From IMG/VR virus record IMGVR_UViG_3300024974_000009, positions 1-38,775 of that record: a stretch of 38,775 nt of DNA, one strand, 5' to 3'. Below are positions 1 to 38,775 of this stretch, one piece after another. A model generated the notes under the pieces. The model was given only the letters and a program-made list of their open reading frames with translations, searched no databases and was not told the origin of the DNA. The DNA is from a virus. The position numbers were made by a program, and so were the translations under genes. Each line of letters begins with the position of its first letter. Positions within the stretch are counted from its first letter, which is position 1.

Positions 1-127
1 AAGGCGACAAAGAGATTAAGCCTAAGAATTACAGATCTGATAATGATTATCCAATGTGGATTGGTCCAGATAGATTCTTTGAATTGAAACGTCTTGGTGA
101 TAAAGCTTTTGAGAGTGCAAATGGAAA
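1..127. repeat. Terminal direct repeat (circular overlap), left copy
   Basis: Bases 1-127 are identical to 38649-38775. The open reading frame that enters the right copy continues across position 127 into unique sequence with no break, so the repeat marks a circular or terminally redundant genome. The exact 127-bp length equals a common assembler k-mer, so an assembly overlap is more likely than a biological end. Confidence 0.95.
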
Positions 128-152
128 GGTTAAAAATGCCGCTAGAAAATAG
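1..152 (+). CDS. Hypothetical replication-region protein, 3' part (continues from 38498)
   Basis: This is the C-terminal part of a protein that starts at 38498 and crosses the circle junction. Joined, it has 100 residues. The visible part runs from GDKEIKPKNYRSDNDYPMW to a TAG at 150-152. It is hydrophilic and charged, with no membrane segment and no motif I recognise. It follows the origin-like repeat array and precedes a small Cys-containing protein and the Q-like regulator, so it belongs to the rightward early operon. Its function is unknown. Confidence 0.75.
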   Translation, partial: GDKEIKPKNYRSDNDYPMWIGPDRFFELKRLGDKAFESANGKVKNAARK

Positions 153-351
153 TTATGCATTGCCTGTGAGTTTATACCGTGATCCAGCTGAAGTATGTGA
201 GCGTCAGCAGCTGAAGGAATTAGGTTGCCTAGCTTGTGAATCACATACGCACTTGTTGGGCAAGGTGGTGTGTACTGACGCTAGAAAGTTAGACAACAAG
301 AATGTGCCGCGTATTGGTAGTAAGTGTAAGTATTTTGAGTTGAAGGCTTAA
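136..351 (+). CDS. Small cysteine-containing phage protein
   Basis: A 71-residue hydrophilic protein with five cysteines (a CLAC pair near residue 30 and later single cysteines), perhaps binding a metal; this is inference. I chose ATG 136 because AAAGG lies 7 bases upstream; the frame is open further up to 94 without a better ribosome site. It overlaps the end of the preceding 100-residue gene by 17 bases, and its TAA overlaps the ATG of the next gene (TAATG), so the three genes are probably translationally coupled. I recognise no family. Confidence 0.65.
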   Translation: MPLENSYALPVSLYRDPAEVCERQQLKELGCLACESHTHLLGKVVCTDARKLDNKNVPRIGSKCKYFELKA

Positions 352-722
352 TGATGACACATGAATATATCAAAAGCTTATTGTCTACATGGTCTGAATG
401 GAGAATTAGACGCACTGATGGTGGGAGTGGATATCCAAGTAAATCAGCTTTTCTTACTATACCTGGTGGTGGTTCATGGATATCAGAGATTGATTCACAA
501 TGTTATGAAGTTGATGATGCGGTATGTCAGCTAGAGATTGATTACAAAGATGTCATTATTAAACACTATACTCAGACTGGTACTAAGCAGCAGAAAGCTG
601 AGCGATGTGGATGTTCAATCAGAACTTATGATGCTCGGTTAATTAAATCCTTTGAGCTAATATTAATTAAGTTGAATGAATTAAGAAAAGTAAAAGAGTA
701 CAGACGTCTGCATAATAGATAA
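351..722 (+). CDS. Q-like late antiterminator / sigma-70 region 4-like regulator
   Basis: A 123-residue protein whose second half reads as a helix-turn-helix: an acidic helix (residues about 53-70, EVDDAVCQLEIDYKDVIIKHY), then a recognition-like segment KAERCGCSIRTYDARL. This layout is typical of phage antitermination proteins of the Q/ArpU type, which let RNA polymerase read through terminators into the late genes. Position supports this: it is the last gene of the early rightward operon and sits directly before a promoter (742-771) followed at once by a terminator (803-833) and the packaging genes, like lambda Q-pR'-tR'. The N-terminal half (YIKSLLSTWSEWRI) is less familiar. The regulator call is fairly secure; the mechanism is inferred. 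Confidence 0.65.
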   Translation: MMTHEYIKSLLSTWSEWRIRRTDGGSGYPSKSAFLTIPGGGSWISEIDSQCYEVDDAVCQLEIDYKDVIIKHYTQTGTKQQKAERCGCSIRTYDARLIKSFELILIKLNELRKVKEYRRLHNR

Positions 723-741
723 AAATACTTATTAAAAAAGA

Positions 742-771
742 TTGACACCTTCTGCCGATTTATAATAAGAT
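742..771 (+). promoter_or_regulatory. Probable late promoter (pR'-like)
   Basis: A perfect -35 box TTGACA lies at 742-747, and an 18-bp spacer leads to TAAGAT at 766-771. A TATAAT at 761-766 is only 13 bp away and is too close to pair with the same -35 box. The site lies between the Q-like gene and the first late gene, just upstream of a terminator. Confidence 0.5.
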
Positions 772-802
772 TCTGTTATTGTTTTTATAAATGAAACTAT
801 AT

Positions 803-833
803 AACCCGCAATCATTTGATTAGCGGGTTTTTT
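803..833 (+). terminator. Intrinsic terminator upstream of the late operon (tR'-like)
   Basis: A hairpin with AACCCGC/GCGGGTT arms (803-809 and 823-829) around an A/T-rich loop, followed by a T run. It lies about 30 bases beyond the presumed late promoter, where a Q-type protein would act. Confidence 0.75.
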
Positions 834-847
834 GTTGCCCAAATCAT

Positions 848-1225
848 ATGCCAACAGCAGCACCTAAACCTTGTAAACAAATGGGTTGTCGGGCGCTAAC
901 TACATCTGGTGCATATTGCGGTGAGCATAAGCGAGTAGTACAAAAGCAAATTGAAGTTAAGCGTGAATCATCCACTCAACGTGGTTATGGTTATCGCTGG
1001 CAACAGACAAGCAAAGGTTTTCTTAGAGCACATCCGTTGTGTCAGTGTAAAGATTGCTTAGAAGGCGTGAAGCAATTGAAGGCTGCAACTGTTGTTGATC
1101 ACATCATTCCGCATCGTGGTGACATGGTGCTGTTTTGGGATCGCAACAACTGGCAATCGATGGCTAAAGAATGTCACGACCGAAAGACTGCAACAGAAGA
1201 TGGTGGCTTTCGAGGCATAGGGTAG
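848..1225 (+). CDS. HNH endonuclease
   Basis: 125 residues. Two Cys pairs lie near the N-terminus (CKQMGC, then YCGEH) and further Cys at CQCKDC. The nuclease core follows: VVDHIIPHRGD (residues about 77-87), then the Asn of NNWQSM and ECHDRKT (about 104-110), the H-N-H metal-finger order. Small HNH enzymes of this type next to P27/HK97-type terminase genes help cut DNA during packaging at cos ends. No clear ribosome site precedes ATG 848, which lies only 15 bases after the terminator's T run, so expression may depend on read-through. High confidence for family, moderate for role. Confidence 0.9.
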   Translation: MPTAAPKPCKQMGCRALTTSGAYCGEHKRVVQKQIEVKRESSTQRGYGYRWQQTSKGFLRAHPLCQCKDCLEGVKQLKAATVVDHIIPHRGDMVLFWDRNNWQSMAKECHDRKTATEDGGFRGIG

Positions 1226-1380
1226 GGGGTAGTAAATCTCTACAGCTTTTAGCCTCTAGACCGTATGCTTAATCAGATTTTTTTGTGCGGGAATTAGATC
1301 ATAGGGGGGGGTGTTTAGCACTCCCATTATTGAAAGAATACAACCCAGAGCTGATGCTCTTTGAAGGGTTGCATATGTGA

Positions 1381-1414
1381 AAGGCCATAGTGAGGAAACT
1401 CATTGTGGCCTTTT
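1381..1414 (+). terminator. Intrinsic terminator with GAAA tetraloop
   Basis: Outer stem AAGGCCA (1381-1387) pairs with TGGCCTT (1406-1412); an inner GTGAG/CTCAT stem is capped by GAAA, and four T follow. It lies between HNH and the terminase genes. Confidence 0.65.
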
Positions 1415-1467
1415 GCATTTCTGCTACCTGATGCATTGAGCCATAACGTGAATGAAGTTTAAAGCTT

Positions 1468-1479
1468 CCCCACGTGGGG
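1468..1479 (+). promoter_or_regulatory. Palindrome overlapping the small-terminase ribosome site
   Basis: CCCCACGTGGGG is a perfect 12-bp palindrome ending 9 bases before ATG 1489. Its GGGG arm is the only Shine-Dalgarno-like sequence there, so pairing within the palindrome could limit translation of the small terminase, or the site could bind a protein. Confidence 0.45.
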
Positions 1480-1488
1480 TAAATAATT

Positions 1489-2043
1489 ATGAAGCCAGGA
1501 CCAAAACCAACACCATCTAACGTTCACCAACTTTACGGCAATCCTAGCAAAAAGCCATTGCATCAACTGATGGATACTTTGCAGCCTGAGATTGAATTGC
1601 CTGGTTGCCCTGCGCATTTGCTGCCGGAAGCCAAAAAAGAGTGGAAACGTATTGGTGAAGAATTAAAACGCTATGGCTTGATCTCCAAATTAGACCGCGC
1701 AGCGCTTAGTTTGTATGTGCAAAGCTGGGCTGAGTTGGTATATGCAGAAAAAATGCTCAAACGTAACATGGAGCGCGCTGCTGTAAAAATTTTAGCAGCT
1801 GAAGCAGCTGGCCAAGAATACGTTGGCGGTGACGGTATGACTGAAATGACGACTAACGGCAATATTATTTACTCGCCTTACTGGGTGATAGCGAATAAAG
1901 CCCGTCATAACGTAGATAAATTTCTAAGTAACTTTGGCATGTCGCCTAGTGCGCGCAGCCGCGTAACACCAAGTAACCTTTTACAACAAGCATTGTTCGA
2001 TGATGATGATGCACCTAAGACTGATACATTTGCCAATATATGA
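1489..2043 (+). CDS. terS: Terminase small subunit, P27 family
   Basis: 184 residues. The N-terminus (MKPGPKPTPSNVHQLYGNPS) and the helical block ELPGCPAHLLPEAKKEWKRI, then KLDRAALSLYVQSWAELV, are characteristic of the P27-type small terminase, which recognises phage DNA and recruits the large subunit to start packaging. Length fits the family. The C-terminus ends in an acidic tail (FDDDDAPKTD). It overlaps the large-subunit gene by 4 bases (ATGA), so the two are translationally coupled. The start is ATG 1489, preceded by the GGGG arm of a palindrome. Confidence 0.92.
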   Translation: MKPGPKPTPSNVHQLYGNPSKKPLHQLMDTLQPEIELPGCPAHLLPEAKKEWKRIGEELKRYGLISKLDRAALSLYVQSWAELVYAEKMLKRNMERAAVKILAAEAAGQEYVGGDGMTEMTTNGNIIYSPYWVIANKARHNVDKFLSNFGMSPSARSRVTPSNLLQQALFDDDDAPKTDTFANI

Positions 2044-3755
2044 TTAAAGACTTCGCCGCTATTGCAACGCAATATGCGCAAGATGTCGTTAATAGCAATA
2101 TTCTCGCTTGTAAATGGGTACGTTTAGCCTGTAAACGGCATCTTACAGACTTGGAAAAGTCTCAAGATGATAATTATCCATACACTTTTAACCCTGAATT
2201 AACAGATATTAAGGGCAAGCAATACTATCCAGCGCAAAGAATATGTGCGTTTGGCGAGAAAATGCCACACATTAAAGGTGATTGGGCGTCGCGTAGACAA
2301 CTGATTAAGCTTGAACCGTGGCAAGTTTTCATTCTAGCGGTGAGCTTTGGCTGGATTAAGAAGTCAACTGGCAAGCGTCGCTTCATTGCGATCGACTTAT
2401 TTGTGCCGCGCAAGAATGCAAAGTCCACTATAGCTGCCATTATTGGCCTATACATGCTAACGGCTGACGGTGAATTTGGTGCTGAAGTATATAGCGGCGC
2501 CACCAGTAAGGATCAAGCGCTAGAGGTTTTTATTCCAGCACGATTAATGGCAGTGGGTACGCCAGAATTCAGGTCTTATTATGGAGTGGTACCGAATAAA
2601 TCAAACTTGGCTGTGGTTGATACAAATAGTCGATTTGAACCGGTCATTGGTAATCCTGGTGATGGTGCTTCGCCTTCGTGTTGGATCGTTGATGAGTATC
2701 ACGAGCATACAACAAATGCCATGTATGAAACAGGCAACACGGGTATGGGCGCGAGGTCGCAACCAATACTTTTAGTCATTACAACCGCTGGTGTCAATAT
2801 CAGCGGCCCATGTTATCAGCACCAAATACAGCTACAAAATATTCTATCAGGCGTAATTGAGAATGATAGACGCTTCGGCATCATCTACACGATGGATGCT
2901 GAAGATGATTGGACCAGTGAAGAGGCACTACGCAAGGCAAATCCAAACTTTGATATCTCGGTCAGTGCAGAATTCTTACTTGCGCAGCTGCAAGATGCTT
3001 TAGCAGATCCGCGTAAGCAAGCAATTTACAAAACAAAGCACTTAAATATTTGGGTAGCCAGTGCATCACCGGCATTTAACTTAGAGAATTTACAAAACTG
3101 TGGTGATCCAACATTGCAGCTAGAAGATTTTAGGGGTGAGTCCTGCTATATCGGCAATGACTTGGCTTCAAAAGTAGATATCGCTTCAACTGTATTTGAA
3201 TTTATCCGTGAAATTAACGGTAAAAAACACTATTACGTCTTCACTAAAAATTACTTACCTGAAGCCGCTGTAGAAAAGCCAGAAAATGCACATTATCGCG
3301 GCTGGGTGATTGAAGGTCATTTGACTCAAACACCAGGCAATATGATTTCACTTTCTCATATTGAAGAAGACACGCTAGAGGTTTCTGAAAAAGTACAGGT
3401 TGAAGAGATCGCAATGGATGCCTGGGGCGCACGTGAAATGGCGCCCAACTTGCAAGAGTTAGGCTATACCGTGATTGATGTACCAATGAACGTGAAGTAT
3501 TTAAGCGAGCCAATGAAGGATATTGCAGCCCTTATTGATGATGGTCGCTTTCATCATGATGGTAACCCAGCATTTATTTGGATGATGAGTAACGTTGAAG
3601 TAGTACCGGATCGGAATGACAACTGGTTTCCACGTAAGAACAGCACTGAAAAGAAAATTGACGCTGCAATCGCTTTAATTGTGGCACACGGACGCGCGAT
3701 GTTAGGTGAGAAAAGCGCTAACGTGATTGATAATTACGAAATCATGGTGATATGA
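2040..3755 (+). CDS. terL: Terminase large subunit
   Basis: 571 residues, the motor and nuclease that pumps DNA into the prohead. The ATPase half carries a Walker A-like loop PRKNAKST (residues 123-130), a Walker B WIVDEYHEH (215-223) with the catalytic Glu after Asp, and a coupling motif ITTAG (about 247-251). The nuclease half begins with GNDLASKVD (372-380), whose two Asp fit the RNase H-like metal site. Length and motif order match the HK97/P27-associated large terminases. It overlaps its neighbours by 4 bases on each side (ATGA), part of a tightly coupled packaging cluster. Confidence 0.95.
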   Translation: MIKDFAAIATQYAQDVVNSNILACKWVRLACKRHLTDLEKSQDDNYPYTFNPELTDIKGKQYYPAQRICAFGEKMPHIKGDWASRRQLIKLEPWQVFILAVSFGWIKKSTGKRRFIAIDLFVPRKNAKSTIAAIIGLYMLTADGEFGAEVYSGATSKDQALEVFIPARLMAVGTPEFRSYYGVVPNKSNLAVVDTNSRFEPVIGNPGDGASPSCWIVDEYHEHTTNAMYETGNTGMGARSQPILLVITTAGVNISGPCYQHQIQLQNILSGVIENDRRFGIIYTMDAEDDWTSEEALRKANPNFDISVSAEFLLAQLQDALADPRKQAIYKTKHLNIWVASASPAFNLENLQNCGDPTLQLEDFRGESCYIGNDLASKVDIASTVFEFIREINGKKHYYVFTKNYLPEAAVEKPENAHYRGWVIEGHLTQTPGNMISLSHIEEDTLEVSEKVQVEEIAMDAWGAREMAPNLQELGYTVIDVPMNVKYLSEPMKDIAALIDDGRFHHDGNPAFIWMMSNVEVVPDRNDNWFPRKNSTEKKIDAAIALIVAHGRAMLGEKSANVIDNYEIMVI

Positions 3756-3940
3756 ACATTAAAATTTTCAACTACTGCATCATTACTGGCTGGCTTATGT
3801 TGGTGGCTGGCAGCATGATACTCAGCATCGGTTGGGGCTTAATTGTTGGCGGGCTTTCTATGATATTTTTAACGCTGCTAGGCATTAAAATTGCTGGGAT
3901 TATTGAATCACCGGCAGTAACAGATAAGGCGGAAAACTAA
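3752..3940 (+). CDS. Small membrane protein between terminase and portal
   Basis: 62 residues with two hydrophobic stretches (about residues 7-30 and 32-50) and a short acidic tail, so probably a two-pass inner-membrane protein. It overlaps the terminase by 4 bases, and its TAA overlaps the portal ATG (TAATG). The coupled position argues that it is a real gene. I do not know its role; small membrane proteins in this slot occur in other phages without assigned function. Confidence 0.6.
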   Translation: MNIKIFNYCIITGWLMLVAGSMILSIGWGLIVGGLSMIFLTLLGIKIAGIIESPAVTDKAEN

Positions 3941-5520
3941 TGTTCTTATCTAAAATAGCCGCTTCATCTGGGGTTGATAAGTCACCTTCAGGTGACTTTT
4001 GGTTTAATCCGATCAGTAACCTGGTAAATGGCACGGTGCGTGTCACGCCTGATAGCGCGTTGCAATTGTCAACTGTGTATCGTTGTGTCGATTTAAAAAG
4101 CACCAGCCAAGCCATGCTGCCCTTTGTTTTATACAAAGAGCGTAGTGATGGCAGCAAACAACGTATTACGAATCATCCGTTGTATAAGCTATTTAGCATT
4201 CGGCCTAACCCATTTCAAAATCGCTTTGAATGGCGCCAAATGATGAATGCGCACATTGAATTGCGTGGAAATTGCTATAACCAAATCATTTCAAATGCTC
4301 GTGGTGAAATTACGGCGTTGATGCCGATGCATCCTGATAGCGTGAAAATGGAATTGCTAGACAATGGCAGTCATCGATATCGCTATCGTGATCGTAATGG
4401 CACTGAAATTATACTGAGTCGCGGTGAAGTATGGCATCTGCGTGGCTTGTCTACAGATGGTCTTATGGGTTTAAGCACCATTGCTTTGGCGCGTAGCAGC
4501 TTGTCTGGTGCAATCAGTGCCCAAGATTTTGGCACACGCTTTTGGGCAAATGATGCTAAGCCATCCGGCGGTTGGATTGAAGTGCCTGGTAAGTTTAAAG
4601 ACGATACCGAGCAAAAGAAATTCAGAGAATCATTGCAAAAAGCACAAGGCGGTATCAATCGCGGTAAAACCATGGTGCTAGAGCAGGGCATGAAATTCCA
4701 TGAAGTCACGCTTTCTAATGAAGATGCACAATTTTTAGAAACTAAAAAACATAACGTTACAGAAATCGCACGTTGGTTTGGTGTGCCACCACATAAAGTG
4801 GGTGATTTAGAAAAAGCCAGCTTTTCAAACATCGAGCAGCAAGCCTTGGAGTTCGTGCAAGATTGTCTGCAGCCTATGTGCGTGCGCTTGGAAGCTTCTA
4901 TCGAAGCTGATCTACTTTTTGAAGACGAAGGTATAAAAACCGAGTTTGATTTAACACATTTAATGCGTGGCGACTCAACCGCCCGCGCTACTTATTATCA
5001 TAATGGTATTTTAGACGGTTGGCTAACCAGAAATGAAGCGCGTATTGCTGAAAATTACGACCCAAAAGAGGGTTTAGATAAGCCTTTACAACCATTAAAC
5101 ATGGTTGAAGCAGGTCAAGAACCCGATGCTGACGAAAGTTTAATGTCTGCTGAGCCTGTTAAAAGTGATACAAAAATTCGATTAGAGCGCTCACAAATAC
5201 TTGCAAGTATGGTTGCTGACTCTGTTAAAAAAGATGCAGAAAGTCTAGAAAATCGCTCACAAATGCTTGCAAGTGCAGCTGCTGAACGCATTACACGCAA
5301 AGAACTTGAGTTGATTAAAGCCAATACCAGCACATTGCCTGATATGTACGTGAAGCATGCACAGTTTGTAGCTTCAGTGCTGAATATTGAGTTGAATGTT
5401 GCGCAGCAGTATTGCCAATCGCAGATTACTGACTTTAGTGCTGAGCTCTTTGATGAAGTTATTTTTACCGCTAACACGCAAACAAAACTAGAACGTCTTG
5501 CACTGAAAGGCACGCTATGA
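3940..5520 (+). CDS. Portal protein, HK97 family
   Basis: 526 residues; forms the dodecameric ring at the capsid vertex through which DNA passes. Family features: the N-terminal segment ALQLSTVYRCVDLKSTSQAM, HPLYKLFSIRPNPFQNRFEWR, the central HLRGLSTDGLMGLS, and WFGVPPHKVGDLEKASFSNIEQQ (about residues 266-288), a strong HK97-portal signature. The C-terminal ~120 residues form a helical extension beyond the usual core. It contains an internal duplication: a 21-bp near-repeat at 5188-5208 and 5254-5274, one mismatch, 66 bp apart and in frame. The gene overlaps the protease by 4 bases. Confidence 0.93.
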   Translation: MFLSKIAASSGVDKSPSGDFWFNPISNLVNGTVRVTPDSALQLSTVYRCVDLKSTSQAMLPFVLYKERSDGSKQRITNHPLYKLFSIRPNPFQNRFEWRQMMNAHIELRGNCYNQIISNARGEITALMPMHPDSVKMELLDNGSHRYRYRDRNGTEIILSRGEVWHLRGLSTDGLMGLSTIALARSSLSGAISAQDFGTRFWANDAKPSGGWIEVPGKFKDDTEQKKFRESLQKAQGGINRGKTMVLEQGMKFHEVTLSNEDAQFLETKKHNVTEIARWFGVPPHKVGDLEKASFSNIEQQALEFVQDCLQPMCVRLEASIEADLLFEDEGIKTEFDLTHLMRGDSTARATYYHNGILDGWLTRNEARIAENYDPKEGLDKPLQPLNMVEAGQEPDADESLMSAEPVKSDTKIRLERSQILASMVADSVKKDAESLENRSQMLASAAAERITRKELELIKANTSTLPDMYVKHAQFVASVLNIELNVAQQYCQSQITDFSAELFDEVIFTANTQTKLERLALKGTL

Positions 5521-6446
5521 AGCGCCAATTACTAATCGCACAATTTTTATCAACGCCATGGGCCATGATGCCCGAACATTTAGAGGCATTTTCATCCATG
5601 CTTTGGCGCTGGCAATCAGGCGCTGCAGCAAGCGATGAAGTGATGGCCAACATTGAGGCCGCGCAACAAGGTCGCATGGTAAAAAAAGAAACCAATATGC
5701 GTGCCGGTGGTGGCTCGATTGCAGTGCTGCCACTTTATGGCGCCATCACACAGCGCGGTAATATGGCAGATGACATTAGCGGCGCGGGCGGTACATCTAC
5801 TCAAATGTTTACACAAATGTTACGCGCAGCGCTCGCTGATGAAACCGTTGGCAGTATCTTAATCGACATCGACTCACCTGGTGGATCTGTTTACGGCACG
5901 ACTGAATTAGCTAATGAGATTTATCAATCACGCAGCATTAAACCGATTGTGGCTGTTGCCAATAGTTTGGCTGCCTCAGCTGCTTACTGGATCGGCTGCT
6001 CAGCATCTGAGTTCTATGTAAGCCCAGGTGGTGAAGTTGGCAGCATTGGCGTTTTCATGGCGCATCAGGACAAATCAGCCGCCATGCAAGAGGCGGGCAT
6101 TAAAACCACTATGATCTCTGCAGGTAAATACAAAACTGAAGCTAACCCATTTCAAGCTTTAGATGAAGAAGCTCAGCAATATTTGCAAGGCCGTGTCGAT
6201 AGTTATTACGGTGCTTTTGTAAAAGGGATCGCACGTGGTCGCGGTGTGAATGCTTCGCAAGTCCGTGATGGCATGGGCCAAGGCCGCGTGCTAGGTGCTG
6301 ACGATGCCGTTGCTCAGCAAATGGTAGACGGTGTTGCAACCTTTGACCAGGTGATTAAAAAAATGCAATCACAACGTCCTAACGCAGTAAGCAGTTCGCC
6401 ACGTCGTGCTGCAGCTGAAAGAGATTTACTTTTATTAAGTAGTTAA
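5517..6446 (+). CDS. Prohead protease, S49 (SppA-like) family
   Basis: 309 residues. S49 signature: SILIDIDSPGGSVYGTTELA (substrate-cleft segment), then NSLAASAAYWIG with the probable nucleophile Ser154, then GGEVGSIGVFMAHQDKS, and AGKYKTEANPF with the catalytic Lys (204 or 206). In HK97-like heads such proteases enter the prohead, trim the capsid protein's N-terminal scaffold domain and then digest themselves. Its place between portal and capsid genes is the standard order. No signal peptide is seen, so it is not the host SppA type. No separate scaffold gene is visible. Confidence 0.92.
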   Translation: MKRQLLIAQFLSTPWAMMPEHLEAFSSMLWRWQSGAAASDEVMANIEAAQQGRMVKKETNMRAGGGSIAVLPLYGAITQRGNMADDISGAGGTSTQMFTQMLRAALADETVGSILIDIDSPGGSVYGTTELANEIYQSRSIKPIVAVANSLAASAAYWIGCSASEFYVSPGGEVGSIGVFMAHQDKSAAMQEAGIKTTMISAGKYKTEANPFQALDEEAQQYLQGRVDSYYGAFVKGIARGRGVNASQVRDGMGQGRVLGADDAVAQQMVDGVATFDQVIKKMQSQRPNAVSSSPRRAAAERDLLLLSS

Positions 6447-6547
6447 CAGCTTTACTCAAAAAAATTATTACCTGAATCTCCATTGAGTTTCAGTGCCGCC
6501 GTTATCTAAACTCCATTGAGTTGCAATAGGGCAGCAAACCCACCAAT

Positions 6548-6569
6548 ACCCGCCTAATGCGGGTTTTTT
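6548..6569 (+). terminator. Intrinsic terminator between protease and capsid genes
   Basis: ACCCGC (6548-6553) pairs with GCGGGT (6559-6564), followed by six T. It lies just upstream of the capsid gene within the late operon. Upstream (6479-6520) a CTCCATTGAGTT sequence occurs twice. Confidence 0.75.
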
Positions 6570-6595
6570 ATGCCTGTTATTTATTGGAGTTTCAA

Positions 6596-7912
6596 ATGAA
6601 CAAAAAATTACGCGAATTATTAGCGCGCAAAGCTGCTTTGGTGGCTAGCGCACGTACATTTAACGATGCAATTACAGCTCAAAATCGTGATTTTACCGAT
6701 GAAGAGCAAACACAATTTGATGGTATGAAAGCCCAAATTGATGCAGTTGCTAAATCAATCACTGCTGAAGAGTTTTTAGCGCAAGCTGAAGCGGCCTCTG
6801 GCATTATTGTGCCAACTCACTTTGCCGAAGGTGCTCGCATTACTTCTAATATTGAAAACGATCCTCGCCGTGGTTTTATCCATGCAGGTGAGTTTTTATC
6901 TACCGTGATTACGGCAGGTCGCCGCAATGGTGTAGTTGATGAGCGATTGTTGATTGGTGGCTTTGATGCTGCAGCACCGACAACGTTCGGCTCAGAAAAT
7001 ATTGGTGGTGATGGTGGTTATGCCGTTCCGCCAGAATTTAGTAGCACAATCTTTACGCACTCTCTAGGCGAAGATTCATTGCTACCAATGACCGATAATA
7101 TCAACATCGGTGGTAATAGTATGGTGTTCCCAAAGGATGAAACAACGCCTTGGGGTACTGATGGTATTCGTGCTTATTGGCAAAATGAAGCGACAGTAGC
7201 TAACCAAACGAAACCATCGCTAAGTACAAGCACTTTGCGTCTTTCAAAATTGCTTGCACTTGTTCCGCTGACTGATGAGTTGTTGCAAGATACCAGCGCA
7301 TTAAATAGCTATGTACCTTCAAAAATTGCAGACTCAATTCGCTGGAAAACAAACGAAGCTATTATTTTTGGTTTAGGTAATGGTACACCAGCAGGTTTTG
7401 CTAACAGTAATGCAATGGTGACAGTAGCAAAAGAGTCTGGCCAAGCAACGTTGACGCTACAAGCACTCAATCTTGCCAACATGATTGCACGTTTGCCAGC
7501 AGGCTCATACCCACGCTCAGTATGGATCATCAATAACGATGTATTGCCTGCATTGTTTACCTTAACGTTAGGTAACTATCCAATCTATATGCCAGCGACT
7601 GGCGCAACGGTTGGTGGTATTCAAGTAAACCCATACGGCACACTATTAGGCCGCCCAATTATGATTAGCCAACACGCTAAATCATTCAGTGCTCAAGGCG
7701 ACATTATGCTGGCTGACATGAGCTACTACCGCACCATCACCAAAGCACAAGGTATTGAAACTGCAACTTCAATGCACTTGTATTTTGATGCTGATGCAAC
7801 CGCATTCCGCACGACATTCCGTGTTGATGGTGGCTCAAAAATTGTTAACCCAATCGCGCCGGCGAATGGCTCTAAAAACCTTTCACCATTCGTTCAATTA
7901 GGCGCACGTTAA
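6596..7912 (+). CDS. Major capsid protein, HK97 family
   Basis: 438 residues from ATG 6596, which has TTGGAG upstream; the frame is open to 6557 but that start lies in the terminator arm. The first ~100 residues are helical and charged (MNKKLRELLARKAALVAS... DEEQTQFDGMKAQIDAV), the delta/scaffold domain removed by the protease. The coat domain follows with the typical GGDGGYAVPPEFSSTIF, FPKDETTPWG, and SKLLALVPLTDELLQD, then IFGLGNGTPAGF (near residue 250). It should self-assemble into the icosahedral shell. Confidence 0.95.
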   Translation: MNKKLRELLARKAALVASARTFNDAITAQNRDFTDEEQTQFDGMKAQIDAVAKSITAEEFLAQAEAASGIIVPTHFAEGARITSNIENDPRRGFIHAGEFLSTVITAGRRNGVVDERLLIGGFDAAAPTTFGSENIGGDGGYAVPPEFSSTIFTHSLGEDSLLPMTDNINIGGNSMVFPKDETTPWGTDGIRAYWQNEATVANQTKPSLSTSTLRLSKLLALVPLTDELLQDTSALNSYVPSKIADSIRWKTNEAIIFGLGNGTPAGFANSNAMVTVAKESGQATLTLQALNLANMIARLPAGSYPRSVWIINNDVLPALFTLTLGNYPIYMPATGATVGGIQVNPYGTLLGRPIMISQHAKSFSAQGDIMLADMSYYRTITKAQGIETATSMHLYFDADATAFRTTFRVDGGSKIVNPIAPANGSKNLSPFVQLGAR

Positions 7913-7941
7913 TCCTAGCTGAGTTTTAATGATTGAAACAC

Positions 7942-7965
7942 CTGCCCACTCTTTGTAGTGGGCAG
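7942..7965 (+). terminator. Hairpin after the capsid gene
   Basis: CTGCCCACT (7942-7950) pairs perfectly with AGTGGGCAG (7957-7965) around a 6-base loop; only a short T run follows, so it is either a weak terminator or an mRNA 3'-stabiliser for the capsid transcript. Confidence 0.5.
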
Positions 7966-7986
7966 ATTTGAATAAAGGAATCTAAC

Positions 7987-8457
7987 ATGATTAACCGTCA
8001 AATTTCAGAGGGCTTAGCACTTCAAGCCTCTATCGATCCAGTTTCACAAGCTGCAGGTACTATTACTACACCTTGGGTTTCTGTTTATAACTTCCATAAT
8101 TTCTTAGCGCTTATCTCAACTGGTGTGCTTGGCGCCTCTGCCACAGTTGACGCAAAAATTCAGCAAGCGACTGATATCAGTGGTACTGGTGTAAAAGATG
8201 TGACAGGTAAGGCTATTGCACAAATTGTAAAAGCCTCTGGTGATAATAAACAAGCCATGATCAACTTACGCCCGCAAGAACTAGATACCAATAATGGCTT
8301 TGGCTTTGTACGCTTAAGCTTAACGGTTGGTGTGGCTGCAAGCTTGGTTGGCGCCTACTTCTTCGGCGGTACACCATTGTTTGAACCAATCAAAAATGCA
8401 AATGCTAACCCAGCGATTAACTTAGGTGCGGCATCTGTAGTTCAAATTGTTGCTTAA
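7987..8457 (+). CDS. Capsid-associated structural protein (putative head decoration)
   Basis: 156 residues with a strong ribosome site (AAAGGAA). The sequence is beta-rich and Ala/Gly-rich, with recognisable blocks ASATVDAKIQQATDISGTG, NKQAMINLRPQELD and NNGFGFVRLSLTVGVAAS. Proteins with these blocks sit directly after the capsid gene in many HK97-type phages and are taken to be structural, perhaps capsid stabilising. It has its own leader between two hairpins. Function beyond 'structural' is inferred from position. Confidence 0.65.
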   Translation: MINRQISEGLALQASIDPVSQAAGTITTPWVSVYNFHNFLALISTGVLGASATVDAKIQQATDISGTGVKDVTGKAIAQIVKASGDNKQAMINLRPQELDTNNGFGFVRLSLTVGVAASLVGAYFFGGTPLFEPIKNANANPAINLGAASVVQIVA

Positions 8458-8480
8458 TTTGATTTTCAATTAATCTAGTC

Positions 8481-8510
8481 AATAAAAGCCTGCAAAACAG
8501 GCTTTTATTT
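8481..8510 (+). terminator. Strong intrinsic terminator inside the head operon
   Basis: A perfect 12-bp stem, AATAAAAGCCTG (8481-8492) with CAGGCTTTTATT (8498-8509), and a 5-base loop. The symmetric A/T ends would allow it to work in both directions. Confidence 0.75.
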
Positions 8511-8520
8511 GGAGAATACG

Positions 8521-8877
8521 ATGGCTAAAAAAGTAATTTATATCGAGAGCTTTTACAATTCTGGTGCCGTTCAATACGCTAAAGGTGAGGAATATCCTGA
8601 AGATGATAATTCTGCGCGTCATGTGAAAGGCGGAATCGCTGAGTATGTGAAAGAAAAAACGCAGACTAAAGCAGAAAAAGAAGCTGCTGAAAAACAAGCA
8701 GCGGATGATAAGGCTGCAGCTGAACTGGCTAAAAATCAAGCAGATGAAGCTTTAGCGGTAGCAATTAAGGCAAAAGCCATAGAGTTAAGTGGTTTAAATG
8801 CTGAGGCTTTTGAAGCGTTAGCAGATGAGGACAAAGTTCCTCATATTGAAGCAGCTACCGTGGCACTTGCTGAATAA
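8521..8877 (+). CDS. Hypothetical head-region protein with long helical stretch
   Basis: 118 residues from ATG 8521 with GGAG 7 bases upstream. The N-terminus is a small beta-like segment (KKVIYIESFYNSGAVQYAKGEEY), and the middle (about 45-85) is Ala/Lys/Glu rich (QTKAEKEAAEKQAADDKAAA) and should be one long helix or coiled coil. It ends with a short helical domain. The position between the decoration protein and the head-tail connector is a common slot for small, poorly known head proteins. I do not recognise its function. Confidence 0.65.
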   Translation: MAKKVIYIESFYNSGAVQYAKGEEYPEDDNSARHVKGGIAEYVKEKTQTKAEKEAAEKQAADDKAAAELAKNQADEALAVAIKAKAIELSGLNAEAFEALADEDKVPHIEAATVALAE

Positions 8878-8879
8878 CG

Positions 8880-9461
8880 ATGTCTCTTATTGTTACAGTA
8901 AAACCAGTGTTAGAGCCTTTAACACTGGCTGAAGCTAAACTTCATTTGCGTTTGGTAGCGTCTAACGTTGCGGAAGATGCCTGGATCAACAGTGCGATTA
9001 GTGCTGTGCGTAAATTTGCAGAAACTGAATTGCAGATATCGCTAATGCAACAAACTTTGCGCCTGACGTTAGATTGTTTTGAGCCGATTATTGATTTGCC
9101 AAAAGGTCCAGTGTCATCCGTTACTTCGGTTAAATATTTAGACATGGCTGGCGTGCAACAAACGCTTGCAGTCACAGAATATACCGTGGATAAAAACAGT
9201 ATACCAGGGCGCTTATCGCCTAAATTCGGCAAAATATGGCCTGTTTCATTGCCGCAAATTGCCGCGATTGAAATTGATTATATTGTGGGTGTTGCCACGC
9301 CAGCTGAAGTTGATGAAACCATTAAAAGCTGGATGAAGCTACGCTTGGATAGTTTATATAAAAATCGTGGCGAAACTGCCATCGTGCAAGGTAAATTAGA
9401 GCGTTTACCTTACATTGACAGTCTGCTCGATCCGTTCCGCGTAATGTATATGCCATCATGA
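8880..9461 (+). CDS. Head-tail connector protein (HK97 gp6-like)
   Basis: 193 residues. The N-terminus EPLTLAEAKLHLRL followed by EDAWINSAISAVRKFAETEL and, after a beta region, LPKGPVSSVTSVKYLD and IKSWMKLRLDSLYKNRGE is the pattern of the gp6-like adaptor that docks below the portal ring. Length fits the longer members of the family. It begins 2 bases after the previous stop and overlaps the next gene by 4 bases. Confidence 0.88.
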   Translation: MSLIVTVKPVLEPLTLAEAKLHLRLVASNVAEDAWINSAISAVRKFAETELQISLMQQTLRLTLDCFEPIIDLPKGPVSSVTSVKYLDMAGVQQTLAVTEYTVDKNSIPGRLSPKFGKIWPVSLPQIAAIEIDYIVGVATPAEVDETIKSWMKLRLDSLYKNRGETAIVQGKLERLPYIDSLLDPFRVMYMPS

Positions 9462-9811
9462 TCAATGAACCTAATACCGGTGATCTAATTTATTTAGTCA
9501 CTGTAAAGAAATGGCACGATGCTGCAGCGATGAGTGGCGGGATCACTCAAACATTTGATGAGCCAGTTGATGCCTGGGCATCAATAGACCCAGTTGGCAA
9601 CGCTATATATTTTGGCACTAAACAAGTTGGTGAAGATGTGACACACCGCATTATTACTCACTATACCGATGCTATTAACGATAGAAAAATCACTGCTGAG
9701 CATGTGGTGGAGTACGACAATCAGCGTTATAGGGTTCGCCGTGCTAGTAATTTAAATGGTCAACGTATTTGGGTGATGCTAGAAGTTGAGTTGCTTGGAG
9801 ATATTGCTTAA
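9458..9811 (+). CDS. Head-tail joining protein (head closure, SPP1 gp16-like)
   Basis: 117 residues, beta-rich. Features seen: DLIYLVTVKKW near the start, ITQTFDEPVDAWASIDPVG, RIITHYTDAIN, and the closing strand pair VVEYDNQRYRVRRASNLNG, typical of the small beta-barrel stopper that closes the connector after DNA packaging. It sits in the canonical order adaptor - stopper - tail completion and is spaced 0-4 bases from both neighbours. Confidence 0.85.
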   Translation: MINEPNTGDLIYLVTVKKWHDAAAMSGGITQTFDEPVDAWASIDPVGNAIYFGTKQVGEDVTHRIITHYTDAINDRKITAEHVVEYDNQRYRVRRASNLNGQRIWVMLEVELLGDIA

Positions 9812-10240
9812 ATGTCAAAGCTTGGTGGTTTATTTGAAACTAACGTAACGATAGATGGTTTTAGCCGCCTAGATTTTGATAAGAAAAAAGTACGCAAAAC
9901 CATGGGCGTACTTGGCCGTGATGTGAGAAAAGAAGCAAAGCGTTTACTTTCTCGCCGTGCAATTTCAAGCGCTGGTGAATACCCTGGTAAACAAACTGGA
10001 AGATTACAGCGCAGCATCAAGTACAAAGTATCAAAATCAGGTTTTCTAGTGAAAATTATGCCTATGAAAACTGCTGAAATGGGTGATGATTTTTACCCTG
10101 CATTTTTATTTTACGGATCTAAAACTAACAACTTAGCGCCACGTGGTAACTTTATGGTGGATGCGCTTGAAACACGCAGCCCTAATGCTAGAAAAGTATT
10201 ATTAAATACCTTAGAAAACTCACTGATTCCTAGAAAATAA
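9812..10240 (+). CDS. HK97 gp10-like / tail completion protein
   Basis: 142 residues, basic (pattern KKKVRKTMGVLGRDVRKEAKRLLSRR), followed by AGEYPGKQTGRLQRSIKYKV and YPAFLFYGSKTNNLAPRGNFM, the core signature of gp10-like proteins at the head-tail interface. The GRLxxSI motif and the YGxK/N pair are typical. It starts at the base after the previous stop codon. Function at the head-tail joint is known for the family; which tail type it meets here (Mu-like) is inferred from the genes that follow. Confidence 0.82.
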   Translation: MSKLGGLFETNVTIDGFSRLDFDKKKVRKTMGVLGRDVRKEAKRLLSRRAISSAGEYPGKQTGRLQRSIKYKVSKSGFLVKIMPMKTAEMGDDFYPAFLFYGSKTNNLAPRGNFMVDALETRSPNARKVLLNTLENSLIPRK

Positions 10241-10241
10241 T

Positions 10242-10817
10242 ATGGATATTACCTTAGTTATTGCTGCGTTGAAGTCACGTTGCTCATCATTTGGCAATCG
10301 TGTTGCTGGGGCTGCTGAGTTTACTTCATTGCCTGAAAAGTCAGTATTACCGACACCTGCAGCCTTTGTAATTCCAATGGATGATGATGCCCAGCCAAAC
10401 AAATCTGACAGTGGCTATTTGCAAGAAATTACCGACATTATTGCAGTAGTCGTTGCAATTGATAACACACCAGACGAACGCGGCCAAACCGCAATTTATA
10501 GCATTAAAGCATTGCGCGCTGAGTTGTGGGCTGCATTACTAGGTTGGGAGCCAGATTCTGCACATGGGCATATTTCATATATTGGCGGGCATTTATTGCG
10601 TATGGATAGAGCGCGTTTATTTTATCAGTTTGAATTTAGCGCAGTGACTGAGATAGATATTAGCGATACATGGCAAGGTCAAACCCTTGCAGCGTTGCCA
10701 GCATTCACCAAACTACACATCGATGTTGATGCCATCGACCCGCATGATCCTAACGTGGGTGCAACAGGGCCTGATGGTAAAAAAGAAGCGGTACTTGATA
10801 TTTCAATTCCACAATAA
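10242..10817 (+). CDS. Tail terminator (Mu gp37-like)
   Basis: 191 residues. Its position just before the DUF2635 and tail-sheath genes matches the Mu-type tail terminator that caps the tube. Recognisable pieces: FVIPMDDDAQPN, the strand-helix IIAVVVAIDNTPDERGQTA, ELWAALLGWEP, and the RARLFYQFEFSA block near the C-terminus. An additional acidic tail (DPHDPNVGATGPDGKKEAV) follows. Role is inferred from synteny and family likeness. Confidence 0.75.
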   Translation: MDITLVIAALKSRCSSFGNRVAGAAEFTSLPEKSVLPTPAAFVIPMDDDAQPNKSDSGYLQEITDIIAVVVAIDNTPDERGQTAIYSIKALRAELWAALLGWEPDSAHGHISYIGGHLLRMDRARLFYQFEFSAVTEIDISDTWQGQTLAALPAFTKLHIDVDAIDPHDPNVGATGPDGKKEAVLDISIPQ

Positions 10818-10835
10818 CTTAATTAAGGGTAGATC

Positions 10836-11003
10836 ATGTTTATTAAACCAAAGAATGACAAACAAATTCCAGATCCAGTGCGCGGCGGTTACTTGCCCGC
10901 TGAAGGCGGTACTGTAGATGATAACGATATTTACTGGCAGCGCCGTATTAATGATGGTGATGTTGAAATTGTGACTGAAACAAAGAAAACCGCAAAAGAG
11001 TAA
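10836..11003 (+). CDS. DUF2635 protein (Mu gp38-like)
   Basis: A 55-residue protein: starts MFIKPKNDKQIPDPVRGGYL and ends VEIVTETKKTAKE, with DIYWQRRINDGDV between. The pattern 'PxxxxxvrdP ... LpaeG ... yWxRRindGDV' identifies DUF2635, a small protein found next to the sheath gene in Mu-like tails; its role is not established. ATG 10836 is preceded by AAGGGT at 10825-10830. It is followed by a terminator. Confidence 0.85.
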   Translation: MFIKPKNDKQIPDPVRGGYLPAEGGTVDDNDIYWQRRINDGDVEIVTETKKTAKE

Positions 11004-11035
11004 TTTTCTAACACCTAACTTTGTAAAAAAAACTA

Positions 11036-11059
11036 AACCCGCTCAGTGCGGGTTTTTTT
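11036..11059 (+). terminator. Intrinsic terminator before the tail sheath gene
   Basis: AACCCGC (11036-11042) pairs with GCGGGTT (11048-11054), then a run of T. It is a near copy of the terminators at 6548 and 17912. Confidence 0.78.
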
Positions 11060-11080
11060 ATGCCTATAGGAGGGCTAAAA

Positions 11081-12565
11081 ATGACCGTTTCGTTTAATAA
11101 CATGCCAGCAAATCAGCGTGTGCCGTTATTTTATGCTGAGGTAGATAACTCGCAAGCGGGCTATTTTAGCCAAAACTTGCGTACATTGATTATCGGCCAA
11201 AAGCTTGCAGCTGGTATTGGGACACCTAATGTGCCCACCTTAGTTTCTAAAACTGATCAGGCTAAAACATTGGCTGGTGTTGGCTCTATTGCTGCAAAAA
11301 TGCATGAGATTTACCGTGCGAATGATGCCACTGGTGAAGTATGGATGCTGTTACTTGATGACTTAGGTGCTGGTGTAGCTTCAGTCAACACTATTACTGT
11401 GACAGGGCCATCGACAGAGGCCGGTACTTTAGCGTTATATATCGGCGCGCAAAAAACACAAATCACGGTGTTAAGTGGTGATACCGCTACTGTGGTGGCT
11501 GCTGCGATTGCGGCTGCGATTACTGCTGACTCTACATTACCAGTGACCGCTTCAGCTGCTGCCGGTGTCGTAACCTGTACCGCTAAGCATAAAGGTTTAA
11601 TCTCTAGCGATATTAAACTTCAAGTTAACTTCCGTGGCTTAGCTGGCGGTGAAAAAACACCGGCGGGCTTAACAGTAGCTTTTGCTCAAACGGTTGCTGG
11701 CACTGGCGTGAGTGTATTAACGACAGCTTTAGCGGCGTTAGGTGATGAACAATACGACTTCATCATTCATCCATACACTGATAGCACCTCATTAGATGCC
11801 TTCAAAACATTGATGAATGATACGACAGGCCGCTGGGCTTACAACCGCCAAATTTATGGCCATGTATATTCTGCCAAGTCTGACACATTCTCAAACCTAC
11901 AAGCGTTAGGTGTGGCACGTAATGATCAACATGCGACGGTAGCAGGCTTTGAAGTTGCGGTACCCAATCCAGTATGGGAATACGTAGCTGCTTACGGCGC
12001 ACGTAACGCCGTATTCATTGCAGCAGATCCAGCACGCCCAACGCAAACGGGTGAGTTGGTAGGTATCCTTCCAGCACCTTCACAAAATCGATTTATCGGC
12101 ACCGAGCGTGGCACATTATTGAATAGCGGTATTGCAACTAGCTATGTTGGCGCAGGTGCAGTGCGTATTGAGCGTGCGATTACCACTTACCAAAAAAATG
12201 CATTTAACCAAACTGATCCTAGCTATTTAGATTCTGAAACGATGCATACGCTAAGTTATGTTTTGCGCCGTTTACGTTACATCGTCACGCAAAAATATCC
12301 ACGCCATAAATTAGCAAATGACGGTACCCGTTTTGGTGCTGGCCAAGCAATTGTTACACCAAGCGTAGTACGCGGTGAAATCATGGGTGAATATGCAGCA
12401 CTTGAAGAATTAGGCATTGTAGAAAATCGCAAAGCCTTTGCAGCTAACTTGATTGTTGAGCGCAATGCGACTGATCCAAATCGTTTAGATGTACTTTATC
12501 CGCCTGATTTGGTTAATCAATTACGCATTTTTGCAGTATTAGCGCAATTCAGACTTCAGTATTAA
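11081..12565 (+). CDS. Contractile tail sheath protein (Mu gpL-like)
   Basis: 494 residues from ATG 11081, which has AGGAGGG at the right distance; the upstream ATG at 11060 lies in the terminator tail. The N-terminus (SFNNMPANQRVPLFYAEVDNSQAG) and the blocks TLIIGQKLAAGIGTPN, EVWMLLLDDLGAG, the FIIHPYTDSTSLDAF Rossmann-like segment, and the C-terminal VVRGEIMGEYAALEELGIVEN ... DLVNQLRIFAVLAQF match Mu gpL. It should polymerise around the tube and contract during injection. Confidence 0.93.
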   Translation: MTVSFNNMPANQRVPLFYAEVDNSQAGYFSQNLRTLIIGQKLAAGIGTPNVPTLVSKTDQAKTLAGVGSIAAKMHEIYRANDATGEVWMLLLDDLGAGVASVNTITVTGPSTEAGTLALYIGAQKTQITVLSGDTATVVAAAIAAAITADSTLPVTASAAAGVVTCTAKHKGLISSDIKLQVNFRGLAGGEKTPAGLTVAFAQTVAGTGVSVLTTALAALGDEQYDFIIHPYTDSTSLDAFKTLMNDTTGRWAYNRQIYGHVYSAKSDTFSNLQALGVARNDQHATVAGFEVAVPNPVWEYVAAYGARNAVFIAADPARPTQTGELVGILPAPSQNRFIGTERGTLLNSGIATSYVGAGAVRIERAITTYQKNAFNQTDPSYLDSETMHTLSYVLRRLRYIVTQKYPRHKLANDGTRFGAGQAIVTPSVVRGEIMGEYAALEELGIVENRKAFAANLIVERNATDPNRLDVLYPPDLVNQLRIFAVLAQFRLQY

Positions 12566-12583
12566 TTAGCAGTATCAATCGTT

Positions 12584-12609
12584 AAAGCCCCTTGATTGGG
12601 GCTTTTTTT
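12584..12609 (+). terminator. Intrinsic terminator between sheath and tube genes
   Basis: AAAGCCCC (12584-12591) pairs with GGGGCTTT (12598-12605), followed by a T run. Confidence 0.8.
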
Positions 12610-12634
12610 GTTTCAAAATTTGAAAGGAATCAAT

Positions 12635-13006
12635 ATGGCTACAGCTCCAAAAGTAGCTGGTACTTGCTATTGCAAAGTAGACGGTGACCAACTTGAAATT
12701 AAAAGTGATAGCGGCATTGAAGCCACTATGTTTGATACGACACGCGAGCCTGTAATGGGGCAAAGTGGCGTTGCTGGTTTAAAAGAAATGGCCATTACGC
12801 CAAGCGTTAAAGGCACATTTATTGTGACGCCAAACTTTCCAATTGATAAGCTAAATACAGCGACTGATATGACCATCACCACTGAGTTTATCAACGGTAA
12901 AACCTACACATTATCAGGTGCGTTTCGCGTAGGTGATTCAACATTCAAGTCAGATAGTGGTGAAGTAGAGCTTGAATTCAACGGTATCAAAGGTATTTGG
13001 GCATGA
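12635..13006 (+). CDS. Tail tube protein (Mu gpM-like)
   Basis: 123 residues from ATG 12635, with GAAAGGA upstream. The sequence is mostly beta: VAGTCYCKVDGDQLEIKSDS, VMGQSGVAGLKEMAITPSVKG, TMTITTEFINGKTYTLSGAF and the closing SDSGEVELEFNGIKG, as in the Mu-type tube protein whose hexamers stack into the inner tube. Size fits. Its stop overlaps the next gene's start (ATGA). Confidence 0.92.
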   Translation: MATAPKVAGTCYCKVDGDQLEIKSDSGIEATMFDTTREPVMGQSGVAGLKEMAITPSVKGTFIVTPNFPIDKLNTATDMTITTEFINGKTYTLSGAFRVGDSTFKSDSGEVELEFNGIKGIWA

Positions 13007-13278
13007 AGCTGACTAGACCAATTACCGCCCATGATCAAGAGCTCAGCGAAATCACTTTACGTGAGCCTACTGGCCAAGAAATCTTAGATATCGGCTTTCC
13101 GTACCTCATTATTGTGGGTGAAGGTGATGAGACTGCGATGGAAATTCGCAGTAAAACTATCGGTAAATATATTTCTAAATTGGCTGGTATTCCACCGTCC
13201 TCAGTTGGTCAATTATCTGGTGCGGATCTATCCGGTTTGATGGCAGTCGTGCTGGGTTTTTTCGGGGTGGAAGCTTAG
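13003..13278 (+). CDS. Tail assembly chaperone, short form (Mu gp41-like)
   Basis: 91 residues from ATG 13003 (overlaps the tube stop by ATGA): MKLTRPITAHDQELSEITLREPTG..., with GKYISKLAGIPPSSVGQL. The family is the E/gp41-type tail assembly chaperone that binds the tape measure. It terminates at TAG 13276-13278, 13 bases after a T TTT TTC slippery heptamer at 13257-13263, giving a longer frameshifted form described separately. Confidence 0.85.
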   Translation: MKLTRPITAHDQELSEITLREPTGQEILDIGFPYLIIVGEGDETAMEIRSKTIGKYISKLAGIPPSSVGQLSGADLSGLMAVVLGFFGVEA

Positions 13279-13433
13279 GACAAAGTGATTTAGAAGACTT
13301 TACTAATCGGGTGTTTGAAGTGGCATTTTTTTGGCGCTCTGCACCCGATGCTTTGTTAGCGCTGCCACTAAGCAAATTTGAATTGTACGAACAGCAAGCA
13401 CACCGCATTAATAACATACGTAATAGGACTTAA
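13003..13433 (+). CDS. Tail assembly chaperone, -1 frameshift product (Mu gp41/42-like)
   Basis: A -1 shift at the heptamer T TTT TTC (13257-13263; zero-frame codons GGT TTT TTC) moves reading into a frame open to TAA 13431-13433. The added 56 residues run RGGSLGQSDLEDFTNRVFEV, then FFWRSAPDALLALPLSKFEL, then YEQQAHRINNIRN. This is the expected second domain of the frameshifted chaperone in Mu- and P2-like tails, which carries the tape-measure-binding extension. Total is about 143 residues. There is no start codon with a ribosome site for the second frame alone, which supports frameshifting. The tape measure starts 3 bases after it. Confidence 0.8.
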
Positions 13434-13435
13434 TA

Positions 13436-15001
13436 ATGGCCGATAAATTCCAGCTTAAAGCGATATTGTCGGCGGTGGATAAGATATCTCCCACCTTCAA
13501 GCAAATAAATAAATCTGCCAAGATTTTGCATAAGTCATTACGTGATATTGGCAATGCTGGCAGTGAGCTAATGCGTAAGGTGGGTATTCCTGCATTTTTA
13601 TCATTCAGTGCGGTTTCATTTGCTGCCATTCGCGCAACACAAGCCTCTATAGAATATGCGAGTAGCATACAAGATGCCGCTGATAGAACTGGTGCAGGCA
13701 TTGAAAATTATCAGTCATTAGCCAATCAGCTAGGGCAGGTAGGTGGTACAGCTGAAGACGCCGAGGCTGCATTCAGCAAGTTTAATTTAGGCATCGCAAA
13801 AGGAGCCAAAAATAAAGAGTTTTTTACTTTAATGAAAAAACTCAAAGTACCTTTAAAAGATGCAAAAGGTAGCTTCTCATCACTCACTGATGTGTTGCCA
13901 CAACTGGCAGCAGGCTTTGCTAAAAACAAAGACAACCCAGCCATTATGACGCGTATGGCCAAGGCGTTGTTCGGCAAAGGTGGCATTAAAATGATTCCCG
14001 TCTTGCTGGGTATTGCTGATGGCAGTTTGGCTTTAGCTGATGCGCAAAAGAAAATGGGCGCAATTGTTGAGACTGATTCTGTAGGCGCATTAGATAACTT
14101 AGGCGACTCTTTAGACCGTGTTAAAACGCAAGCAAGAGCGACCATGGCTAATGCGTTAGCTAAATTAGTGCCGGTCATTCAACCAATTTTAGATTCCATG
14201 CAAGATTGGATCGGTAAGAATCAAGAGTTTATAAAATCAACAATTGTCAGCACACTCACTGAAGTAGTCAATGCACTTAAAAACTTTGACTGGAAGGGGA
14301 TGTTTGCTGATATTAAATCAGTGGTATCTCAGATTAGTGAGTTTGTAAAAGCCATCGGTGGTGTAAAAGTATTGATTTATGGGCTTGGTTTAGCTTGGGC
14401 TGCTGGTCCAATTGCGGCCATCTTTACTATTGTTGGTGCCATTGGTAGGTTAAGTCTAGCGTTCACAGCATTAGCACCAGTAGCTGGCACATCTGGCTTG
14501 AAAGCTGCAACATCATTTGCAGCTTCGCTAAATACAGGAATGACTGCTAGTTTAGGTGCTTTAGCGACAAGCGGCGCATTGCTTTTAGCTGCAGCTGGTA
14601 TTGGTTATGCAATTGGTACTGTCATTAGCGATCACTTTTTAAGTGACGAATTCAAAGAGAATATTGGTCGAAATGTTGCTCGTACTCTAGCCTTCTTCGG
14701 CAATCAGGAGGCAAAAGATGCACTGATTAATTCTGGTGATATGGCACCTACAGTAAAAACCGCACCAAGTTATGGTCAACAAGGCTCTGGTGGATTATTT
14801 ACCACCAACGCCGAATATGCAGCGATGGCACGTAATAAATCAAATTTAGTAGCAAATCAAAATAAGCTTAATGGTCAAATGACGGTTAAGTTTGAAAATG
14901 CACCTGCAGGTATGCGTGTTGATACTGGTAAAACAAATCAAAGTGGCGTTGCTATTAATGCTGATGTTGGTTATAGAACTCAAGCTTATCCTAGGTATTA
15001 A
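13436..15001 (+). CDS. Tail tape measure protein
   Basis: 521 residues, short for this class. N-terminal coiled region (LKAILSAVDKISPTFKQINK, typical of Mu-like tape measures), then a conserved ADRTGAGIENYQSLANQLGQ block, FSKFNLGIAKGAKN, and two hydrophobic regions (about 300-365 and 375-400) that may enter the host membrane during injection. At about 0.15 nm per residue a tail of roughly 75-80 nm would be expected; this is an estimate from the general rule. It follows the chaperone gene by 2 bases. Confidence 0.9.
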   Translation: MADKFQLKAILSAVDKISPTFKQINKSAKILHKSLRDIGNAGSELMRKVGIPAFLSFSAVSFAAIRATQASIEYASSIQDAADRTGAGIENYQSLANQLGQVGGTAEDAEAAFSKFNLGIAKGAKNKEFFTLMKKLKVPLKDAKGSFSSLTDVLPQLAAGFAKNKDNPAIMTRMAKALFGKGGIKMIPVLLGIADGSLALADAQKKMGAIVETDSVGALDNLGDSLDRVKTQARATMANALAKLVPVIQPILDSMQDWIGKNQEFIKSTIVSTLTEVVNALKNFDWKGMFADIKSVVSQISEFVKAIGGVKVLIYGLGLAWAAGPIAAIFTIVGAIGRLSLAFTALAPVAGTSGLKAATSFAASLNTGMTASLGALATSGALLLAAAGIGYAIGTVISDHFLSDEFKENIGRNVARTLAFFGNQEAKDALINSGDMAPTVKTAPSYGQQGSGGLFTTNAEYAAMARNKSNLVANQNKLNGQMTVKFENAPAGMRVDTGKTNQSGVAINADVGYRTQAYPRY

Positions 15002-15004
15002 AAA

Positions 15005-16201
15005 ATGACATGGCGTGATGATTTACAAAAAGCAAGTTTCAGAGGTGTAGCCTTTGAAGTAGAGTCTGACGATGCTACTTTTGGGCGCCGTGTTGAGGTG
15101 CATGAATATCCACAACGCGACATGCCTTATGCTGAAGACTTAGGCCGTAAAGCGCGTGAACGTACTCTGACAGCTTTTGTGATTGGTGATGATTATCTTA
15201 CCAAACGTGATGCTCTATTAGCTGCTGTTGAAAAGGCTGGGGCTGGTGAATTAGTTCATCCATACTATGGCCGCATGACGGTCACAGTGACAAATGTACA
15301 GGTAAGCCATACTTACACTGAAGGTGGCATGTGCCGTTTTCAGATTAGCTTCGTAGAATCTGGTGAACTAACTTACCCAGTAGCTCTTAATGCACCTGGT
15401 GCACAAAGCTTAGCTGCGGTCGATGCTTTAGAAACAACTTGTAAAGCCAACTTTATTGATGGTTTTAGCGTTGATAATCTTTCTGACTTTGCTGTACAAG
15501 ATGCCGTTGGTACATTCAGCAGTGCGCTTGATAGTATAGATACGGCATTAAGCGGCGTTGGCGGCGTGCTAGGCGACCCATTAAGTTTAATGAAGTTAGA
15601 CCTTCCAACATTAGTACGCACGCCTAGTGAGCTGGCAAATAGGTTTTTTGCGCTATTTTCAAAGGGTAATGCTGTCATAAGTAGCGTGAGTGGTTTAAGT
15701 GATGTTAGCTCGCTTAATTTTTTACGTGCTTTTAGTACATTACGGTTGGCTAGTTTATTTGGTAATGGAAGCAGCACAGGCAATACACCTACACGTACAA
15801 GCATGGCACAAAATAGAGTGGCTATTAATACGCTGGTACGCCAAACGCTGATTGCGCAAACAAGTGGCATGGTCGCTACTATGCCGTTACCTGTTTATGA
15901 TGATGCCGTGGTGCTTAAAAATGAAGTGCTTGCAGCGGTTGATACGGAAAGTGCCATTGCCAATGATGACACTTACTTAGCACTTAAAAATTTACGTGTT
16001 AAAACTTATTCAGATATGAATAACCGCATTGCCAGTGCTGCACGATTACAAGTGATTCAACCAAAAGAAGTGATGCCGGCATTGGTATTGGCTTATGACT
16101 TATATGAAGATACCAGCCGCGATGCTGAAATTATCAGCCGCAATAAAATACGCCATCCGGGCTTTGTGCCTGCCAACTCCATTAAGGTGCTCAGCGCATG
16201 A
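15005..16201 (+). CDS. Tail/DNA circularisation protein (Mu gpN-like)
   Basis: 398 residues. The N-terminal ~130 residues show the DNA circularisation N-terminal pattern: WRDDLQKASFRGVAFEVESD, GRRVEVHEYPQRDMPYAEDL, GRKARERTLTAFVIGDDYL, YYGRMTVTVTNVQ and MCRFQISFVESG. In Mu the homologue gpN is a tail-tip/baseplate protein that links hub and tube; the name 'circularisation' is historical. The C-terminal two thirds are helical and variable. It overlaps the next gene by 4 bases. Confidence 0.88.
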   Translation: MTWRDDLQKASFRGVAFEVESDDATFGRRVEVHEYPQRDMPYAEDLGRKARERTLTAFVIGDDYLTKRDALLAAVEKAGAGELVHPYYGRMTVTVTNVQVSHTYTEGGMCRFQISFVESGELTYPVALNAPGAQSLAAVDALETTCKANFIDGFSVDNLSDFAVQDAVGTFSSALDSIDTALSGVGGVLGDPLSLMKLDLPTLVRTPSELANRFFALFSKGNAVISSVSGLSDVSSLNFLRAFSTLRLASLFGNGSSTGNTPTRTSMAQNRVAINTLVRQTLIAQTSGMVATMPLPVYDDAVVLKNEVLAAVDTESAIANDDTYLALKNLRVKTYSDMNNRIASAARLQVIQPKEVMPALVLAYDLYEDTSRDAEIISRNKIRHPGFVPANSIKVLSA

Positions 16202-17361
16202 GTGATTTAAATGCAGTAAAGCTACGTGTAAATGGCATTGATTACGGCGGCTGGCTTGAGGTTGAAATCAGCGCAGGTATTGAACGCCAAGCACGTGATT
16301 TTAATTTAGCAATTACCCGATCATGGCCAGGTGCAACTGAAATACCAAGGCGAGTAAAAGCCGGTGATATTTGCGAAGTTTGGATAGGTGCGGATAAGGT
16401 ACTGACTGGTTATGTGGATGCCACGCCAATTAATTATGATGAAAATAGCATTACTATTGGTGTAAAAGGTCGTAGTAAAACAGCTGATTTAATCGACTGC
16501 AGCGCGGAACATAAAAACGGTCAATGGCGTAATGTAAAAATTGAGCGCATTGCAGCAGACTTAGCTAAACCTTATGGTATCAATATCAAAACGCAAGTAG
16601 ATACTGGCAGCTTGATTAGTGATCATCAAATTGATACTGGTGAAACAGTATTTGAATCACTTGATAGATTGATGTCACTTAGACAATTATTAAGCACTGA
16701 TGATGCTGATGGCAATTTGATATTCATTGAGGCGGGTAGTGGTGGTAATGCTACCACTTCACTAGAACTTGGTAAGAATATACTCACTGGCGGTACTGGT
16801 TTAGATTCTAAAGATGTATTTAGCAAATATATCTGCAAAGGGCAGCGTGCTGGATCTGATCTAGATTATGGTGATGTGGTCTCTGAAGAAAGTGGTGATG
16901 TTGAAGACGATGATGAAAGCGCAGACTTTACAGCATCGAGCAATATCACTTTTAGCGCGATTACTACAAGTCAGGCCATCGGTCGCTATCGTTTATTAAT
17001 CATTAAAGAAACAGCACAAGTTTCAAAAGCAGACTGTAAAAGTCGTGCTGAGTATGAGCGTGATTATCGTCCTGCAAAAGCTTTAGAAACCACTTATACC
17101 GTGCAAGGCTGGCGACAAGGTGATGGTGCTTTATGGGTGCCTAATCAAATGGTGCGTGTGATAGATCCTATTATTGGTTTCAATAGTGATTTTTTAATAG
17201 TAGAAGTCACTTATATTATTGGTAGTAGTGGCACCATTTGCACTTTAAAAGTCGCACCACGTGAAGGTTTTGTGTTAAGTCATCAAAAGAAATCAGCTAA
17301 GAAAAAATCCGCTAAAAAAGGCGCTGGTGGTGATACTTGGGGTGAGGTAAATACAAAATGA
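16198..17361 (+). CDS. Baseplate hub protein (Mu gpP/gp44-like)
   Basis: 387 residues. Start DLNAVKLRVNGIDYGGWLEV, then a FNLAITRSWPG block and RRVKAGDICEVWIGADKVLT GYVDA, the two-barrel hub fold of the gpP/gpD family. Later segments GRSKTADLIDCSAEH and KIERIAADLAKPYGI fit the same family. The C-terminus is a Lys-rich, disordered tail (KKSAKKKSAKKGAGG). It would form the central trimer under the tail tube. It overlaps both neighbours by 4 bases. Confidence 0.88.
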   Translation: MSDLNAVKLRVNGIDYGGWLEVEISAGIERQARDFNLAITRSWPGATEIPRRVKAGDICEVWIGADKVLTGYVDATPINYDENSITIGVKGRSKTADLIDCSAEHKNGQWRNVKIERIAADLAKPYGINIKTQVDTGSLISDHQIDTGETVFESLDRLMSLRQLLSTDDADGNLIFIEAGSGGNATTSLELGKNILTGGTGLDSKDVFSKYICKGQRAGSDLDYGDVVSEESGDVEDDDESADFTASSNITFSAITTSQAIGRYRLLIIKETAQVSKADCKSRAEYERDYRPAKALETTYTVQGWRQGDGALWVPNQMVRVIDPIIGFNSDFLIVEVTYIIGSSGTICTLKVAPREGFVLSHQKKSAKKKSAKKGAGGDTWGEVNTK

Positions 17362-17894
17362 CAGCTAGATTACTCTCAAGAATGATGGCACCGCTTCAGC
17401 GTGCTGTAAATAATCTGGCTTTGCGTAGTACGGTAGTGTTAGTTAACTCAGCCAATAAAATGCAGCGACTGCAAATAAAAATGCTTGGTGGTGAGGCTAA
17501 AGAAAACATCGAGCATTTTGAACCATACGGTTTTACTAGTCACCCAAAATCAGGCGCTGAGGGCATTACACTGTTTTTTAATGGTGATAGAAGTCATGGT
17601 GTGACTGTAGTGGTTGCAGATAGGCGCTATCGGTTGCAAGGCTTAGCTGATGGTGAAGTGGCTTTACATGATGATAGAGGCCAAAAGGTGCATTTAAAGC
17701 AGACTGGCATATTGATTGAAACGTCGTTAGATTTTGAAGTGCGTGCTGCAAATATCAAGTTGCATGCCACTACATCATACAAGTTTGATGTGAATGGCCA
17801 AGGGCAAAAATGGGATGGTAGCGGTGTTGAAACATGGCAGGATAATGATATAGCTAAACCGCATCATAACCATGCGCCGCCTGAAATACCTTAA
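17358..17894 (+). CDS. Baseplate spike protein (Mu gp45-like, gpV family)
   Basis: 178 residues. An OB-like N-terminal part (LQIKMLGGEAKENIEHFEPY GFTSHP, EGITLFFNGDRSHGVTVVVA) leads to a repetitive beta stretch that should form a triple-stranded helix (VHLKQTGILIETSLDFEVRA), ending in PHHNHAPPEIP. The final H-x-H fits the iron-binding tip known in Mu gp45 and P2 gpV. It is the membrane-piercing tip of the tail. Seen: motif order and length; the metal site is inferred from the family. Confidence 0.9.
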   Translation: MTARLLSRMMAPLQRAVNNLALRSTVVLVNSANKMQRLQIKMLGGEAKENIEHFEPYGFTSHPKSGAEGITLFFNGDRSHGVTVVVADRRYRLQGLADGEVALHDDRGQKVHLKQTGILIETSLDFEVRAANIKLHATTSYKFDVNGQGQKWDGSGVETWQDNDIAKPHHNHAPPEIP

Positions 17895-17911
17895 CGATTA
17901 ATTAAACTAAC

Positions 17912-17934
17912 AACCCGCCTAGTGCGGGTTTTTT
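17912..17934 (+). terminator. Intrinsic terminator between spike and wedge genes
   Basis: AACCCGC (17912-17918) pairs with GCGGGTT (17924-17930), followed by T run; it ends 12 bases before the next start codon. Confidence 0.78.
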
Positions 17935-17946
17935 AATGGGTAAAAG

Positions 17947-18384
17947 ATGCTAGCGATAGATGCAAAAATAATCATTAATGGCATTGAATCTACCGATTTA
18001 AGCGCAGCTGATAGCTTAACGCGCGCGGTAGTGATTAGCTTATTCACATGGCGCCGTGCTAAGCCTGATGATGTGATTGAAGGGCAAAAAATGGGCTGGT
18101 GGGGTGATGCAATTGAGCCACCTGAACCTAACGACAAAATAGGCTCACGATTATGGTTGCTTGCCCGTGAAAAAATATTACCTAGTACGTTTATACGTGC
18201 GCGTGAATATGCAATTGAGGCGCTGCAATGGCTCATTGATGACAATATAGCTAGTCGGCTTGATGTGATTACCGAACGCTTTGGCACTGATGGTATCGCG
18301 CTGCAATGTACGATTTATCGTGATGATGGCACCAATACAGTTTTAAGATTTGATAATGCGTGGGAGATCATACGTGGCGTTTAG
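17947..18384 (+). CDS. Baseplate wedge protein (Mu gp46-like)
   Basis: 145 residues. Features: DSLTRAVVISLFTWRRAKPD, then the characteristic GWWGDAIEPPEPNDKIGSRL (about 56-75) and WLLAREKILPSTFIRAREYA, as in the GP46 family whose members link hub and wedge in Mu-type baseplates. The start is ATG 17947, just after a terminator; no strong ribosome site is seen (GGGTAAAAG lies upstream at a short distance). The end overlaps the start of the next gene by 11 bases. Confidence 0.88.
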   Translation: MLAIDAKIIINGIESTDLSAADSLTRAVVISLFTWRRAKPDDVIEGQKMGWWGDAIEPPEPNDKIGSRLWLLAREKILPSTFIRAREYAIEALQWLIDDNIASRLDVITERFGTDGIALQCTIYRDDGTNTVLRFDNAWEIIRGV

Positions 18385-19423
18385 TAGACCAAGTTTGAGC
18401 GAGTTAATCGCTAGAATTCGTGACAGTATATTTTCACGATTAAGTTTTGACCAAATGCGCCGATCTGATGCTGAGGTCTACGGCAAAGAATTGGCAGGAG
18501 CTTCACATGAGCTACATGGTCATTTGCAATTTATTGCGCAAAACGTTATTTACGATACGGCATCTAGTGAGTATTTAGACCGCTGGGCTTCAATCTGGTT
18601 AACTACTCCACGTGAAGCGGCTGTGTCTGCCCAAGGTAATATCACCTTCACAGGCGCTAATGGTTTACTAATACCACTAGGTACCGATTTAGTGAGTGTA
18701 GATGGCATTGAATACACTACGAATGCCGATGTAACTATTATTGCCGGCATAGCCTTAGCGGCCATTACAGCGGTAACGAGTGGCGCCAATACCAATGCCT
18801 TAGCCGGAACGGTGTTGTCGCTCACAACCCCTGTTGTTGGCGTTAATAGTGCCGCAATTGTGGATGCTAACGGTCTTAGCCAAGGTGCGGATATTGAAGA
18901 TGACACAAAGTTACGCGCACGGTTATTAGCGCGCATTCAACAGCCGCCACATGGCGGCGCAGATTACGACTATATCAATTGGGCGCTTGAAGTGGCGGGT
19001 GTAACCCGTGCATGGGTTTACCCCAACGAGCTTGGTTTAGGCACGATAACGTTGCGCTTTGTACGTGATAACGACGTTAGCCTGATTCCAGATGCTGGTG
19101 AAGTGACCGCTGTTTACAATTACATTAATACTCGCCGTCCAGTGACAGCAGCGCTTACGGTAGTGGCGCCAACAGCTGTGCCACTTAATTTCACGATTGC
19201 AGTAACACCAAATACAGCTGCTGTTAAAGCGGCGGTGCAAGCCGAACTGATTGATTTATTGCAACGTGAATCTAGCCCTGCAGGGACTATTTTATTAAGT
19301 CATATTCGAGAGGCTATTTCAATTGCTGCCGGTGAAGCTAACTACACTATGTCTGCTCCAACTGCTGACATAGTAAACACAACGGGCAATATGTCCACAT
19401 TTGGCACGATAAGCTGGGCTTAA
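18374..19423 (+). CDS. Baseplate J-like protein (Mu gp47-like)
   Basis: 349 residues from GTG 18374, preceded by GGGAG at 18362-18366; this start gives the standard N-terminus (V/M)AFSRPSLSELIARIRDSI. Upstream in-frame ATG 18356 lies before the ribosome site and is less likely. Later features: VYGKELAGASHELHGHLQFI, EYLDRWASIWLTTPREAAVS, the GxNFTGANGLLIPLGTxLVS-type beta domain, and RLLARIQQPPHGGADYDYIN WA. J-like proteins form baseplate wedges together with gp46 and gp48. Confidence 0.92.
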   Translation: MAFSRPSLSELIARIRDSIFSRLSFDQMRRSDAEVYGKELAGASHELHGHLQFIAQNVIYDTASSEYLDRWASIWLTTPREAAVSAQGNITFTGANGLLIPLGTDLVSVDGIEYTTNADVTIIAGIALAAITAVTSGANTNALAGTVLSLTTPVVGVNSAAIVDANGLSQGADIEDDTKLRARLLARIQQPPHGGADYDYINWALEVAGVTRAWVYPNELGLGTITLRFVRDNDVSLIPDAGEVTAVYNYINTRRPVTAALTVVAPTAVPLNFTIAVTPNTAAVKAAVQAELIDLLQRESSPAGTILLSHIREAISIAAGEANYTMSAPTADIVNTTGNMSTFGTISWA

Positions 19424-19424
19424 T

Positions 19425-20009
19425 ATGGCACTTACTAAAAATGATTACTTGCGACAACTGCAAAACCTATTACCTCAAGGCCCAGCATGGCCGCGTGAAT
19501 CTGACAGTTTAATCACATTAATACTAGATTTTTTTGCGGAAGAATTTTCGCGTGTTGATAGTCGAATTGATGATTTGATTAATGAAGCCGATCCAAGAAC
19601 TACCAGTGAATTACTCATCGATTGGGAGCACATTTGCGGATTGCCCGATGGTTGTACCGGTGCTTTAAGTAGTTTATCTGAACGCCGTGCTGCAGTAGTA
19701 GGACGACTAACGACTGAAGGCGGGCAAAGTGCAAATTACTATATTGCGTTAGCCGCCAAGCTTGGTTTCAGTATTACGATTACTGAACAGCAAGTACATA
19801 ACTGTATTAGTAGCTGTGCTGATCCTATAAATGGACCGGTATGGCGCTTTGTCTGGGATGTTAATGTTGCCGTAGCCAATACAGTGAGGCAGTTATCTGT
19901 AGTTGATGGCGTTAATTCACCATTGGCAACATGGGGTAATGCCTTACTGGAATGTGCATTAAGCCGATTAAAACCAGCTCACACTTTAGTTAGATTTGTT
20001 TATCCGTAA
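19425..20009 (+). CDS. Baseplate protein gp48-like (DUF2313/YmfQ)
   Basis: 194 residues. The N-terminus YLRQLQNLLPQGPAWPRESD, then RIDDLINEADPRTTSELLID and WEHICGLPDGC, followed by SERRAAVVGRLTTEGGQS, identifies the YmfQ/DUF2313 family, homologous to Mu gp48, which completes the wedge and anchors the fibre. The C-terminal block contains Cys residues (HNCISSCADP). It begins 1 base after the previous stop (TAATATG). Confidence 0.92.
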   Translation: MALTKNDYLRQLQNLLPQGPAWPRESDSLITLILDFFAEEFSRVDSRIDDLINEADPRTTSELLIDWEHICGLPDGCTGALSSLSERRAAVVGRLTTEGGQSANYYIALAAKLGFSITITEQQVHNCISSCADPINGPVWRFVWDVNVAVANTVRQLSVVDGVNSPLATWGNALLECALSRLKPAHTLVRFVYP

Positions 20010-20071
20010 TTTCGCATTAAATCAATTTTAATTCATTTAAGTTTTAACAATACCAAAATTCAGGAGTAACA

Positions 20072-20950
20072 ATGGAACGCTATAACCTATCAGCGGGGAG
20101 TGCATCTGCGCCCATCGCACCTTCAGCGCCAACAAATAAATTCTTTACAGTAGGTAATCCTGGTGGTGGTACACCTGCAACTATACCAGGCGAGTGGTGG
20201 TTTCACATGCTTACAGAAGAGATTCGCGCAGTCATTATTGAAGGTGGATTAACGCCAGACCATACGGTGCTAACTCAGCTTCGTGATGCCATTAAGAATA
20301 TAGTCAAAGGCGGAGATTACAAAGACAGTGTACGCGTTGCTTCAACCACAGCAATTAACTTAGCCGCACCAGGCGCAAATATTGACGGCGTTGCAATGGT
20401 CGCTGGTGATCGCTTTCTTGAGAAAGACAATGCTACTTTAGCTAATCGCGGTATTTATATTTGGAATGGTGCAGCTGTGCCAGCTACACGTGCACTAGAT
20501 TCAGATACGGGTGCTGAGTTAAACGGTGGTGCGATTATTCCCGTAACAGAAGGTACGGTGAATGCTGATACTAACTGGCAAATCACTAATGATGGGGTAG
20601 TAGTCATTGGTACGACAGGATTAACTTTCGCCTGTATTGAAACAAAGTTATTTACTGGTACAAATCAATCTCTAGCGACTAATGGTTATCAGAAGTTTCC
20701 TGGAGGCTTAATTATACAGTGGGGAACTGACACATTTGCAGCGGGAACGCCAGCAAACAAAGCGGCAACGCTGCCTATTACTTATCCAACATCGTTGCTT
20801 ATGGCAATAGGGGTAGATAGAACTATAGGTGCGCAAACCACAGTATCACTTTCTTGGAGACCTGATTTAAGTAGTACGAGTCAAGCGACATTTTCAACTG
20901 CTGACGGTACAACAACTGGGATATTCTCATTTGTAACTATAGGATATTAA
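20072..20950 (+). CDS. Tail fibre protein
   Basis: 292 residues with AGGAG upstream. The N-terminal ~80 residues (MERYNLSAGSASAPIAPSAP, then PGEWWFHMLTEEIRAVIIEG) are of the kind that fastens fibres to Mu-like baseplates. A middle segment (DGVAMVAGDRFLEKDNATLA, NRGIYIWNGA) is a repeat-like beta module common in fibres. The C-terminal domain NGYQKFPGGLIIQWGT ... FSFVTIGY is the gp53-like fibre tip, which usually binds host receptor. No DGR variable repeat is present in this gene. A short 62-base gap lies before it. Confidence 0.85.
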   Translation: MERYNLSAGSASAPIAPSAPTNKFFTVGNPGGGTPATIPGEWWFHMLTEEIRAVIIEGGLTPDHTVLTQLRDAIKNIVKGGDYKDSVRVASTTAINLAAPGANIDGVAMVAGDRFLEKDNATLANRGIYIWNGAAVPATRALDSDTGAELNGGAIIPVTEGTVNADTNWQITNDGVVVIGTTGLTFACIETKLFTGTNQSLATNGYQKFPGGLIIQWGTDTFAAGTPANKAATLPITYPTSLLMAIGVDRTIGAQTTVSLSWRPDLSSTSQATFSTADGTTTGIFSFVTIGY

Positions 20951-20954
20951 TATT

Positions 20955-21506
20955 ATGGCTAAATTTATACTTTTTACTGACAGTATTTTGTCGGCTCGTT
21001 ATGACAGTTTAATCAATACGGAAATCCCCAAAGAGGCTATTGAGATTGACGAAGCTTTGTTTTTTAAAACAATCAATGAGAAAGATGGCATTTGGTCAAT
21101 AGTAAAAGATGAAGTAGTTAAATTGCCGTTTCCAGCACCATCAATCAAGTCTCTAATTTCTGACAAGCGATCTGAAATTAATGGGGCATTTGAAAAATCG
21201 ATGCAGCAAATAGTCGGTAGCTATCCATCAAATGAAGTGTCTAGTTGGAGCAAACAAGAGGCTGAAGCACGTGCATTTTACTTCGCTCACAATTCAGCCC
21301 CAATACCTGCAACGCCATTGATTGATGCATTGGCTGCGGCTCGTGGCGTGCCAAAGTCTGAGTTAATCACCCGAATTATTGCTAAAGCCGATATGTTCGC
21401 TAAGGTCAGCGGTCAGTTGATTGGCTATCGTCAAAGTCTTGAAGACAAGATTAATGCCTTGCCTGAAGACGCGACACCTGAAGTGATTGCGGCAATCACT
21501 TGGTAA
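20955..21506 (+). CDS. Tail fibre assembly / chaperone-like protein
   Basis: 183 residues, directly after the tail fibre gene. The C-terminal half is helical and carries the block SSWSKQEAEARAFYFAHNSA, TPLIDALAAARGVPKSELIT and GQLIGYRQSLEDKINAL, a DUF4376-like pattern shared by fibre-assembly proteins of tailed phages. The N-terminal half (MAKFILFTDSILSARYDSLI) resembles the small adaptor part of such proteins. Role inferred from position and pattern. Confidence 0.7.
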   Translation: MAKFILFTDSILSARYDSLINTEIPKEAIEIDEALFFKTINEKDGIWSIVKDEVVKLPFPAPSIKSLISDKRSEINGAFEKSMQQIVGSYPSNEVSSWSKQEAEARAFYFAHNSAPIPATPLIDALAAARGVPKSELITRIIAKADMFAKVSGQLIGYRQSLEDKINALPEDATPEVIAAITW

Positions 21507-21508
21507 GC

Positions 21509-21730
21509 ATGAAACGCTACTTTTTCAATCTACTAATCGCTTTAGACCAGTTAGCTAACACGCTAACTGGCGGCGACCCTGATGAAACAATCAGCTCACG
21601 TACTGGCAAGTATGTAGTGCGTGGGCGTGGTTGGTTTCCGTGCCAACTCTGCAAGCTGTTAGATTTTGCCTTCAGACAAAAAGACCACTGCAAAAACAGT
21701 ATTGAATTTGATAGAGGAGACCCACTTTGA
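21509..21730 (+). CDS. Small conserved phage protein upstream of the lysis genes
   Basis: 73 residues from ATG 21509 (2 bases after the previous stop; the ribosome site is weak). The sequence MKRYFFNLLIALDQLANTLTGGDPDETISS, split here as a helix and a G-D-P-D-E turn, is a pattern I have seen in many phages next to lysis genes, without known function. Two Cys pairs (CQLCK and later HCKN) might bind metal. It overlaps the next gene by 4 bases. Confidence 0.65.
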   Translation: MKRYFFNLLIALDQLANTLTGGDPDETISSRTGKYVVRGRGWFPCQLCKLLDFAFRQKDHCKNSIEFDRGDPL

Positions 21731-22329
21731 AAACGCTAGGCTTGGTATTAATGGCAATTCGCTATTGCATATTTTGGCCGCTGTCATGGCTGCTCACCTT
21801 ACTCACTTGGTTATTGGCACCAGCGCTAGCCTTGCCTTATTTTGTCACTATTGAGAAAGAGCGCGAATGGCTTGTAGGGTGGCTACGCTGGTTTCAAAGC
21901 TTTGATAATCCGCTTGATGAGTGGTGGATGGCTAAGCCAAACAACTATTGCGATAACGGCAAATGTACCTGGCTAAACTGGGATTTTACTAAACCATTTC
22001 ACAGATACCTTGGGCGCATTTTCTGGCTCTACCGTAACCCTGCTTATGGCTTCGCTCAATTTGTATTTGGCTGGGAGTTAACGCTTAAATGCGGCTATTC
22101 AATAGTGGCTAAACAAGGGCTTTGGGATTCTGGTACCAACAATTATTTATTGGCGATTTATGAGGATAAGAAAGCCTACATATTCAATAGATATGCGTTT
22201 CAACTCAAGCTGCAGTATTTCTTTCGTGGCAAACGATACTTACGCATTAACGCGGGTTGGAAAGCACATGATGGCTTTAGTAAGTTGATGCTGGCCACAC
22301 ACATTAGCCCGTTTAGAACATGGGAATAA
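21727..22329 (+). CDS. Membrane-associated phage protein (DUF7338-like)
   Basis: 200 residues. One or two hydrophobic segments lie near the N-terminus (about residues 5-45, rich in Trp and Leu), followed by an aromatic-rich region (WLNWDFTKPFHRYLGRIFWL, GWELTLKCGYSIVAKQGLWD). The TTG 21727 start overlaps the preceding stop region by 4 bases and the protein is spaced normally from its neighbour. The family occurs in phages between tail-fibre and lysis genes. No function is known to me. A strong terminator follows. Confidence 0.6.
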   Translation: MKTLGLVLMAIRYCIFWPLSWLLTLLTWLLAPALALPYFVTIEKEREWLVGWLRWFQSFDNPLDEWWMAKPNNYCDNGKCTWLNWDFTKPFHRYLGRIFWLYRNPAYGFAQFVFGWELTLKCGYSIVAKQGLWDSGTNNYLLAIYEDKKAYIFNRYAFQLKLQYFFRGKRYLRINAGWKAHDGFSKLMLATHISPFRTWE

Positions 22330-22341
22330 AGCAGTAAGTCC

Positions 22342-22364
22342 AGCCGCCTTCGGGCGGTTTTTTT
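22342..22364 (+). terminator. Intrinsic terminator before the lysis genes
   Basis: CCGCC-TTCG-GGCGG (22344-22357) with a stable TTCG tetraloop and a run of seven T. It is the strongest-looking terminator in the window. Confidence 0.88.
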
Positions 22365-22390
22365 ATGTCTAAAAATAAGAAAGGTTAGTT

Positions 22391-22780
22391 ATGCCAGATC
22401 CAGCAACACACGCGGCCATTGCGAGTAATGCAACGGCTGCATCCATGGTGGGGGTCGCAGCTATTGGGCAGACTCTCGGTTTAGATTATGTGGCAATGTT
22501 TTATGCCTTCATGGGCGCAGTGTGTTGGCGGGCTATTCAGCCAAAATTAGCGCCTACATTTGATGAAATTAGTGCCGCCTTTGGTTGGGCTGTGCTAGCT
22601 ATGATGCTTGGTACATTGGGTGCTGTTGTACTGGCATTAGTGGCTGAAAATTACTTTGAGTTTATCAAGCAGGCGCCGCACTCAACGGTAATTGGTTTAC
22701 TCGCATCATTACTCGGTTTTTTCTGTGTGCCATTAGCTCAAAAATGTGTACAGCTGATTAAAGACTGGAGGCAACCATGA
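22391..22780 (+). CDS. Putative holin (multi-pass membrane protein)
   Basis: 129 residues with about three hydrophobic segments (VAMFYAFMGAVCWRAI near 36-52, FGWAVLAMMLGTLGAVVLAL near 65-85, and VIGLLASLLGFFCVPLA near 99-116) and a short basic tail ending KDWRQP. It begins the lysis cluster and overlaps a second small membrane protein by 4 bases, followed by the amidase. Holins time lysis by opening the inner membrane. Assignment rests on topology and context, not on a specific holin motif. Confidence 0.65.
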   Translation: MPDPATHAAIASNATAASMVGVAAIGQTLGLDYVAMFYAFMGAVCWRAIQPKLAPTFDEISAAFGWAVLAMMLGTLGAVVLALVAENYFEFIKQAPHSTVIGLLASLLGFFCVPLAQKCVQLIKDWRQP

Positions 22781-23037
22781 TTTTACTTATCTCACATACT
22801 TTCTTTGTAATTAGCCTGCTGATTTTATTTGCAGCAGCCTGGTTAAAAGTTTGCATCCTCGACCATGATTTATCTGGCCACAACATTAGCGCGATTTGTT
22901 TGATATTCGGCGTTGGCGTACTAGGTGGGAATGAGTTTGTACCGTTAGTCGTCAATGGCAGTTTATTTGTAATAGGTAAAGCTGTGCTGTGTTTTGGCAT
23001 ATTTCTTTGGCTGGTCGAAGATAGGCGGATTAGATGA
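22777..23037 (+). CDS. Second small membrane protein in the lysis cluster (antiholin or holin partner?)
   Basis: 86 residues, hydrophobic, with about three membrane segments (residues 2-25, 35-55, 62-80) and a charged end (EDRRIR). It overlaps the putative holin and the amidase by 4 bases on each side, so the three are translationally coupled. A holin/antiholin pair is a reasonable inference. I recognise no family. Confidence 0.6.
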   Translation: MILLISHTFFVISLLILFAAAWLKVCILDHDLSGHNISAICLIFGVGVLGGNEFVPLVVNGSLFVIGKAVLCFGIFLWLVEDRRIR

Positions 23038-23585
23038 AAAGAACAATTAACGCAATCATCATTCATTGCGCAGCCACACCAAATGGCAAAGACTTTAGTA
23101 TTGCAGCGCTTGATGGCATGCACTTATTACGCGGTTTTAAACGTGATAGCCAAGCCTGCAGAAACTTCAATCCAACACTTAAAGCAATTGGGTACCACTT
23201 TGTCATCGAGGTTGATGGTGCAATAAGAACTGGTCGCGGCCTTGAAGAGATTGGCGCACATGTGCAAGGCTCAAATGCTAAATCAATAGGCATTTGCATG
23301 ATAGGTACCGATAAATTCACTGAGGCACAGTGGAAGTCACTACGCGAGTGCTTAATCAATCTAGCTAGCAAGATACTAGGCCGCACGATTATGACAGCTG
23401 ACTCGATGCTTAAATCATTCAGTGAAGCTGGCATCACGATTAAAGGCCACCGTGATTACTCACCTGACTTAAACGGTGACGGAATCATCGAGCGCAATGA
23501 GTGGATAAAGATTTGTCCAGGCTTTGATGTGGCGGCATGGATTAAAGATGGATTGATGGCAGTTAAATCGAGCTTACTACCATGA
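23034..23585 (+). CDS. N-acetylmuramoyl-L-alanine amidase (endolysin)
   Basis: 183 residues, Amidase_2 fold like T7 lysozyme. Zinc ligands are apparent: His11 (IIIHCAATP), His139 (KGHRDYSP) and Cys161 (IKICPGFDV), with Lys159 and Tyr54 in catalytic-type positions. It cuts the amide between muramic acid and the stem peptide. A calcium-loop-like segment DLNGDGIIERNE (145-156) lies between the second and third ligands, as in many phage members. No signal peptide, so it needs a holin to reach the wall. Confidence 0.93.
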   Translation: MKRTINAIIIHCAATPNGKDFSIAALDGMHLLRGFKRDSQACRNFNPTLKAIGYHFVIEVDGAIRTGRGLEEIGAHVQGSNAKSIGICMIGTDKFTEAQWKSLRECLINLASKILGRTIMTADSMLKSFSEAGITIKGHRDYSPDLNGDGIIERNEWIKICPGFDVAAWIKDGLMAVKSSLLP

Positions 23586-23946
23586 AAATTCACCAAGATT
23601 TAGACAAGCCAGTTGGCTACCAAGGGTTATCTTTCTATTGTGAAGGTTGCAAGCGCACGCATACAGTAAATTTTCATCCTAATAACCAATGGGGTTTTAA
23701 CGGTAATTTTGAAAAACCAACATTAACACCAAGCGTATTGGCTACCTATAACACATGGGAACACCAGTTAATAGTAAAAATATAGACGAATGGAAAGCGA
23801 AACCTTGGGAGCAGACAAAAGTTCATAAAGTTTGCCACTCATTTGTCACTGATGGAAACATTCAATATTTAGGTGACTGCACACATGAACTTGCTGGACA
23901 GACTATCGAGCTGCCAGAATTTAAATGGAGTACCGACGATGAATAA
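23582..23946 (+). pseudogene. DUF6527-like gene split by a -1 frame change
   Basis: Two overlapping reading frames (23582-23785, 67 residues; 23755-23946, 63 residues) look like the two halves of one DUF6527-type protein: the first has GLSFYCEGCKRTHTVNF, NNQWGFNGNFEKPTLTPSVL, the second VCHSFVTDGNIQYLGDCTHE LAGQT. The first frame stops at TAG 23783-23785, just after a run of five A (23776-23780). One extra A would join them as ...VKNIDEWKAKP.... So it is either a slippage deletion, a sequencing error, or a site of ribosomal slippage. The first half starts 4 bases before the amidase stop. The function of the family is not settled. Confidence 0.7.
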
Positions 23947-24523
23947 AAATATAATCATTGGGTTTGCGAGCATAGCATTTATAGCCATACTTCTGCTTTC
24001 AATCTTGCACTTGTTTAAACTAGATACCAGTAAACATGATACCCCCGTCGGCGTTCATGTTATAGCCACGCCAGCCAAGCAAGTTGAGGCTATACCAAAG
24101 CATCAAGCCGTTGTTAAAAGTGGCACAGTACGCGTTTATGAAAGCCGTGCAAAAATAGAACTCAAGCTACCTGAAGCGATTAAGCAAGATGAAGCCAAGC
24201 AGGTGCTTGAATCTACGCGAGTGAATGCAGACGACCACGATCAAACAATCACCACAGTATTAGACACTGAAACTGGTGATACGCAGACGTTAGTTAGGCG
24301 AGAACCTTTACCATGGATTGCCTGGCGCAATGATGGATCTGCAGCTGCATACGCAGGCATTAAAAATGGTGAGCCAACTGCAAGACTAGAAGTAAAACAA
24401 AGCTTATTTAGTGTAAAAACAATTAGGTTTGGTGCAGTGGCCACAGTTGACCAGCCACTAGGATATTCAGCTAGAGATTCACCTGACTATTTTGTGGGAG
24501 TAGGGGCTGAATATCGTTGGTGA
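23939..24523 (+). CDS. Membrane-anchored lysis-region protein (possible spanin-like)
   Basis: 194 residues from ATG 23939, which overlaps the previous stop by 8 bases. An N-terminal membrane anchor (KNIIIGFASIAFIAILLLSI) is followed by a long periplasmic-type region with helical stretches (PEAIKQDEAKQVLESTRVNA) and ends in a beta-rich part (FGAVATVDQPLGYSARD ... YFVGVGAEYRW) with an aromatic terminus like outer-membrane beta strands. It sits where Rz/Rz1 spanins usually lie, so a role in the last step of lysis is possible, but it lacks a typical spanin layout. Function unknown. Confidence 0.6.
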   Translation: MNKNIIIGFASIAFIAILLLSILHLFKLDTSKHDTPVGVHVIATPAKQVEAIPKHQAVVKSGTVRVYESRAKIELKLPEAIKQDEAKQVLESTRVNADDHDQTITTVLDTETGDTQTLVRREPLPWIAWRNDGSAAAYAGIKNGEPTARLEVKQSLFSVKTIRFGAVATVDQPLGYSARDSPDYFVGVGAEYRW

Positions 24524-24555
24524 TCATTAATTATTTAATTTAACAAATTTACAAC

Positions 24556-24620
24556 TTTACACTTAGTGTAAACATTCAATTTTAAACAGCTTGCATTTTG
24601 AGTATGAGGGGGCATACACT
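24556..24620 (+). promoter_or_regulatory. Integrase promoter region with inverted repeats (attP candidate)
   Basis: A perfect 8-bp inverted repeat TTTACACT-T-AGTGTAAA lies at 24556-24572. A promoter-like pair follows: TTGCAT (24591-24596), 18-bp spacer, TACACT (24615-24620), with a second inverted repeat GTATG/CATAC (24602-24606 and 24613-24617). attP of serine integrases often lies next to the gene, so this is one of two candidate places; the other is at 26099-26148. Confidence 0.4.
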
Positions 24621-24647
24621 CTCGCTATCCTACGCTCAAAGGTGAAT

Positions 24648-26183
24648 ATGCAAGCTGCTTTATATCTCAGGTCTTCAAAAGACCGTTCAGACGTCAGTAT
24701 CGATGCCCAGCGCCGAGAACTGATTGATCTAGCCAAATCCAAAAACCTAGTCATTATTGAAGAATTTGCCGATGCTGTAGAGTCTGGTAAAGATGATCAA
24801 CGCCCAGGCTTTCAAGCAATGCTATCTCAGTTAAAAAGTCGCGATCGTAAATGGACTTTTTTACTTGCGCTCGATACCTCACGCATCGCGCGTAATCAAT
24901 ATCTGGCACATGCACTTCATTATGAATGCGATAAACGCAACATTAAAATACTTTATGCGAAAATGCCTGAGACTGGCAGCGTTGTTGATGTTGTTATTCG
25001 TGCGGTCATGCAATCCTTCGACCAGCTGCATAGCTTAATGTCTAAAGAAAAAGGCATGGCGGGTATGGCCGAGAACGTTAAGCAAGGTTTTCGTGCAGGT
25101 GGACGTGCACCATTAGGCTACAAACTTCAATCTCATGAAACTGGTGCAATGCGTGATGGTACTGCTGTCACTAAATCAAAACTAGTACCTGGTGATTACT
25201 TTAATGAAGTTAAAGAATTTTTAAAACTCAGAACATTGCTTGTTTCGCGTAGTAAAGCTGCTCAAGATGCTGGGCTTTTATCTGTGGCTCATACTACATT
25301 ATTGGGCATTGAGTGGAATGCGCTCACTTATGCTGGCCATACTGTTTGGAATGTTCAAAATGAACGATTACCAAGTGGCGGCTATAAAGGCAATACAAAG
25401 CGTAAGCCACGTACTGAATGGGTTATTCAGCATGATACGCATCCAGCCTTAATAACGACTGACGAAGCTGAAGGCATTTTAAAGGTGCTTGAGCAAAGTA
25501 CCAGGGGTGATGCTCGCAAAACAAAATCTGAATACTTGCTATCTGGCATCATGGTGAATGAAATGGGCTTGCCATATCATGGATCTGAAGGCATTTATTA
25601 TCGAGCTGGTAAAGGCAGACGTCTGAAGCGTGAGGATTTAGAACCGTTAATTCTTCAGCGTATTATGAGTGATCTACAATCAGACGAATTTATTGCTGAC
25701 TGCGTTAAATCAGCTAGGCAATCAGCACAACCAATTCCTGATGATGAGGTGAAAGCATTAAAAAGTGAAGTAAATAAGATTTCTGGCCAGATTGGAAAAT
25801 TAATGGATATTGCAGCTGAAGCTGATAGTCCGCGGCCATGGCTTGAGAAAATAGAAAAGTTAGAGCTGCAGCGATCTGATGTTGTTGCTAGATTAGATAA
25901 AGCAGATGCAAACTATAGATCAGCACAATTGCTGCTAACTATATCTGAGCGTGACATGAAACAAATGATTGGTGGTTTATCGTCAAACGTTGACTTTGCT
26001 GATGTGCAAAGGGCTAAAGAGTTTTTAACCAGCGTTATTGATAACATTGTGCTCACTGAAACTCCGCGGCTAATCTGTACAATAAACTACAGTATTAGTA
26101 GCGGGGATAGTGTGGCGTCCCCACGGCTACGCGACACTATCCCCGCTATCAAGTTGGCTAGGCTGCTTAAGCTTGCGGCGTGA
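24648..26183 (+). CDS. Large serine recombinase (phage integrase)
   Basis: 511 residues from ATG 24648 (AAAGG upstream). The catalytic domain has YLRSS with Ser10 as probable nucleophile and Arg8, then LDTSRIARN (75-83), EKGMAGMAENVKQGFRAGGR and APLGYKL, typical of the resolvase plus recombinase domains of integrases. A coiled-coil (SEVNKISGQIGKLMDIAAEA, LEKIEKLELQRSDVVARLD) follows. The segment where a zinc ribbon is expected (YLLSGIMVNEMGLPYHGSEG) has no cysteine pair, so the ribbon is degenerate or replaced. It integrates and, with a directionality factor, excises the phage genome. The last 57 bases overlap a minus-strand gene. Confidence 0.9.
   Translation: MQAALYLRSSKDRSDVSIDAQRRELIDLAKSKNLVIIEEFADAVESGKDDQRPGFQAMLSQLKSRDRKWTFLLALDTSRIARNQYLAHALHYECDKRNIKILYAKMPETGSVVDVVIRAVMQSFDQLHSLMSKEKGMAGMAENVKQGFRAGGRAPLGYKLQSHETGAMRDGTAVTKSKLVPGDYFNEVKEFLKLRTLLVSRSKAAQDAGLLSVAHTTLLGIEWNALTYAGHTVWNVQNERLPSGGYKGNTKRKPRTEWVIQHDTHPALITTDEAEGILKVLEQSTRGDARKTKSEYLLSGIMVNEMGLPYHGSEGIYYRAGKGRRLKREDLEPLILQRIMSDLQSDEFIADCVKSARQSAQPIPDDEVKALKSEVNKISGQIGKLMDIAAEADSPRPWLEKIEKLELQRSDVVARLDKADANYRSAQLLLTISERDMKQMIGGLSSNVDFADVQRAKEFLTSVIDNIVLTETPRLICTINYSISSGDSVASPRLRDTIPAIKLARLLKLAA
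26099..26148. repeat. Long inverted repeat at the 3' end of the integrase gene
   Basis: A perfect 15-bp repeat, TAGCGGGGATAGTGT (26099-26113) and its complement (26134-26148), around a 20-base loop with 3 more pairs inside. It lies inside the integrase coding end and inside a small minus-strand gene. It could be a bidirectional terminator between convergent operons, an integrase or attachment site, or the scar of a small insertion. No T run follows on either strand, so a classical terminator is not favoured. Confidence 0.75.
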
Positions 26184-26303
26184 GGTAGGGGCTTGCTCTG
26201 CAAGGCGTTTCTGCTCAAGCATTTCATAAAGCATAGGACCAAGTATTTTGGCTGCTTTTTTGGCGTCTGGCTTATTTGCAGTGATAAATTCTATTTCAAG
26301 CAT
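26127..26303 (-). CDS. Small protein downstream of the DGR reverse transcriptase
   Basis: 58 residues: starts MLEIEFITANKPDAKKAAKI, ends KQPSQLDSGDSVA. The ATG at 26303 overlaps the reverse-transcriptase stop by 8 bases, suggesting translational coupling. The first 40 residues should be helical and charged; the C-terminal tail is encoded by the inverted repeat, so both it and the integrase on the opposite strand read SGDSVA. It is unlike any family I know. Overlap with the integrase end (57 bases, opposite strand) lowers the confidence that the whole frame is used. Confidence 0.45.
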   Translation of the reverse strand: MLEIEFITANKPDAKKAAKILGPMLYEMLEQKRLAEQAPTSRRKLKQPSQLDSGDSVA

Positions 26304-27714
26304 TTTTATGTACCTTTGCTCGATAGGTCTTAGTTATGGCCATGTTTATGCAATGGCCTTTATCTCTAAGTGCATTAGCTATTTTAGTGCGGTCACGATG
26401 GCTTTTTGATGCCTGTCTCAACAATCCAAAATAGCTATTAGCCATTTCGAATGTTTCATCTGCGGGTGACTTTTTAATCTGATTAATAGCTTCATTGACA
26501 GTGCGTTTACGCGTATATCTATACCAAGGCTTAATCACTTGACCAACAAAATCAACTCCACGATCAACCGGCTGCAGAATGGTTTTAGTAGGGTTTAGAT
26601 TGGCATTTAGCTTAGTAGGTAAGAACTCATTAATACGTGCTAAAGCACTGTTTAACCACTGTGGTGACTCATGCAATAGAACAAAGTCATCAACGTAGCG
26701 GATATAGTGCTTAGCTCCTATTTGATGCTTAATGAATTGGTCTAGTGCATTTAGATAGATATTGGCAAAGAACTGAGAGCTTAGATTGCCAATGGGTAAG
26801 CCCAAGTGACTTGGTTGATTAGTTAAGCGTTTGTGTGGTGGTACTAGATCTATTTTTTCAGGATAGCCACGCAATTCAAAGTTAGTACGTGGATCATGAA
26901 ATAGAATGACGTCTGATAACCATAACCACCATGACTCAGTCACTTTAGTAGCGACTTGTTTGCGCAATACATTTTTATCGATAGCAACAAAGAAGTTAGC
27001 TAAATCACACTTTAAGTAAAAACAAGGCTTACTCCAGTTCTCAGTAGCGCTGCGAATCTTTGACTCTAGGCGTTTAGCTGCATAAAGAGTGCCGCGCCCT
27101 GGTATGCATGCGCAACTATCATGAATGAATGATGCATAAAAGCGTGGTGAAATTCGATTGTAAAATAAGTGGTGCACAATGCGATCACGAAAGTCAGCAG
27201 CCCATACTTCACGGGGTTTTGGTCTAGTGATGACAAAGCAAATAGATTTACCTGGTGCATAAGTATTTGCTTTTAATTCATCATAAAGCTTAATTAAGTT
27301 GTGCTCTAGGTTTAATTCAAACGCTAAAGCGCTCGATGTATTACGTTTATTCTTACGGCAATCTAAATAGGCTTGTACCAACTCTTCAAAAGCAAAATCA
27401 GCAACTAGGCGTTCGGTATGATCTGCGGACAGCGCGGGCGCGCAACTCGTTATTCTTGTTGTTGTTGTTCTGGTTGCCGTTGTTGAAATTCTGATACCAG
27501 GCATAACTTGAATTAGAGGCGTGCTGCGTTGTATCTTACTATCTACGTCGCTCTGCCGAAGGACTGATTTAATGTCAGCGCCGATCAGTGGAGTAACTGC
27601 GCTAGACCTATCCTGAAAGCTATCAGTGGTATCTATACTGCGCATAGCGGTAGCCTTTTGAGCTAGCGGTAAAACCAGATTATTTAATCGTACGGTCATA
27701 TTAGCCTTAACCAT
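26296..27714 (-). CDS. DGR reverse transcriptase (template repeat inside its frame)
   Basis: 472 residues if started at ATG 27714, which overlaps the Avd stop as TAATG. RT motifs: CDLANFFVAID (motif A, Asp237), HLGLPIGNLSSQFFANIYLN (303-322, the retron/DGR/group II-type motif), YIRYVDDFVLLH (Asp342, Asp343), then KLNANLNPTKT and FVGQVIKPW. The RT domain begins near FAFEELVQAYLDCRKNKRN (108-126), where most DGR RTs begin; residues 63-98 are the translated template repeat. No ATG occurs between codon 71 and the late C-terminus, so translation must start at or before the repeat. The enzyme copies TR RNA with errors at adenines and transfers the cDNA to VR. With Avd it forms the active complex. 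Confidence 0.95.
   Translation of the reverse strand: MVKANMTVRLNNLVLPLAQKATAMRSIDTTDSFQDRSSAVTPLIGADIKSVLRQSDVDSKIQRSTPLIQVMPGIRISTTATRTTTTRITSCAPALSADHTERLVADFAFEELVQAYLDCRKNKRNTSSALAFELNLEHNLIKLYDELKANTYAPGKSICFVITRPKPREVWAADFRDRIVHHLFYNRISPRFYASFIHDSCACIPGRGTLYAAKRLESKIRSATENWSKPCFYLKCDLANFFVAIDKNVLRKQVATKVTESWWLWLSDVILFHDPRTNFELRGYPEKIDLVPPHKRLTNQPSHLGLPIGNLSSQFFANIYLNALDQFIKHQIGAKHYIRYVDDFVLLHESPQWLNSALARINEFLPTKLNANLNPTKTILQPVDRGVDFVGQVIKPWYRYTRKRTVNEAINQIKKSPADETFEMANSYFGLLRQASKSHRDRTKIANALRDKGHCINMAITKTYRAKVHKNA
27421..27527 (-). repeat. DGR template repeat (TR)
   Basis: 107 bp, aligned without gaps to VR1 (28101-28207) and VR2 (28583-28689). On the minus strand it is rich in AAC/AAT codons: in the target frame it reads NNGNQNNNNKNNE, the typical template with Asn codons at variable positions. 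Substitutions in VR1 (10) and VR2 (15) all lie at template A. Its final 29 bases (27421-27449 on +) are invariant and G/C-rich, as expected for the initiation-of-homing region. Confidence 0.96.
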
Positions 27715-28064
27715 TATGAAACAGACGATGCGGAACGACGCCAGCCATTGGCCTGTTTACCTATGCTGCTTGTGAGTTCAATGACCTTTGCATACTGGCC
27801 AGTTGAAATCAGGCGTTTATCACGTGATAGGCGAATGAGTAACTCTAAAACCTGTTGTTTTTCTACAAGCTTTAAAAGATGAGGCACTTTCTCACGTGAT
27901 ACATTGGCTCTAAATATAAGCGTGACAATATCAACGGATTCGTCACGAAGCTTACTGCCAATGCTCTGTTTGAAATCACGTGGCATGTTCTTAGCCAAAT
28001 CAGTGATCACGTCCAGAAGGTCGTAAGCAATCTTATAAATAGGTAGGTCTGTATGGTTTGCCAT
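27714..28064 (-). CDS. avd: DGR accessory variability determinant (Avd-like, four-helix bundle)
   Basis: 116 residues, all-helical. Pattern: LPIYKIAYDLLDVITDLAKN, MPRDFKQSIGSKLRDESVDI, VTLIFRANVSREKVPHLLKL, VLELLIRLSRDKRLIS, and IGKQANGWRR, matching Avd proteins of DGRs and the related four-helix bundle family. Avd forms a pentameric barrel that binds RT and the template RNA. It lies between the second target and the RT, the classical order target - avd - TR - RT. The ATG at 28064 has no clear ribosome site (T-rich upstream), and its TAA overlaps the RT start (TAATG). Confidence 0.93.
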   Translation of the reverse strand: MANHTDLPIYKIAYDLLDVITDLAKNMPRDFKQSIGSKLRDESVDIVTLIFRANVSREKVPHLLKLVEKQQVLELLIRLSRDKRLISTGQYAKVIELTSSIGKQANGWRRSASSVS

Positions 28065-28086
28065 GTTGAATAAAAAAATAATTAAA

Positions 28087-28536
28087 TTACTGAATAATTA
28101 ATCTGCGGACAGCGCGGGCGCGCAACTCGCCACCCTTGCTGGTGTTGATCTGGTTGCCGTTGTAGAAATTCTGATACCAGGCAGAACTTGAAATAGAGGC
28201 GTGCTGCTCATTTGTCCAATACCATGCCTCTTCAAACTCTTCTTTAAGGTTGGCATATAGCAATGCTTGCTCACGTCTATTTGGTAACTCACCACCTTGT
28301 TCTTTAGCCCATGTGAGTGCATCAGTCCAATTAATCTCTGATTGATGACCATCGAGTAAAATCAAGTGATAGCTAGATTCACCATCTTTACCTAAGATTA
28401 GACCTGCATAACGCTCACCTGCTTTAAGTGATATTTCAGTATGTGGAAATACATACTCAGTAGTTTGTTTTTCAAAGCTTGAAATCAGGCTTAATATTTC
28501 ATCCTGCTTAGCTTTGATGGTTTGTAATGTGATCAT
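28087..28536 (-). CDS. DGR target protein 1 (C-type-lectin-like, carries VR1)
   Basis: 149 residues with an AGGAG ribosome site. An N-terminal helix (QTIKAKQDEILSLISSFEKQ) precedes the lectin-like domain: LKAGERYAGLILGKDGESSY, HLILLDGHQSEINWTDALTW, GGELPNRREQALLYANLKEE, AWYWTNEQHAS, ending GELRARAVRRLIIQ. Residues about 110-146 are encoded by VR1. Compared with the template, eight Asn or Tyr codons are changed, at surface-loop positions of the DGR lectin fold. No signal peptide or membrane segment, so it is cytoplasmic unless carried on the virion. Ligand unknown. Confidence 0.93.
   Translation of the reverse strand: MITLQTIKAKQDEILSLISSFEKQTTEYVFPHTEISLKAGERYAGLILGKDGESSYHLILLDGHQSEINWTDALTWAKEQGGELPNRREQALLYANLKEEFEEAWYWTNEQHASISSSAWYQNFYNGNQINTSKGGELRARAVRRLIIQ
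28101..28207 (-). repeat. DGR variable repeat 1 (VR1)
   Basis: 107 bp, 10 mismatches to TR, all at template A: five to G, two to C and three to T on the minus strand. It encodes the C-terminal end of target 1; the invariant 29-bp end is at 28101-28129. Confidence 0.96.
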
Positions 28537-28571
28537 TGATAGCTCCTAAATTAAAAAAAATAATTAAATGA

Positions 28572-28931
28572 CTAAATAGCTAATCTGCGGACAGCGCGGG
28601 CGCGCAACTCGTTACCCTTGTAGTGGCTGTCCTGGCCGCCGTTGTCGAAACCCTGACACCAGGCACAACTGGAATCAGAGGCGTGCTGCTCATTTGTCCA
28701 ATACCATTCAGGGTTGAATTGGTCTTTTGATTGGTTGAATAGTAGGGCGCTTTCTGCACGGTTAGGTAGGTCGCCACCAAGTGATTTAGCCCACTCCATA
28801 GCATTATCCCAATTGCCATCATCTTTATCGCCTGTAAGTAGAATGATGTGGCTGCCAGTGCCATCTGGGTTGATGATTGCCCCTGCGTAGATTTCGCCAA
28901 TATTTAATTCTGGTTTAGTGATTTGGTTCAT
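28572..28931 (-). CDS. DGR target protein 2 (C-type-lectin-like, carries VR2)
   Basis: 119 residues, AAAGG ribosome site. Same lectin-like core as target 1 without the N-terminal helix: NIGEIYAGAIINPDGTGSHI, ILLTGDKDDGNWDNAMEWAK, GGDLPNRAESALLFNQSKDQ, EWYWTNEQHAS, ending NELRARAVRRLAI. Residues about 81-116 are encoded by VR2. VR2 differs from TR more than VR1 does, and two Tyr codons of the template have become Cys (SSCAWCQ), which could form a disulfide or bind metal. The two targets are clearly paralogues by duplication including their 3' flank. Ligand unknown. Confidence 0.93.
   Translation of the reverse strand: MNQITKPELNIGEIYAGAIINPDGTGSHIILLTGDKDDGNWDNAMEWAKSLGGDLPNRAESALLFNQSKDQFNPEWYWTNEQHASDSSCAWCQGFDNGGQDSHYKGNELRARAVRRLAI
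28583..28689 (-). repeat. DGR variable repeat 2 (VR2)
   Basis: 107 bp, 15 mismatches to TR, all at template A. It shares the invariant 29-bp end (28583-28611) with VR1 and TR. The A/T-rich flank just beyond (28561-28582) resembles that of VR1 (28076-28100) and not that of TR. Confidence 0.96.
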
Positions 28932-28964
28932 TTTGTAGCCTTTCGTTGGTTGTGGTTGGTAAAA

Positions 28965-29981
28965 TTAAGCGGTTAGTTCTAAGTAAATTTGTAATGTATG
29001 CATGGCTTTTTCAATATCCATACGGCCACCTTTATCTCGTTCACGCGCAAGGTATGAGAACACTTCTTTTTTCATAGCACCTTTAAGTTCTTCGGGTGTC
29101 ATCCAGCGTTTAAAAACTTCCCATGGCTGATAAATGCCTAGTTTTGTATAGTGATCACCACCAATTTGAGAGGTCAGAGCTGAGAGTCCAGCAACGCAAT
29201 TAATATCTTCAAGCTCGGCTGTAAATGACAGTGCTGTTAATTCATCTGCAGGAGAAAATGGCATTGTTTTAACTGGCGCAATAGTTGGCTTTTCTTCAGC
29301 TGCAGCATTAAATTGAGCGACTTCATCAGCTAAAGTATTTGGCTTTTTAACCTTAGCGACTTTGGCTTTACTCATTTGCACTACATCATCGGTATGATTG
29401 ACCAGGCTATTTTTAAAATAGCGGATAGTATGAATGACACCTTTTTCATTTGATTTCAAAGCACGTTTTGTATAGCCGCCTGCTTTAATTGTGTAGGTGA
29501 TCATGTCGCCTGCTTTGCGGATTAAATCATCAGTAGATGTTTCACCCACAAGCTTAAACAATAGTTCGTTATGGGATATACCTTCCTTATCAGTTGCATC
29601 CAATATTTCACGTATTTGCGCGGCTTTAAATGGTTTTTCTTGCATGTCGATTCCTTCACTGTTGTTTGATTTAGATTGCTTGAGTGCTGCCCAGCTGGCA
29701 GGTTCTAGCGGCTTTACTTTTGGCTCTTTACCGAACGTAGGTATTGGGTCTTTAGTCATTGCAGGACCTTTGAAACCTGTTGGCCAATACTGCAGATAGG
29801 TCAATGTGCCTTTGGTGATCTGACAGCGATTCACAAAGCCTTTTTCAAATAGGTAATCCAGTGCCGGCTGAATTAAGATGCTTTTAACGCCGCAACCGGT
29901 ATAAATCTCAGGTGCGGTTTTAGCCTGGGCAGGCGTCGCACCTTTTAAGAAGTCGAGTATTGTTTGCTGCGCGGGTGTCAT
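28965..29981 (-). CDS. DUF3310 protein with winged-helix-like N-terminal regions
   Basis: 338 residues. Two helix-turn-helix-like regions (residues about 5-60: QTILDFLKGATPAQAKTAPE, ALDYLFEKGFVNRCQ; and 120-190: REILDATDKEGISHNELLFK) are joined by linkers. The C-terminal ~70 residues are DUF3310: LTSQIGGDHYTKLGIYQPWE, FKRWMTPEELKGAMKKEVFS YLARERDKGGRMDIEKA. DUF3310 occurs in phage nucleotide-kinase-like proteins such as T7 gp1.7. The fusion suggests a DNA-related early function. It overlaps the ParB-like gene by 4 bases (ATGA). Confidence 0.75.
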   Translation of the reverse strand: MTPAQQTILDFLKGATPAQAKTAPEIYTGCGVKSILIQPALDYLFEKGFVNRCQITKGTLTYLQYWPTGFKGPAMTKDPIPTFGKEPKVKPLEPASWAALKQSKSNNSEGIDMQEKPFKAAQIREILDATDKEGISHNELLFKLVGETSTDDLIRKAGDMITYTIKAGGYTKRALKSNEKGVIHTIRYFKNSLVNHTDDVVQMSKAKVAKVKKPNTLADEVAQFNAAAEEKPTIAPVKTMPFSPADELTALSFTAELEDINCVAGLSALTSQIGGDHYTKLGIYQPWEVFKRWMTPEELKGAMKKEVFSYLARERDKGGRMDIEKAMHTLQIYLELTA

Positions 29982-31789
29982 GCCTCAACCTCTACGGTAT
30001 CGCTCGCACCACTGGTTTGCGCTGACTCAGTCAGCGCCTTAGTATTTAGATCTGCGTTAGCAGATTCCTTTTGTTCTTGCTTCTGGGCTTTTTTAGCGCG
30101 TTTGGCCAATTCTTTGTCTTTGATTTCCTGCAATTTAGGCGACAGTTGGGTTTCATTATTCGCAGGCGCAGCCAAGTCGGCGTTTGATTCAACCGCCTGC
30201 GCAGCCAAAGGTGGGGTAAGGGGCAGTTCGGCGGTTAAAAATTGCGATAAATCGAGGCCAATATTGCCAATAAATGAGAGTAGGGCTTGGTAATCTGTGT
30301 CGTTTTCGTTATCTGCTTCAGTTTCCCAACCCCAATGAACCTCTAAACCTGGTGCGAGTAACAACATGGCGAGCATTTTCAGCAATTCCTTTTGACCTTG
30401 CTTACTTTGCTGAAAGTCTGTGAAAAACTCTTCTTCAGTGCCTTCAAATTGATATTGATCTAACACTGGTTGTAAATCAGTTGAAACATCTGTACTCAGC
30501 GTTGTAATGGCCATTCTAAGTAGGAGGTGAACAGTATCAACGTTAAAATAATCAATCTTAGGTATTAGGCGATTGAATATATGTATGCGTCTTTCATCCT
30601 CAACGGACTGTCTAGCTTCTTTGGCTTCCTGTTCAATTTTCCAAGCTGGCTTTTCTTCAGGCTCTTTAGGATTAACTACTAACTCACCTGAAGCTAGTTT
30701 TTCTTTAATTTTTTCTTTTAATAATGATTGCACCTCACTAGTTTTATAAATGACGACAACATTATTTTTATCATCAACAATGGTATGGCTTGGTGGGTTA
30801 ACTTCAGCAATTAATTCATCGGTGATTTGAACGCCATCTAAAGAATAAACACATGCTTTAGCTTCTTTTTCATAGCCTCTTAAATATCCACCAACTAATC
30901 CATACGGTGCAATTTCTTTAGCAGCTTCACCATGAATGACGTTGGGCTGAGTTTTAATCACATCATGCGCATAAGCTATTTTTTTCGCCGCAAAGCATGC
31001 GGTATCTGTACAGACGTCTGTACTATCAATGTCTTGAAATAACTCTGGATAATTGCCGGTGCGTTTAGGGCAACTAAAGCAGCTGCCAGCCATCGGATAT
31101 AACGTGGTGCTGATTTTATCCCATGGCGCTTTACTTAAATCTAGGGTGAAATTCTGGCGAATATAGTCTTTACTACGACGAAAACTAAGCTCATTACTCA
31201 CAATGTCTTTAGCGGCTTGCTCCTGAAGTTTCGCGCCTGGTATGCGTGCAATGAGTAATGCAATTTCACGGCCAAACTTACCTTCAAAGAACAAGTCTTG
31301 CGCATAAGTACATAGTTCATTTAGTTTGAGTGAGCCATATATATAGCTGCGTGATTTGCCTATTTTGACGGCTAGTTCGTCTGCATCCCAGCTTTTAGCG
31401 TCTTTGTTATCGAGTAGGGCTTTAAAGCCTTGCGCTTCTTCAAGTGGGTGAAGGTCTGAGCGTTGCAGGTTTTCTATGATCTGCAGCTGCAGTGTTTCTA
31501 AATCGTCCAGCTCGCGGATGATGGCGGGGATGGTGTCTTGTTGCGCTAGCTTACTCGCACGCCAGCGGCGCTCACCTGAAACAAGTTCATAAAGCGTGTG
31601 GCCTGTTGGATCCATCGACACAGCAGCGTCATTGGTTGGGCGTACTAAAATTGGCTGCATGACGCCATGCTGCTTAATACTATTGGCTAAATCTTGCAGA
31701 TCAGCTGAGTCAAACCGCTTGCGTGGATTAGTAAGTGAGGCACGAATATCGCTGATGTTAATATGCTGGCCAAGGGTTTGCGTTTGCAT
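29978..31789 (-). CDS. ParB-like DNA-binding protein with a Cys cluster
   Basis: 603 residues. The N-terminal ParB/Srx domain has DIRASLTNPRKRFDSADLQD, YELVSGERRWRASKLA (residues 68-82) and ENLQRSDLHPLEEAQGFKAL (106-125); the helix-turn-helix DADELAVKIGKSRSYIYGSL follows. A cysteine cluster (CFSCPKRT ... VCTDTACFAAKK, near 237-270) may bind zinc. The rest is helical and charged and the end is low complexity. ParB-like proteins centre on DNA and may stabilise or regulate the phage chromosome. No ParA gene is present, so a full partition system is not shown. Confidence 0.88.
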   Translation of the reverse strand: MQTQTLGQHINISDIRASLTNPRKRFDSADLQDLANSIKQHGVMQPILVRPTNDAAVSMDPTGHTLYELVSGERRWRASKLAQQDTIPAIIRELDDLETLQLQIIENLQRSDLHPLEEAQGFKALLDNKDAKSWDADELAVKIGKSRSYIYGSLKLNELCTYAQDLFFEGKFGREIALLIARIPGAKLQEQAAKDIVSNELSFRRSKDYIRQNFTLDLSKAPWDKISTTLYPMAGSCFSCPKRTGNYPELFQDIDSTDVCTDTACFAAKKIAYAHDVIKTQPNVIHGEAAKEIAPYGLVGGYLRGYEKEAKACVYSLDGVQITDELIAEVNPPSHTIVDDKNNVVVIYKTSEVQSLLKEKIKEKLASGELVVNPKEPEEKPAWKIEQEAKEARQSVEDERRIHIFNRLIPKIDYFNVDTVHLLLRMAITTLSTDVSTDLQPVLDQYQFEGTEEEFFTDFQQSKQGQKELLKMLAMLLLAPGLEVHWGWETEADNENDTDYQALLSFIGNIGLDLSQFLTAELPLTPPLAAQAVESNADLAAPANNETQLSPKLQEIKDKELAKRAKKAQKQEQKESANADLNTKALTESAQTSGASDTVEVEA

Positions 31790-31801
31790 GATGGTTCCTG
31801 A

Positions 31802-32284
31802 CTAATTGATAGTGGGGTTAAGTAGAATTTGAAGCTGGGCGTTTTTAGCAATGCGGACGATTTCTCTGCGATCGGCCTCACGAAATGCAATGCGGAAAAT
31901 ATCGAGTGCGATATCTGCAACGCCGATTATTTCAGCTTGAATTAATATGCCTTTTTCTAAGCGCTCTGATATGGCATAAAAGCTTTTTAATGGCAGTGAT
32001 AAATGAAGTTCATCGCTTATTTTTTGCCATGTAAAAATCCATCCATTGAGAGCGGGTAAAACTTCTATCCACTGGCCGCTGTTATCTCTAAACACTGGTA
32101 CATCATTAGCGCAATCAATCGAGCCATTTTTCAGCTGGTCGATGATGCTTTGTGGCATATCAAATACGGTGAACTCATCTAGTAGGGCAGGTAATGGCAC
32201 TACACGCTCGGCATGGGTAATGCCTCTACGGGTGTTCTTTTCAGCTTGGCGGCGTTGGGCGCGGTTTAAATTAGTAGGGGTCAT
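31802..32284 (-). CDS. Hypothetical early protein
   Basis: 160 residues from ATG 32284. The start MTPTNLNRAQRRQAEKNTRRG is basic; the middle (about 30-80: PLPALLDEFTVFDMPQSIID, GSIDCANDVPVFRDNSGQWI) is mixed, and the C-terminal half is a long helical region (HLSLPLKSFYAISERLEKGI, DIALDIFRIAFREADRREIV). It overlaps the upstream small membrane protein by 14 bases; the ParB-like gene starts 12 bases after it. A longer in-frame start (32365) lies inside the upstream gene and is less likely. No family recognised. Confidence 0.65.
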   Translation of the reverse strand: MTPTNLNRAQRRQAEKNTRRGITHAERVVPLPALLDEFTVFDMPQSIIDQLKNGSIDCANDVPVFRDNSGQWIEVLPALNGWIFTWQKISDELHLSLPLKSFYAISERLEKGILIQAEIIGVADIALDIFRIAFREADRREIVRIAKNAQLQILLNPTIN

Positions 32285-32393
32285 GTGCGTCTTTCTCATT
32301 GGTATCATCTGGCTTATTAATGCCCAATAGAGCCCAAACAATGATGAGTACAACCGCAATGGCAATGACGCCGAATATTTTTATTAAGGTCAT
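32271..32393 (-). CDS. Tiny single-pass membrane protein
   Basis: 40 residues, starting MTLIKIFGVIAIAVVLIIVW and continuing as ALLGINKPDDTNEKDAHDPY: one membrane helix and a short acidic tail. The ATG overlaps the preceding gene's stop by 4 bases (ATGA) and its end overlaps the next ATG, so it is translationally embedded in the leftward operon. Function unknown. Confidence 0.6.
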   Translation of the reverse strand: MTLIKIFGVIAIAVVLIIVWALLGINKPDDTNEKDAHDPY

Positions 32394-32620
32394 TTGAAGC
32401 TCACAATCGTGCCGCAAACTTGTTTCTGTTCATTTTGTTCATGTGCATGTGGGTTGATAACACATGCTTCTTTAGCATCTGATACGAATGTCATATTCAC
32501 GTATGGCTCTGCATCATTAAATAAAAAAGCACCTGATAGCGAAGCGGCAACAATGAACAGCAAAGGTAGATAGGATGTTTTTGGCTTTGGGGTAAAACTG
32601 CACTTAGTAGATGGGCGCAT
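32390..32620 (-). CDS. Small membrane or exported protein
   Basis: 76 residues with a good ribosome site (AAGGAA). A basic N-terminus (MRPSTKCSFTPKPKTS) precedes one hydrophobic segment (YLPLLFIVAASLSGAFLF, about 17-34), then a soluble tail with two Cys (EACVINPHAHE, QVCGTIVSFK) which could form a disulfide in the periplasm. Topology suggests a single-pass anchor with outside tail. No family recognised. Confidence 0.6.
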   Translation of the reverse strand: MRPSTKCSFTPKPKTSYLPLLFIVAASLSGAFLFNDAEPYVNMTFVSDAKEACVINPHAHEQNEQKQVCGTIVSFK

Positions 32621-32629
32621 GATATTTCC

Positions 32630-32752
32630 TTAAAACGCTTGTAAAAGTGATTGAATGAATAGAGCGCTGAGTGCCAATGCAATAGAAAACATGATGCTTT
32701 TATCAGCGATGTCAGCACGTTTATAGGCTTTACGAGTCATGTTTTTGGTCAT
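32630..32752 (-). CDS. Tiny membrane protein
   Basis: 40 residues, MTKNMTRKAYKRADIADKSI followed by MFSIALALSALFIQSLLQAF: a basic N-terminus and one C-terminal membrane helix. AAGGA precedes ATG 32752 at a good distance, which is why I prefer it to the longer open frame (to 32911), which overlaps another gene. Function unknown. Confidence 0.6.
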   Translation of the reverse strand: MTKNMTRKAYKRADIADKSIMFSIALALSALFIQSLLQAF

Positions 32753-32762
32753 GATGTTGTCC

Positions 32763-32987
32763 TTAAAATGCATCTTGCCAATGTGGTATTGGTTGACGTG
32801 TTGTTTTTGGTTGTGGTGGTAATTGTTTGAGTAAGTCGGCTTGAATATCAGCGCGTATTTCTTTGGGTATAAATGGATATGAGCGCGAGGATAAAGATGG
32901 GTGACGGCCATGTTGATGTAGTAGCGTTTGGCGCGCTTTAACTGAGAGTGAATCCCAGACTGTTTTGGCTAAAAGATAATTTTTCAT
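32763..32987 (-). CDS. Small hypothetical protein, first gene of the leftward operon
   Basis: 74 residues with a GAGGT ribosome site, 55 bases downstream of the PL -10 box. Sequence starts MKNYLLAKTVWDSLSVKARQ TLLHQHGRH and continues RSYPFIPKEIRADIQADLLK QLPPQPK; soluble, basic, mostly helical. First in an operon under repressor control, so expressed early after infection or induction. No family recognised. Confidence 0.65.
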   Translation of the reverse strand: MKNYLLAKTVWDSLSVKARQTLLHQHGRHPSLSSRSYPFIPKEIRADIQADLLKQLPPQPKTTRQPIPHWQDAF

Positions 32988-33041
32988 GATTTACCTCGCT
33001 TCATTTTTCAAAAATTACTCAGGTTTGAGTGATGTTTTGAA

Positions 33042-33086
33042 ATAATATACAAGCATACTTGTAACTATGTCAACAAGAATAATTGT
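33042..33086 (-). promoter_or_regulatory. PL promoter with two repressor operators
   Basis: On the minus strand: operator ACAATTATTCTTGT (33073-33086), -35 TTGACA (33068-33073), operator ACAAGTATGCTTGT (33049-33062, between -35 and -10), -10 TATATT (33044-33049), spacer 18. It matches the PR module at 34500-34544 in 42 of 45 bases. It drives the leftward operon. Confidence 0.85.
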
Positions 33087-33148
33087 ATATTTTTAGAAAA
33101 GCGATTAATATTTAGGCAAGCAGAAATAATTCTGTGAAATTTAGACAA

Positions 33149-33172
33149 TAAAAAACCCGCATTAGGCGGGTT
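33149..33172 (-). terminator. Intrinsic terminator ahead of PL
   Basis: AACCCGC (33154-33160) pairs with GCGGGTT (33166-33172). On the minus strand a T run follows, so it stops transcription from the repressor side before the leftward promoter. Confidence 0.75.
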
Positions 33173-33228
33173 AAATAGGTGGGGTTATGTTAATTGAGGA
33201 TATTAAATTTAAACGTTCACGTTGCTGC

Positions 33229-33480
33229 TCAATGTGGATTACTGTTGAGAGTGGGTGTGAAACTGCCCCAAATAAGACTCAGGATGTAGTCCGCTTGCTC
33301 ACCAGGGATAGAAGCTGTGGCCCCCTGAAGCGACGCTTTTGCAGATTCAAAGACTTGCTGCATCGCTTCTTTATCAAGTACCCCTTTTTCAATCAATGCA
33401 GAAATAAGCTGCTTGGTGACAAAAAGATTGGCAAGCGCTAAGCCATCAATAGATAATTCTATTTGTTGTTTTTCAAGCAT
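33229..33480 (-). CDS. Small helical hypothetical protein
   Basis: 83 residues. Start MLEKQQIELSIDGLALANLF and VTKQLISALIEKGVLDKEAM QQVFES: mostly helical, acidic, soluble. It starts 2 bases after the exported protein gene stops, and is followed by a terminator, so the two form a short minus-strand unit probably expressed in the lysogen along with or separately from the repressor. No family recognised. Confidence 0.6.
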   Translation of the reverse strand: MLEKQQIELSIDGLALANLFVTKQLISALIEKGVLDKEAMQQVFESAKASLQGATASIPGEQADYILSLIWGSFTPTLNSNPH

Positions 33481-33482
33481 TA

Positions 33483-34049
33483 TTACTTAACCTTGGCTTT
33501 TTGATTCACTTTTGGCTCGTCCTTAGCCGGCATTCTAACTAAACAGTCTTTAAGCATTGGCCTACCAAGCATCATTCCGTTGCCAATACAATCTAGCACT
33601 ACAAGCTCACCCTTTTTTAAATTTGAGGCTAACGTTGTTGCAGTACAAATCGTTGCTGAAGATAAGGTTCCGCATATTTGAGTTGGATATAAGTTTGCAT
33701 TAATACCTTGATAACTATTTACTCCAGTATTATTAAATTCAAGGTAAATATCATCTGTGAAGTTTTTTGATATTTTGCTTACTTTACCTGCAAGGACGAA
33801 TAATTTATCTTTATATTGCGTATCTGCTTTAACTTCATTGGCTGTATAGTCAATAAATAATTTCTTAGGGCTATATATATTAAGGATTTGATTTCTAGTT
33901 AGGTTAAATCGATGATTTAACGCCTGATTGTTTGTATCACCAGTGGTGGTGAAAGCTGGTAGCGTTTTTTGCAAAATTTCTTTTGCATCTACTTGAAATA
34001 CTACGGAAGTTAATGCAAATAATATTGTAATTTTTTTTATAAAATGCAT
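33483..34049 (-). CDS. Exported OB-fold (tRNA_anti-like) protein
   Basis: 188 residues. A signal peptide (MHFIKKITILFALTSVVFQV with cleavage near DA/KE) is followed by a linker, then the pattern YTANEVKADTQYKDKLFVLA GKVSKISKNFTDD, the OB-fold tRNA_anti-like module of exported proteins, and the segment ICGTLSSATICTATTLASNL KKGELVVLDC with Cys that may pair. It lies on the repressor strand and downstream of it, outside the early operons, the usual place for genes expressed in the lysogen. Its role (possibly changing the host envelope) is inferred. Confidence 0.7.
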   Translation of the reverse strand: MHFIKKITILFALTSVVFQVDAKEILQKTLPAFTTTGDTNNQALNHRFNLTRNQILNIYSPKKLFIDYTANEVKADTQYKDKLFVLAGKVSKISKNFTDDIYLEFNNTGVNSYQGINANLYPTQICGTLSSATICTATTLASNLKKGELVVLDCIGNGMMLGRPMLKDCLVRMPAKDEPKVNQKAKVK

Positions 34050-34121
34050 TTTATTTATTTTGTTTATTCAAAATTAAGTGGTAATTGTATTTGCAAATAG
34101 TGTACGTTGTTTTTGAATTGT

Positions 34122-34463
34122 TTACTTTGCCATCTTGCTGAGTTTCGATACCGAATCAAGGCCCTTAATTGCTTCATCCAGCGCGTAATCAGGAAGCTCC
34201 TGCATTAAGAGGACTGCTTTTTTAATTCTGATATCTTCAACATATAAGCCATCTGTCATTTCGCCATGTCCTACAGCAAGCCATTCTGCACGGACGCCAC
34301 ATACCATAGCAATTTGAACTAAATACTCAGTACCTTTTGTAATACCGCGCTCTAGTAATGAGATATTTTGTTGAGTCATTAAGCCATTGAGTTTCTCTGC
34401 TAATTCTCTTTGATTGAGTTGAGCATGTTCTCTCGCTGCTGCTATTCGTTCACCTAAATTCAT
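34122..34463 (-). CDS. Short cI-like repressor (XRE helix-turn-helix)
   Basis: 113 residues from ATG 34463. The helix-turn-helix is MNLGERIAAAREHAQLNQRE LAEKLNGLMTQQNISLLERG (recognition helix near QQNISLLE), then RAEWLAVGHGEMTD and a helical C-terminus. It lacks the LexA-like S24 peptidase domain, so RecA-dependent self-cleavage is not possible and induction must differ from lambda. It lies divergent to the cro-like gene with operators between. An alternative ATG at 34472 is in frame; a longer open frame further up crosses the cro gene and is not used. Confidence 0.85.
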   Translation of the reverse strand: MNLGERIAAAREHAQLNQRELAEKLNGLMTQQNISLLERGITKGTEYLVQIAMVCGVRAEWLAVGHGEMTDGLYVEDIRIKKAVLLMQELPDYALDEAIKGLDSVSKLSKMAK

Positions 34464-34472
34464 GCTCAACAT

Positions 34473-34499
34473 ATTGTAGTCATTAGGTTTTTTGGTCAA
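34473..34499 (-). promoter_or_regulatory. Repressor promoter (PRM-like)
   Basis: On the minus strand TTTGAC (34495-34500) and TACAAT (34473-34478) are 16 bp apart. Transcription would begin around 34466, 3 bases before ATG 34463, so the repressor message may be leaderless. Confidence 0.45.
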
Positions 34500-34544
34500 A
34501 CAATTATACTTGTTGACATTCTTACAAGTATGCTTGTATATTAT
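34500..34544 (+). promoter_or_regulatory. PR promoter with two repressor operators
   Basis: Operator ACAATTATACTTGT (34500-34513), -35 TTGACA (34513-34518), operator ACAAGTATGCTTGT (34524-34537) in the spacer, -10 TATATT (34537-34542). The spacing (18) and operator positions are the same as in PL. The start codon at 34549 lies only 7 bases after the -10 box. Confidence 0.85.
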
Positions 34545-34548
34545 CGTC

Positions 34549-34827
34549 ATGAGTAAATTATTCCTTGAAAAAATTATTGAGCTTCTAGGTGGTAAGCAGC
34601 AGCGTTTAGCTGAGGTACTGTCCACCGATGAAAAACCAATTAAACAAGCCCATGTATGGAATTGGCTAAATGTTACGGCTGATGGGATTCCAGAACGCCA
34701 TGTCATTAAAGCTTGTAAGGCTGTCAATTTTCAGGTGACGCCGCACGAGTTGCGTTCTGATATTTATCCTCATCCGCATGATGGTCTGCCAGAGTCCATG
34801 CGTAATACCAGCGAGGCGGCTGCGTGA
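34549..34827 (+). CDS. Cro/YdaS-like regulator
   Basis: 92 residues from ATG 34549. SKLFLEKIIELLGGKQQRLA and QAHVWNWLNVTADGIPERHV IKACKAVNFQVTPHELRSDI YPHP match the YdaS/Cro family of phage helix-turn-helix proteins. It is the first gene under PR and should antagonise the cI-like repressor in the lytic path. A transcript from the predicted -10 box would start at or near the A of the ATG, so it may be leaderless; the upstream ATG frame (34492) crosses the promoter. Confidence 0.88.
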   Translation: MSKLFLEKIIELLGGKQQRLAEVLSTDEKPIKQAHVWNWLNVTADGIPERHVIKACKAVNFQVTPHELRSDIYPHPHDGLPESMRNTSEAAA

Positions 34828-34829
34828 GT

Positions 34830-35033
34830 TCATTTCTTAAAGCTCGCATGCGCTGCATCAATTACATCCCAGTCAATTTCTTTGGGTGCGCCACAGCCTT
34901 TGCAGTTTGGCAAAAAGCTAAACGGATCTGGGTTTTTCTTAGGGTCGGCAGGCTCACTGCCACTTTTCATGCCGCAGTGTGGGCATTTGTAAATCAAGTA
35001 GGTGCCATCAAACATGGTGGTTGATTCTTTCAT
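34830..35033 (-). CDS. Zinc-ribbon protein, convergent with the cro-like gene
   Basis: 67 residues from ATG 35033, which has AAAGG upstream (35041-35045 on the + strand). Two Cys pairs, KCPHCGM and NCKGCGAPKE, at a spacing suited to a zinc ribbon, with a linker SEPADPKKNPDPFSFLP. It lies on the minus strand between the cro-like and CII-like genes, with its stop 2 bases after the cro stop, so the two converge. Unknown function. Confidence 0.6.
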   Translation of the reverse strand: MKESTTMFDGTYLIYKCPHCGMKSGSEPADPKKNPDPFSFLPNCKGCGAPKEIDWDVIDAAHASFKK

Positions 35034-35318
35034 GGCGCTGCCTTTCTTAAATAAGTTAAACATTGGTCTTGAGCCCATCAATTATAGCTTGAAAGGTGGT
35101 GCCACCTTTTTTACCCGTGCCACATCGGGGCTGACTTGTAAGTTGAGTGCAGCGAGTACGAATGTGGCTATGACTATGACATAGCTCGTGCATTACTCTC
35201 CCAGTTGTACCCGCTAGGCTCTGTTGTTTGGGGCTTAGCGGTTTTTTCTTACTGGGTATGTGTGCATTATGTTATTGATTTTAAACAACTTTTACGTTTT
35301 TATTTGGGAGAATAAACG
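35034..35318 (+). promoter_or_regulatory. Regulatory gap between cro-like and CII-like genes
   Basis: 285 bases. It contains a terminator-like palindrome at 35092-35112 (AAAGGTGG/CCACCTTT and six T on +) and a second hairpin CCGCTA/TAGCGG (35211-35216 and 35236-35241) followed by six T. The pair may stop early transcription until antitermination. GGGAG before the TTG at 35319 is the ribosome site. No gene recognised. Confidence 0.5.
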
Positions 35319-35780
35319 TTGACTATCCTACATTTTATACATCGAGTGGCGCATGATTTTGACGGTGGTATCGAGGGTTTGGTAAGTTTTATGAACCTTG
35401 GCCGCGAATCAAAATTAAGCACTCAGATGCTTACCAATAAATTGAATTTCAATTCCAACTCGCATCATCTGTACATTGAAGAGGCTGAGCAAATACTGGA
35501 CCGCACGAATCGTAATTTAGATGCGGCTAGGTTTTATGCTGAGAAAGCCAACGCAGTGGTAATGGCGCTGCCTGTGATGCCTGATGATGGTGATATGGGC
35601 ATGCTCGATATCGTCATGAGCAGCATGAAAGAGCTAGGCGAAGTGTTTAGCGTGTTTCAGACTGCTTATGCGGACGGCAATATCACCCAGCGCGAGTTTA
35701 GTGAAATATCGAGCGAAATTGATGATGTGATTGTGCGCTTGCTTGAACTTAAAGCGGCTGTGAAGCGAGTGACTCGATAG
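35319..35780 (+). CDS. CII-like phage regulatory protein
   Basis: 153 residues from TTG 35319, chosen because GGGAG lies 8 bases upstream and the next ATG lies about 25 codons in. FIHRVAHDFDGGIEGLVSFM, STQMLTNKLNFNSNSHHLYI and EEAEQILDRTNRNLDAARFY AEKANA fit the P2/CII-type (CP76-like) regulatory family. It probably influences the lysis-lysogeny choice. It starts the replication unit and ends with TAGTG, overlapping the next start. Confidence 0.72.
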   Translation: MTILHFIHRVAHDFDGGIEGLVSFMNLGRESKLSTQMLTNKLNFNSNSHHLYIEEAEQILDRTNRNLDAARFYAEKANAVVMALPVMPDDGDMGMLDIVMSSMKELGEVFSVFQTAYADGNITQREFSEISSEIDDVIVRLLELKAAVKRVTR

Positions 35781-38209
35781 TGTCAAATAAGCTCACCCCA
35801 ATTCCATACATCGAGATTAGCAGGGCGGCACTCAGTAGTGCTGAAACGCTGCTTAATCGCTGGTTACCAAGTGGCAGGCGACAAGGCCATGAGTACAAAT
35901 CCACTAATCCATTAAGAGCCGACAATAAAGAGGGCTCTTTCTCAATCAATATTAATACTGGTGCTTGGGGCGACTTTGCCACCAATGATGCTGGTAATGA
36001 TTTAATTAGTCTGTATGCCTACCTTGAAGGCTTGGAGCAATGGGAGGCTGCTATTGATGTGGCGGATCAGATTGCATTCAGCTTACCTGATGGCTGCAGA
36101 CCTAAAACCAAAGAAGCTAAGCCGCGCCAAAAGGCTGTGGTTAACCCTGATGATGTGAAACAGGCTAAGCCTAAAGAAGAGTCGCCCTGGCATCCTGTGA
36201 TTCCAGTGCCGTTGAATGCTGAAGCGCCACCATTAGCACATCCAGTACGTGGTTTGCCTGCCATGAAGTGGGAATACAAAGATGCTGATGGCCAGCTGCT
36301 TGGCTATATTTTACGTTTCAATACCAGTGACGGTGGCAAAGAAATTACGCCGCTGACTTACTGCAAAAACTCAAAGACTAACAAACATGAATGGCGCTGG
36401 ATGCAATGGGCTGAGCCTAAGCGTCCTTTGTATGGTTTAGATCGCCTAGCTGCAAAGCCTGAAGCTTATGTTTTGTTGGTTGAGGGTGAAAAGAGTGCGG
36501 ATGCGCCTGCAGAGTTGTTTAAGGGTGTTTCATGTAGTTGGCCGGGTGGTAGCAAGGCCATTGAAAAGATTGATTGGGCACCTCTAGCAGGCAGAAGTAT
36601 TTACGCATGGGCTGATTGTGATGCACAGCGTGAAAAGCTGACTAAAGCCGAAAAAGATGCGGGCATTGATGCTGAATCTAAGCCTCTATTACCTGAGCAT
36701 GAACAACCAGGTATGAAGGCAATGTTGCGCATTCGTGAAATATTACTCGCGCTTGATGCCAATACAAAATTTGAAATTATCGACATACCAAAACCATTAG
36801 ATAAGCCTGCAGGATGGGACGTAGCAGACGCAATTGAAGAGGGCATAGATGCACTATCACTCAATGCGTTTATTACGAACGTGCGGCCACAAATCGATGC
36901 TGCTGAGCCTAAAAAAGAACAGTCAGAACCTAAAAATGGCGCGGATTCCGCTGCGGCGGATGAAGATGAAGATGGTCCAAAGTGGCGTAAATATCTGCTG
37001 AGAAAGCAGGAATCTATTGTGCCTTGCTTGGCCAATGTTTACGACATTTTAAAGAATGATGAGCGCTGGAAAGGCGTCTTTGGTTACGATGAATTAGCCC
37101 TTCAATCGGTAAAGCTGAAGGCTCCACCATACATTGATATTAAAGGCGAGGCCGGCGACTTTAGCGATACTGATGCTGCATTAATCTCGATGTGGATCAC
37201 ACGTCAATATCGGTTTAGCCCATCGCCCGAAATGTGTAATAAGGCAGTTGAAACACTCTCGCACAGCAATAAATTTCACCCTGTCGTTGAATATCTGAAA
37301 AGCCTTGAATGGGATGGCGTAAAGCGTGTTGATACGTGGCTGCTGGACTTCTTAGGCGTGCCTTTGACTGCATACTCTAAGCGTGTAGCGCGTTGGTATT
37401 TGATGGGCATGGTGAAGCGCGTGATGCAACCAGGCTGCAAGTTTGATTACTGCTTGGTGCTTGAAGGTGAACAAGGTCGGAAGAAGTCTAGCACTTTCAA
37501 AATTCTAGGCGGTGAATGGTTTGGTGATACCGATATCGACTTAAACCATAAAGACTCTATGTCGGCATTACGTGGCAAGTGGTTGTATGAGTTTAGCGAA
37601 CTTGGCTCACTCGCCCGCGCTGAGTCGACGAAGCAAAAATCATTTCTATCGCGGCAAGTTGATGAGTTTCGACCGGTATTTGGTACGCGTGAGATTAAGG
37701 CACCTCGACAATTAGTGTTTGGTGGATCTACCAATGAAACTGAGTGGAATAAAGATTCCACTGGTGGGCGGCGTTTTTGGCCTATTACGGTGAATGAAGA
37801 GGTTGATACCGAAGGTTTGGAAATGACGCGGGATCAGTTATTTGCTGAAGCTTTGGTGATGGTTAATGAAGGTTTAAAGAATTGGCCAACCGCTGAAGAG
37901 CAGAAAAAGATTTTCGATAAAGAGCAATTTAAGCGCGGTATCAGTGAGAGTTTTATTGAGGCGCTACACGAGCATGTGATGACCCACAACGGTGAATTTA
38001 GCCTGCATTACGCCGCTACTGACTGGCTTAAATTTCAAATGAAAGACCTTACGCCTGCCACTCAAACCAGAATTGGCTCAGCTTTAATGAAGTTGGGCTG
38101 CACAAAGATAGAAAAACGCACCAATGCAATCAGTCGGTTTTGGTATATGCCTCCTAAACATGATTCACATATTCAATCGAAAGTAGAGGATGACGATGTT
38201 AATTTCTAA
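35780..38209 (+). CDS. Primase-helicase (VapE-type)
   Basis: 809 residues from GTG 35780 (overlapping the CII-like stop). The N-terminal part (LNRWLPSGRRQGHEYKSTNP, WGDFATNDAGNDLISLYAYL) resembles the template-recognition part of phage primases. A TOPRIM-like segment has YVLLVEGEKSADAP (about 229-242) and YAWADCDA (about 275-282). The C-terminal VapE/SF3-like helicase has Walker A LEGEQGRKKSS (about 559-569), LYEFSELGSLARAE and QLVFGGSTNETEWNKDSTGG RRFWP. It should prime and unwind at the origin. The array of 9-bp repeats follows directly. Confidence 0.9.
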   Translation: MSNKLTPIPYIEISRAALSSAETLLNRWLPSGRRQGHEYKSTNPLRADNKEGSFSININTGAWGDFATNDAGNDLISLYAYLEGLEQWEAAIDVADQIAFSLPDGCRPKTKEAKPRQKAVVNPDDVKQAKPKEESPWHPVIPVPLNAEAPPLAHPVRGLPAMKWEYKDADGQLLGYILRFNTSDGGKEITPLTYCKNSKTNKHEWRWMQWAEPKRPLYGLDRLAAKPEAYVLLVEGEKSADAPAELFKGVSCSWPGGSKAIEKIDWAPLAGRSIYAWADCDAQREKLTKAEKDAGIDAESKPLLPEHEQPGMKAMLRIREILLALDANTKFEIIDIPKPLDKPAGWDVADAIEEGIDALSLNAFITNVRPQIDAAEPKKEQSEPKNGADSAAADEDEDGPKWRKYLLRKQESIVPCLANVYDILKNDERWKGVFGYDELALQSVKLKAPPYIDIKGEAGDFSDTDAALISMWITRQYRFSPSPEMCNKAVETLSHSNKFHPVVEYLKSLEWDGVKRVDTWLLDFLGVPLTAYSKRVARWYLMGMVKRVMQPGCKFDYCLVLEGEQGRKKSSTFKILGGEWFGDTDIDLNHKDSMSALRGKWLYEFSELGSLARAESTKQKSFLSRQVDEFRPVFGTREIKAPRQLVFGGSTNETEWNKDSTGGRRFWPITVNEEVDTEGLEMTRDQLFAEALVMVNEGLKNWPTAEEQKKIFDKEQFKRGISESFIEALHEHVMTHNGEFSLHYAATDWLKFQMKDLTPATQTRIGSALMKLGCTKIEKRTNAISRFWYMPPKHDSHIQSKVEDDDVNF

Positions 38210-38497
38210 ATTGCAGCCGTTTTCTATGCAAATGTTCCATACCTTCCACACCTTGGCTAAAAGGTATGGAAGGCTAGAATCAAGTGCTGGTGCGGCTCTT
38301 CCATACCTTCCATACGTTCCATACCATTTTCACATACACATACATGGGCGCGCACATGCACACGCGCGCACGCACACGCGCACATGTTTTAAATCATCAT
38401 TTCTAGTATGGAAGGTATGGAAGGTATGGAAGAACGTTGCAAGACAACGGCTTTCAGGTTCCATACCTCAACACTTAGGTATGGAAGGTATGGAACT
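38210..38497. repeat. Iteron-like array around an alternating purine-pyrimidine tract (candidate origin)
   Basis: Twelve copies (9 exact, 3 with one mismatch) of the 9-mer TTCCATACC or its complement GGTATGGAA. Starts: forward 38235, 38244, 38299, 38308, 38317, 38459; complement 38263, 38405, 38414, 38423, 38478, 38487. The two main clusters face each other across 38326-38404, in which 38348-38387 is a perfect 40-base alternating purine-pyrimidine run (Z-DNA-prone). It sits between the primase-helicase and the next gene. The 9-bp unit keeps a reading frame open, but I do not think that frame is a gene. Confidence 0.8.
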
Positions 38498-38775
38498 ATG
38501 CTAGTTCACACTGAGTTTGAAATGCCGGTGGTTAAGTCTAAAGAGCAACGTGCAGCTGAGGTTCGTGCGGCTATGCCTGAGTGTTCTGCGATGGTTGATG
38601 AAATGCGTGCTTTGTTTGGTGATGATGTGGTGGTGCTGGCAATGACTGAAGGCGACAAAGAGATTAAGCCTAAGAATTACAGATCTGATAATGATTATCC
38701 AATGTGGATTGGTCCAGATAGATTCTTTGAATTGAAACGTCTTGGTGATAAAGCTTTTGAGAGTGCAAATGGAAA
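38498..38775 (+). CDS. Hypothetical protein, 5' part (continues at 1-152)
   Basis: N-terminal part of a 100-residue protein: MLVHTEFEMPVVKSKEQRAA EVRAAMPECSAMVDEMRALF GDDVVVLAM. ATG 38498 follows a repeat whose GGAAGG may serve as ribosome site. It is soluble and charged; a helix-rich start. It crosses the circle junction with no break. No family recognised. Confidence 0.75.
   Translation, partial: MLVHTEFEMPVVKSKEQRAAEVRAAMPECSAMVDEMRALFGDDVVVLAMTEGDKEIKPKNYRSDNDYPMWIGPDRFFELKRLGDKAFESANG
38649..38775. repeat. Terminal direct repeat (circular overlap), right copy
   Basis: Identical to bases 1-127. The same coding frame runs through both copies. The genome is therefore 38,648 bp when closed. 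Confidence 0.95.

Follow-up and report, generated by a model that had tools for sequence, protein, structure and literature searches.

A complete two-target diversity-generating retroelement with a proposed RT-15 leader RNA and octamer-flanked variable repeats in a phage genome

To our knowledge, how a diversity-generating retroelement (DGR) chooses the start of its cDNA and the copy that is rewritten is known in detail for Bordetella phage BPP-1 only. The locus described here has the gene order and the adenine-directed mutagenesis of BPP-1-like elements together with different flanking signals. The DNA analysed, hereafter called the window, is the whole 38,775-nt stretch of an IMG/VR virus record (IMGVR_UViG_3300024974_000009).

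Layout of the element and its targets

The element of the window is a complete DGR of a known kind. Its parts and the phage genes that bear on its setting are as follows.

28572-28931, minus strand: target gene 2, 119 aa, with a C-type-lectin fold of Lcl_C/DUF1566-like type (predicted) and VR2 at the C-terminus
28583-28689, minus strand: VR2, 107 nt, with 15 differences from TR, all at template A
28087-28536, minus strand: target gene 1, 149 aa, with the same C-terminal domain as target 2
28101-28207, minus strand: VR1, 107 nt, with 10 differences from TR, all at template A
27714-28064, minus strand: avd, 116 aa
27421-27527, minus strand: TR, 107 nt, including 35 adenines
26296-27714, minus strand: RT, 472 aa as an open frame
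24591-26183: recombinase of the serine-integrase family (phrog_95), adjoining the element
34122-34827: repressor-like genes

TR, VR1 and VR2 were aligned without gaps over 107 nt. The initial annotation, prepared from the sequence by a model, had counted substitutions exclusively at template adenines, and our recomputation gave the same result, 10/10 for TR-VR1 and 15/15 for TR-VR2; the probability that all mismatches fall on A if randomly placed is 5e-6 for VR1 and 4e-9 for VR2. The two VRs differ from each other at 19 positions, as well as from TR, again in agreement with the earlier reading that both targets have been diversified. RT, Avd, TR, both VRs, the two targets and the cis signals are all intact, with no frameshift and no substitution at bases other than A, and the claim of a complete element with two targets holds. 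The order on the minus strand, target 2, target 1, avd, TR and RT, had been called classical; this is correct for the order of genes. Three other features of the classical element are missing here, namely a hairpin after VR, a long TR-RT spacer and targets located in the tail module, and different conserved signals occur. The host phage looks temperate, as had been proposed, with the serine-integrase family recombinase next to the element, the repressor-like genes, and the genes for tail sheath, portal and terminase in the same window. Three features treated below were not part of the initial annotation: the RT open frame contains TR, an RT-15 RNA precedes TR, and octamers flank the VRs.

The RT was assigned to phrog_1423 (E 8.7e-117) and Pfam RVT_1. 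The motifs YVDD and IGNLSSQ, the latter with SQ replacing SP in motif 4, were read in the open frame, and both are invariant across 22 relatives. Avd matched Pfam PF22296 (bAvd) above the cutoff (E 6.7e-16) and phrog_3206 (E 3e-32), and the match to NF033474 (E 8e-15) was below the cutoff. Downstream of RT, a conserved accessory gene was considered and rejected, the 58-aa open frame at 26127-26303 having no relatives at that place.

For the targets, a C-type-lectin fold, taken in the initial annotation from the established behaviour of the family, is supported by structure prediction. The AlphaFold2 model of target 2 has a pLDDT of 95.4, and its top match after Foldseek search against PDB was 8q4e, the C-terminal domain (CTD) of Legionella pneumophila Lcl (E 7.6e-05, TM 0.70), followed by C-type lectins. 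At the sequence level the relationship is distant: the targets matched Pfam Lcl_C with E of about 1e-5 to 1e-6, under the gathering score, 15/17 members of the target alignment matched the Lcl C-terminal domain weakly, and in the PDB sequence search the weak match to Lcl was the sole credible one. The identity of target 2 to 8q4e is 18%, and Lcl is a collagen-like adhesin whereas the phage target is a bare domain of 119 aa. As in BPP-1, the VR lies at the C-terminus of a target of this predicted fold. The targets are located on the strand opposite to the tail genes, with a ParB-like gene and a DUF3310-like gene as neighbours, and the homologous targets of Burkholderia phage Magia are placed among RecT-like, nuclease and ATPase genes; from this setting in both phages, the targets are probably expressed outside the late operon.

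The RT-15 RNA, the TR and the proposed pairing of its 3′ junction

Between avd and TR the window carries an RNA of the Rfam family RT-15, for which the following positions are needed.

27527-27730, minus strand: RT-15 RNA (Rfam RF03018), cmscan 141.3 bits, E 1.4e-34
27676-27683, minus strand: linker strand of RT-15, AUAAUCUG, unpaired in the local fold and proposed partner of the TR 3′ end
27418-27425, minus strand: TR 3′ junction, CAGAUCAU, proposed partner of 27676-27683

The match covers the full length of the model (positions 1-192), and its 141.3 bits compare with a curated gathering score of 82. The last base of RT-15 is the first base of TR, and its upstream part overlaps the 3′ end of avd. 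Among related viral contigs and phages, RT-15 was found directly upstream of RT in all loci with a full-length RT and enough flank, and the TR start lies no more than a few bases from its 3′ end; the distant RTs of two loci (L027 and L029) are without RT-15. A sequence profile of RT-15 built on these contig and phage loci was then applied to 80 held-out genome loci (L077-L156), of which 74 have TR and VRs, and in all of these 74 an RT-15-like match ends within 6 nt of the TR start. Rfam lists RT-15 as gene/sRNA, and its placement here is different, that of a 5′ leader of the DGR template RNA. In the literature searched, to which the original description of the RT motifs and several DGR papers did not belong, we found no link of RT-15 to DGRs, and such a link may already be in print.

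The consensus fold of RT-15, derived from 28 sequences, contains 50 pairs, 28 of which show two-sided compensatory changes, and consists of a hairpin, a single-stranded linker and a closed multibranch domain. In the window the folding energy of RT-15 alone was no better than that of shuffles (z -0.24), and the energy z-score was set aside as uninformative; the predicted structure in the window rests on covariation.

The RT frame of the window stays open from the avd stop codon, which shares bases with the ATG that opens the long RT frame (TAATGG), through RT-15 and TR, and homology to the RTs of the family begins near 27384, leaving 37 nt between the end of TR and the conserved RT core. The same arrangement prevails in relatives: the RT frame has 16 stops over 31 loci, where the remaining two frames have 169 and 194; in 100 loci the TR portion is open 83 times in the RT frame, compared with 34 and 49 times in the alternatives; and 53 of these 100 loci lack any ATG, GTG or TTG in frame from TR to the RT core. 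Translation of RT through TR therefore appears to be usual, not universal, as judged from these frames. The idea that TR is a translated domain of RT in all members was refuted, for it is open in 83/100 loci only, and in one locus (L002) a gene is inserted and RT restarts at a separate ATG of its own, so that the overlap of TR with the RT frame is common yet dispensable. TR overlapping the RT open frame is, according to a section of the DiGReF survey, a recognised class, DGR structural group 3, in which TR likewise overlaps the 5′ part of the RT frame; that section reports no RNA structure, linker pairing or octamers for the group (PMC3521204).

A nearly invariant AAUCUGG lies in the linker that joins the first hairpin to the multibranch domain. 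The reverse complement of its AAUCUG begins with CAG, and so does the TR 3′ junction, which lies about 260 nt downstream of the linker. The strands of the proposed helix are N-AAUCUG in the linker and CAGAU-n-N in the TR 3′ junction; in the window 7/8 pairs are formed, with one A-C mismatch, and at TR position 6 about half of the loci have a base that does not pair with the linker A. The informative position is N7, the variable linker base preceding AAUCUG, whose counterpart is the seventh base of the TR junction. Linker and TR agree at N7 in 90/97 loci, covering all four bases (A, C, G and T), against about 35% expected by permutation. When all 196 pairs of linker and TR positions were scored, the top four were (7,7), (4,4), (5,5) and (8,8), that is, one register on one helix diagonal.

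The N7 match of linker and TR exceeds the phylogenetic expectation. Mapped on the RT tree, the linker base at N7 has 15 changes and its TR counterpart 12, but the two taken jointly have only 15. In tree simulations of independent evolution from the same root, 90 matches were reached in 0/5000 runs at each of four rates, and the joint changes numbered 37 on average and 19 at the minimum, against the 15 observed. A test on independent pairs gave all differing pairs in the same direction, with too few supported pairs for significance. N7 is the one test run on a tree; the permutation scores for the helix and the z-scores for the octamers given below ignore relatedness.

Flanks of the variable repeats and their turnover in relatives

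Just 3′ of each VR the window carries a tandem pair of AT-rich octamers.

28562-28577, minus strand: tandem octamers ATTTAGTC ATTTAATT, just 3′ of VR2
28080-28095, minus strand: tandem octamers ATTCAGTA ATTTAATT, just 3′ of VR1

After search of both strands of the whole window, a tandem octamer pair was detected at these two sites only. In the family the octamers follow the consensus ATTYARYH with a tandem period of 8 in the 40 nt after VRs, and they are specific to VRs. The lag-8 identity of 52 VR flanks of the discovery set is 0.48, against 0.30 for dinucleotide shuffles (z 16) and 0.225 for TR flanks, and for 158 held-out VR flanks it is 0.44 (z 28.6 against simple shuffles, without correction for relatedness). 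The strict octamer was present in 80% of the held-out VR flanks; its frequency was 2.7% in TR flanks and 3.5% in shuffles. The period of 8 together with the overlap of the octamers with the stop codon argues against a coding origin.

A GC-rich hairpin of 7-10 bp with a GRNA loop, located 4-34 bp past VR, is typical of phage DGRs (PMC3240598). As controls we took the phage DGRs of BPP-1, VHML, ACA1, VP58.5 and YPCBV-1, in which a GC-rich stem with a four-base GRNA loop follows VR in 5/5 cases (one stem being of 6 bp) and the distance from TR to the RT match is 151-233 nt. No GC-rich hairpin with a GRNA loop was detected after either VR of the window, and in the family it was present in 2/158 VR flanks; a GC hairpin with any loop was present in 33/158, mostly from Pseudomonas.

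Comparison of VRs in relatives, as proposed in the initial annotation, gave direct examples of turnover. One genome of 47,902 nt has been deposited twice, as Shewanella phage vB_Sb_QDWS and as 'Hujiaoplasma phage zrk29-1', and the two versions differ at 31 sites. Two VRs account for 27 of these sites (14 and 13), and the remaining 4 lie outside these two VRs. All 14 sites in the first VR and 12/13 in the second correspond to an A in TR; the exception, position 44987 in the second VR, has the TR base in zrk29-1 and a different one in QDWS. Likewise, the metagenome contigs L005 and L028 are identical in TR and have 37 differences in two VRs, 36 of them at template A, with 4 differences outside VRs over the first 8 kb. 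Since the differences between QDWS and zrk29-1 are focused on VRs and template A, the family diversifies, and by extension from sequence we infer that the DGR may be active in the phage of the window. An exact-word search with the 28-nt TR end of the window matched Magia- and QDWS-like contigs, and among these contigs, individually compared in part, a near twin was not identified.

Proposed mechanism, alternatives and significance

The reading that we prefer, at a probability of roughly 0.7, is a functional-looking DGR in which the RT-15 leader and the linker-TR helix place the start of cDNA and the octamers mark the recipients. A single transcript would probably carry target 2, target 1, avd, the RT-15 leader, TR and RT. 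The N-AAUCUG linker of RT-15 would pair across TR with CAGAU-n-N at the TR 3′ junction and bring the TR 3′ end to the RT-15 domain, on which, judging from its position and by analogy to BPP-1, the RT-Avd complex may bind or assemble. By the same analogy, cDNA synthesis would start at the linker-TR helix, which would replace the role of the BPP-1 3′ spacer, and RT would copy TR with errors opposite adenines. The cDNA would then take the place of VR through homology in the GC-rich 3′ end common to both, with the AT-rich tandem octamers 3′ of VRs predicted to mark the recipient in place of the GC-rich GRNA hairpin of other phage DGRs. The outcome would be the rewriting of the C-termini of two small phage proteins of the C-type-lectin fold.

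In gene order, Avd, the SQ-type RT and A-only mutagenesis the element matches BPP-1-like elements, and one could suppose a DGR of the BPP-1 type throughout, with a 3′ spacer, within the RT gene or ahead of it, that binds and primes, a hairpin downstream of VR that marks the target, and RT-15 and the octamers as incidental. We regard this as quite unlikely, because the hairpin and the TR-RT distance of about 150-230 nt found in the five controls are replaced in the window by no hairpin and 37 nt, because in L002 unrelated sequence begins about 30 nt past TR and yet the VRs are A-only, and because RT-15 covaries with the TR 3′ end. If RT-15 is instead an independent regulatory RNA for the expression of RT or avd, outside the template RNA, its overlap with the avd stop and with the start region of the RT open frame would be accounted for, but the coincidence of its 3′ end with the TR 5′ end across divergent loci, and the covariation of its linker with a junction so far downstream, make this very improbable.

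The partner of the linker might also be the 3′ junction of VR DNA, with RT-15 serving as a guide to the target instead of, or besides, the pairing with TR RNA. In the window the VR junction CAGATT matches the linker better than TR does, and in two loci (L016 and L040) the linker and the VRs carry changes that match; the agreement at N7, however, is far weaker for VR (47%, z 4.8 by permutation) than for TR (92%, z 11.3), a comparison confounded by the homology that VR and TR share, and we consider such a guide doubtful, with a modest chance of being right. It is unlikely that the element is a real DGR now inactive in this phage, its VRs being relics of past diversification: the window is a single genome, which by itself would not show activity, but its RT, Avd, TR, VRs and cis signals have neither frameshift nor non-A substitution, and VR turnover is present in relatives.

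The preferred reading, that of a leader-guided and octamer-marked DGR, can be set beside the known systems. The BPP-1 DGR (mtd-avd-TR-brt) shares the target-avd-TR-RT order, Avd, A-only mutagenesis, the C-terminal VR in a C-type-lectin fold and the GC-rich VR 3′ end. In BPP-1 a structured spacer 3′ of TR recruits and primes (PMC12875486), and VR is followed by a GC hairpin with a GRNA loop (PMC3240598). Here, in contrast, the structured RNA is 5′ of TR, only 37 nt separate TR from the RT core in place of a structured spacer of ~150 nt, the VRs have octamers on their 3′ side, and small proteins encoded outside the tail module serve as targets; in cis signals the element of the window is not BPP-1-like. 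The DGRs of Magia and QDWS belong to the same family, with RTs 64% identical, and share RT-15, octamer-like flanks and small lectin-fold targets outside the tail genes; the depositors of Magia had annotated the lectin-fold DGR targets and Avd. Both differ from the window, which has two VRs and a serine recombinase, in having three VRs, a 91-nt TR and a tyrosine or other site-specific integrase.

The kind of DGR is already known; what sets this element apart is its RNA and recipient signals, in ways common to about a hundred related phages and prophages. We lean, by a small margin over even odds, toward a DGR lineage of its own, found widely among prophages of Beta- and Gammaproteobacteria, with a template RNA organised in reverse relative to BPP-1: a structured 5′ leader would set the cDNA start through a long-range helix across the template, and octamers would license the recipient in place of a hairpin. 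A lineage that retains the outcome and alters the signals distinguishes essential features from accidental ones in the one DGR system known in such detail, and a role is offered for an Rfam RNA family, RT-15. The N7 base pair, the AAUCUG linker and the octamers are supplied as testable elements, and such compact signals for template and recipient would be useful in practice for targeted diversification of proteins.

Start of the reverse transcriptase gene and its neighbor

In the Shewanella phage vB_Sb_QDWS, the annotated start of the RT gene (L042:3156-4187) lies 69 nt within the conserved RT core, and barring an unusual start codon, the real start must be located inside the TR or upstream of it. 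In the closest relative, L002, a small gene of about 90 amino acids (L002:5673-6000) is inserted between TR and RT, and because of this insertion the RT begins at its own ATG. Downstream of RT, Magia (a Burkholderia phage), QDWS and LPPA56 encode a tyrosine or other site-specific integrase, in place of which the window carries:

24591-26183, plus strand, serine recombinase of the integrase type, convergent to RT

Identity of the QDWS and zrk29-1 deposits

The following two deposits were compared in sequence:

OK094664.1 (loci L034 and L042), Shewanella phage vB_Sb_QDWS
OP650936.1 (loci L035 and L043), 'Hujiaoplasma phage zrk29-1'

Both represent one 47,902-nt genome with 31 differing bases, and the Tenericutes host given for zrk29-1 looks wrong or due to contamination.

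Substitutions, insertions and flanks of the variable repeats

In the window, VR2 (28583-28689, minus strand) shows a strong substitution bias toward G, which accounts for 12 of its 15 changes; in VR1 this bias is weaker (5 of 10). The second VR of two related loci, L004 and L006 (near 4728-4822), carries a small insertion relative to TR, which shifts the reading frame at the target C-terminus, an apparent homing error. In the Pseudomonas loci (e.g. L110:6273, L131:6272 and L142:6273), a CCGGCCG-CTTG hairpin, which may be a terminator or a second recipient signal, follows VR1 by about 30 nt, and the octamers are present as well in these flanks.

What the first reader, a model, noticed from the sequence alone, without database searches (positions are those of the whole stretch)
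27421..27714. The template repeat lies inside the reading frame of the reverse transcriptase
The RT frame is open from ATG 27714 (coupled TAATG to Avd) through the TR to the RT domain, and no ATG occurs between codon 71 (itself inside the TR) and the C-terminus. So the RT must start at or before the TR, and the RNA template is also protein-coding: residues 63-98 are the TR read in another frame than in the targets. In most DGRs the TR is in a non-coding gap. This links the production of RT and template, and constrains both.
Basis: partly seen in the sequence, partly recalled or inferred. Interest (0 to 1): 0.75.

Follow-up and report, generated by a model that had tools for sequence, protein, structure and literature searches.

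The report
Mutation template inside its enzyme's gene
In this phage the RNA template that drives targeted mutation, and a folded RNA just before it, both lie inside the reading frame of the copying enzyme; over 100 related phages keep that frame joined although the peptide it would encode is under no selection, which suggests that the RNA helper moved to the other side of the template and left the enzyme no other place to start.

Summary
A diversity-generating retroelement (DGR) lies on the minus strand, and its 472-aa RT frame opens at ATG 27714, overlapping the avd stop, and runs through the TR (27421-27527) into the RT domain. The 'extension' before the TR is not ordinary protein sequence: 27527-27730 is a covarying structured RNA, Rfam RT-15 (E=1.4e-33), abutting the TR. 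In 123 non-redundant relatives with RT-15, the TR-to-RT phase holds in 118 of 122. Only 7 have an ATG after the TR, and all 4 out-of-phase loci are among those 7. All 105 loci with no ATG, GTG or TTG after the TR keep an open in-frame ATG in the TR or RT-15. Yet dN/dS is 0.79 over RT-15 and 1.02 over the TR, against 0.22 in the RT, and AlphaFold gives residues 1-103 no structure. So passage of the frame is conserved, not the peptide. Other DGRs keep a structured RNA (Phage_DGR, RT-14) between TR and RT; here it is missing and RT-15 sits 5' of the TR. The close relative L010 has separated extension and RT, so fusion is not essential. TR/RT-ORF overlap is already described; the 5' RNA and dual reading are the new variant.

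The parts
26296..27714 (-). RT open frame, 472 aa; RT fold from residue 109 (about 27390) on; residues 1-103 predicted without structure
27527..27730 (-). RT-15 structured RNA (Rfam RF03018), inside the RT frame except for its first bases, which overlap the end of avd; abuts the TR
27421..27527 (-). template repeat (TR); 3' part GTTGCGCGCCCGCGCTGTCCGCAGA is the IMH-like end shared with both VRs
27688..27727 (-). hairpin 1 of RT-15: holds avd stop, ATG 27714 and ATG 27699 in its stem, SD-like AAGG in loop region; stem supported by covariation
27714..28064 (-). avd (bAvd-like, PF22296)
28087..28536 (-). target gene 2 (Lcl_C-like C-type lectin fold), VR2 at its C-terminus
28572..28931 (-). target gene 1 (Lcl_C-like), VR1 at its C-terminus

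Best explanation
This is a phage DGR of a clade in which the structured helper RNA lies 5' of the template (RT-15) instead of 3' of it (the spacer 'Sp' of BPP-1). With no non-coding spacer left between TR and RT, the RT is translated from a start in RT-15 (hairpin 1 ATGs 27714/27699, or ATG 27645) or, less likely here, in the TR (27504), so ribosomes read RT-15 and TR as a disordered N-terminal tail whose sequence does not matter; only an open frame in phase with the RT is kept. SHOWN: RT-15 next to the TR, frame and phase conservation, absence of amino-acid selection, absence of a recognisable 3' spacer RNA. INFERRED: that RT-15 recruits RT-Avd as Sp does; that translation really starts upstream; and that, because the start codons sit in RT-15 stems, RT-Avd bound to RT-15 would shut off its own translation and release the same RNA as template (as group II intron RTs do at DIVa, from own knowledge).
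For: RT-15 hit E=1.4e-33 at 27527-27730, and hits in 18 of 20 first-fetched relatives. 28 of 50 pairs have two-sided compensatory changes, 96.2% of cells paired against 26-41% when slid. Distance RT-15 end to RT core divisible by 3 in 118 of 120 loci with 14 in-phase lengths; TR end to RT core in phase in 118 of 122 with 9 in-phase lengths, and 0 stops in 868 linker codons in frame against 14 and 42 in the other frames. ATG after TR in 7/123 here versus 37/45 in other DGRs; the 4 out-of-phase loci all among those 7. Of 105 loci with no ATG/GTG/TTG after TR, all have an upstream in-frame ATG before any stop. 63 of 80 fully open loci have an in-frame ATG in hairpin 1. dN/dS 0.79 (RT-15), 1.02 (TR in RT frame), 0.53 (linker), 0.22 (RT). 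Residues 1-103 pLDDT below 50. TR to RT-core distance median 22 nt here, 168 nt in 38 VP58.5-type and other loci, some of which carry RT-14 just 3' of the TR; BPP-1 Sp is Rfam Phage_DGR. No such family matches 3' of the TR here, and four-fold-site diversity is flat at the RT 5' end.
Against: No direct evidence of translation. RT-15 dN/dS is hardly different between frames, so purely RNA-level constraint explains the sequence there. 43 loci have a stop in RT-15 or further on (22 of class B, 21 of class C), mostly in a Pseudomonas clade in which the RT-15 part is also out of frame. Seven distant Bacteroidales-type loci also have a short TR-RT gap (median 47 nt) yet an ATG after the TR, so a short gap alone does not force the overlap. 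RT-14 was found in only 6 of 40 other-DGR loci scanned, so many 3' spacers are inferred from spacing alone. The loci are related, so counts are not independent, and most were found by a pattern that requires part of RT-15.
Confidence: 0.6

Rival explanations
1. The RT starts inside or just after the TR at a weak or non-standard start (ATG 71, CTG 95, TTG 112); the open frame further upstream is a by-product of RNA conservation and common descent.
For: dN/dS near 1 before the linker; a Pseudomonas clade keeps RT-15 out of frame and can only start in the TR; BPP-1 RT has just 13 residues before the aligned start.
Against: In-frame length changes inside RT-15 (70 of 78 class A loci) and in the linker; loci such as L025 and L086 have no ATG in or after the TR; ATG 71 in the window lacks an SD.
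Confidence: 0.25
2. The extension is a real protein domain of the RT, for instance for binding Avd or RNA.
For: Peptide looks conserved to the eye (MVKAxMTERxxNLVVPLAHKATAMR) and is open in 80 loci.
Against: dN/dS 0.79-1.02; no predicted structure; absent from the RT in L009, L010, L072, L077 and L113 if they start at their ATG after the TR, with intact RT frames.
Confidence: 0.05
3. The RT and the template are on separate transcripts, so the overlap has no regulatory meaning.
For: [quoted passage not shown]
Against: avd, RT-15, TR and RT are contiguous and overlapping on one strand in the window; no transcript data.
Confidence: 0.2

Closest known systems
[quoted passage not shown]
   Same: TR overlaps the 5' end of the RT ORF
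   Different: that class is based on annotated ORFs; the section read discusses no frame conservation, no selection test and no structured RNA
Bordetella phage BPP-1 DGR (mtd-avd-TR-Sp-brt)
   Same: avd, TR, RT order; A-specific TR/VR differences; lectin-type targets; RT homologous to the solved DGR-type RT chain (E=1e-37)
   Different: BPP-1 has its structured RNA (Rfam Phage_DGR) between TR and brt and brt starts after it; here none there, RT-15 5' of TR, RT frame through TR
DGRs with Rfam RT-14 RNA (e.g. Bacillus phage BalMu-1)
   Same: structured RNA abutting the TR, next to an RT gene
   Different: RT-14 lies 3' of the TR
Vibrio phage VP58.5 type DGR
   Same: RT frame opens before the TR and has no ATG after it in 4 of 6 loci
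   Different: TR read in the target frame; 121-nt gap between TR and RT core; no RT-15 in the three loci scanned
Group II intron RT with its start in DIVa (from own knowledge, not verified here)
   Same: RT start codon inside the RNA element that the RT would bind
   Different: no intron here; analogy of regulation only

Membership tests
Diversity-generating retroelement | TR/VR pair with differences at TR adenines | tested here: met
   TR/VR mismatches within the TR are at A for both VRs
Diversity-generating retroelement | RT of the DGR type | tested here: met
   best solved relative by far is the 8ub7 RT chain (328 aa), E=1e-37
Diversity-generating retroelement | Avd and lectin-type targets with C-terminal VR | tested here: met
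   bAvd 6.7e-16; Lcl_C 2e-5 and 2e-6, both below Pfam's cut-off
Diversity-generating retroelement | mutagenic retrohoming | not testable with these tools
   needs experiment
Rfam RT-15 RNA | covariance-model score above gathering threshold and covarying helices | tested here: met
   141.3 bits vs 82; covariation
BPP-1-type DGR with 3' spacer RNA | structured RNA (Phage_DGR or RT-14) between TR and RT start | tested here: not met
   31 nt from TR end to RT core; no family match there
DiGReF group 3 | TR overlaps 5' end of RT ORF | tested here: met

The most novel reading that the evidence does not exclude
A DGR subclass with its RT-recruiting RNA 5' of the template, in which one RNA is both the RT's mRNA and the mutagenesis template, start codons sit inside the recruiting RNA, and cDNA synthesis is primed without a 3' spacer, by a route different from BPP-1.
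Probability: 0.35. Interest if true: 0.8.

Novelty: new variant of a known kind. Interest (0 to 1): 0.6.

Why it matters
In BPP-1 the spacer 3' of the template recruits RT-Avd and primes cDNA synthesis. A clade of more than 100 phage loci seems to do without a recognisable one and has a conserved RNA on the opposite flank, so it poses a direct question: how is the cDNA primed and how is the RT recruited? It also gives the little-described Rfam RT-15 a concrete place (DGR template flank). It is a case where an mRNA would have to choose between being translated and being copied.

Tried and rejected
(1) Embedded 3' spacer inside the RT coding start: no dip in four-fold-site diversity and no Rfam match above chance. 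(2) Pairing of the invariant RT-15 UCUGGU with ACCAGA in the TR, suggested by a joint fold: exact ACCAGA is missing in 47 of 122 loci, and a group of Pseudomonas-type TRs cannot pair at all; probably conserved target codons. (3) The folding energy of the single window strand gives no signal (z 0.75); only covariation does. (4) Extension as a protein domain: rejected on dN/dS and structure prediction. (5) Papers on RT-15 or RT-14: none held; the 2018 DGR survey, the 2025 RT-Avd-RNA paper and the RNA-discovery papers could not be read.

Full report
What is there. On the minus strand lie two lectin-type target genes, avd, the TR and an RT. The window is a virus record of 38,775 bases. The RT frame 26296-27714 begins at ATG 27714, which shares its A with the avd stop, and stays open through the TR (27421-27527). 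In-frame ATGs stand at codons 1, 6, 24 and 71, then none until 424; the first standard start after the TR is TTG 112, inside the first RT helix of the model. The TR differs from both VRs within its length only at adenines. The finding is therefore correct apart from the late ATGs at 424 and 458.

What the extension is. Rfam places RT-15 RNA (RF03018) at 27527-27730, E=1.4e-33, i.e. all of the frame before the TR plus the last bases of avd. The same RNA is in 18 of the 20 first-fetched loci scanned. On 18 sequences, 28 of 50 pairs show two-sided changes that keep pairing, 96.2% of cells are paired against 26-41% for slid controls, and no shuffle reaches the observed values. Hairpin 1 holds the avd stop and the ATGs at 27714 and 27699 in its stem and an AAGG in its loop region.

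Is the frame maintained? I collected 131 non-redundant RT loci, 123 of them with RT-15. In 80 the RT frame is open from hairpin 1 through the TR; 22 have a stop in RT-15, and 21 a stop between RT-15 and RT. RT-15 end to RT core is a multiple of 3 in 118 of 120, over 14 different lengths from 120 to 165 nt. TR end to RT core is in phase in 118 of 122, over 9 lengths, with no in-frame stop in 868 linker codons against 14 and 42 in the other two frames. Only 7 of 123 have an ATG after the TR (L009, L010, L072, L077, L108, L113, L155); the 4 out-of-phase loci (L010, L072, L077, L113) are all among them (Fisher p 4e-6, not corrected for relatedness). All 105 loci without ATG, GTG or TTG after the TR have an in-frame ATG upstream before any stop. 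In 45 loci of other DGRs, 37 have an ATG after the TR. So passage of the frame is selected wherever the RT lacks its own start after the TR.

Is the peptide selected? No. Pooled dN/dS in the RT frame is 0.79 over RT-15 (other frames 0.86, 0.92), 1.02 over the TR (0.41 in the target frame), 0.53 in the linker and 0.22 in the first 30 RT codons, where third positions vary 0.40 against 0.16-0.17. AlphaFold gives residues 1-103 pLDDT below 50 and no secondary structure, with the RT fold starting at 109. In L010 (RT 84% identical) a 91-aa gene lies between a 105-aa extension ORF and an RT with its own ATG.

Why would a DGR do this? In BPP-1 the RNA between TR and brt is the spacer that recruits RT-Avd and primes cDNA (PMC12875486); Rfam calls it Phage_DGR, and I find it there. 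In six of 40 other-DGR loci scanned (L167, L197, L198, L202, L204, L207) Rfam RT-14 lies directly 3' of the TR. The TR-to-RT-core distance has a median of 168 nt in 38 VP58.5-type and other loci but 22 nt in the RT-15 clade. Here nothing matches 3' of the TR, and four-fold-site diversity at the RT 5' end is as high as elsewhere. The simplest reading is that the structured RNA of this clade sits 5' of the TR, and that the RT, left without a leader, takes its start from RT-15 or the TR. That RT-15 binds RT-Avd, and that this would compete with translation, is inference.

Known and new. TR overlapping the RT ORF is group 3 of the DiGReF survey (PMC3521204), and Roux et al. state that the TR is intergenic in most cases (PMC8144416). 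Vibrio phage VP58.5-type DGRs also run the RT frame through the TR, in the target frame. New here, as far as the held papers show, are the position of RT-15 at the TR, the phase conservation without amino-acid selection, and the exchange of a 3' for a 5' RNA flank.

Limits. Loci are related; most were fetched with a pattern containing part of RT-15, which biases RT-15 presence but not frame or phase. Metagenome assemblies can err at repeats. No expression data exist. Key papers were not held.

Noticed in passing
L067 (upstream of RT; copy at about 6918 in RT orientation) and L113 (copy at about 7411): The sequence in the TR position is nearly a copy of a variable repeat (88 of 90 and 74 of 78 identical, A-poor: 15-19% A), as if the template had been overwritten by a mutated copy.
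   Followed up: partly
L010:2717-2992: A 91-aa gene inserted exactly between TR/extension ORF and RT in the closest relative; its stop overlaps the new RT start.
   Followed up: partly
L204, L167, L197, L198, L202, L207: Rfam RT-14 RNA sits directly 3' of the TR, suggesting that RT-14 is the DGR spacer of these lineages.
   Followed up: partly
L169:1237-2514, L168:1270-2556: Annotated RT genes of Vibrio phage VP58.5 and Aeromonas phage phiARM81mr start before the TR; in VP58.5 the TR is read in the target frame, so the RT would carry a lectin-like fragment.
   Followed up: partly
L034: RT-15 was not found upstream of the RT and the RT frame reads into target-like sequence: a deletion by TR/VR recombination or an assembly error.
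   Followed up: no
L040-L046: Bacteroidales-type loci (genome contigs) have the TR in the RT frame read as in the target, while related viral contigs have an ATG after the TR.
   Followed up: partly

Follow-up and report, generated by a model that had tools for sequence, protein, structure and literature searches.

A phage DGR with two small stand-alone lectin targets in a putative early, repressor-controlled operon

DGRs of phages are usually explained by tail-fibre tropism switching, and the phage DGR targets of tested function that we know of are receptor-binding proteins. In BPP-1, the target is Mtd, a tail protein of 381 aa whose gene lies beside the tail fibre gene bbp9 on the late strand; the mtd, avd and brt genes share this strand with the tail, head and terminase genes, and the exonuclease, SSB, polymerase and integrase genes lie on the opposite one. 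In a global survey, viral DGR targets were mostly tail proteins in three clades and otherwise unknown (PMC8144416). The passages of DiGReF relevant here already list, in 2012, multi-target DGRs in betaproteobacterial hosts, with at least two paralogous targets in Burkholderia, Ralstonia, Sideroxydans, Collimonas and Pseudogulbenkiania (PMC3521204). In the open literature searched, we found neither an account of the early repressor-controlled setting and the helix rule described below nor a functional study of DUF1566-type phage DGR targets.

The locus studied here lies in the IMG/VR virus record IMGVR_UViG_3300024974_000009, whose full 38,775 bases were analysed and are called the window. It shares with BPP-1 the order target, Avd, TR and RT, the adenine-directed variation and a C-type lectin fold in the target, but differs in having two targets, of 119 and 149 residues (T119 and T149), on the early strand. 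We put at about even the chance that this DGR hypermutates the binding face of two cytosolic C-type lectins made at the start of the lytic cycle by a temperate phage. The arrangement is common to many unrelated phages, which suggests that hypermutation serves recognition in the infected cell rather than attachment.

The cassette of the window and its two targets

On the minus strand, the genes are read in the order ParB-like, DUF3310-like, T119, T149, Avd and RT frame (Table 1). Gaps of 33, 35 and 22 nt separate the DUF3310-like gene, T119, T149 and Avd in turn, and Avd abuts the RT frame, so that the stretch from the DUF3310-like gene to the RT is likely one transcript. The translated RT frame contains the YVDD and SSQ motifs. 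It also reads through the TR (27421-27527 within 26296-27714), and the RT N-terminus may be partly TR-encoded; a relative (L023/L076) has a different RT frame arrangement, the parts being about 300 nt further apart.

Table 1. Coordinates of the features discussed, in the numbering of the window
Feature	Position	Strand	Evidence or remark
Tail fibre, without VR, late operon on the other strand	20072..20950	+	tail-fibre PHROGs, Gp53-like_C
DGR reverse transcriptase (RT) frame, start codon uncertain	26296..27714	-	phrog_1423 E 8.7e-117; RVT_1 E 6.5e-16
Template repeat (TR), one copy	27421..27527	-	inside 5' part of RT frame
Avd, 116 aa	27714..28064	-	bAvd PF22296 E 6.7e-16; phrog_3206 (Avd protein of DGR) E 3.2e-32
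DGR target T149, Avd-proximal	28087..28536	-	149 aa ORF, predicted lectin with N-terminal heptad helix
Variable repeat (VR) of T149	28101..28207	-	10 mismatches to TR, 10/10 at TR adenines
Amphipathic helix, codons 4-22 of T149	28471..28527	-	AF2 helix 4-22; heptad pattern in 70 relatives
DGR target T119, first target of operon	28572..28931	-	119 aa ORF, predicted stand-alone Lcl_C/C-type-lectin protein
Variable repeat (VR) of T119	28583..28689	-	15 mismatches to TR, 15/15 at TR adenines
Upstream operon gene, DUF3310-like (below curated cut-off)	28965..29981	-	33 nt from T119
ParB-like protein, same operon as targets	29978..31789	-	ParB_N E 2.1e-29
Putative leftward promoter/operator, pL-like, toward targets	33042..33086	-	TTGACA-18-TATATT
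Terminator-like stem, weak	33154..33172	-	upstream of leftward promoter, between promoter and repressor transcript
CI-like repressor frame, true start probably internal	34122..34727	-	HTH_3 E 3.3e-8; Phage_CI_repr E 0.0057
Cro-position regulator, YdaS family	34492..34827	+	PF15943 E 6.2e-11
Putative rightward promoter/operator, pR-like	34500..34544	+	TTGACA-18-TATATT

The VRs sit near the C-terminal end of both target genes. All 25 mismatches between them and the TR fall at TR adenines, with a random-placement p of 5e-6 for 10 mismatches and 4e-9 for 15, and the differences between the two VRs are likewise confined to TR-adenine positions. The window therefore holds what characterizes a DGR: an A-directed TR/VR pair, a DGR-type RT adjoining the TR, an Avd and a predicted C-type lectin fold carrying the VR. 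No repeat copy beyond the TR and the two VRs was found in the whole record.

The comparison with a close relative, IMGVR_UViG_3300004234_000005 (L022), separates the VRs from the rest of the genes. For T149, the ratio of nonsynonymous to synonymous codon changes is 3:15 in the body and 13:0 in the VR; for T119, the corresponding values are 7:10 and 11:1. These VR differences would fit active mutagenic retrohoming. L022 itself lacks Avd, TR and the 5' part of the RT, which are replaced (10884-12253) by an insert with an HNH-endonuclease-like frame. Since its three targets are intact after this loss, the targets seem to be useful without ongoing diversification.

Both targets matched the Lcl_C family (DUF1566, PF07603) with scores below its Pfam gathering score of 34.9 (T119, E 2.3e-6, 28.3 bits; T149, E 2e-5, 25 bits), and the family was also matched by all 11 relatives tested, at E values up to 0.1. 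AlphaFold2 models, built from 12 to 14 relatives, gave a compact lectin for both, with a mean pLDDT of 95 for T119 and 92 for T149. The best PDB match of T119 was the Lcl C-terminal domain 8q4e (Foldseek E 1.7e-4), and T149 (VIA) gave Z 13.8 to 8oks and Z 13.4 to 8q4e over 113 residues, so that both predicted structures correspond to a solved Lcl C-terminal domain. Among solved structures, the C-terminal domains of Legionella Lcl and Bdellovibrio Bd2740 come nearest, and animal C-type lectins rank next. T119 and T149, which are 57% identical over the lectin, are thus predicted to be stand-alone C-type lectins of the Lcl_C/DUF1566 kind.

T149 has in addition a predicted N-terminal helix with the a/d core L4, I7, Q11, I14, I18 and F21, followed by a linker of lower AF2 certainty. 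This region gave no Pfam or PHROG match and no convincing PDB sequence match, and the Pfam and PHROG searches of both whole targets matched nothing besides the lectin end; an anchoring family absent from the fold list could escape such a search. By a simple hydropathy scan (not SignalP), neither a signal peptide nor a membrane segment was seen in T119 or T149. Among the 214 targets scanned, a 19-residue window exceeded 1.6 in just 5 and an N-terminal 12-residue window exceeded 2.0 in just 3, T119 and T149 not being among them, and secretion of the targets was rejected on these grounds.

Only the two target genes and the TR were matched when the target profile was run over the record. Since the record contains no further repeat copy, the tail fibre is not a DGR target. 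Run over 56 further virus records, the same profile matched no frame of fibre size, which is not proof for each phage because such records may be fragments; a third VR in a fibre gene was accordingly rejected for the window and, at fibre size, for these records.

These results bear on a sequence-only reading of the same DNA, which had held that the targets are two small stand-alone lectin-like proteins and that the tail fibre carries no VR. The target sizes and coordinates it gave are correct, as is their position on the strand opposite to the fibre and 7.1 kb from it. The AF2 fold, the absence of any other domain and the location outside the structural operon agree with its view of the proteins, and the hydropathy scan and the Pfam, PHROG and PDB sequence searches agree with its statement that they have no signal peptide, membrane segment or recognised anchoring domain. 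An extra N-terminal helix, which it had noted in one target only, is indeed confined to one of them, the bearer being the 149-residue protein (28087-28536), second in transcription order. The two checks set beforehand, for a conserved virion-anchoring domain and for a third VR in a fibre gene, found neither. On the site of action, which that reading left open, the present evidence leans towards the inside of the cell.

A putative pL-like promoter upstream of the operon

The two promoter-like sites, with hexamers at 33073-33044 (leftward) and 34513-34542 (rightward) that are identical in sequence and spacing, lie in the arms of a 45-nt inverted repeat (33042-33086 and 34500-34544, 93% identical) containing the palindrome ACAAG-TATG-CTTGT. 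The targets are 4.1 kb downstream of the leftward site. Promoters with a shared putative operator would therefore flank the HTH_3 repressor gene, one of them reading into the operon. This is the layout of lambda pL/pR, in which the repressor gene stands between outward promoters sharing an operator, the sites here being predicted ones. The early-operon location of the targets, merely asserted in the sequence-only reading, gains support from this predicted pair around the repressor. Terminator-like stems in the region are no more numerous than in shuffled sequences. A tRNA_anti-like (PF12869) protein with an N-terminus resembling a signal peptide is encoded at 33483-34049; it is possibly expressed in the lysogen, because its gene lies between the repressor and the leftward promoter.

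Similar operator/promoter pairs upstream of the cassette were found at 17 of 79 loci, as against 1 of 79 control chimeras, and also in Shewanella phage QDWS. The best pairs have outward promoters on both arms, and the operator sequence differs from phage to phage. In each of the eight relatives checked (seven loci and QDWS), an HTH_3 or Peptidase_S24 repressor gene follows the first arm. The window and at least eight relatives thus share one layout, in which two copies of a putative operator/promoter flank a repressor gene and the operon follows downstream.

The cassette in other phages

Viral contigs, GTDB genomes and phage records were scanned and yielded over 100 related loci, and those with an RT and a target were collapsed at 95% RT identity to 95; plasmid sequences, also searched, gave 0 matches. 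The loci belong to temperate phages and prophages, mostly of Burkholderiales, Rhodocyclales and other betaproteobacteria, and repeat the order short target, long target, Avd, TR and RT. Judged by sequence, the arrangement is a widespread phage cassette and not a peculiarity of IMGVR_UViG_3300024974_000009. Where both RT and Avd are present (113 loci), there are two targets in 74 cases, three in 31 and one in 6. The 251 targets are without exception encoded on the RT strand; their median length is 149 residues and the longest has 274. Three or four tandem targets were seen at L018 9565-10867 and L061 7238-9011, the latter with no Avd or RT match within the stretch examined.

The N-terminal heptad helix follows a simple rule, being present in 72 of 94 targets adjacent to Avd and in 1 of 117 upstream targets. 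Across 70 helix sequences, 97-100% have a strongly hydrophobic residue at the core positions 4, 7, 14, 18 and 21; His or Gln occupies position 11 in 65 of them, and all other positions except 17 hold polar or small residues. By its sequence the helix has a three-heptad pattern with one polar layer, like short coiled coils, and it might, as a guess, form a trimer.

Tail and neighbouring genes were surveyed as well. Among 53 records, a Baseplate_J gene is present in 21 and a siphovirus J-type gene in four more, the two sets being disjoint, and the helix-bearing target occurs with contractile as well as non-contractile tails. In all 25 of these records the targets lie opposite to the typed tail gene, although the phages are related and do not amount to 25 independent trials. 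Cassette neighbours sampled include RecE-like and other exonucleases, SSB, ParB-like proteins, DNA methyltransferases and integrases, and the commonest of them include no tail family. RecT, considered as a universal neighbour, was over the cut-off in only 2 of the 53 records and was dropped; the early location is therefore argued from other genes.

Larger relatives occur in Pseudomonas phages. The P. syringae phages Aurca01 and Medea1 carry target relatives of 199-206 aa, and their DUF1566 genes (L006 11949-12548 and 2715-4023; L010 7581-8889) have differences concentrated in DGR-like VRs; in one gene, 19 of 20 differences fall in the 3' VR stretch and 0 in the first 482 nt. An RT is absent from both records, and a TR was not found in the searched 57.4 kb of Aurca01 or 55.4 kb of Medea1. 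A DGR located elsewhere may act on these VRs in trans; when viral contigs were scanned once with the VR backbone for a trans-acting RT, a single contig came up. The cultured P. aeruginosa phages phPA-G and LPPA56 (L154 4842-7203, L008 7818-10250) have a target of 194-220 aa together with Avd and RT, in phPA-G downstream of a CI gene.

Site of action and relation to known systems

We infer cytosolic recognition early in the lytic cycle since the cassette lies outside the structural operon, travels between phages with unrelated tails and stands behind a putative lytic-switch promoter. On loss of the repressor, the leftward promoter would transcribe the ParB gene, both lectins, Avd, the TR RNA and the RT. 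The lectins would then bind a variable ligand in the infected cell, at a guess a host defence protein or some part of a competing phage, the 149-residue lectin probably as an oligomer held by its heptad helix. Variants would arise in replication and be tested when the progeny express them in the next host. Intracellular action is favoured by the adenine-only mismatches, the predicted fold, the lack of an export signal in the hydropathy scan, the promoter/operator pairs, the position opposite to the tail genes, the non-tail neighbours, the absence of targets from fibre-sized genes, the conserved bodies with varying VRs and the contrast with BPP-1; the nearby DNA methyltransferases and ParB-like proteins are a faint hint of a phage-host contest just after entry. 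The broader claim that temperate phages of a widespread class employ their DGR to evolve early proteins recognising host defences or rival phages inside the cell is one that we advance tentatively and with less than even confidence.

Early synthesis is also compatible with incorporation into the virion, the operator pairs were found in only a minority of loci, and lectins of this fold are found on large tail-like viral proteins as well. The main rival is virion attachment, because the phage DGR targets of tested function known to us are receptor-binding and a lectin joined to a short heptad helix could serve as a docking miniature fibre. The lectins would then be accessory receptor-binding proteins, made early but carried on the virion, with the T149 helix docking or trimerising and adsorption widened as by Mtd, whose VR in a BPP-1 tail protein is the precedent; the closest folds, too, are C-terminal domains of the bacterial surface proteins Lcl and Bd2740. 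However, the targets lie opposite to the tail genes wherever these were typed, contain no known anchoring domain and sit in a putative early operon, and the occurrence of the helix-bearing target with both kinds of tail argues against a partner specific to one tail. On balance we consider virion attachment rather unlikely.

The lectins might instead do their work once lysis has set them free: by binding cell debris, matrix or receptors as agglutinins or decoys, they would steer the encounters of later virions. Lysis makes an export signal needless and the fold suits surface ligands, but dilution after lysis would leave a weak linkage between variant and genome; we know of no precedent for such release and hold it to be quite improbable. 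A role in the lysogen, for example in the exclusion of other phages, with DGR variation as an adaptive immunity of the prophage, would agree with the distribution in temperate phages and prophages and with the proposal of hypervariable lectins as antigen sensors in multicellular bacteria (PMC10907252). We give it very little credence, as the targets have no effector domain and the operon should be silent in lysogens because its putative promoter shares an operator with the lytic one.

The tropism-switching model does not accommodate the many phages whose two or three very small hypermutated lectins are apparently controlled by the lytic switch. If the lectins act intracellularly, phages possess a tool of targeted hypermutation for the contest after DNA entry. 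The location of the lectins, in particles or in infected cells, and their ligands thereby become open to a direct test.

Compared with known systems, the window departs from the Mtd type, in which the VR lies in a receptor-binding protein encoded with the tail genes: here the fibre is VR-free and the cassette is opposite to the tail genes. The multiple-VR DGRs of DiGReF share its host range, and the relevant passages there do not describe a role of the targets, an early-operon control or a helix rule (PMC3521204). Legionella Lcl (8q4e) and Bdellovibrio Bd2740 (8oks) share the fold as C-terminal domains of larger bacterial proteins, whereas T119 and T149 are stand-alone and DGR-diversified. The hypermutated antigen sensors of Thiohalocapsa are DGR-varied lectins, several of them predicted to be cytoplasmic, but they are cellular and tied to NACHT or MoxR conflict proteins (PMC10907252); the targets of the window are phage-borne and consist of the lectin only, with ParB-like and DUF3310-like operon neighbours in place of a NACHT, MoxR or peptidase effector. 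The same cassette, with the helix-bearing target adjoining Avd, is found in Burkholderia phage Magia and Shewanella phage vB_Sb_QDWS, which differ in having a third target; it lies 5-6 kb upstream and, in QDWS, on the far side of the record origin. In a tblastn search, the terminase, capsid, sheath, baseplate and fibre proteins of the window had no match in these two phages, while their targets are 46-54% identical to those of the window and their RT about 60%, and the Magia record itself annotates a 'lectin fold domain protein, potential DGR target'.

What the first reader, a model, noticed from the sequence alone, without database searches (positions are those of the whole stretch)
38210..38497. 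Inverted clusters of a 9-bp iteron flank a Z-DNA-prone tract
Twelve copies of TTCCATACC/GGTATGGAA lie in 270 bp, forward copies mainly left and complement copies mainly right of a 40-base perfect alternating purine-pyrimidine run (38348-38387). The layout directly follows the primase-helicase, so a replication origin bound by that protein or an initiator is likely. Partition by the ParB-like protein is an alternative. The structure (iterons facing across a Z-DNA-like centre) is uncommon.
Basis: partly seen in the sequence, partly recalled or inferred. Interest (0 to 1): 0.72.

Follow-up and report, generated by a model that had tools for sequence, protein, structure and literature searches.

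The report
Phage replication origin with Z-DNA-prone centre
Beside the gene for a phage's DNA-opening enzyme lies a mirror-image set of short binding sites around a stretch able to flip into left-handed DNA, and the same layout recurs in dozens of distantly related phages, so it is probably the place where these phages start copying their genomes.

Summary
Nine exact and three one-mismatch copies of TTCCATACC lie at 38235-38495 (0.23 exact copies expected in the whole window), arranged F F R-[27 bp]-FFF-centre-RRR-[27 bp]-F R R around a 40-nt perfect purine-pyrimidine run (38348-38387). It is a recurrent element. Pattern scans found it in viral contigs and betaproteobacterial genomes, and 52 of 53 loci have a VapE primase-helicase gene ending beside it. 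An independent VapE survey found other 8-9-bp iterons in the same facing layout. Iteron sequence tracks VapE's C-terminal winged-helix domain. Between phages the centre keeps its alternation but not its bases. It is the easiest Z-forming site of the locus in 52 of 56 loci, and a short AT-rich strip flanks its VapE-distal edge. VapE's nearest solved structure is the staphylococcal PriRep1 initiator-helicase. The best reading is a replication origin bound by VapE itself, working like SaPI/PICI origins (two iteron sets flanking an AT-rich region, 3' of rep) but inside complete tailed phages and with a Z-prone tract filling most of the centre. ParB partition is less likely. Replication, binding and left-handed DNA formation were not tested. 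GC skew gives no support.

The parts
35780..38209 (+). VapE-type primase-helicase (809 aa), proposed initiator that binds the iterons
   Evidence: PF05272 E 1.7e-68; PHROG DNA primase/helicase; phmmer to 7PDS_A 'Similar to D. nodosus vapE' E 7e-51; model of C-terminal half matches PriRep1 7PDS, Z 28.4 over 384 residues
37889..38161 (+). C-terminal winged-helix domain of VapE (proposed iteron reader)
   Evidence: Predicted wHTH, mean pLDDT 85; PriRep1 C-terminal domain aligned Z 6.6, rmsd 2.2 A, 70 residues; domain distance correlates with iteron distance, partial r 0.51 given the helicase core
38235..38271 (.). left outer iteron cluster: F 38235-38243, F' 38244-38252 (1 mismatch), R 38263-38271
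38272..38298 (.). left 27-bp spacer; in relatives carries gCCtGAAAgCCgcg; length 27 in 33 of 36 dereplicated loci (26 in the rest)
38299..38325 (+). left inner array, three head-to-tail 9-bp iterons (middle copy 1 mismatch)
38326..38404 (.). centre between the two inner arrays (79 bp); length varies 62-101 bp among relatives without helical phasing
38348..38387 (.). 40-nt perfect alternating purine-pyrimidine run; holds the easiest predicted Z-forming segment of the window (38358-38381, sigma_c about -0.040)
38388..38404 (.). AT-rich strip next to the right inner array (14 of 17 A/T), candidate opening site; the same edge is AT-rich in 39 of 39 dereplicated TTCCATACC-type loci
38405..38431 (-). 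right inner array, three head-to-tail iterons in opposite orientation (first copy 1 mismatch)
38432..38458 (.). right 27-bp spacer with cggctttcagg (reverse complement of the left-spacer motif of relatives)
38459..38495 (.). right outer iteron cluster: F 38459-38467, R 38478-38486, R 38487-38495
38498..38775 (+). next gene, small unknown protein (100 aa; continues across the artificial contig end to window 152)
   Evidence: no Pfam match

Best explanation
The element is the phage's replication origin. VapE, a primase fused to a self-loading hexameric helicase, binds the 9-bp iterons through its C-terminal winged helix and assembles one complex on each side of the centre, facing inward. Opening starts between them: negative supercoiling and protein binding are taken up by the alternating tract, which can flip to left-handed DNA, and the short AT-rich strip at its VapE-distal edge melts, so that the helicases load onto single strands and the primase domain starts synthesis. 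Shown here: the anatomy, its recurrence, its tie to VapE and to the C-terminal domain, and signs of selection for alternation rather than sequence. Inferred: binding, melting, Z-DNA formation and replication.
For: Element beside the 3' end of a VapE gene in 52/53 pattern-found loci, including 13/13 bacterial-genome loci; the exception L015 is a contig cut about 200 bp away. In VapE loci the downstream 750 bp holds facing 18-mers (15/18 or better) in 122/150, against 2/150 shuffles; 61/85 in the survey that did not select on iterons. Iteron distance correlates with VapE C-terminal-domain distance, r 0.74; partial r 0.51 given the helicase core, 0 of 2000 permutations. The domain is a winged helix like that of PriRep1. 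The protein's best structural match is PriRep1, Z 28.4. SaPI Rep reads a downstream iteron origin with its C-terminal domain (PMC7581432); cloned PICI pri-ori replicates and needs ori (PMC6092414). A 4.3-kb plasmid (pGO128) whose only replication-type annotated protein is VapE-family carries facing iterons downstream. Spacers are 27 bp on both sides. Centre bases are shared little more than purine-pyrimidine-preserving shuffles give (0.558 vs 0.538). In close pairs transitions exceed transversions relative to VapE fourfold sites (OR 2.3, p 1e-4), and indels of 2 bp or more are even in 48/56, against 62% in a neutral simulation. The centre is the best Z site of the locus in 52/56.
Against: No replication, binding or DNA-conformation data. 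GC skew shows no clear switch at the element (fourfold-site skew -0.08 on one side, +0.03 on the other), so there is no support for bidirectional replication from it. The Z reading rests on sequence energetics; alternation could instead serve flexibility or low twist stiffness. Some loci have weak alternation (L008, L013, L014, L077). Facing iterons beside VapE could also serve autoregulation.
Confidence: 0.84

Rival explanations
1. Partition (centromere) site read by the large ParB-like protein encoded at 29978-31789; replication starts elsewhere.
For: Window and several relatives (VarioGold, Aval, a circular Comamonas phage-like plasmid) encode ParB-family proteins; iteron clusters can act as centromeres (general knowledge).
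Against: ParB_N found in only 15 of 28 records carrying such elements, absent from several of 42-51 kb (records may be incomplete). The element abuts VapE, not parB, and iteron sequence tracks the VapE C-terminal domain. Iteron arrays differ from the short palindromes of classical parS (general knowledge).
Confidence: 0.05
2. Regulatory region: VapE or another early protein binds the iterons to control transcription of the downstream operon, or of its own gene; the tract absorbs transcription-driven supercoiling.
For: Lies between VapE and a small gene read in the same direction; downstream genes in a relative include an antiterminator Q; Z-prone tracts often lie near transcription units (general knowledge).
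Against: The mirror symmetry with inward-facing triple arrays and fixed 27-bp spacers is more elaborate than known phage operators (general knowledge). The layout matches SaPI/PICI origins 3' of their initiator genes (PMC6092414, PMC7581432). A dual role is possible.
Confidence: 0.07
3. Origin as proposed, but the alternating tract works as flexible, GC-rich B-DNA (pyrimidine-purine steps bend and untwist easily) and never turns left-handed; opening occurs in the AT-rich strip only. (A variant of the best explanation, so its confidence overlaps with it.)
For: The AT-rich strip is present at the same edge in 39/39 loci; alternation maximises flexible pyrimidine-purine steps (general knowledge); comparators outside this VapE branch mostly lack alternation and have AT-rich or mixed centres.
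Against: The centre is the easiest Z-forming site of the locus in 52/56 loci, with estimated sigma_c near -0.04, so the transition is energetically plausible in supercoiled DNA.
Confidence: 0.4
4. Packaging (cos/pac) or recombination site.
For: HNH and terminase genes follow a few kb downstream in the window and relatives.
Against: In VarioGold the annotated cohesive end lies about 1.6 kb or more beyond the intergenic gap after VapE. Facing iterons follow VapE also in a small plasmid without packaging genes.
Confidence: 0.02

Closest known systems
SaPI / PICI replication origin (rep or pri-rep followed by ori)
   Same: Ori immediately 3' of an initiator-helicase or primase-helicase gene; two sets of iterons flanking a central region; initiator C-terminal domain reads the iterons (PMC6092414, PMC7581432). 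Related initiator (PriRep1 7PDS).
   Different: Here in complete tailed phages with terminase, not satellites. The centre is mostly an alternating purine-pyrimidine tract of 62-101 bp, GC-rich on average; the AT-rich part is only a strip of about 16 bp at one edge. Outer clusters with 27-bp motif-bearing spacers were not found described. [quoted passage not shown]
SCCmec Cch2 / putative SCC origin
   Same: D5/SaPI5-type helicase whose isolated C-terminal domain binds repeats just downstream of its gene (PMC7581432).
   Different: Few short 5-nt direct repeats there; no two facing arrays and no alternating tract described in the passages read.
Iteron plasmid origins (RepA/RepE/TrfA type)
   Same: Tandem short repeats bound by a replication initiator, next to a melting region.
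   Different: Those are usually one head-to-tail array with an AT-rich opening element and DnaA boxes (general knowledge); here two inward-facing arrays and an initiator that is itself a helicase.
Satellite phage P4 alpha protein with ori and crr
   Same: Primase-helicase that reads iterons with a C-terminal winged helix (general knowledge).
   Different: P4 uses two distant sites (general knowledge); the iteron comparison could not be checked in the literature held.

Membership tests
SaPI/PICI-type initiator-origin module | Initiator is a VapE/PriRep or D5-type (primase-)helicase with a C-terminal DNA-binding domain | tested here: met
   PF05272; PriRep1 7PDS phmmer 7e-51 and Z 28.4 over 384 residues; wHTH model
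SaPI/PICI-type initiator-origin module | Origin region immediately 3' of the initiator gene | tested here: met
   Element 26 bp after the VapE stop in the window; beside the VapE 3' end in 52/53 pattern-found loci. The Pseudomonas-type group has one small gene in between
SaPI/PICI-type initiator-origin module | Two sets of iterons flanking a central region | tested here: met
SaPI/PICI-type initiator-origin module | Central region AT-rich (presumed melting site) | tested here: not met
   Mean centre GC 0.63 against locus 0.59 for the main type; only about 16 bp at one edge is AT-rich
SaPI/PICI-type initiator-origin module | Initiator binds iterons and drives autonomous replication | not testable with these tools
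   Only co-variation of iterons with the VapE C-terminal domain was measured
PICI (the mobile element itself) | Satellite island lacking a full structural gene set | tested here: not met
   Window encodes a large terminase and is a circular or circularly permuted 38.6-kb phage genome
Z-DNA-forming sequence | Long alternating purine-pyrimidine tract with B-Z transition at attainable supercoiling | tested here: met
   Estimated sigma_c -0.040 with the energies of PMC3024258; calibration gave -0.034 where experiment gave -0.031
Z-DNA-forming sequence | Left-handed DNA actually formed in the cell | not testable with these tools
   No structural probing data
ParB/parS partition system | ParB gene accompanies the site | tested here: inconclusive
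   15 of 28 records with the element have ParB_N; the others may be fragments
Coding sequence through the repeats | Open and conserved reading frame | tested here: not met
   No frame open in more than 31 of 56 dereplicated loci; no forward frame open in 9. 9-bp repeats keep frames open by themselves

The most novel reading that the evidence does not exclude
A widespread class of phage replication origins uses left-handed (Z) DNA as a working part: natural selection keeps a supercoil-driven Z-forming tract between two inward-facing initiator-helicase arrays, in place of most of the usual AT-rich unwinding element.
Probability: 0.4. Interest if true: 0.88.

Novelty: new variant of a known kind. 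Interest (0 to 1): 0.74.

Why it matters
Origins of VapE-carrying temperate phages appear not to have been described in the literature held here, although such phages are common. The element gives a sequence rule (facing 8-9-bp iterons 3' of VapE around an alternating tract) that locates candidate origins in many phages and links them to SaPI/PICI and SCC replicons. It is also a rare case where comparative data suggest that purine-pyrimidine alternation, rather than any sequence, is kept by selection, which makes an old question, whether Z-DNA does anything in bacteria, testable in a small cloned replicon with matched iteron-initiator pairs.

Tried and rejected
GC skew as an origin signal: window-wide and fourfold-site skew show no clear switch at the element; cumulative skew of the circular Comamonas phage-like plasmid does not turn there either. 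Blastn of the region against cultured phages: no match; the exact TTCCATACC element was not seen in the named relatives read. Burkholderia phage Mica: no facing iterons found next to its VapE. VarioGold and Aval: only weak, degenerate facing repeats; Comamonas partly. Helical phasing of the two inner arrays across the centre: none (Rayleigh p 0.4-0.7 for 9-11 bp), against a rigid bridge of fixed phase. P4 iteron sequence: a resemblance to the Comamonas repeats was recalled from memory but not confirmed in the papers held, so it is not used. Literature searches for a Z-prone phage origin of this kind found none; subscription papers are mostly not held. Zalpha-like domains did not appear among the rows listed for the C-terminal domain; this is not evidence of absence.

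Full report
WHAT IS THERE. Twelve copies of TTCCATACC/GGTATGGAA (nine exact, three with one mismatch) lie at 38235-38495; 0.23 exact copies are expected in the whole window. The order is F F R, 27-bp spacer, FFF, centre, RRR, 27-bp spacer, F R R: a mirror arrangement. The centre (38326-38404) holds a perfect alternating purine-pyrimidine run of 40 nt at 38348-38387. None of 300 mononucleotide shuffles of the centre reached it, and the longest run in other same-size stretches sampled across the window was 14. A 17-nt strip with 14 A/T (38388-38404) joins the run to the right array. The VapE primase-helicase gene ends at 38209 and a small unknown gene starts at 38498. The window carries an exact 127-bp terminal repeat, and a second contig (L019) spans the junction, so the genome is circular or circularly permuted (38,648 bp) and the element is not at a physical end.

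IT IS A RECURRENT ELEMENT. The exact 18-mer TTCCATACCTTCCATACC found 59 other viral stretches, many with a facing copy about 100 bp on, though a minority are chance matches inside protein-coding sequence. Gapped pattern scans found 38 viral stretches and 13 bacterial-genome loci; the named ones are betaproteobacterial (Nitrosomonas, Dechloromonas, Methylovorus, Rhodoferax and others). In 52 of 53 loci with a facing pair a VapE homologue ends beside the element; the exception, L015, is a contig cut about 200 bp away. Between outer clusters and inner arrays the spacer is 27 bp in 33 of 36 left and 28 of 35 right cases, with a shared motif gCCtGAAAgCCgcg in inverted orientation on the two sides.

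THE LAYOUT IS WIDER THAN THE MOTIF. A survey starting from VapE proteins, not from the repeats, shows other iterons in the same facing layout 3' of VapE: TTCCTAACC, TTCCCAACC, TGTTCTACC, TGTCCCAGT and an 8-bp-period CTGTCCTA/CTGTCCCA group. Facing 18-mers of 15/18 or better occur in 122 of 150 downstream regions against 2 of 150 dinucleotide-shuffled ones, and in 61 of 85 survey loci. Over 58 dereplicated loci, iteron distance correlates with the distance of the VapE C-terminal domain (r 0.74; partial r 0.51 given the helicase core, 0 of 2000 permutations; core given that domain 0.34). Caveat: many loci were found by the motif, and related sequences are not independent.

THE PROTEIN. The C-terminal half was predicted with an 11-sequence alignment (mean pLDDT 77.7). 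Its best solved match is staphylococcal PriRep1 with dsDNA (7PDS; Foldseek E 1e-25; Z 28.4, rmsd 4.0 A, 384 residues), well above the next (NrS-1, SaPI5, papillomavirus E1, AAV Rep, D5) at Z 8-11.5. By sequence the only solved relative is that same chain, named 'Similar to D. nodosus vapE'. The C-terminal domain alone (57 sequences, pLDDT 85) is a winged helix; the PriRep1 equivalent aligns at Z 6.6, rmsd 2.2 A, but winged helices are generic at this level. In SaPIs the Rep helicase recognises the origin directly downstream of its gene with its C-terminal domain (PMC7581432).

THE CENTRE. In 39 dereplicated loci with the TTCCATACC-type iteron the median longest alternating run is 26 nt against a background mean of 6.6; with other iterons (17 loci) it is 15. 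Base identity between centres (0.558) is close to that of shuffles that keep the purine-pyrimidine pattern (0.538), so the pattern is shared and the sequence hardly is. Lengths vary from 62 to 101 bp without helical phasing. The 16 bp next to the right array are AT-rich in 39 of 39 loci relative to the locus mean. In close pairs, substitutions in the centre are biased to transitions relative to VapE fourfold sites (68:30 against 911:942, p 1e-4, pairs at 85% identity or more), and indels of 2 bp or more are even in 48 of 56 against 62% in a neutral simulation with the same aligner. Composition differences, a few duplicate pairs and alignment ambiguity temper this. With published B-Z energies (PMC3024258) and a two-state estimate of my own (calibration -0.034 against a measured -0.031; the supercoiling stiffness constant is from general knowledge), the centre is the easiest Z-forming site of the locus in 37 of 39 and 15 of 17 loci; for the window sigma_c is about -0.040.

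READING. The simplest account is a replication origin. VapE binds the facing iterons, two helicase assemblies face the centre, and opening occurs in the centre, with the AT-rich edge as likely entry and the Z-prone tract as a twist sink or opening aid. SaPI/PICI origins share the layout (two iteron sets flanking an AT-rich region, 3' of rep) and were called unique to PICIs (PMC6092414). Here the layout appears in complete phages. VapE-carrying comparators outside this branch (Staphylococcus, Paenibacillus, Corynebacterium and Clostridioides phages, the 4.3-kb plasmid pGO128) show facing or clustered iterons downstream of VapE, mostly without alternation and often with AT-rich centres, so the alternating tract looks like a derived trait of the proteobacterial branch. 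Replication, binding and Z-DNA formation are inferred, not shown.

ALTERNATIVES AND LIMITS. ParB partition: ParB_N in 15 of 28 records with the element. Coding: no conserved frame. Packaging: the annotated VarioGold cohesive end lies elsewhere. GC skew gives no support for bidirectional replication from here. Literature searches found no description of this element, but most subscription papers are not held.

Noticed in passing
window 26296-28931: A diversity-generating retroelement: reverse transcriptase (PF00078), two Lcl_C-domain target genes (28087-28536, 28572-28931), template repeat 27392-27545 and variable repeats 28072-28225 and 28554-28707; mismatches fall mainly on template adenines (22 of 44 and 27 of 48).
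   Followed up: partly
window 1-127 and 38649-38775: Exact 127-bp direct terminal repeat although the record is classed as linear; contig L019 spans the junction, so the genome is circular or circularly permuted, 38,648 bp.
   Followed up: yes
window 29978-31789: Large ParB-like protein (603 aa, ParB_N plus HTH_ParB); related large ParB proteins occur in about half of the element-bearing phages and in a circular phage-like plasmid of Comamonas.
   Followed up: partly
window 26200-35000: The minus-strand gene block has strong fourfold-site GC skew (+0.39 on the + strand) unlike the rest of the genome (near 0), perhaps a different origin or mutational history.
   Followed up: no
window 33483-34049: Superinfection-exclusion (Sie)-like protein next to the repressor.
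   Followed up: no
window 24591-26183: Large serine recombinase as integrase in the phage.
   Followed up: no
L178 (plasmid pGO128, 4340 bp): Small Gluconobacter plasmid with a VapE-family protein as its only replication-type annotated gene and facing AGCACTA-type repeats downstream; a possible minimal VapE replicon for experiments.
   Followed up: partly
L015 and L026: Subgroup with only single facing pairs (no outer clusters) around a long alternating centre; in L026 VapE is similar only in its C-terminal half, yet the iterons are the same.
   Followed up: partly
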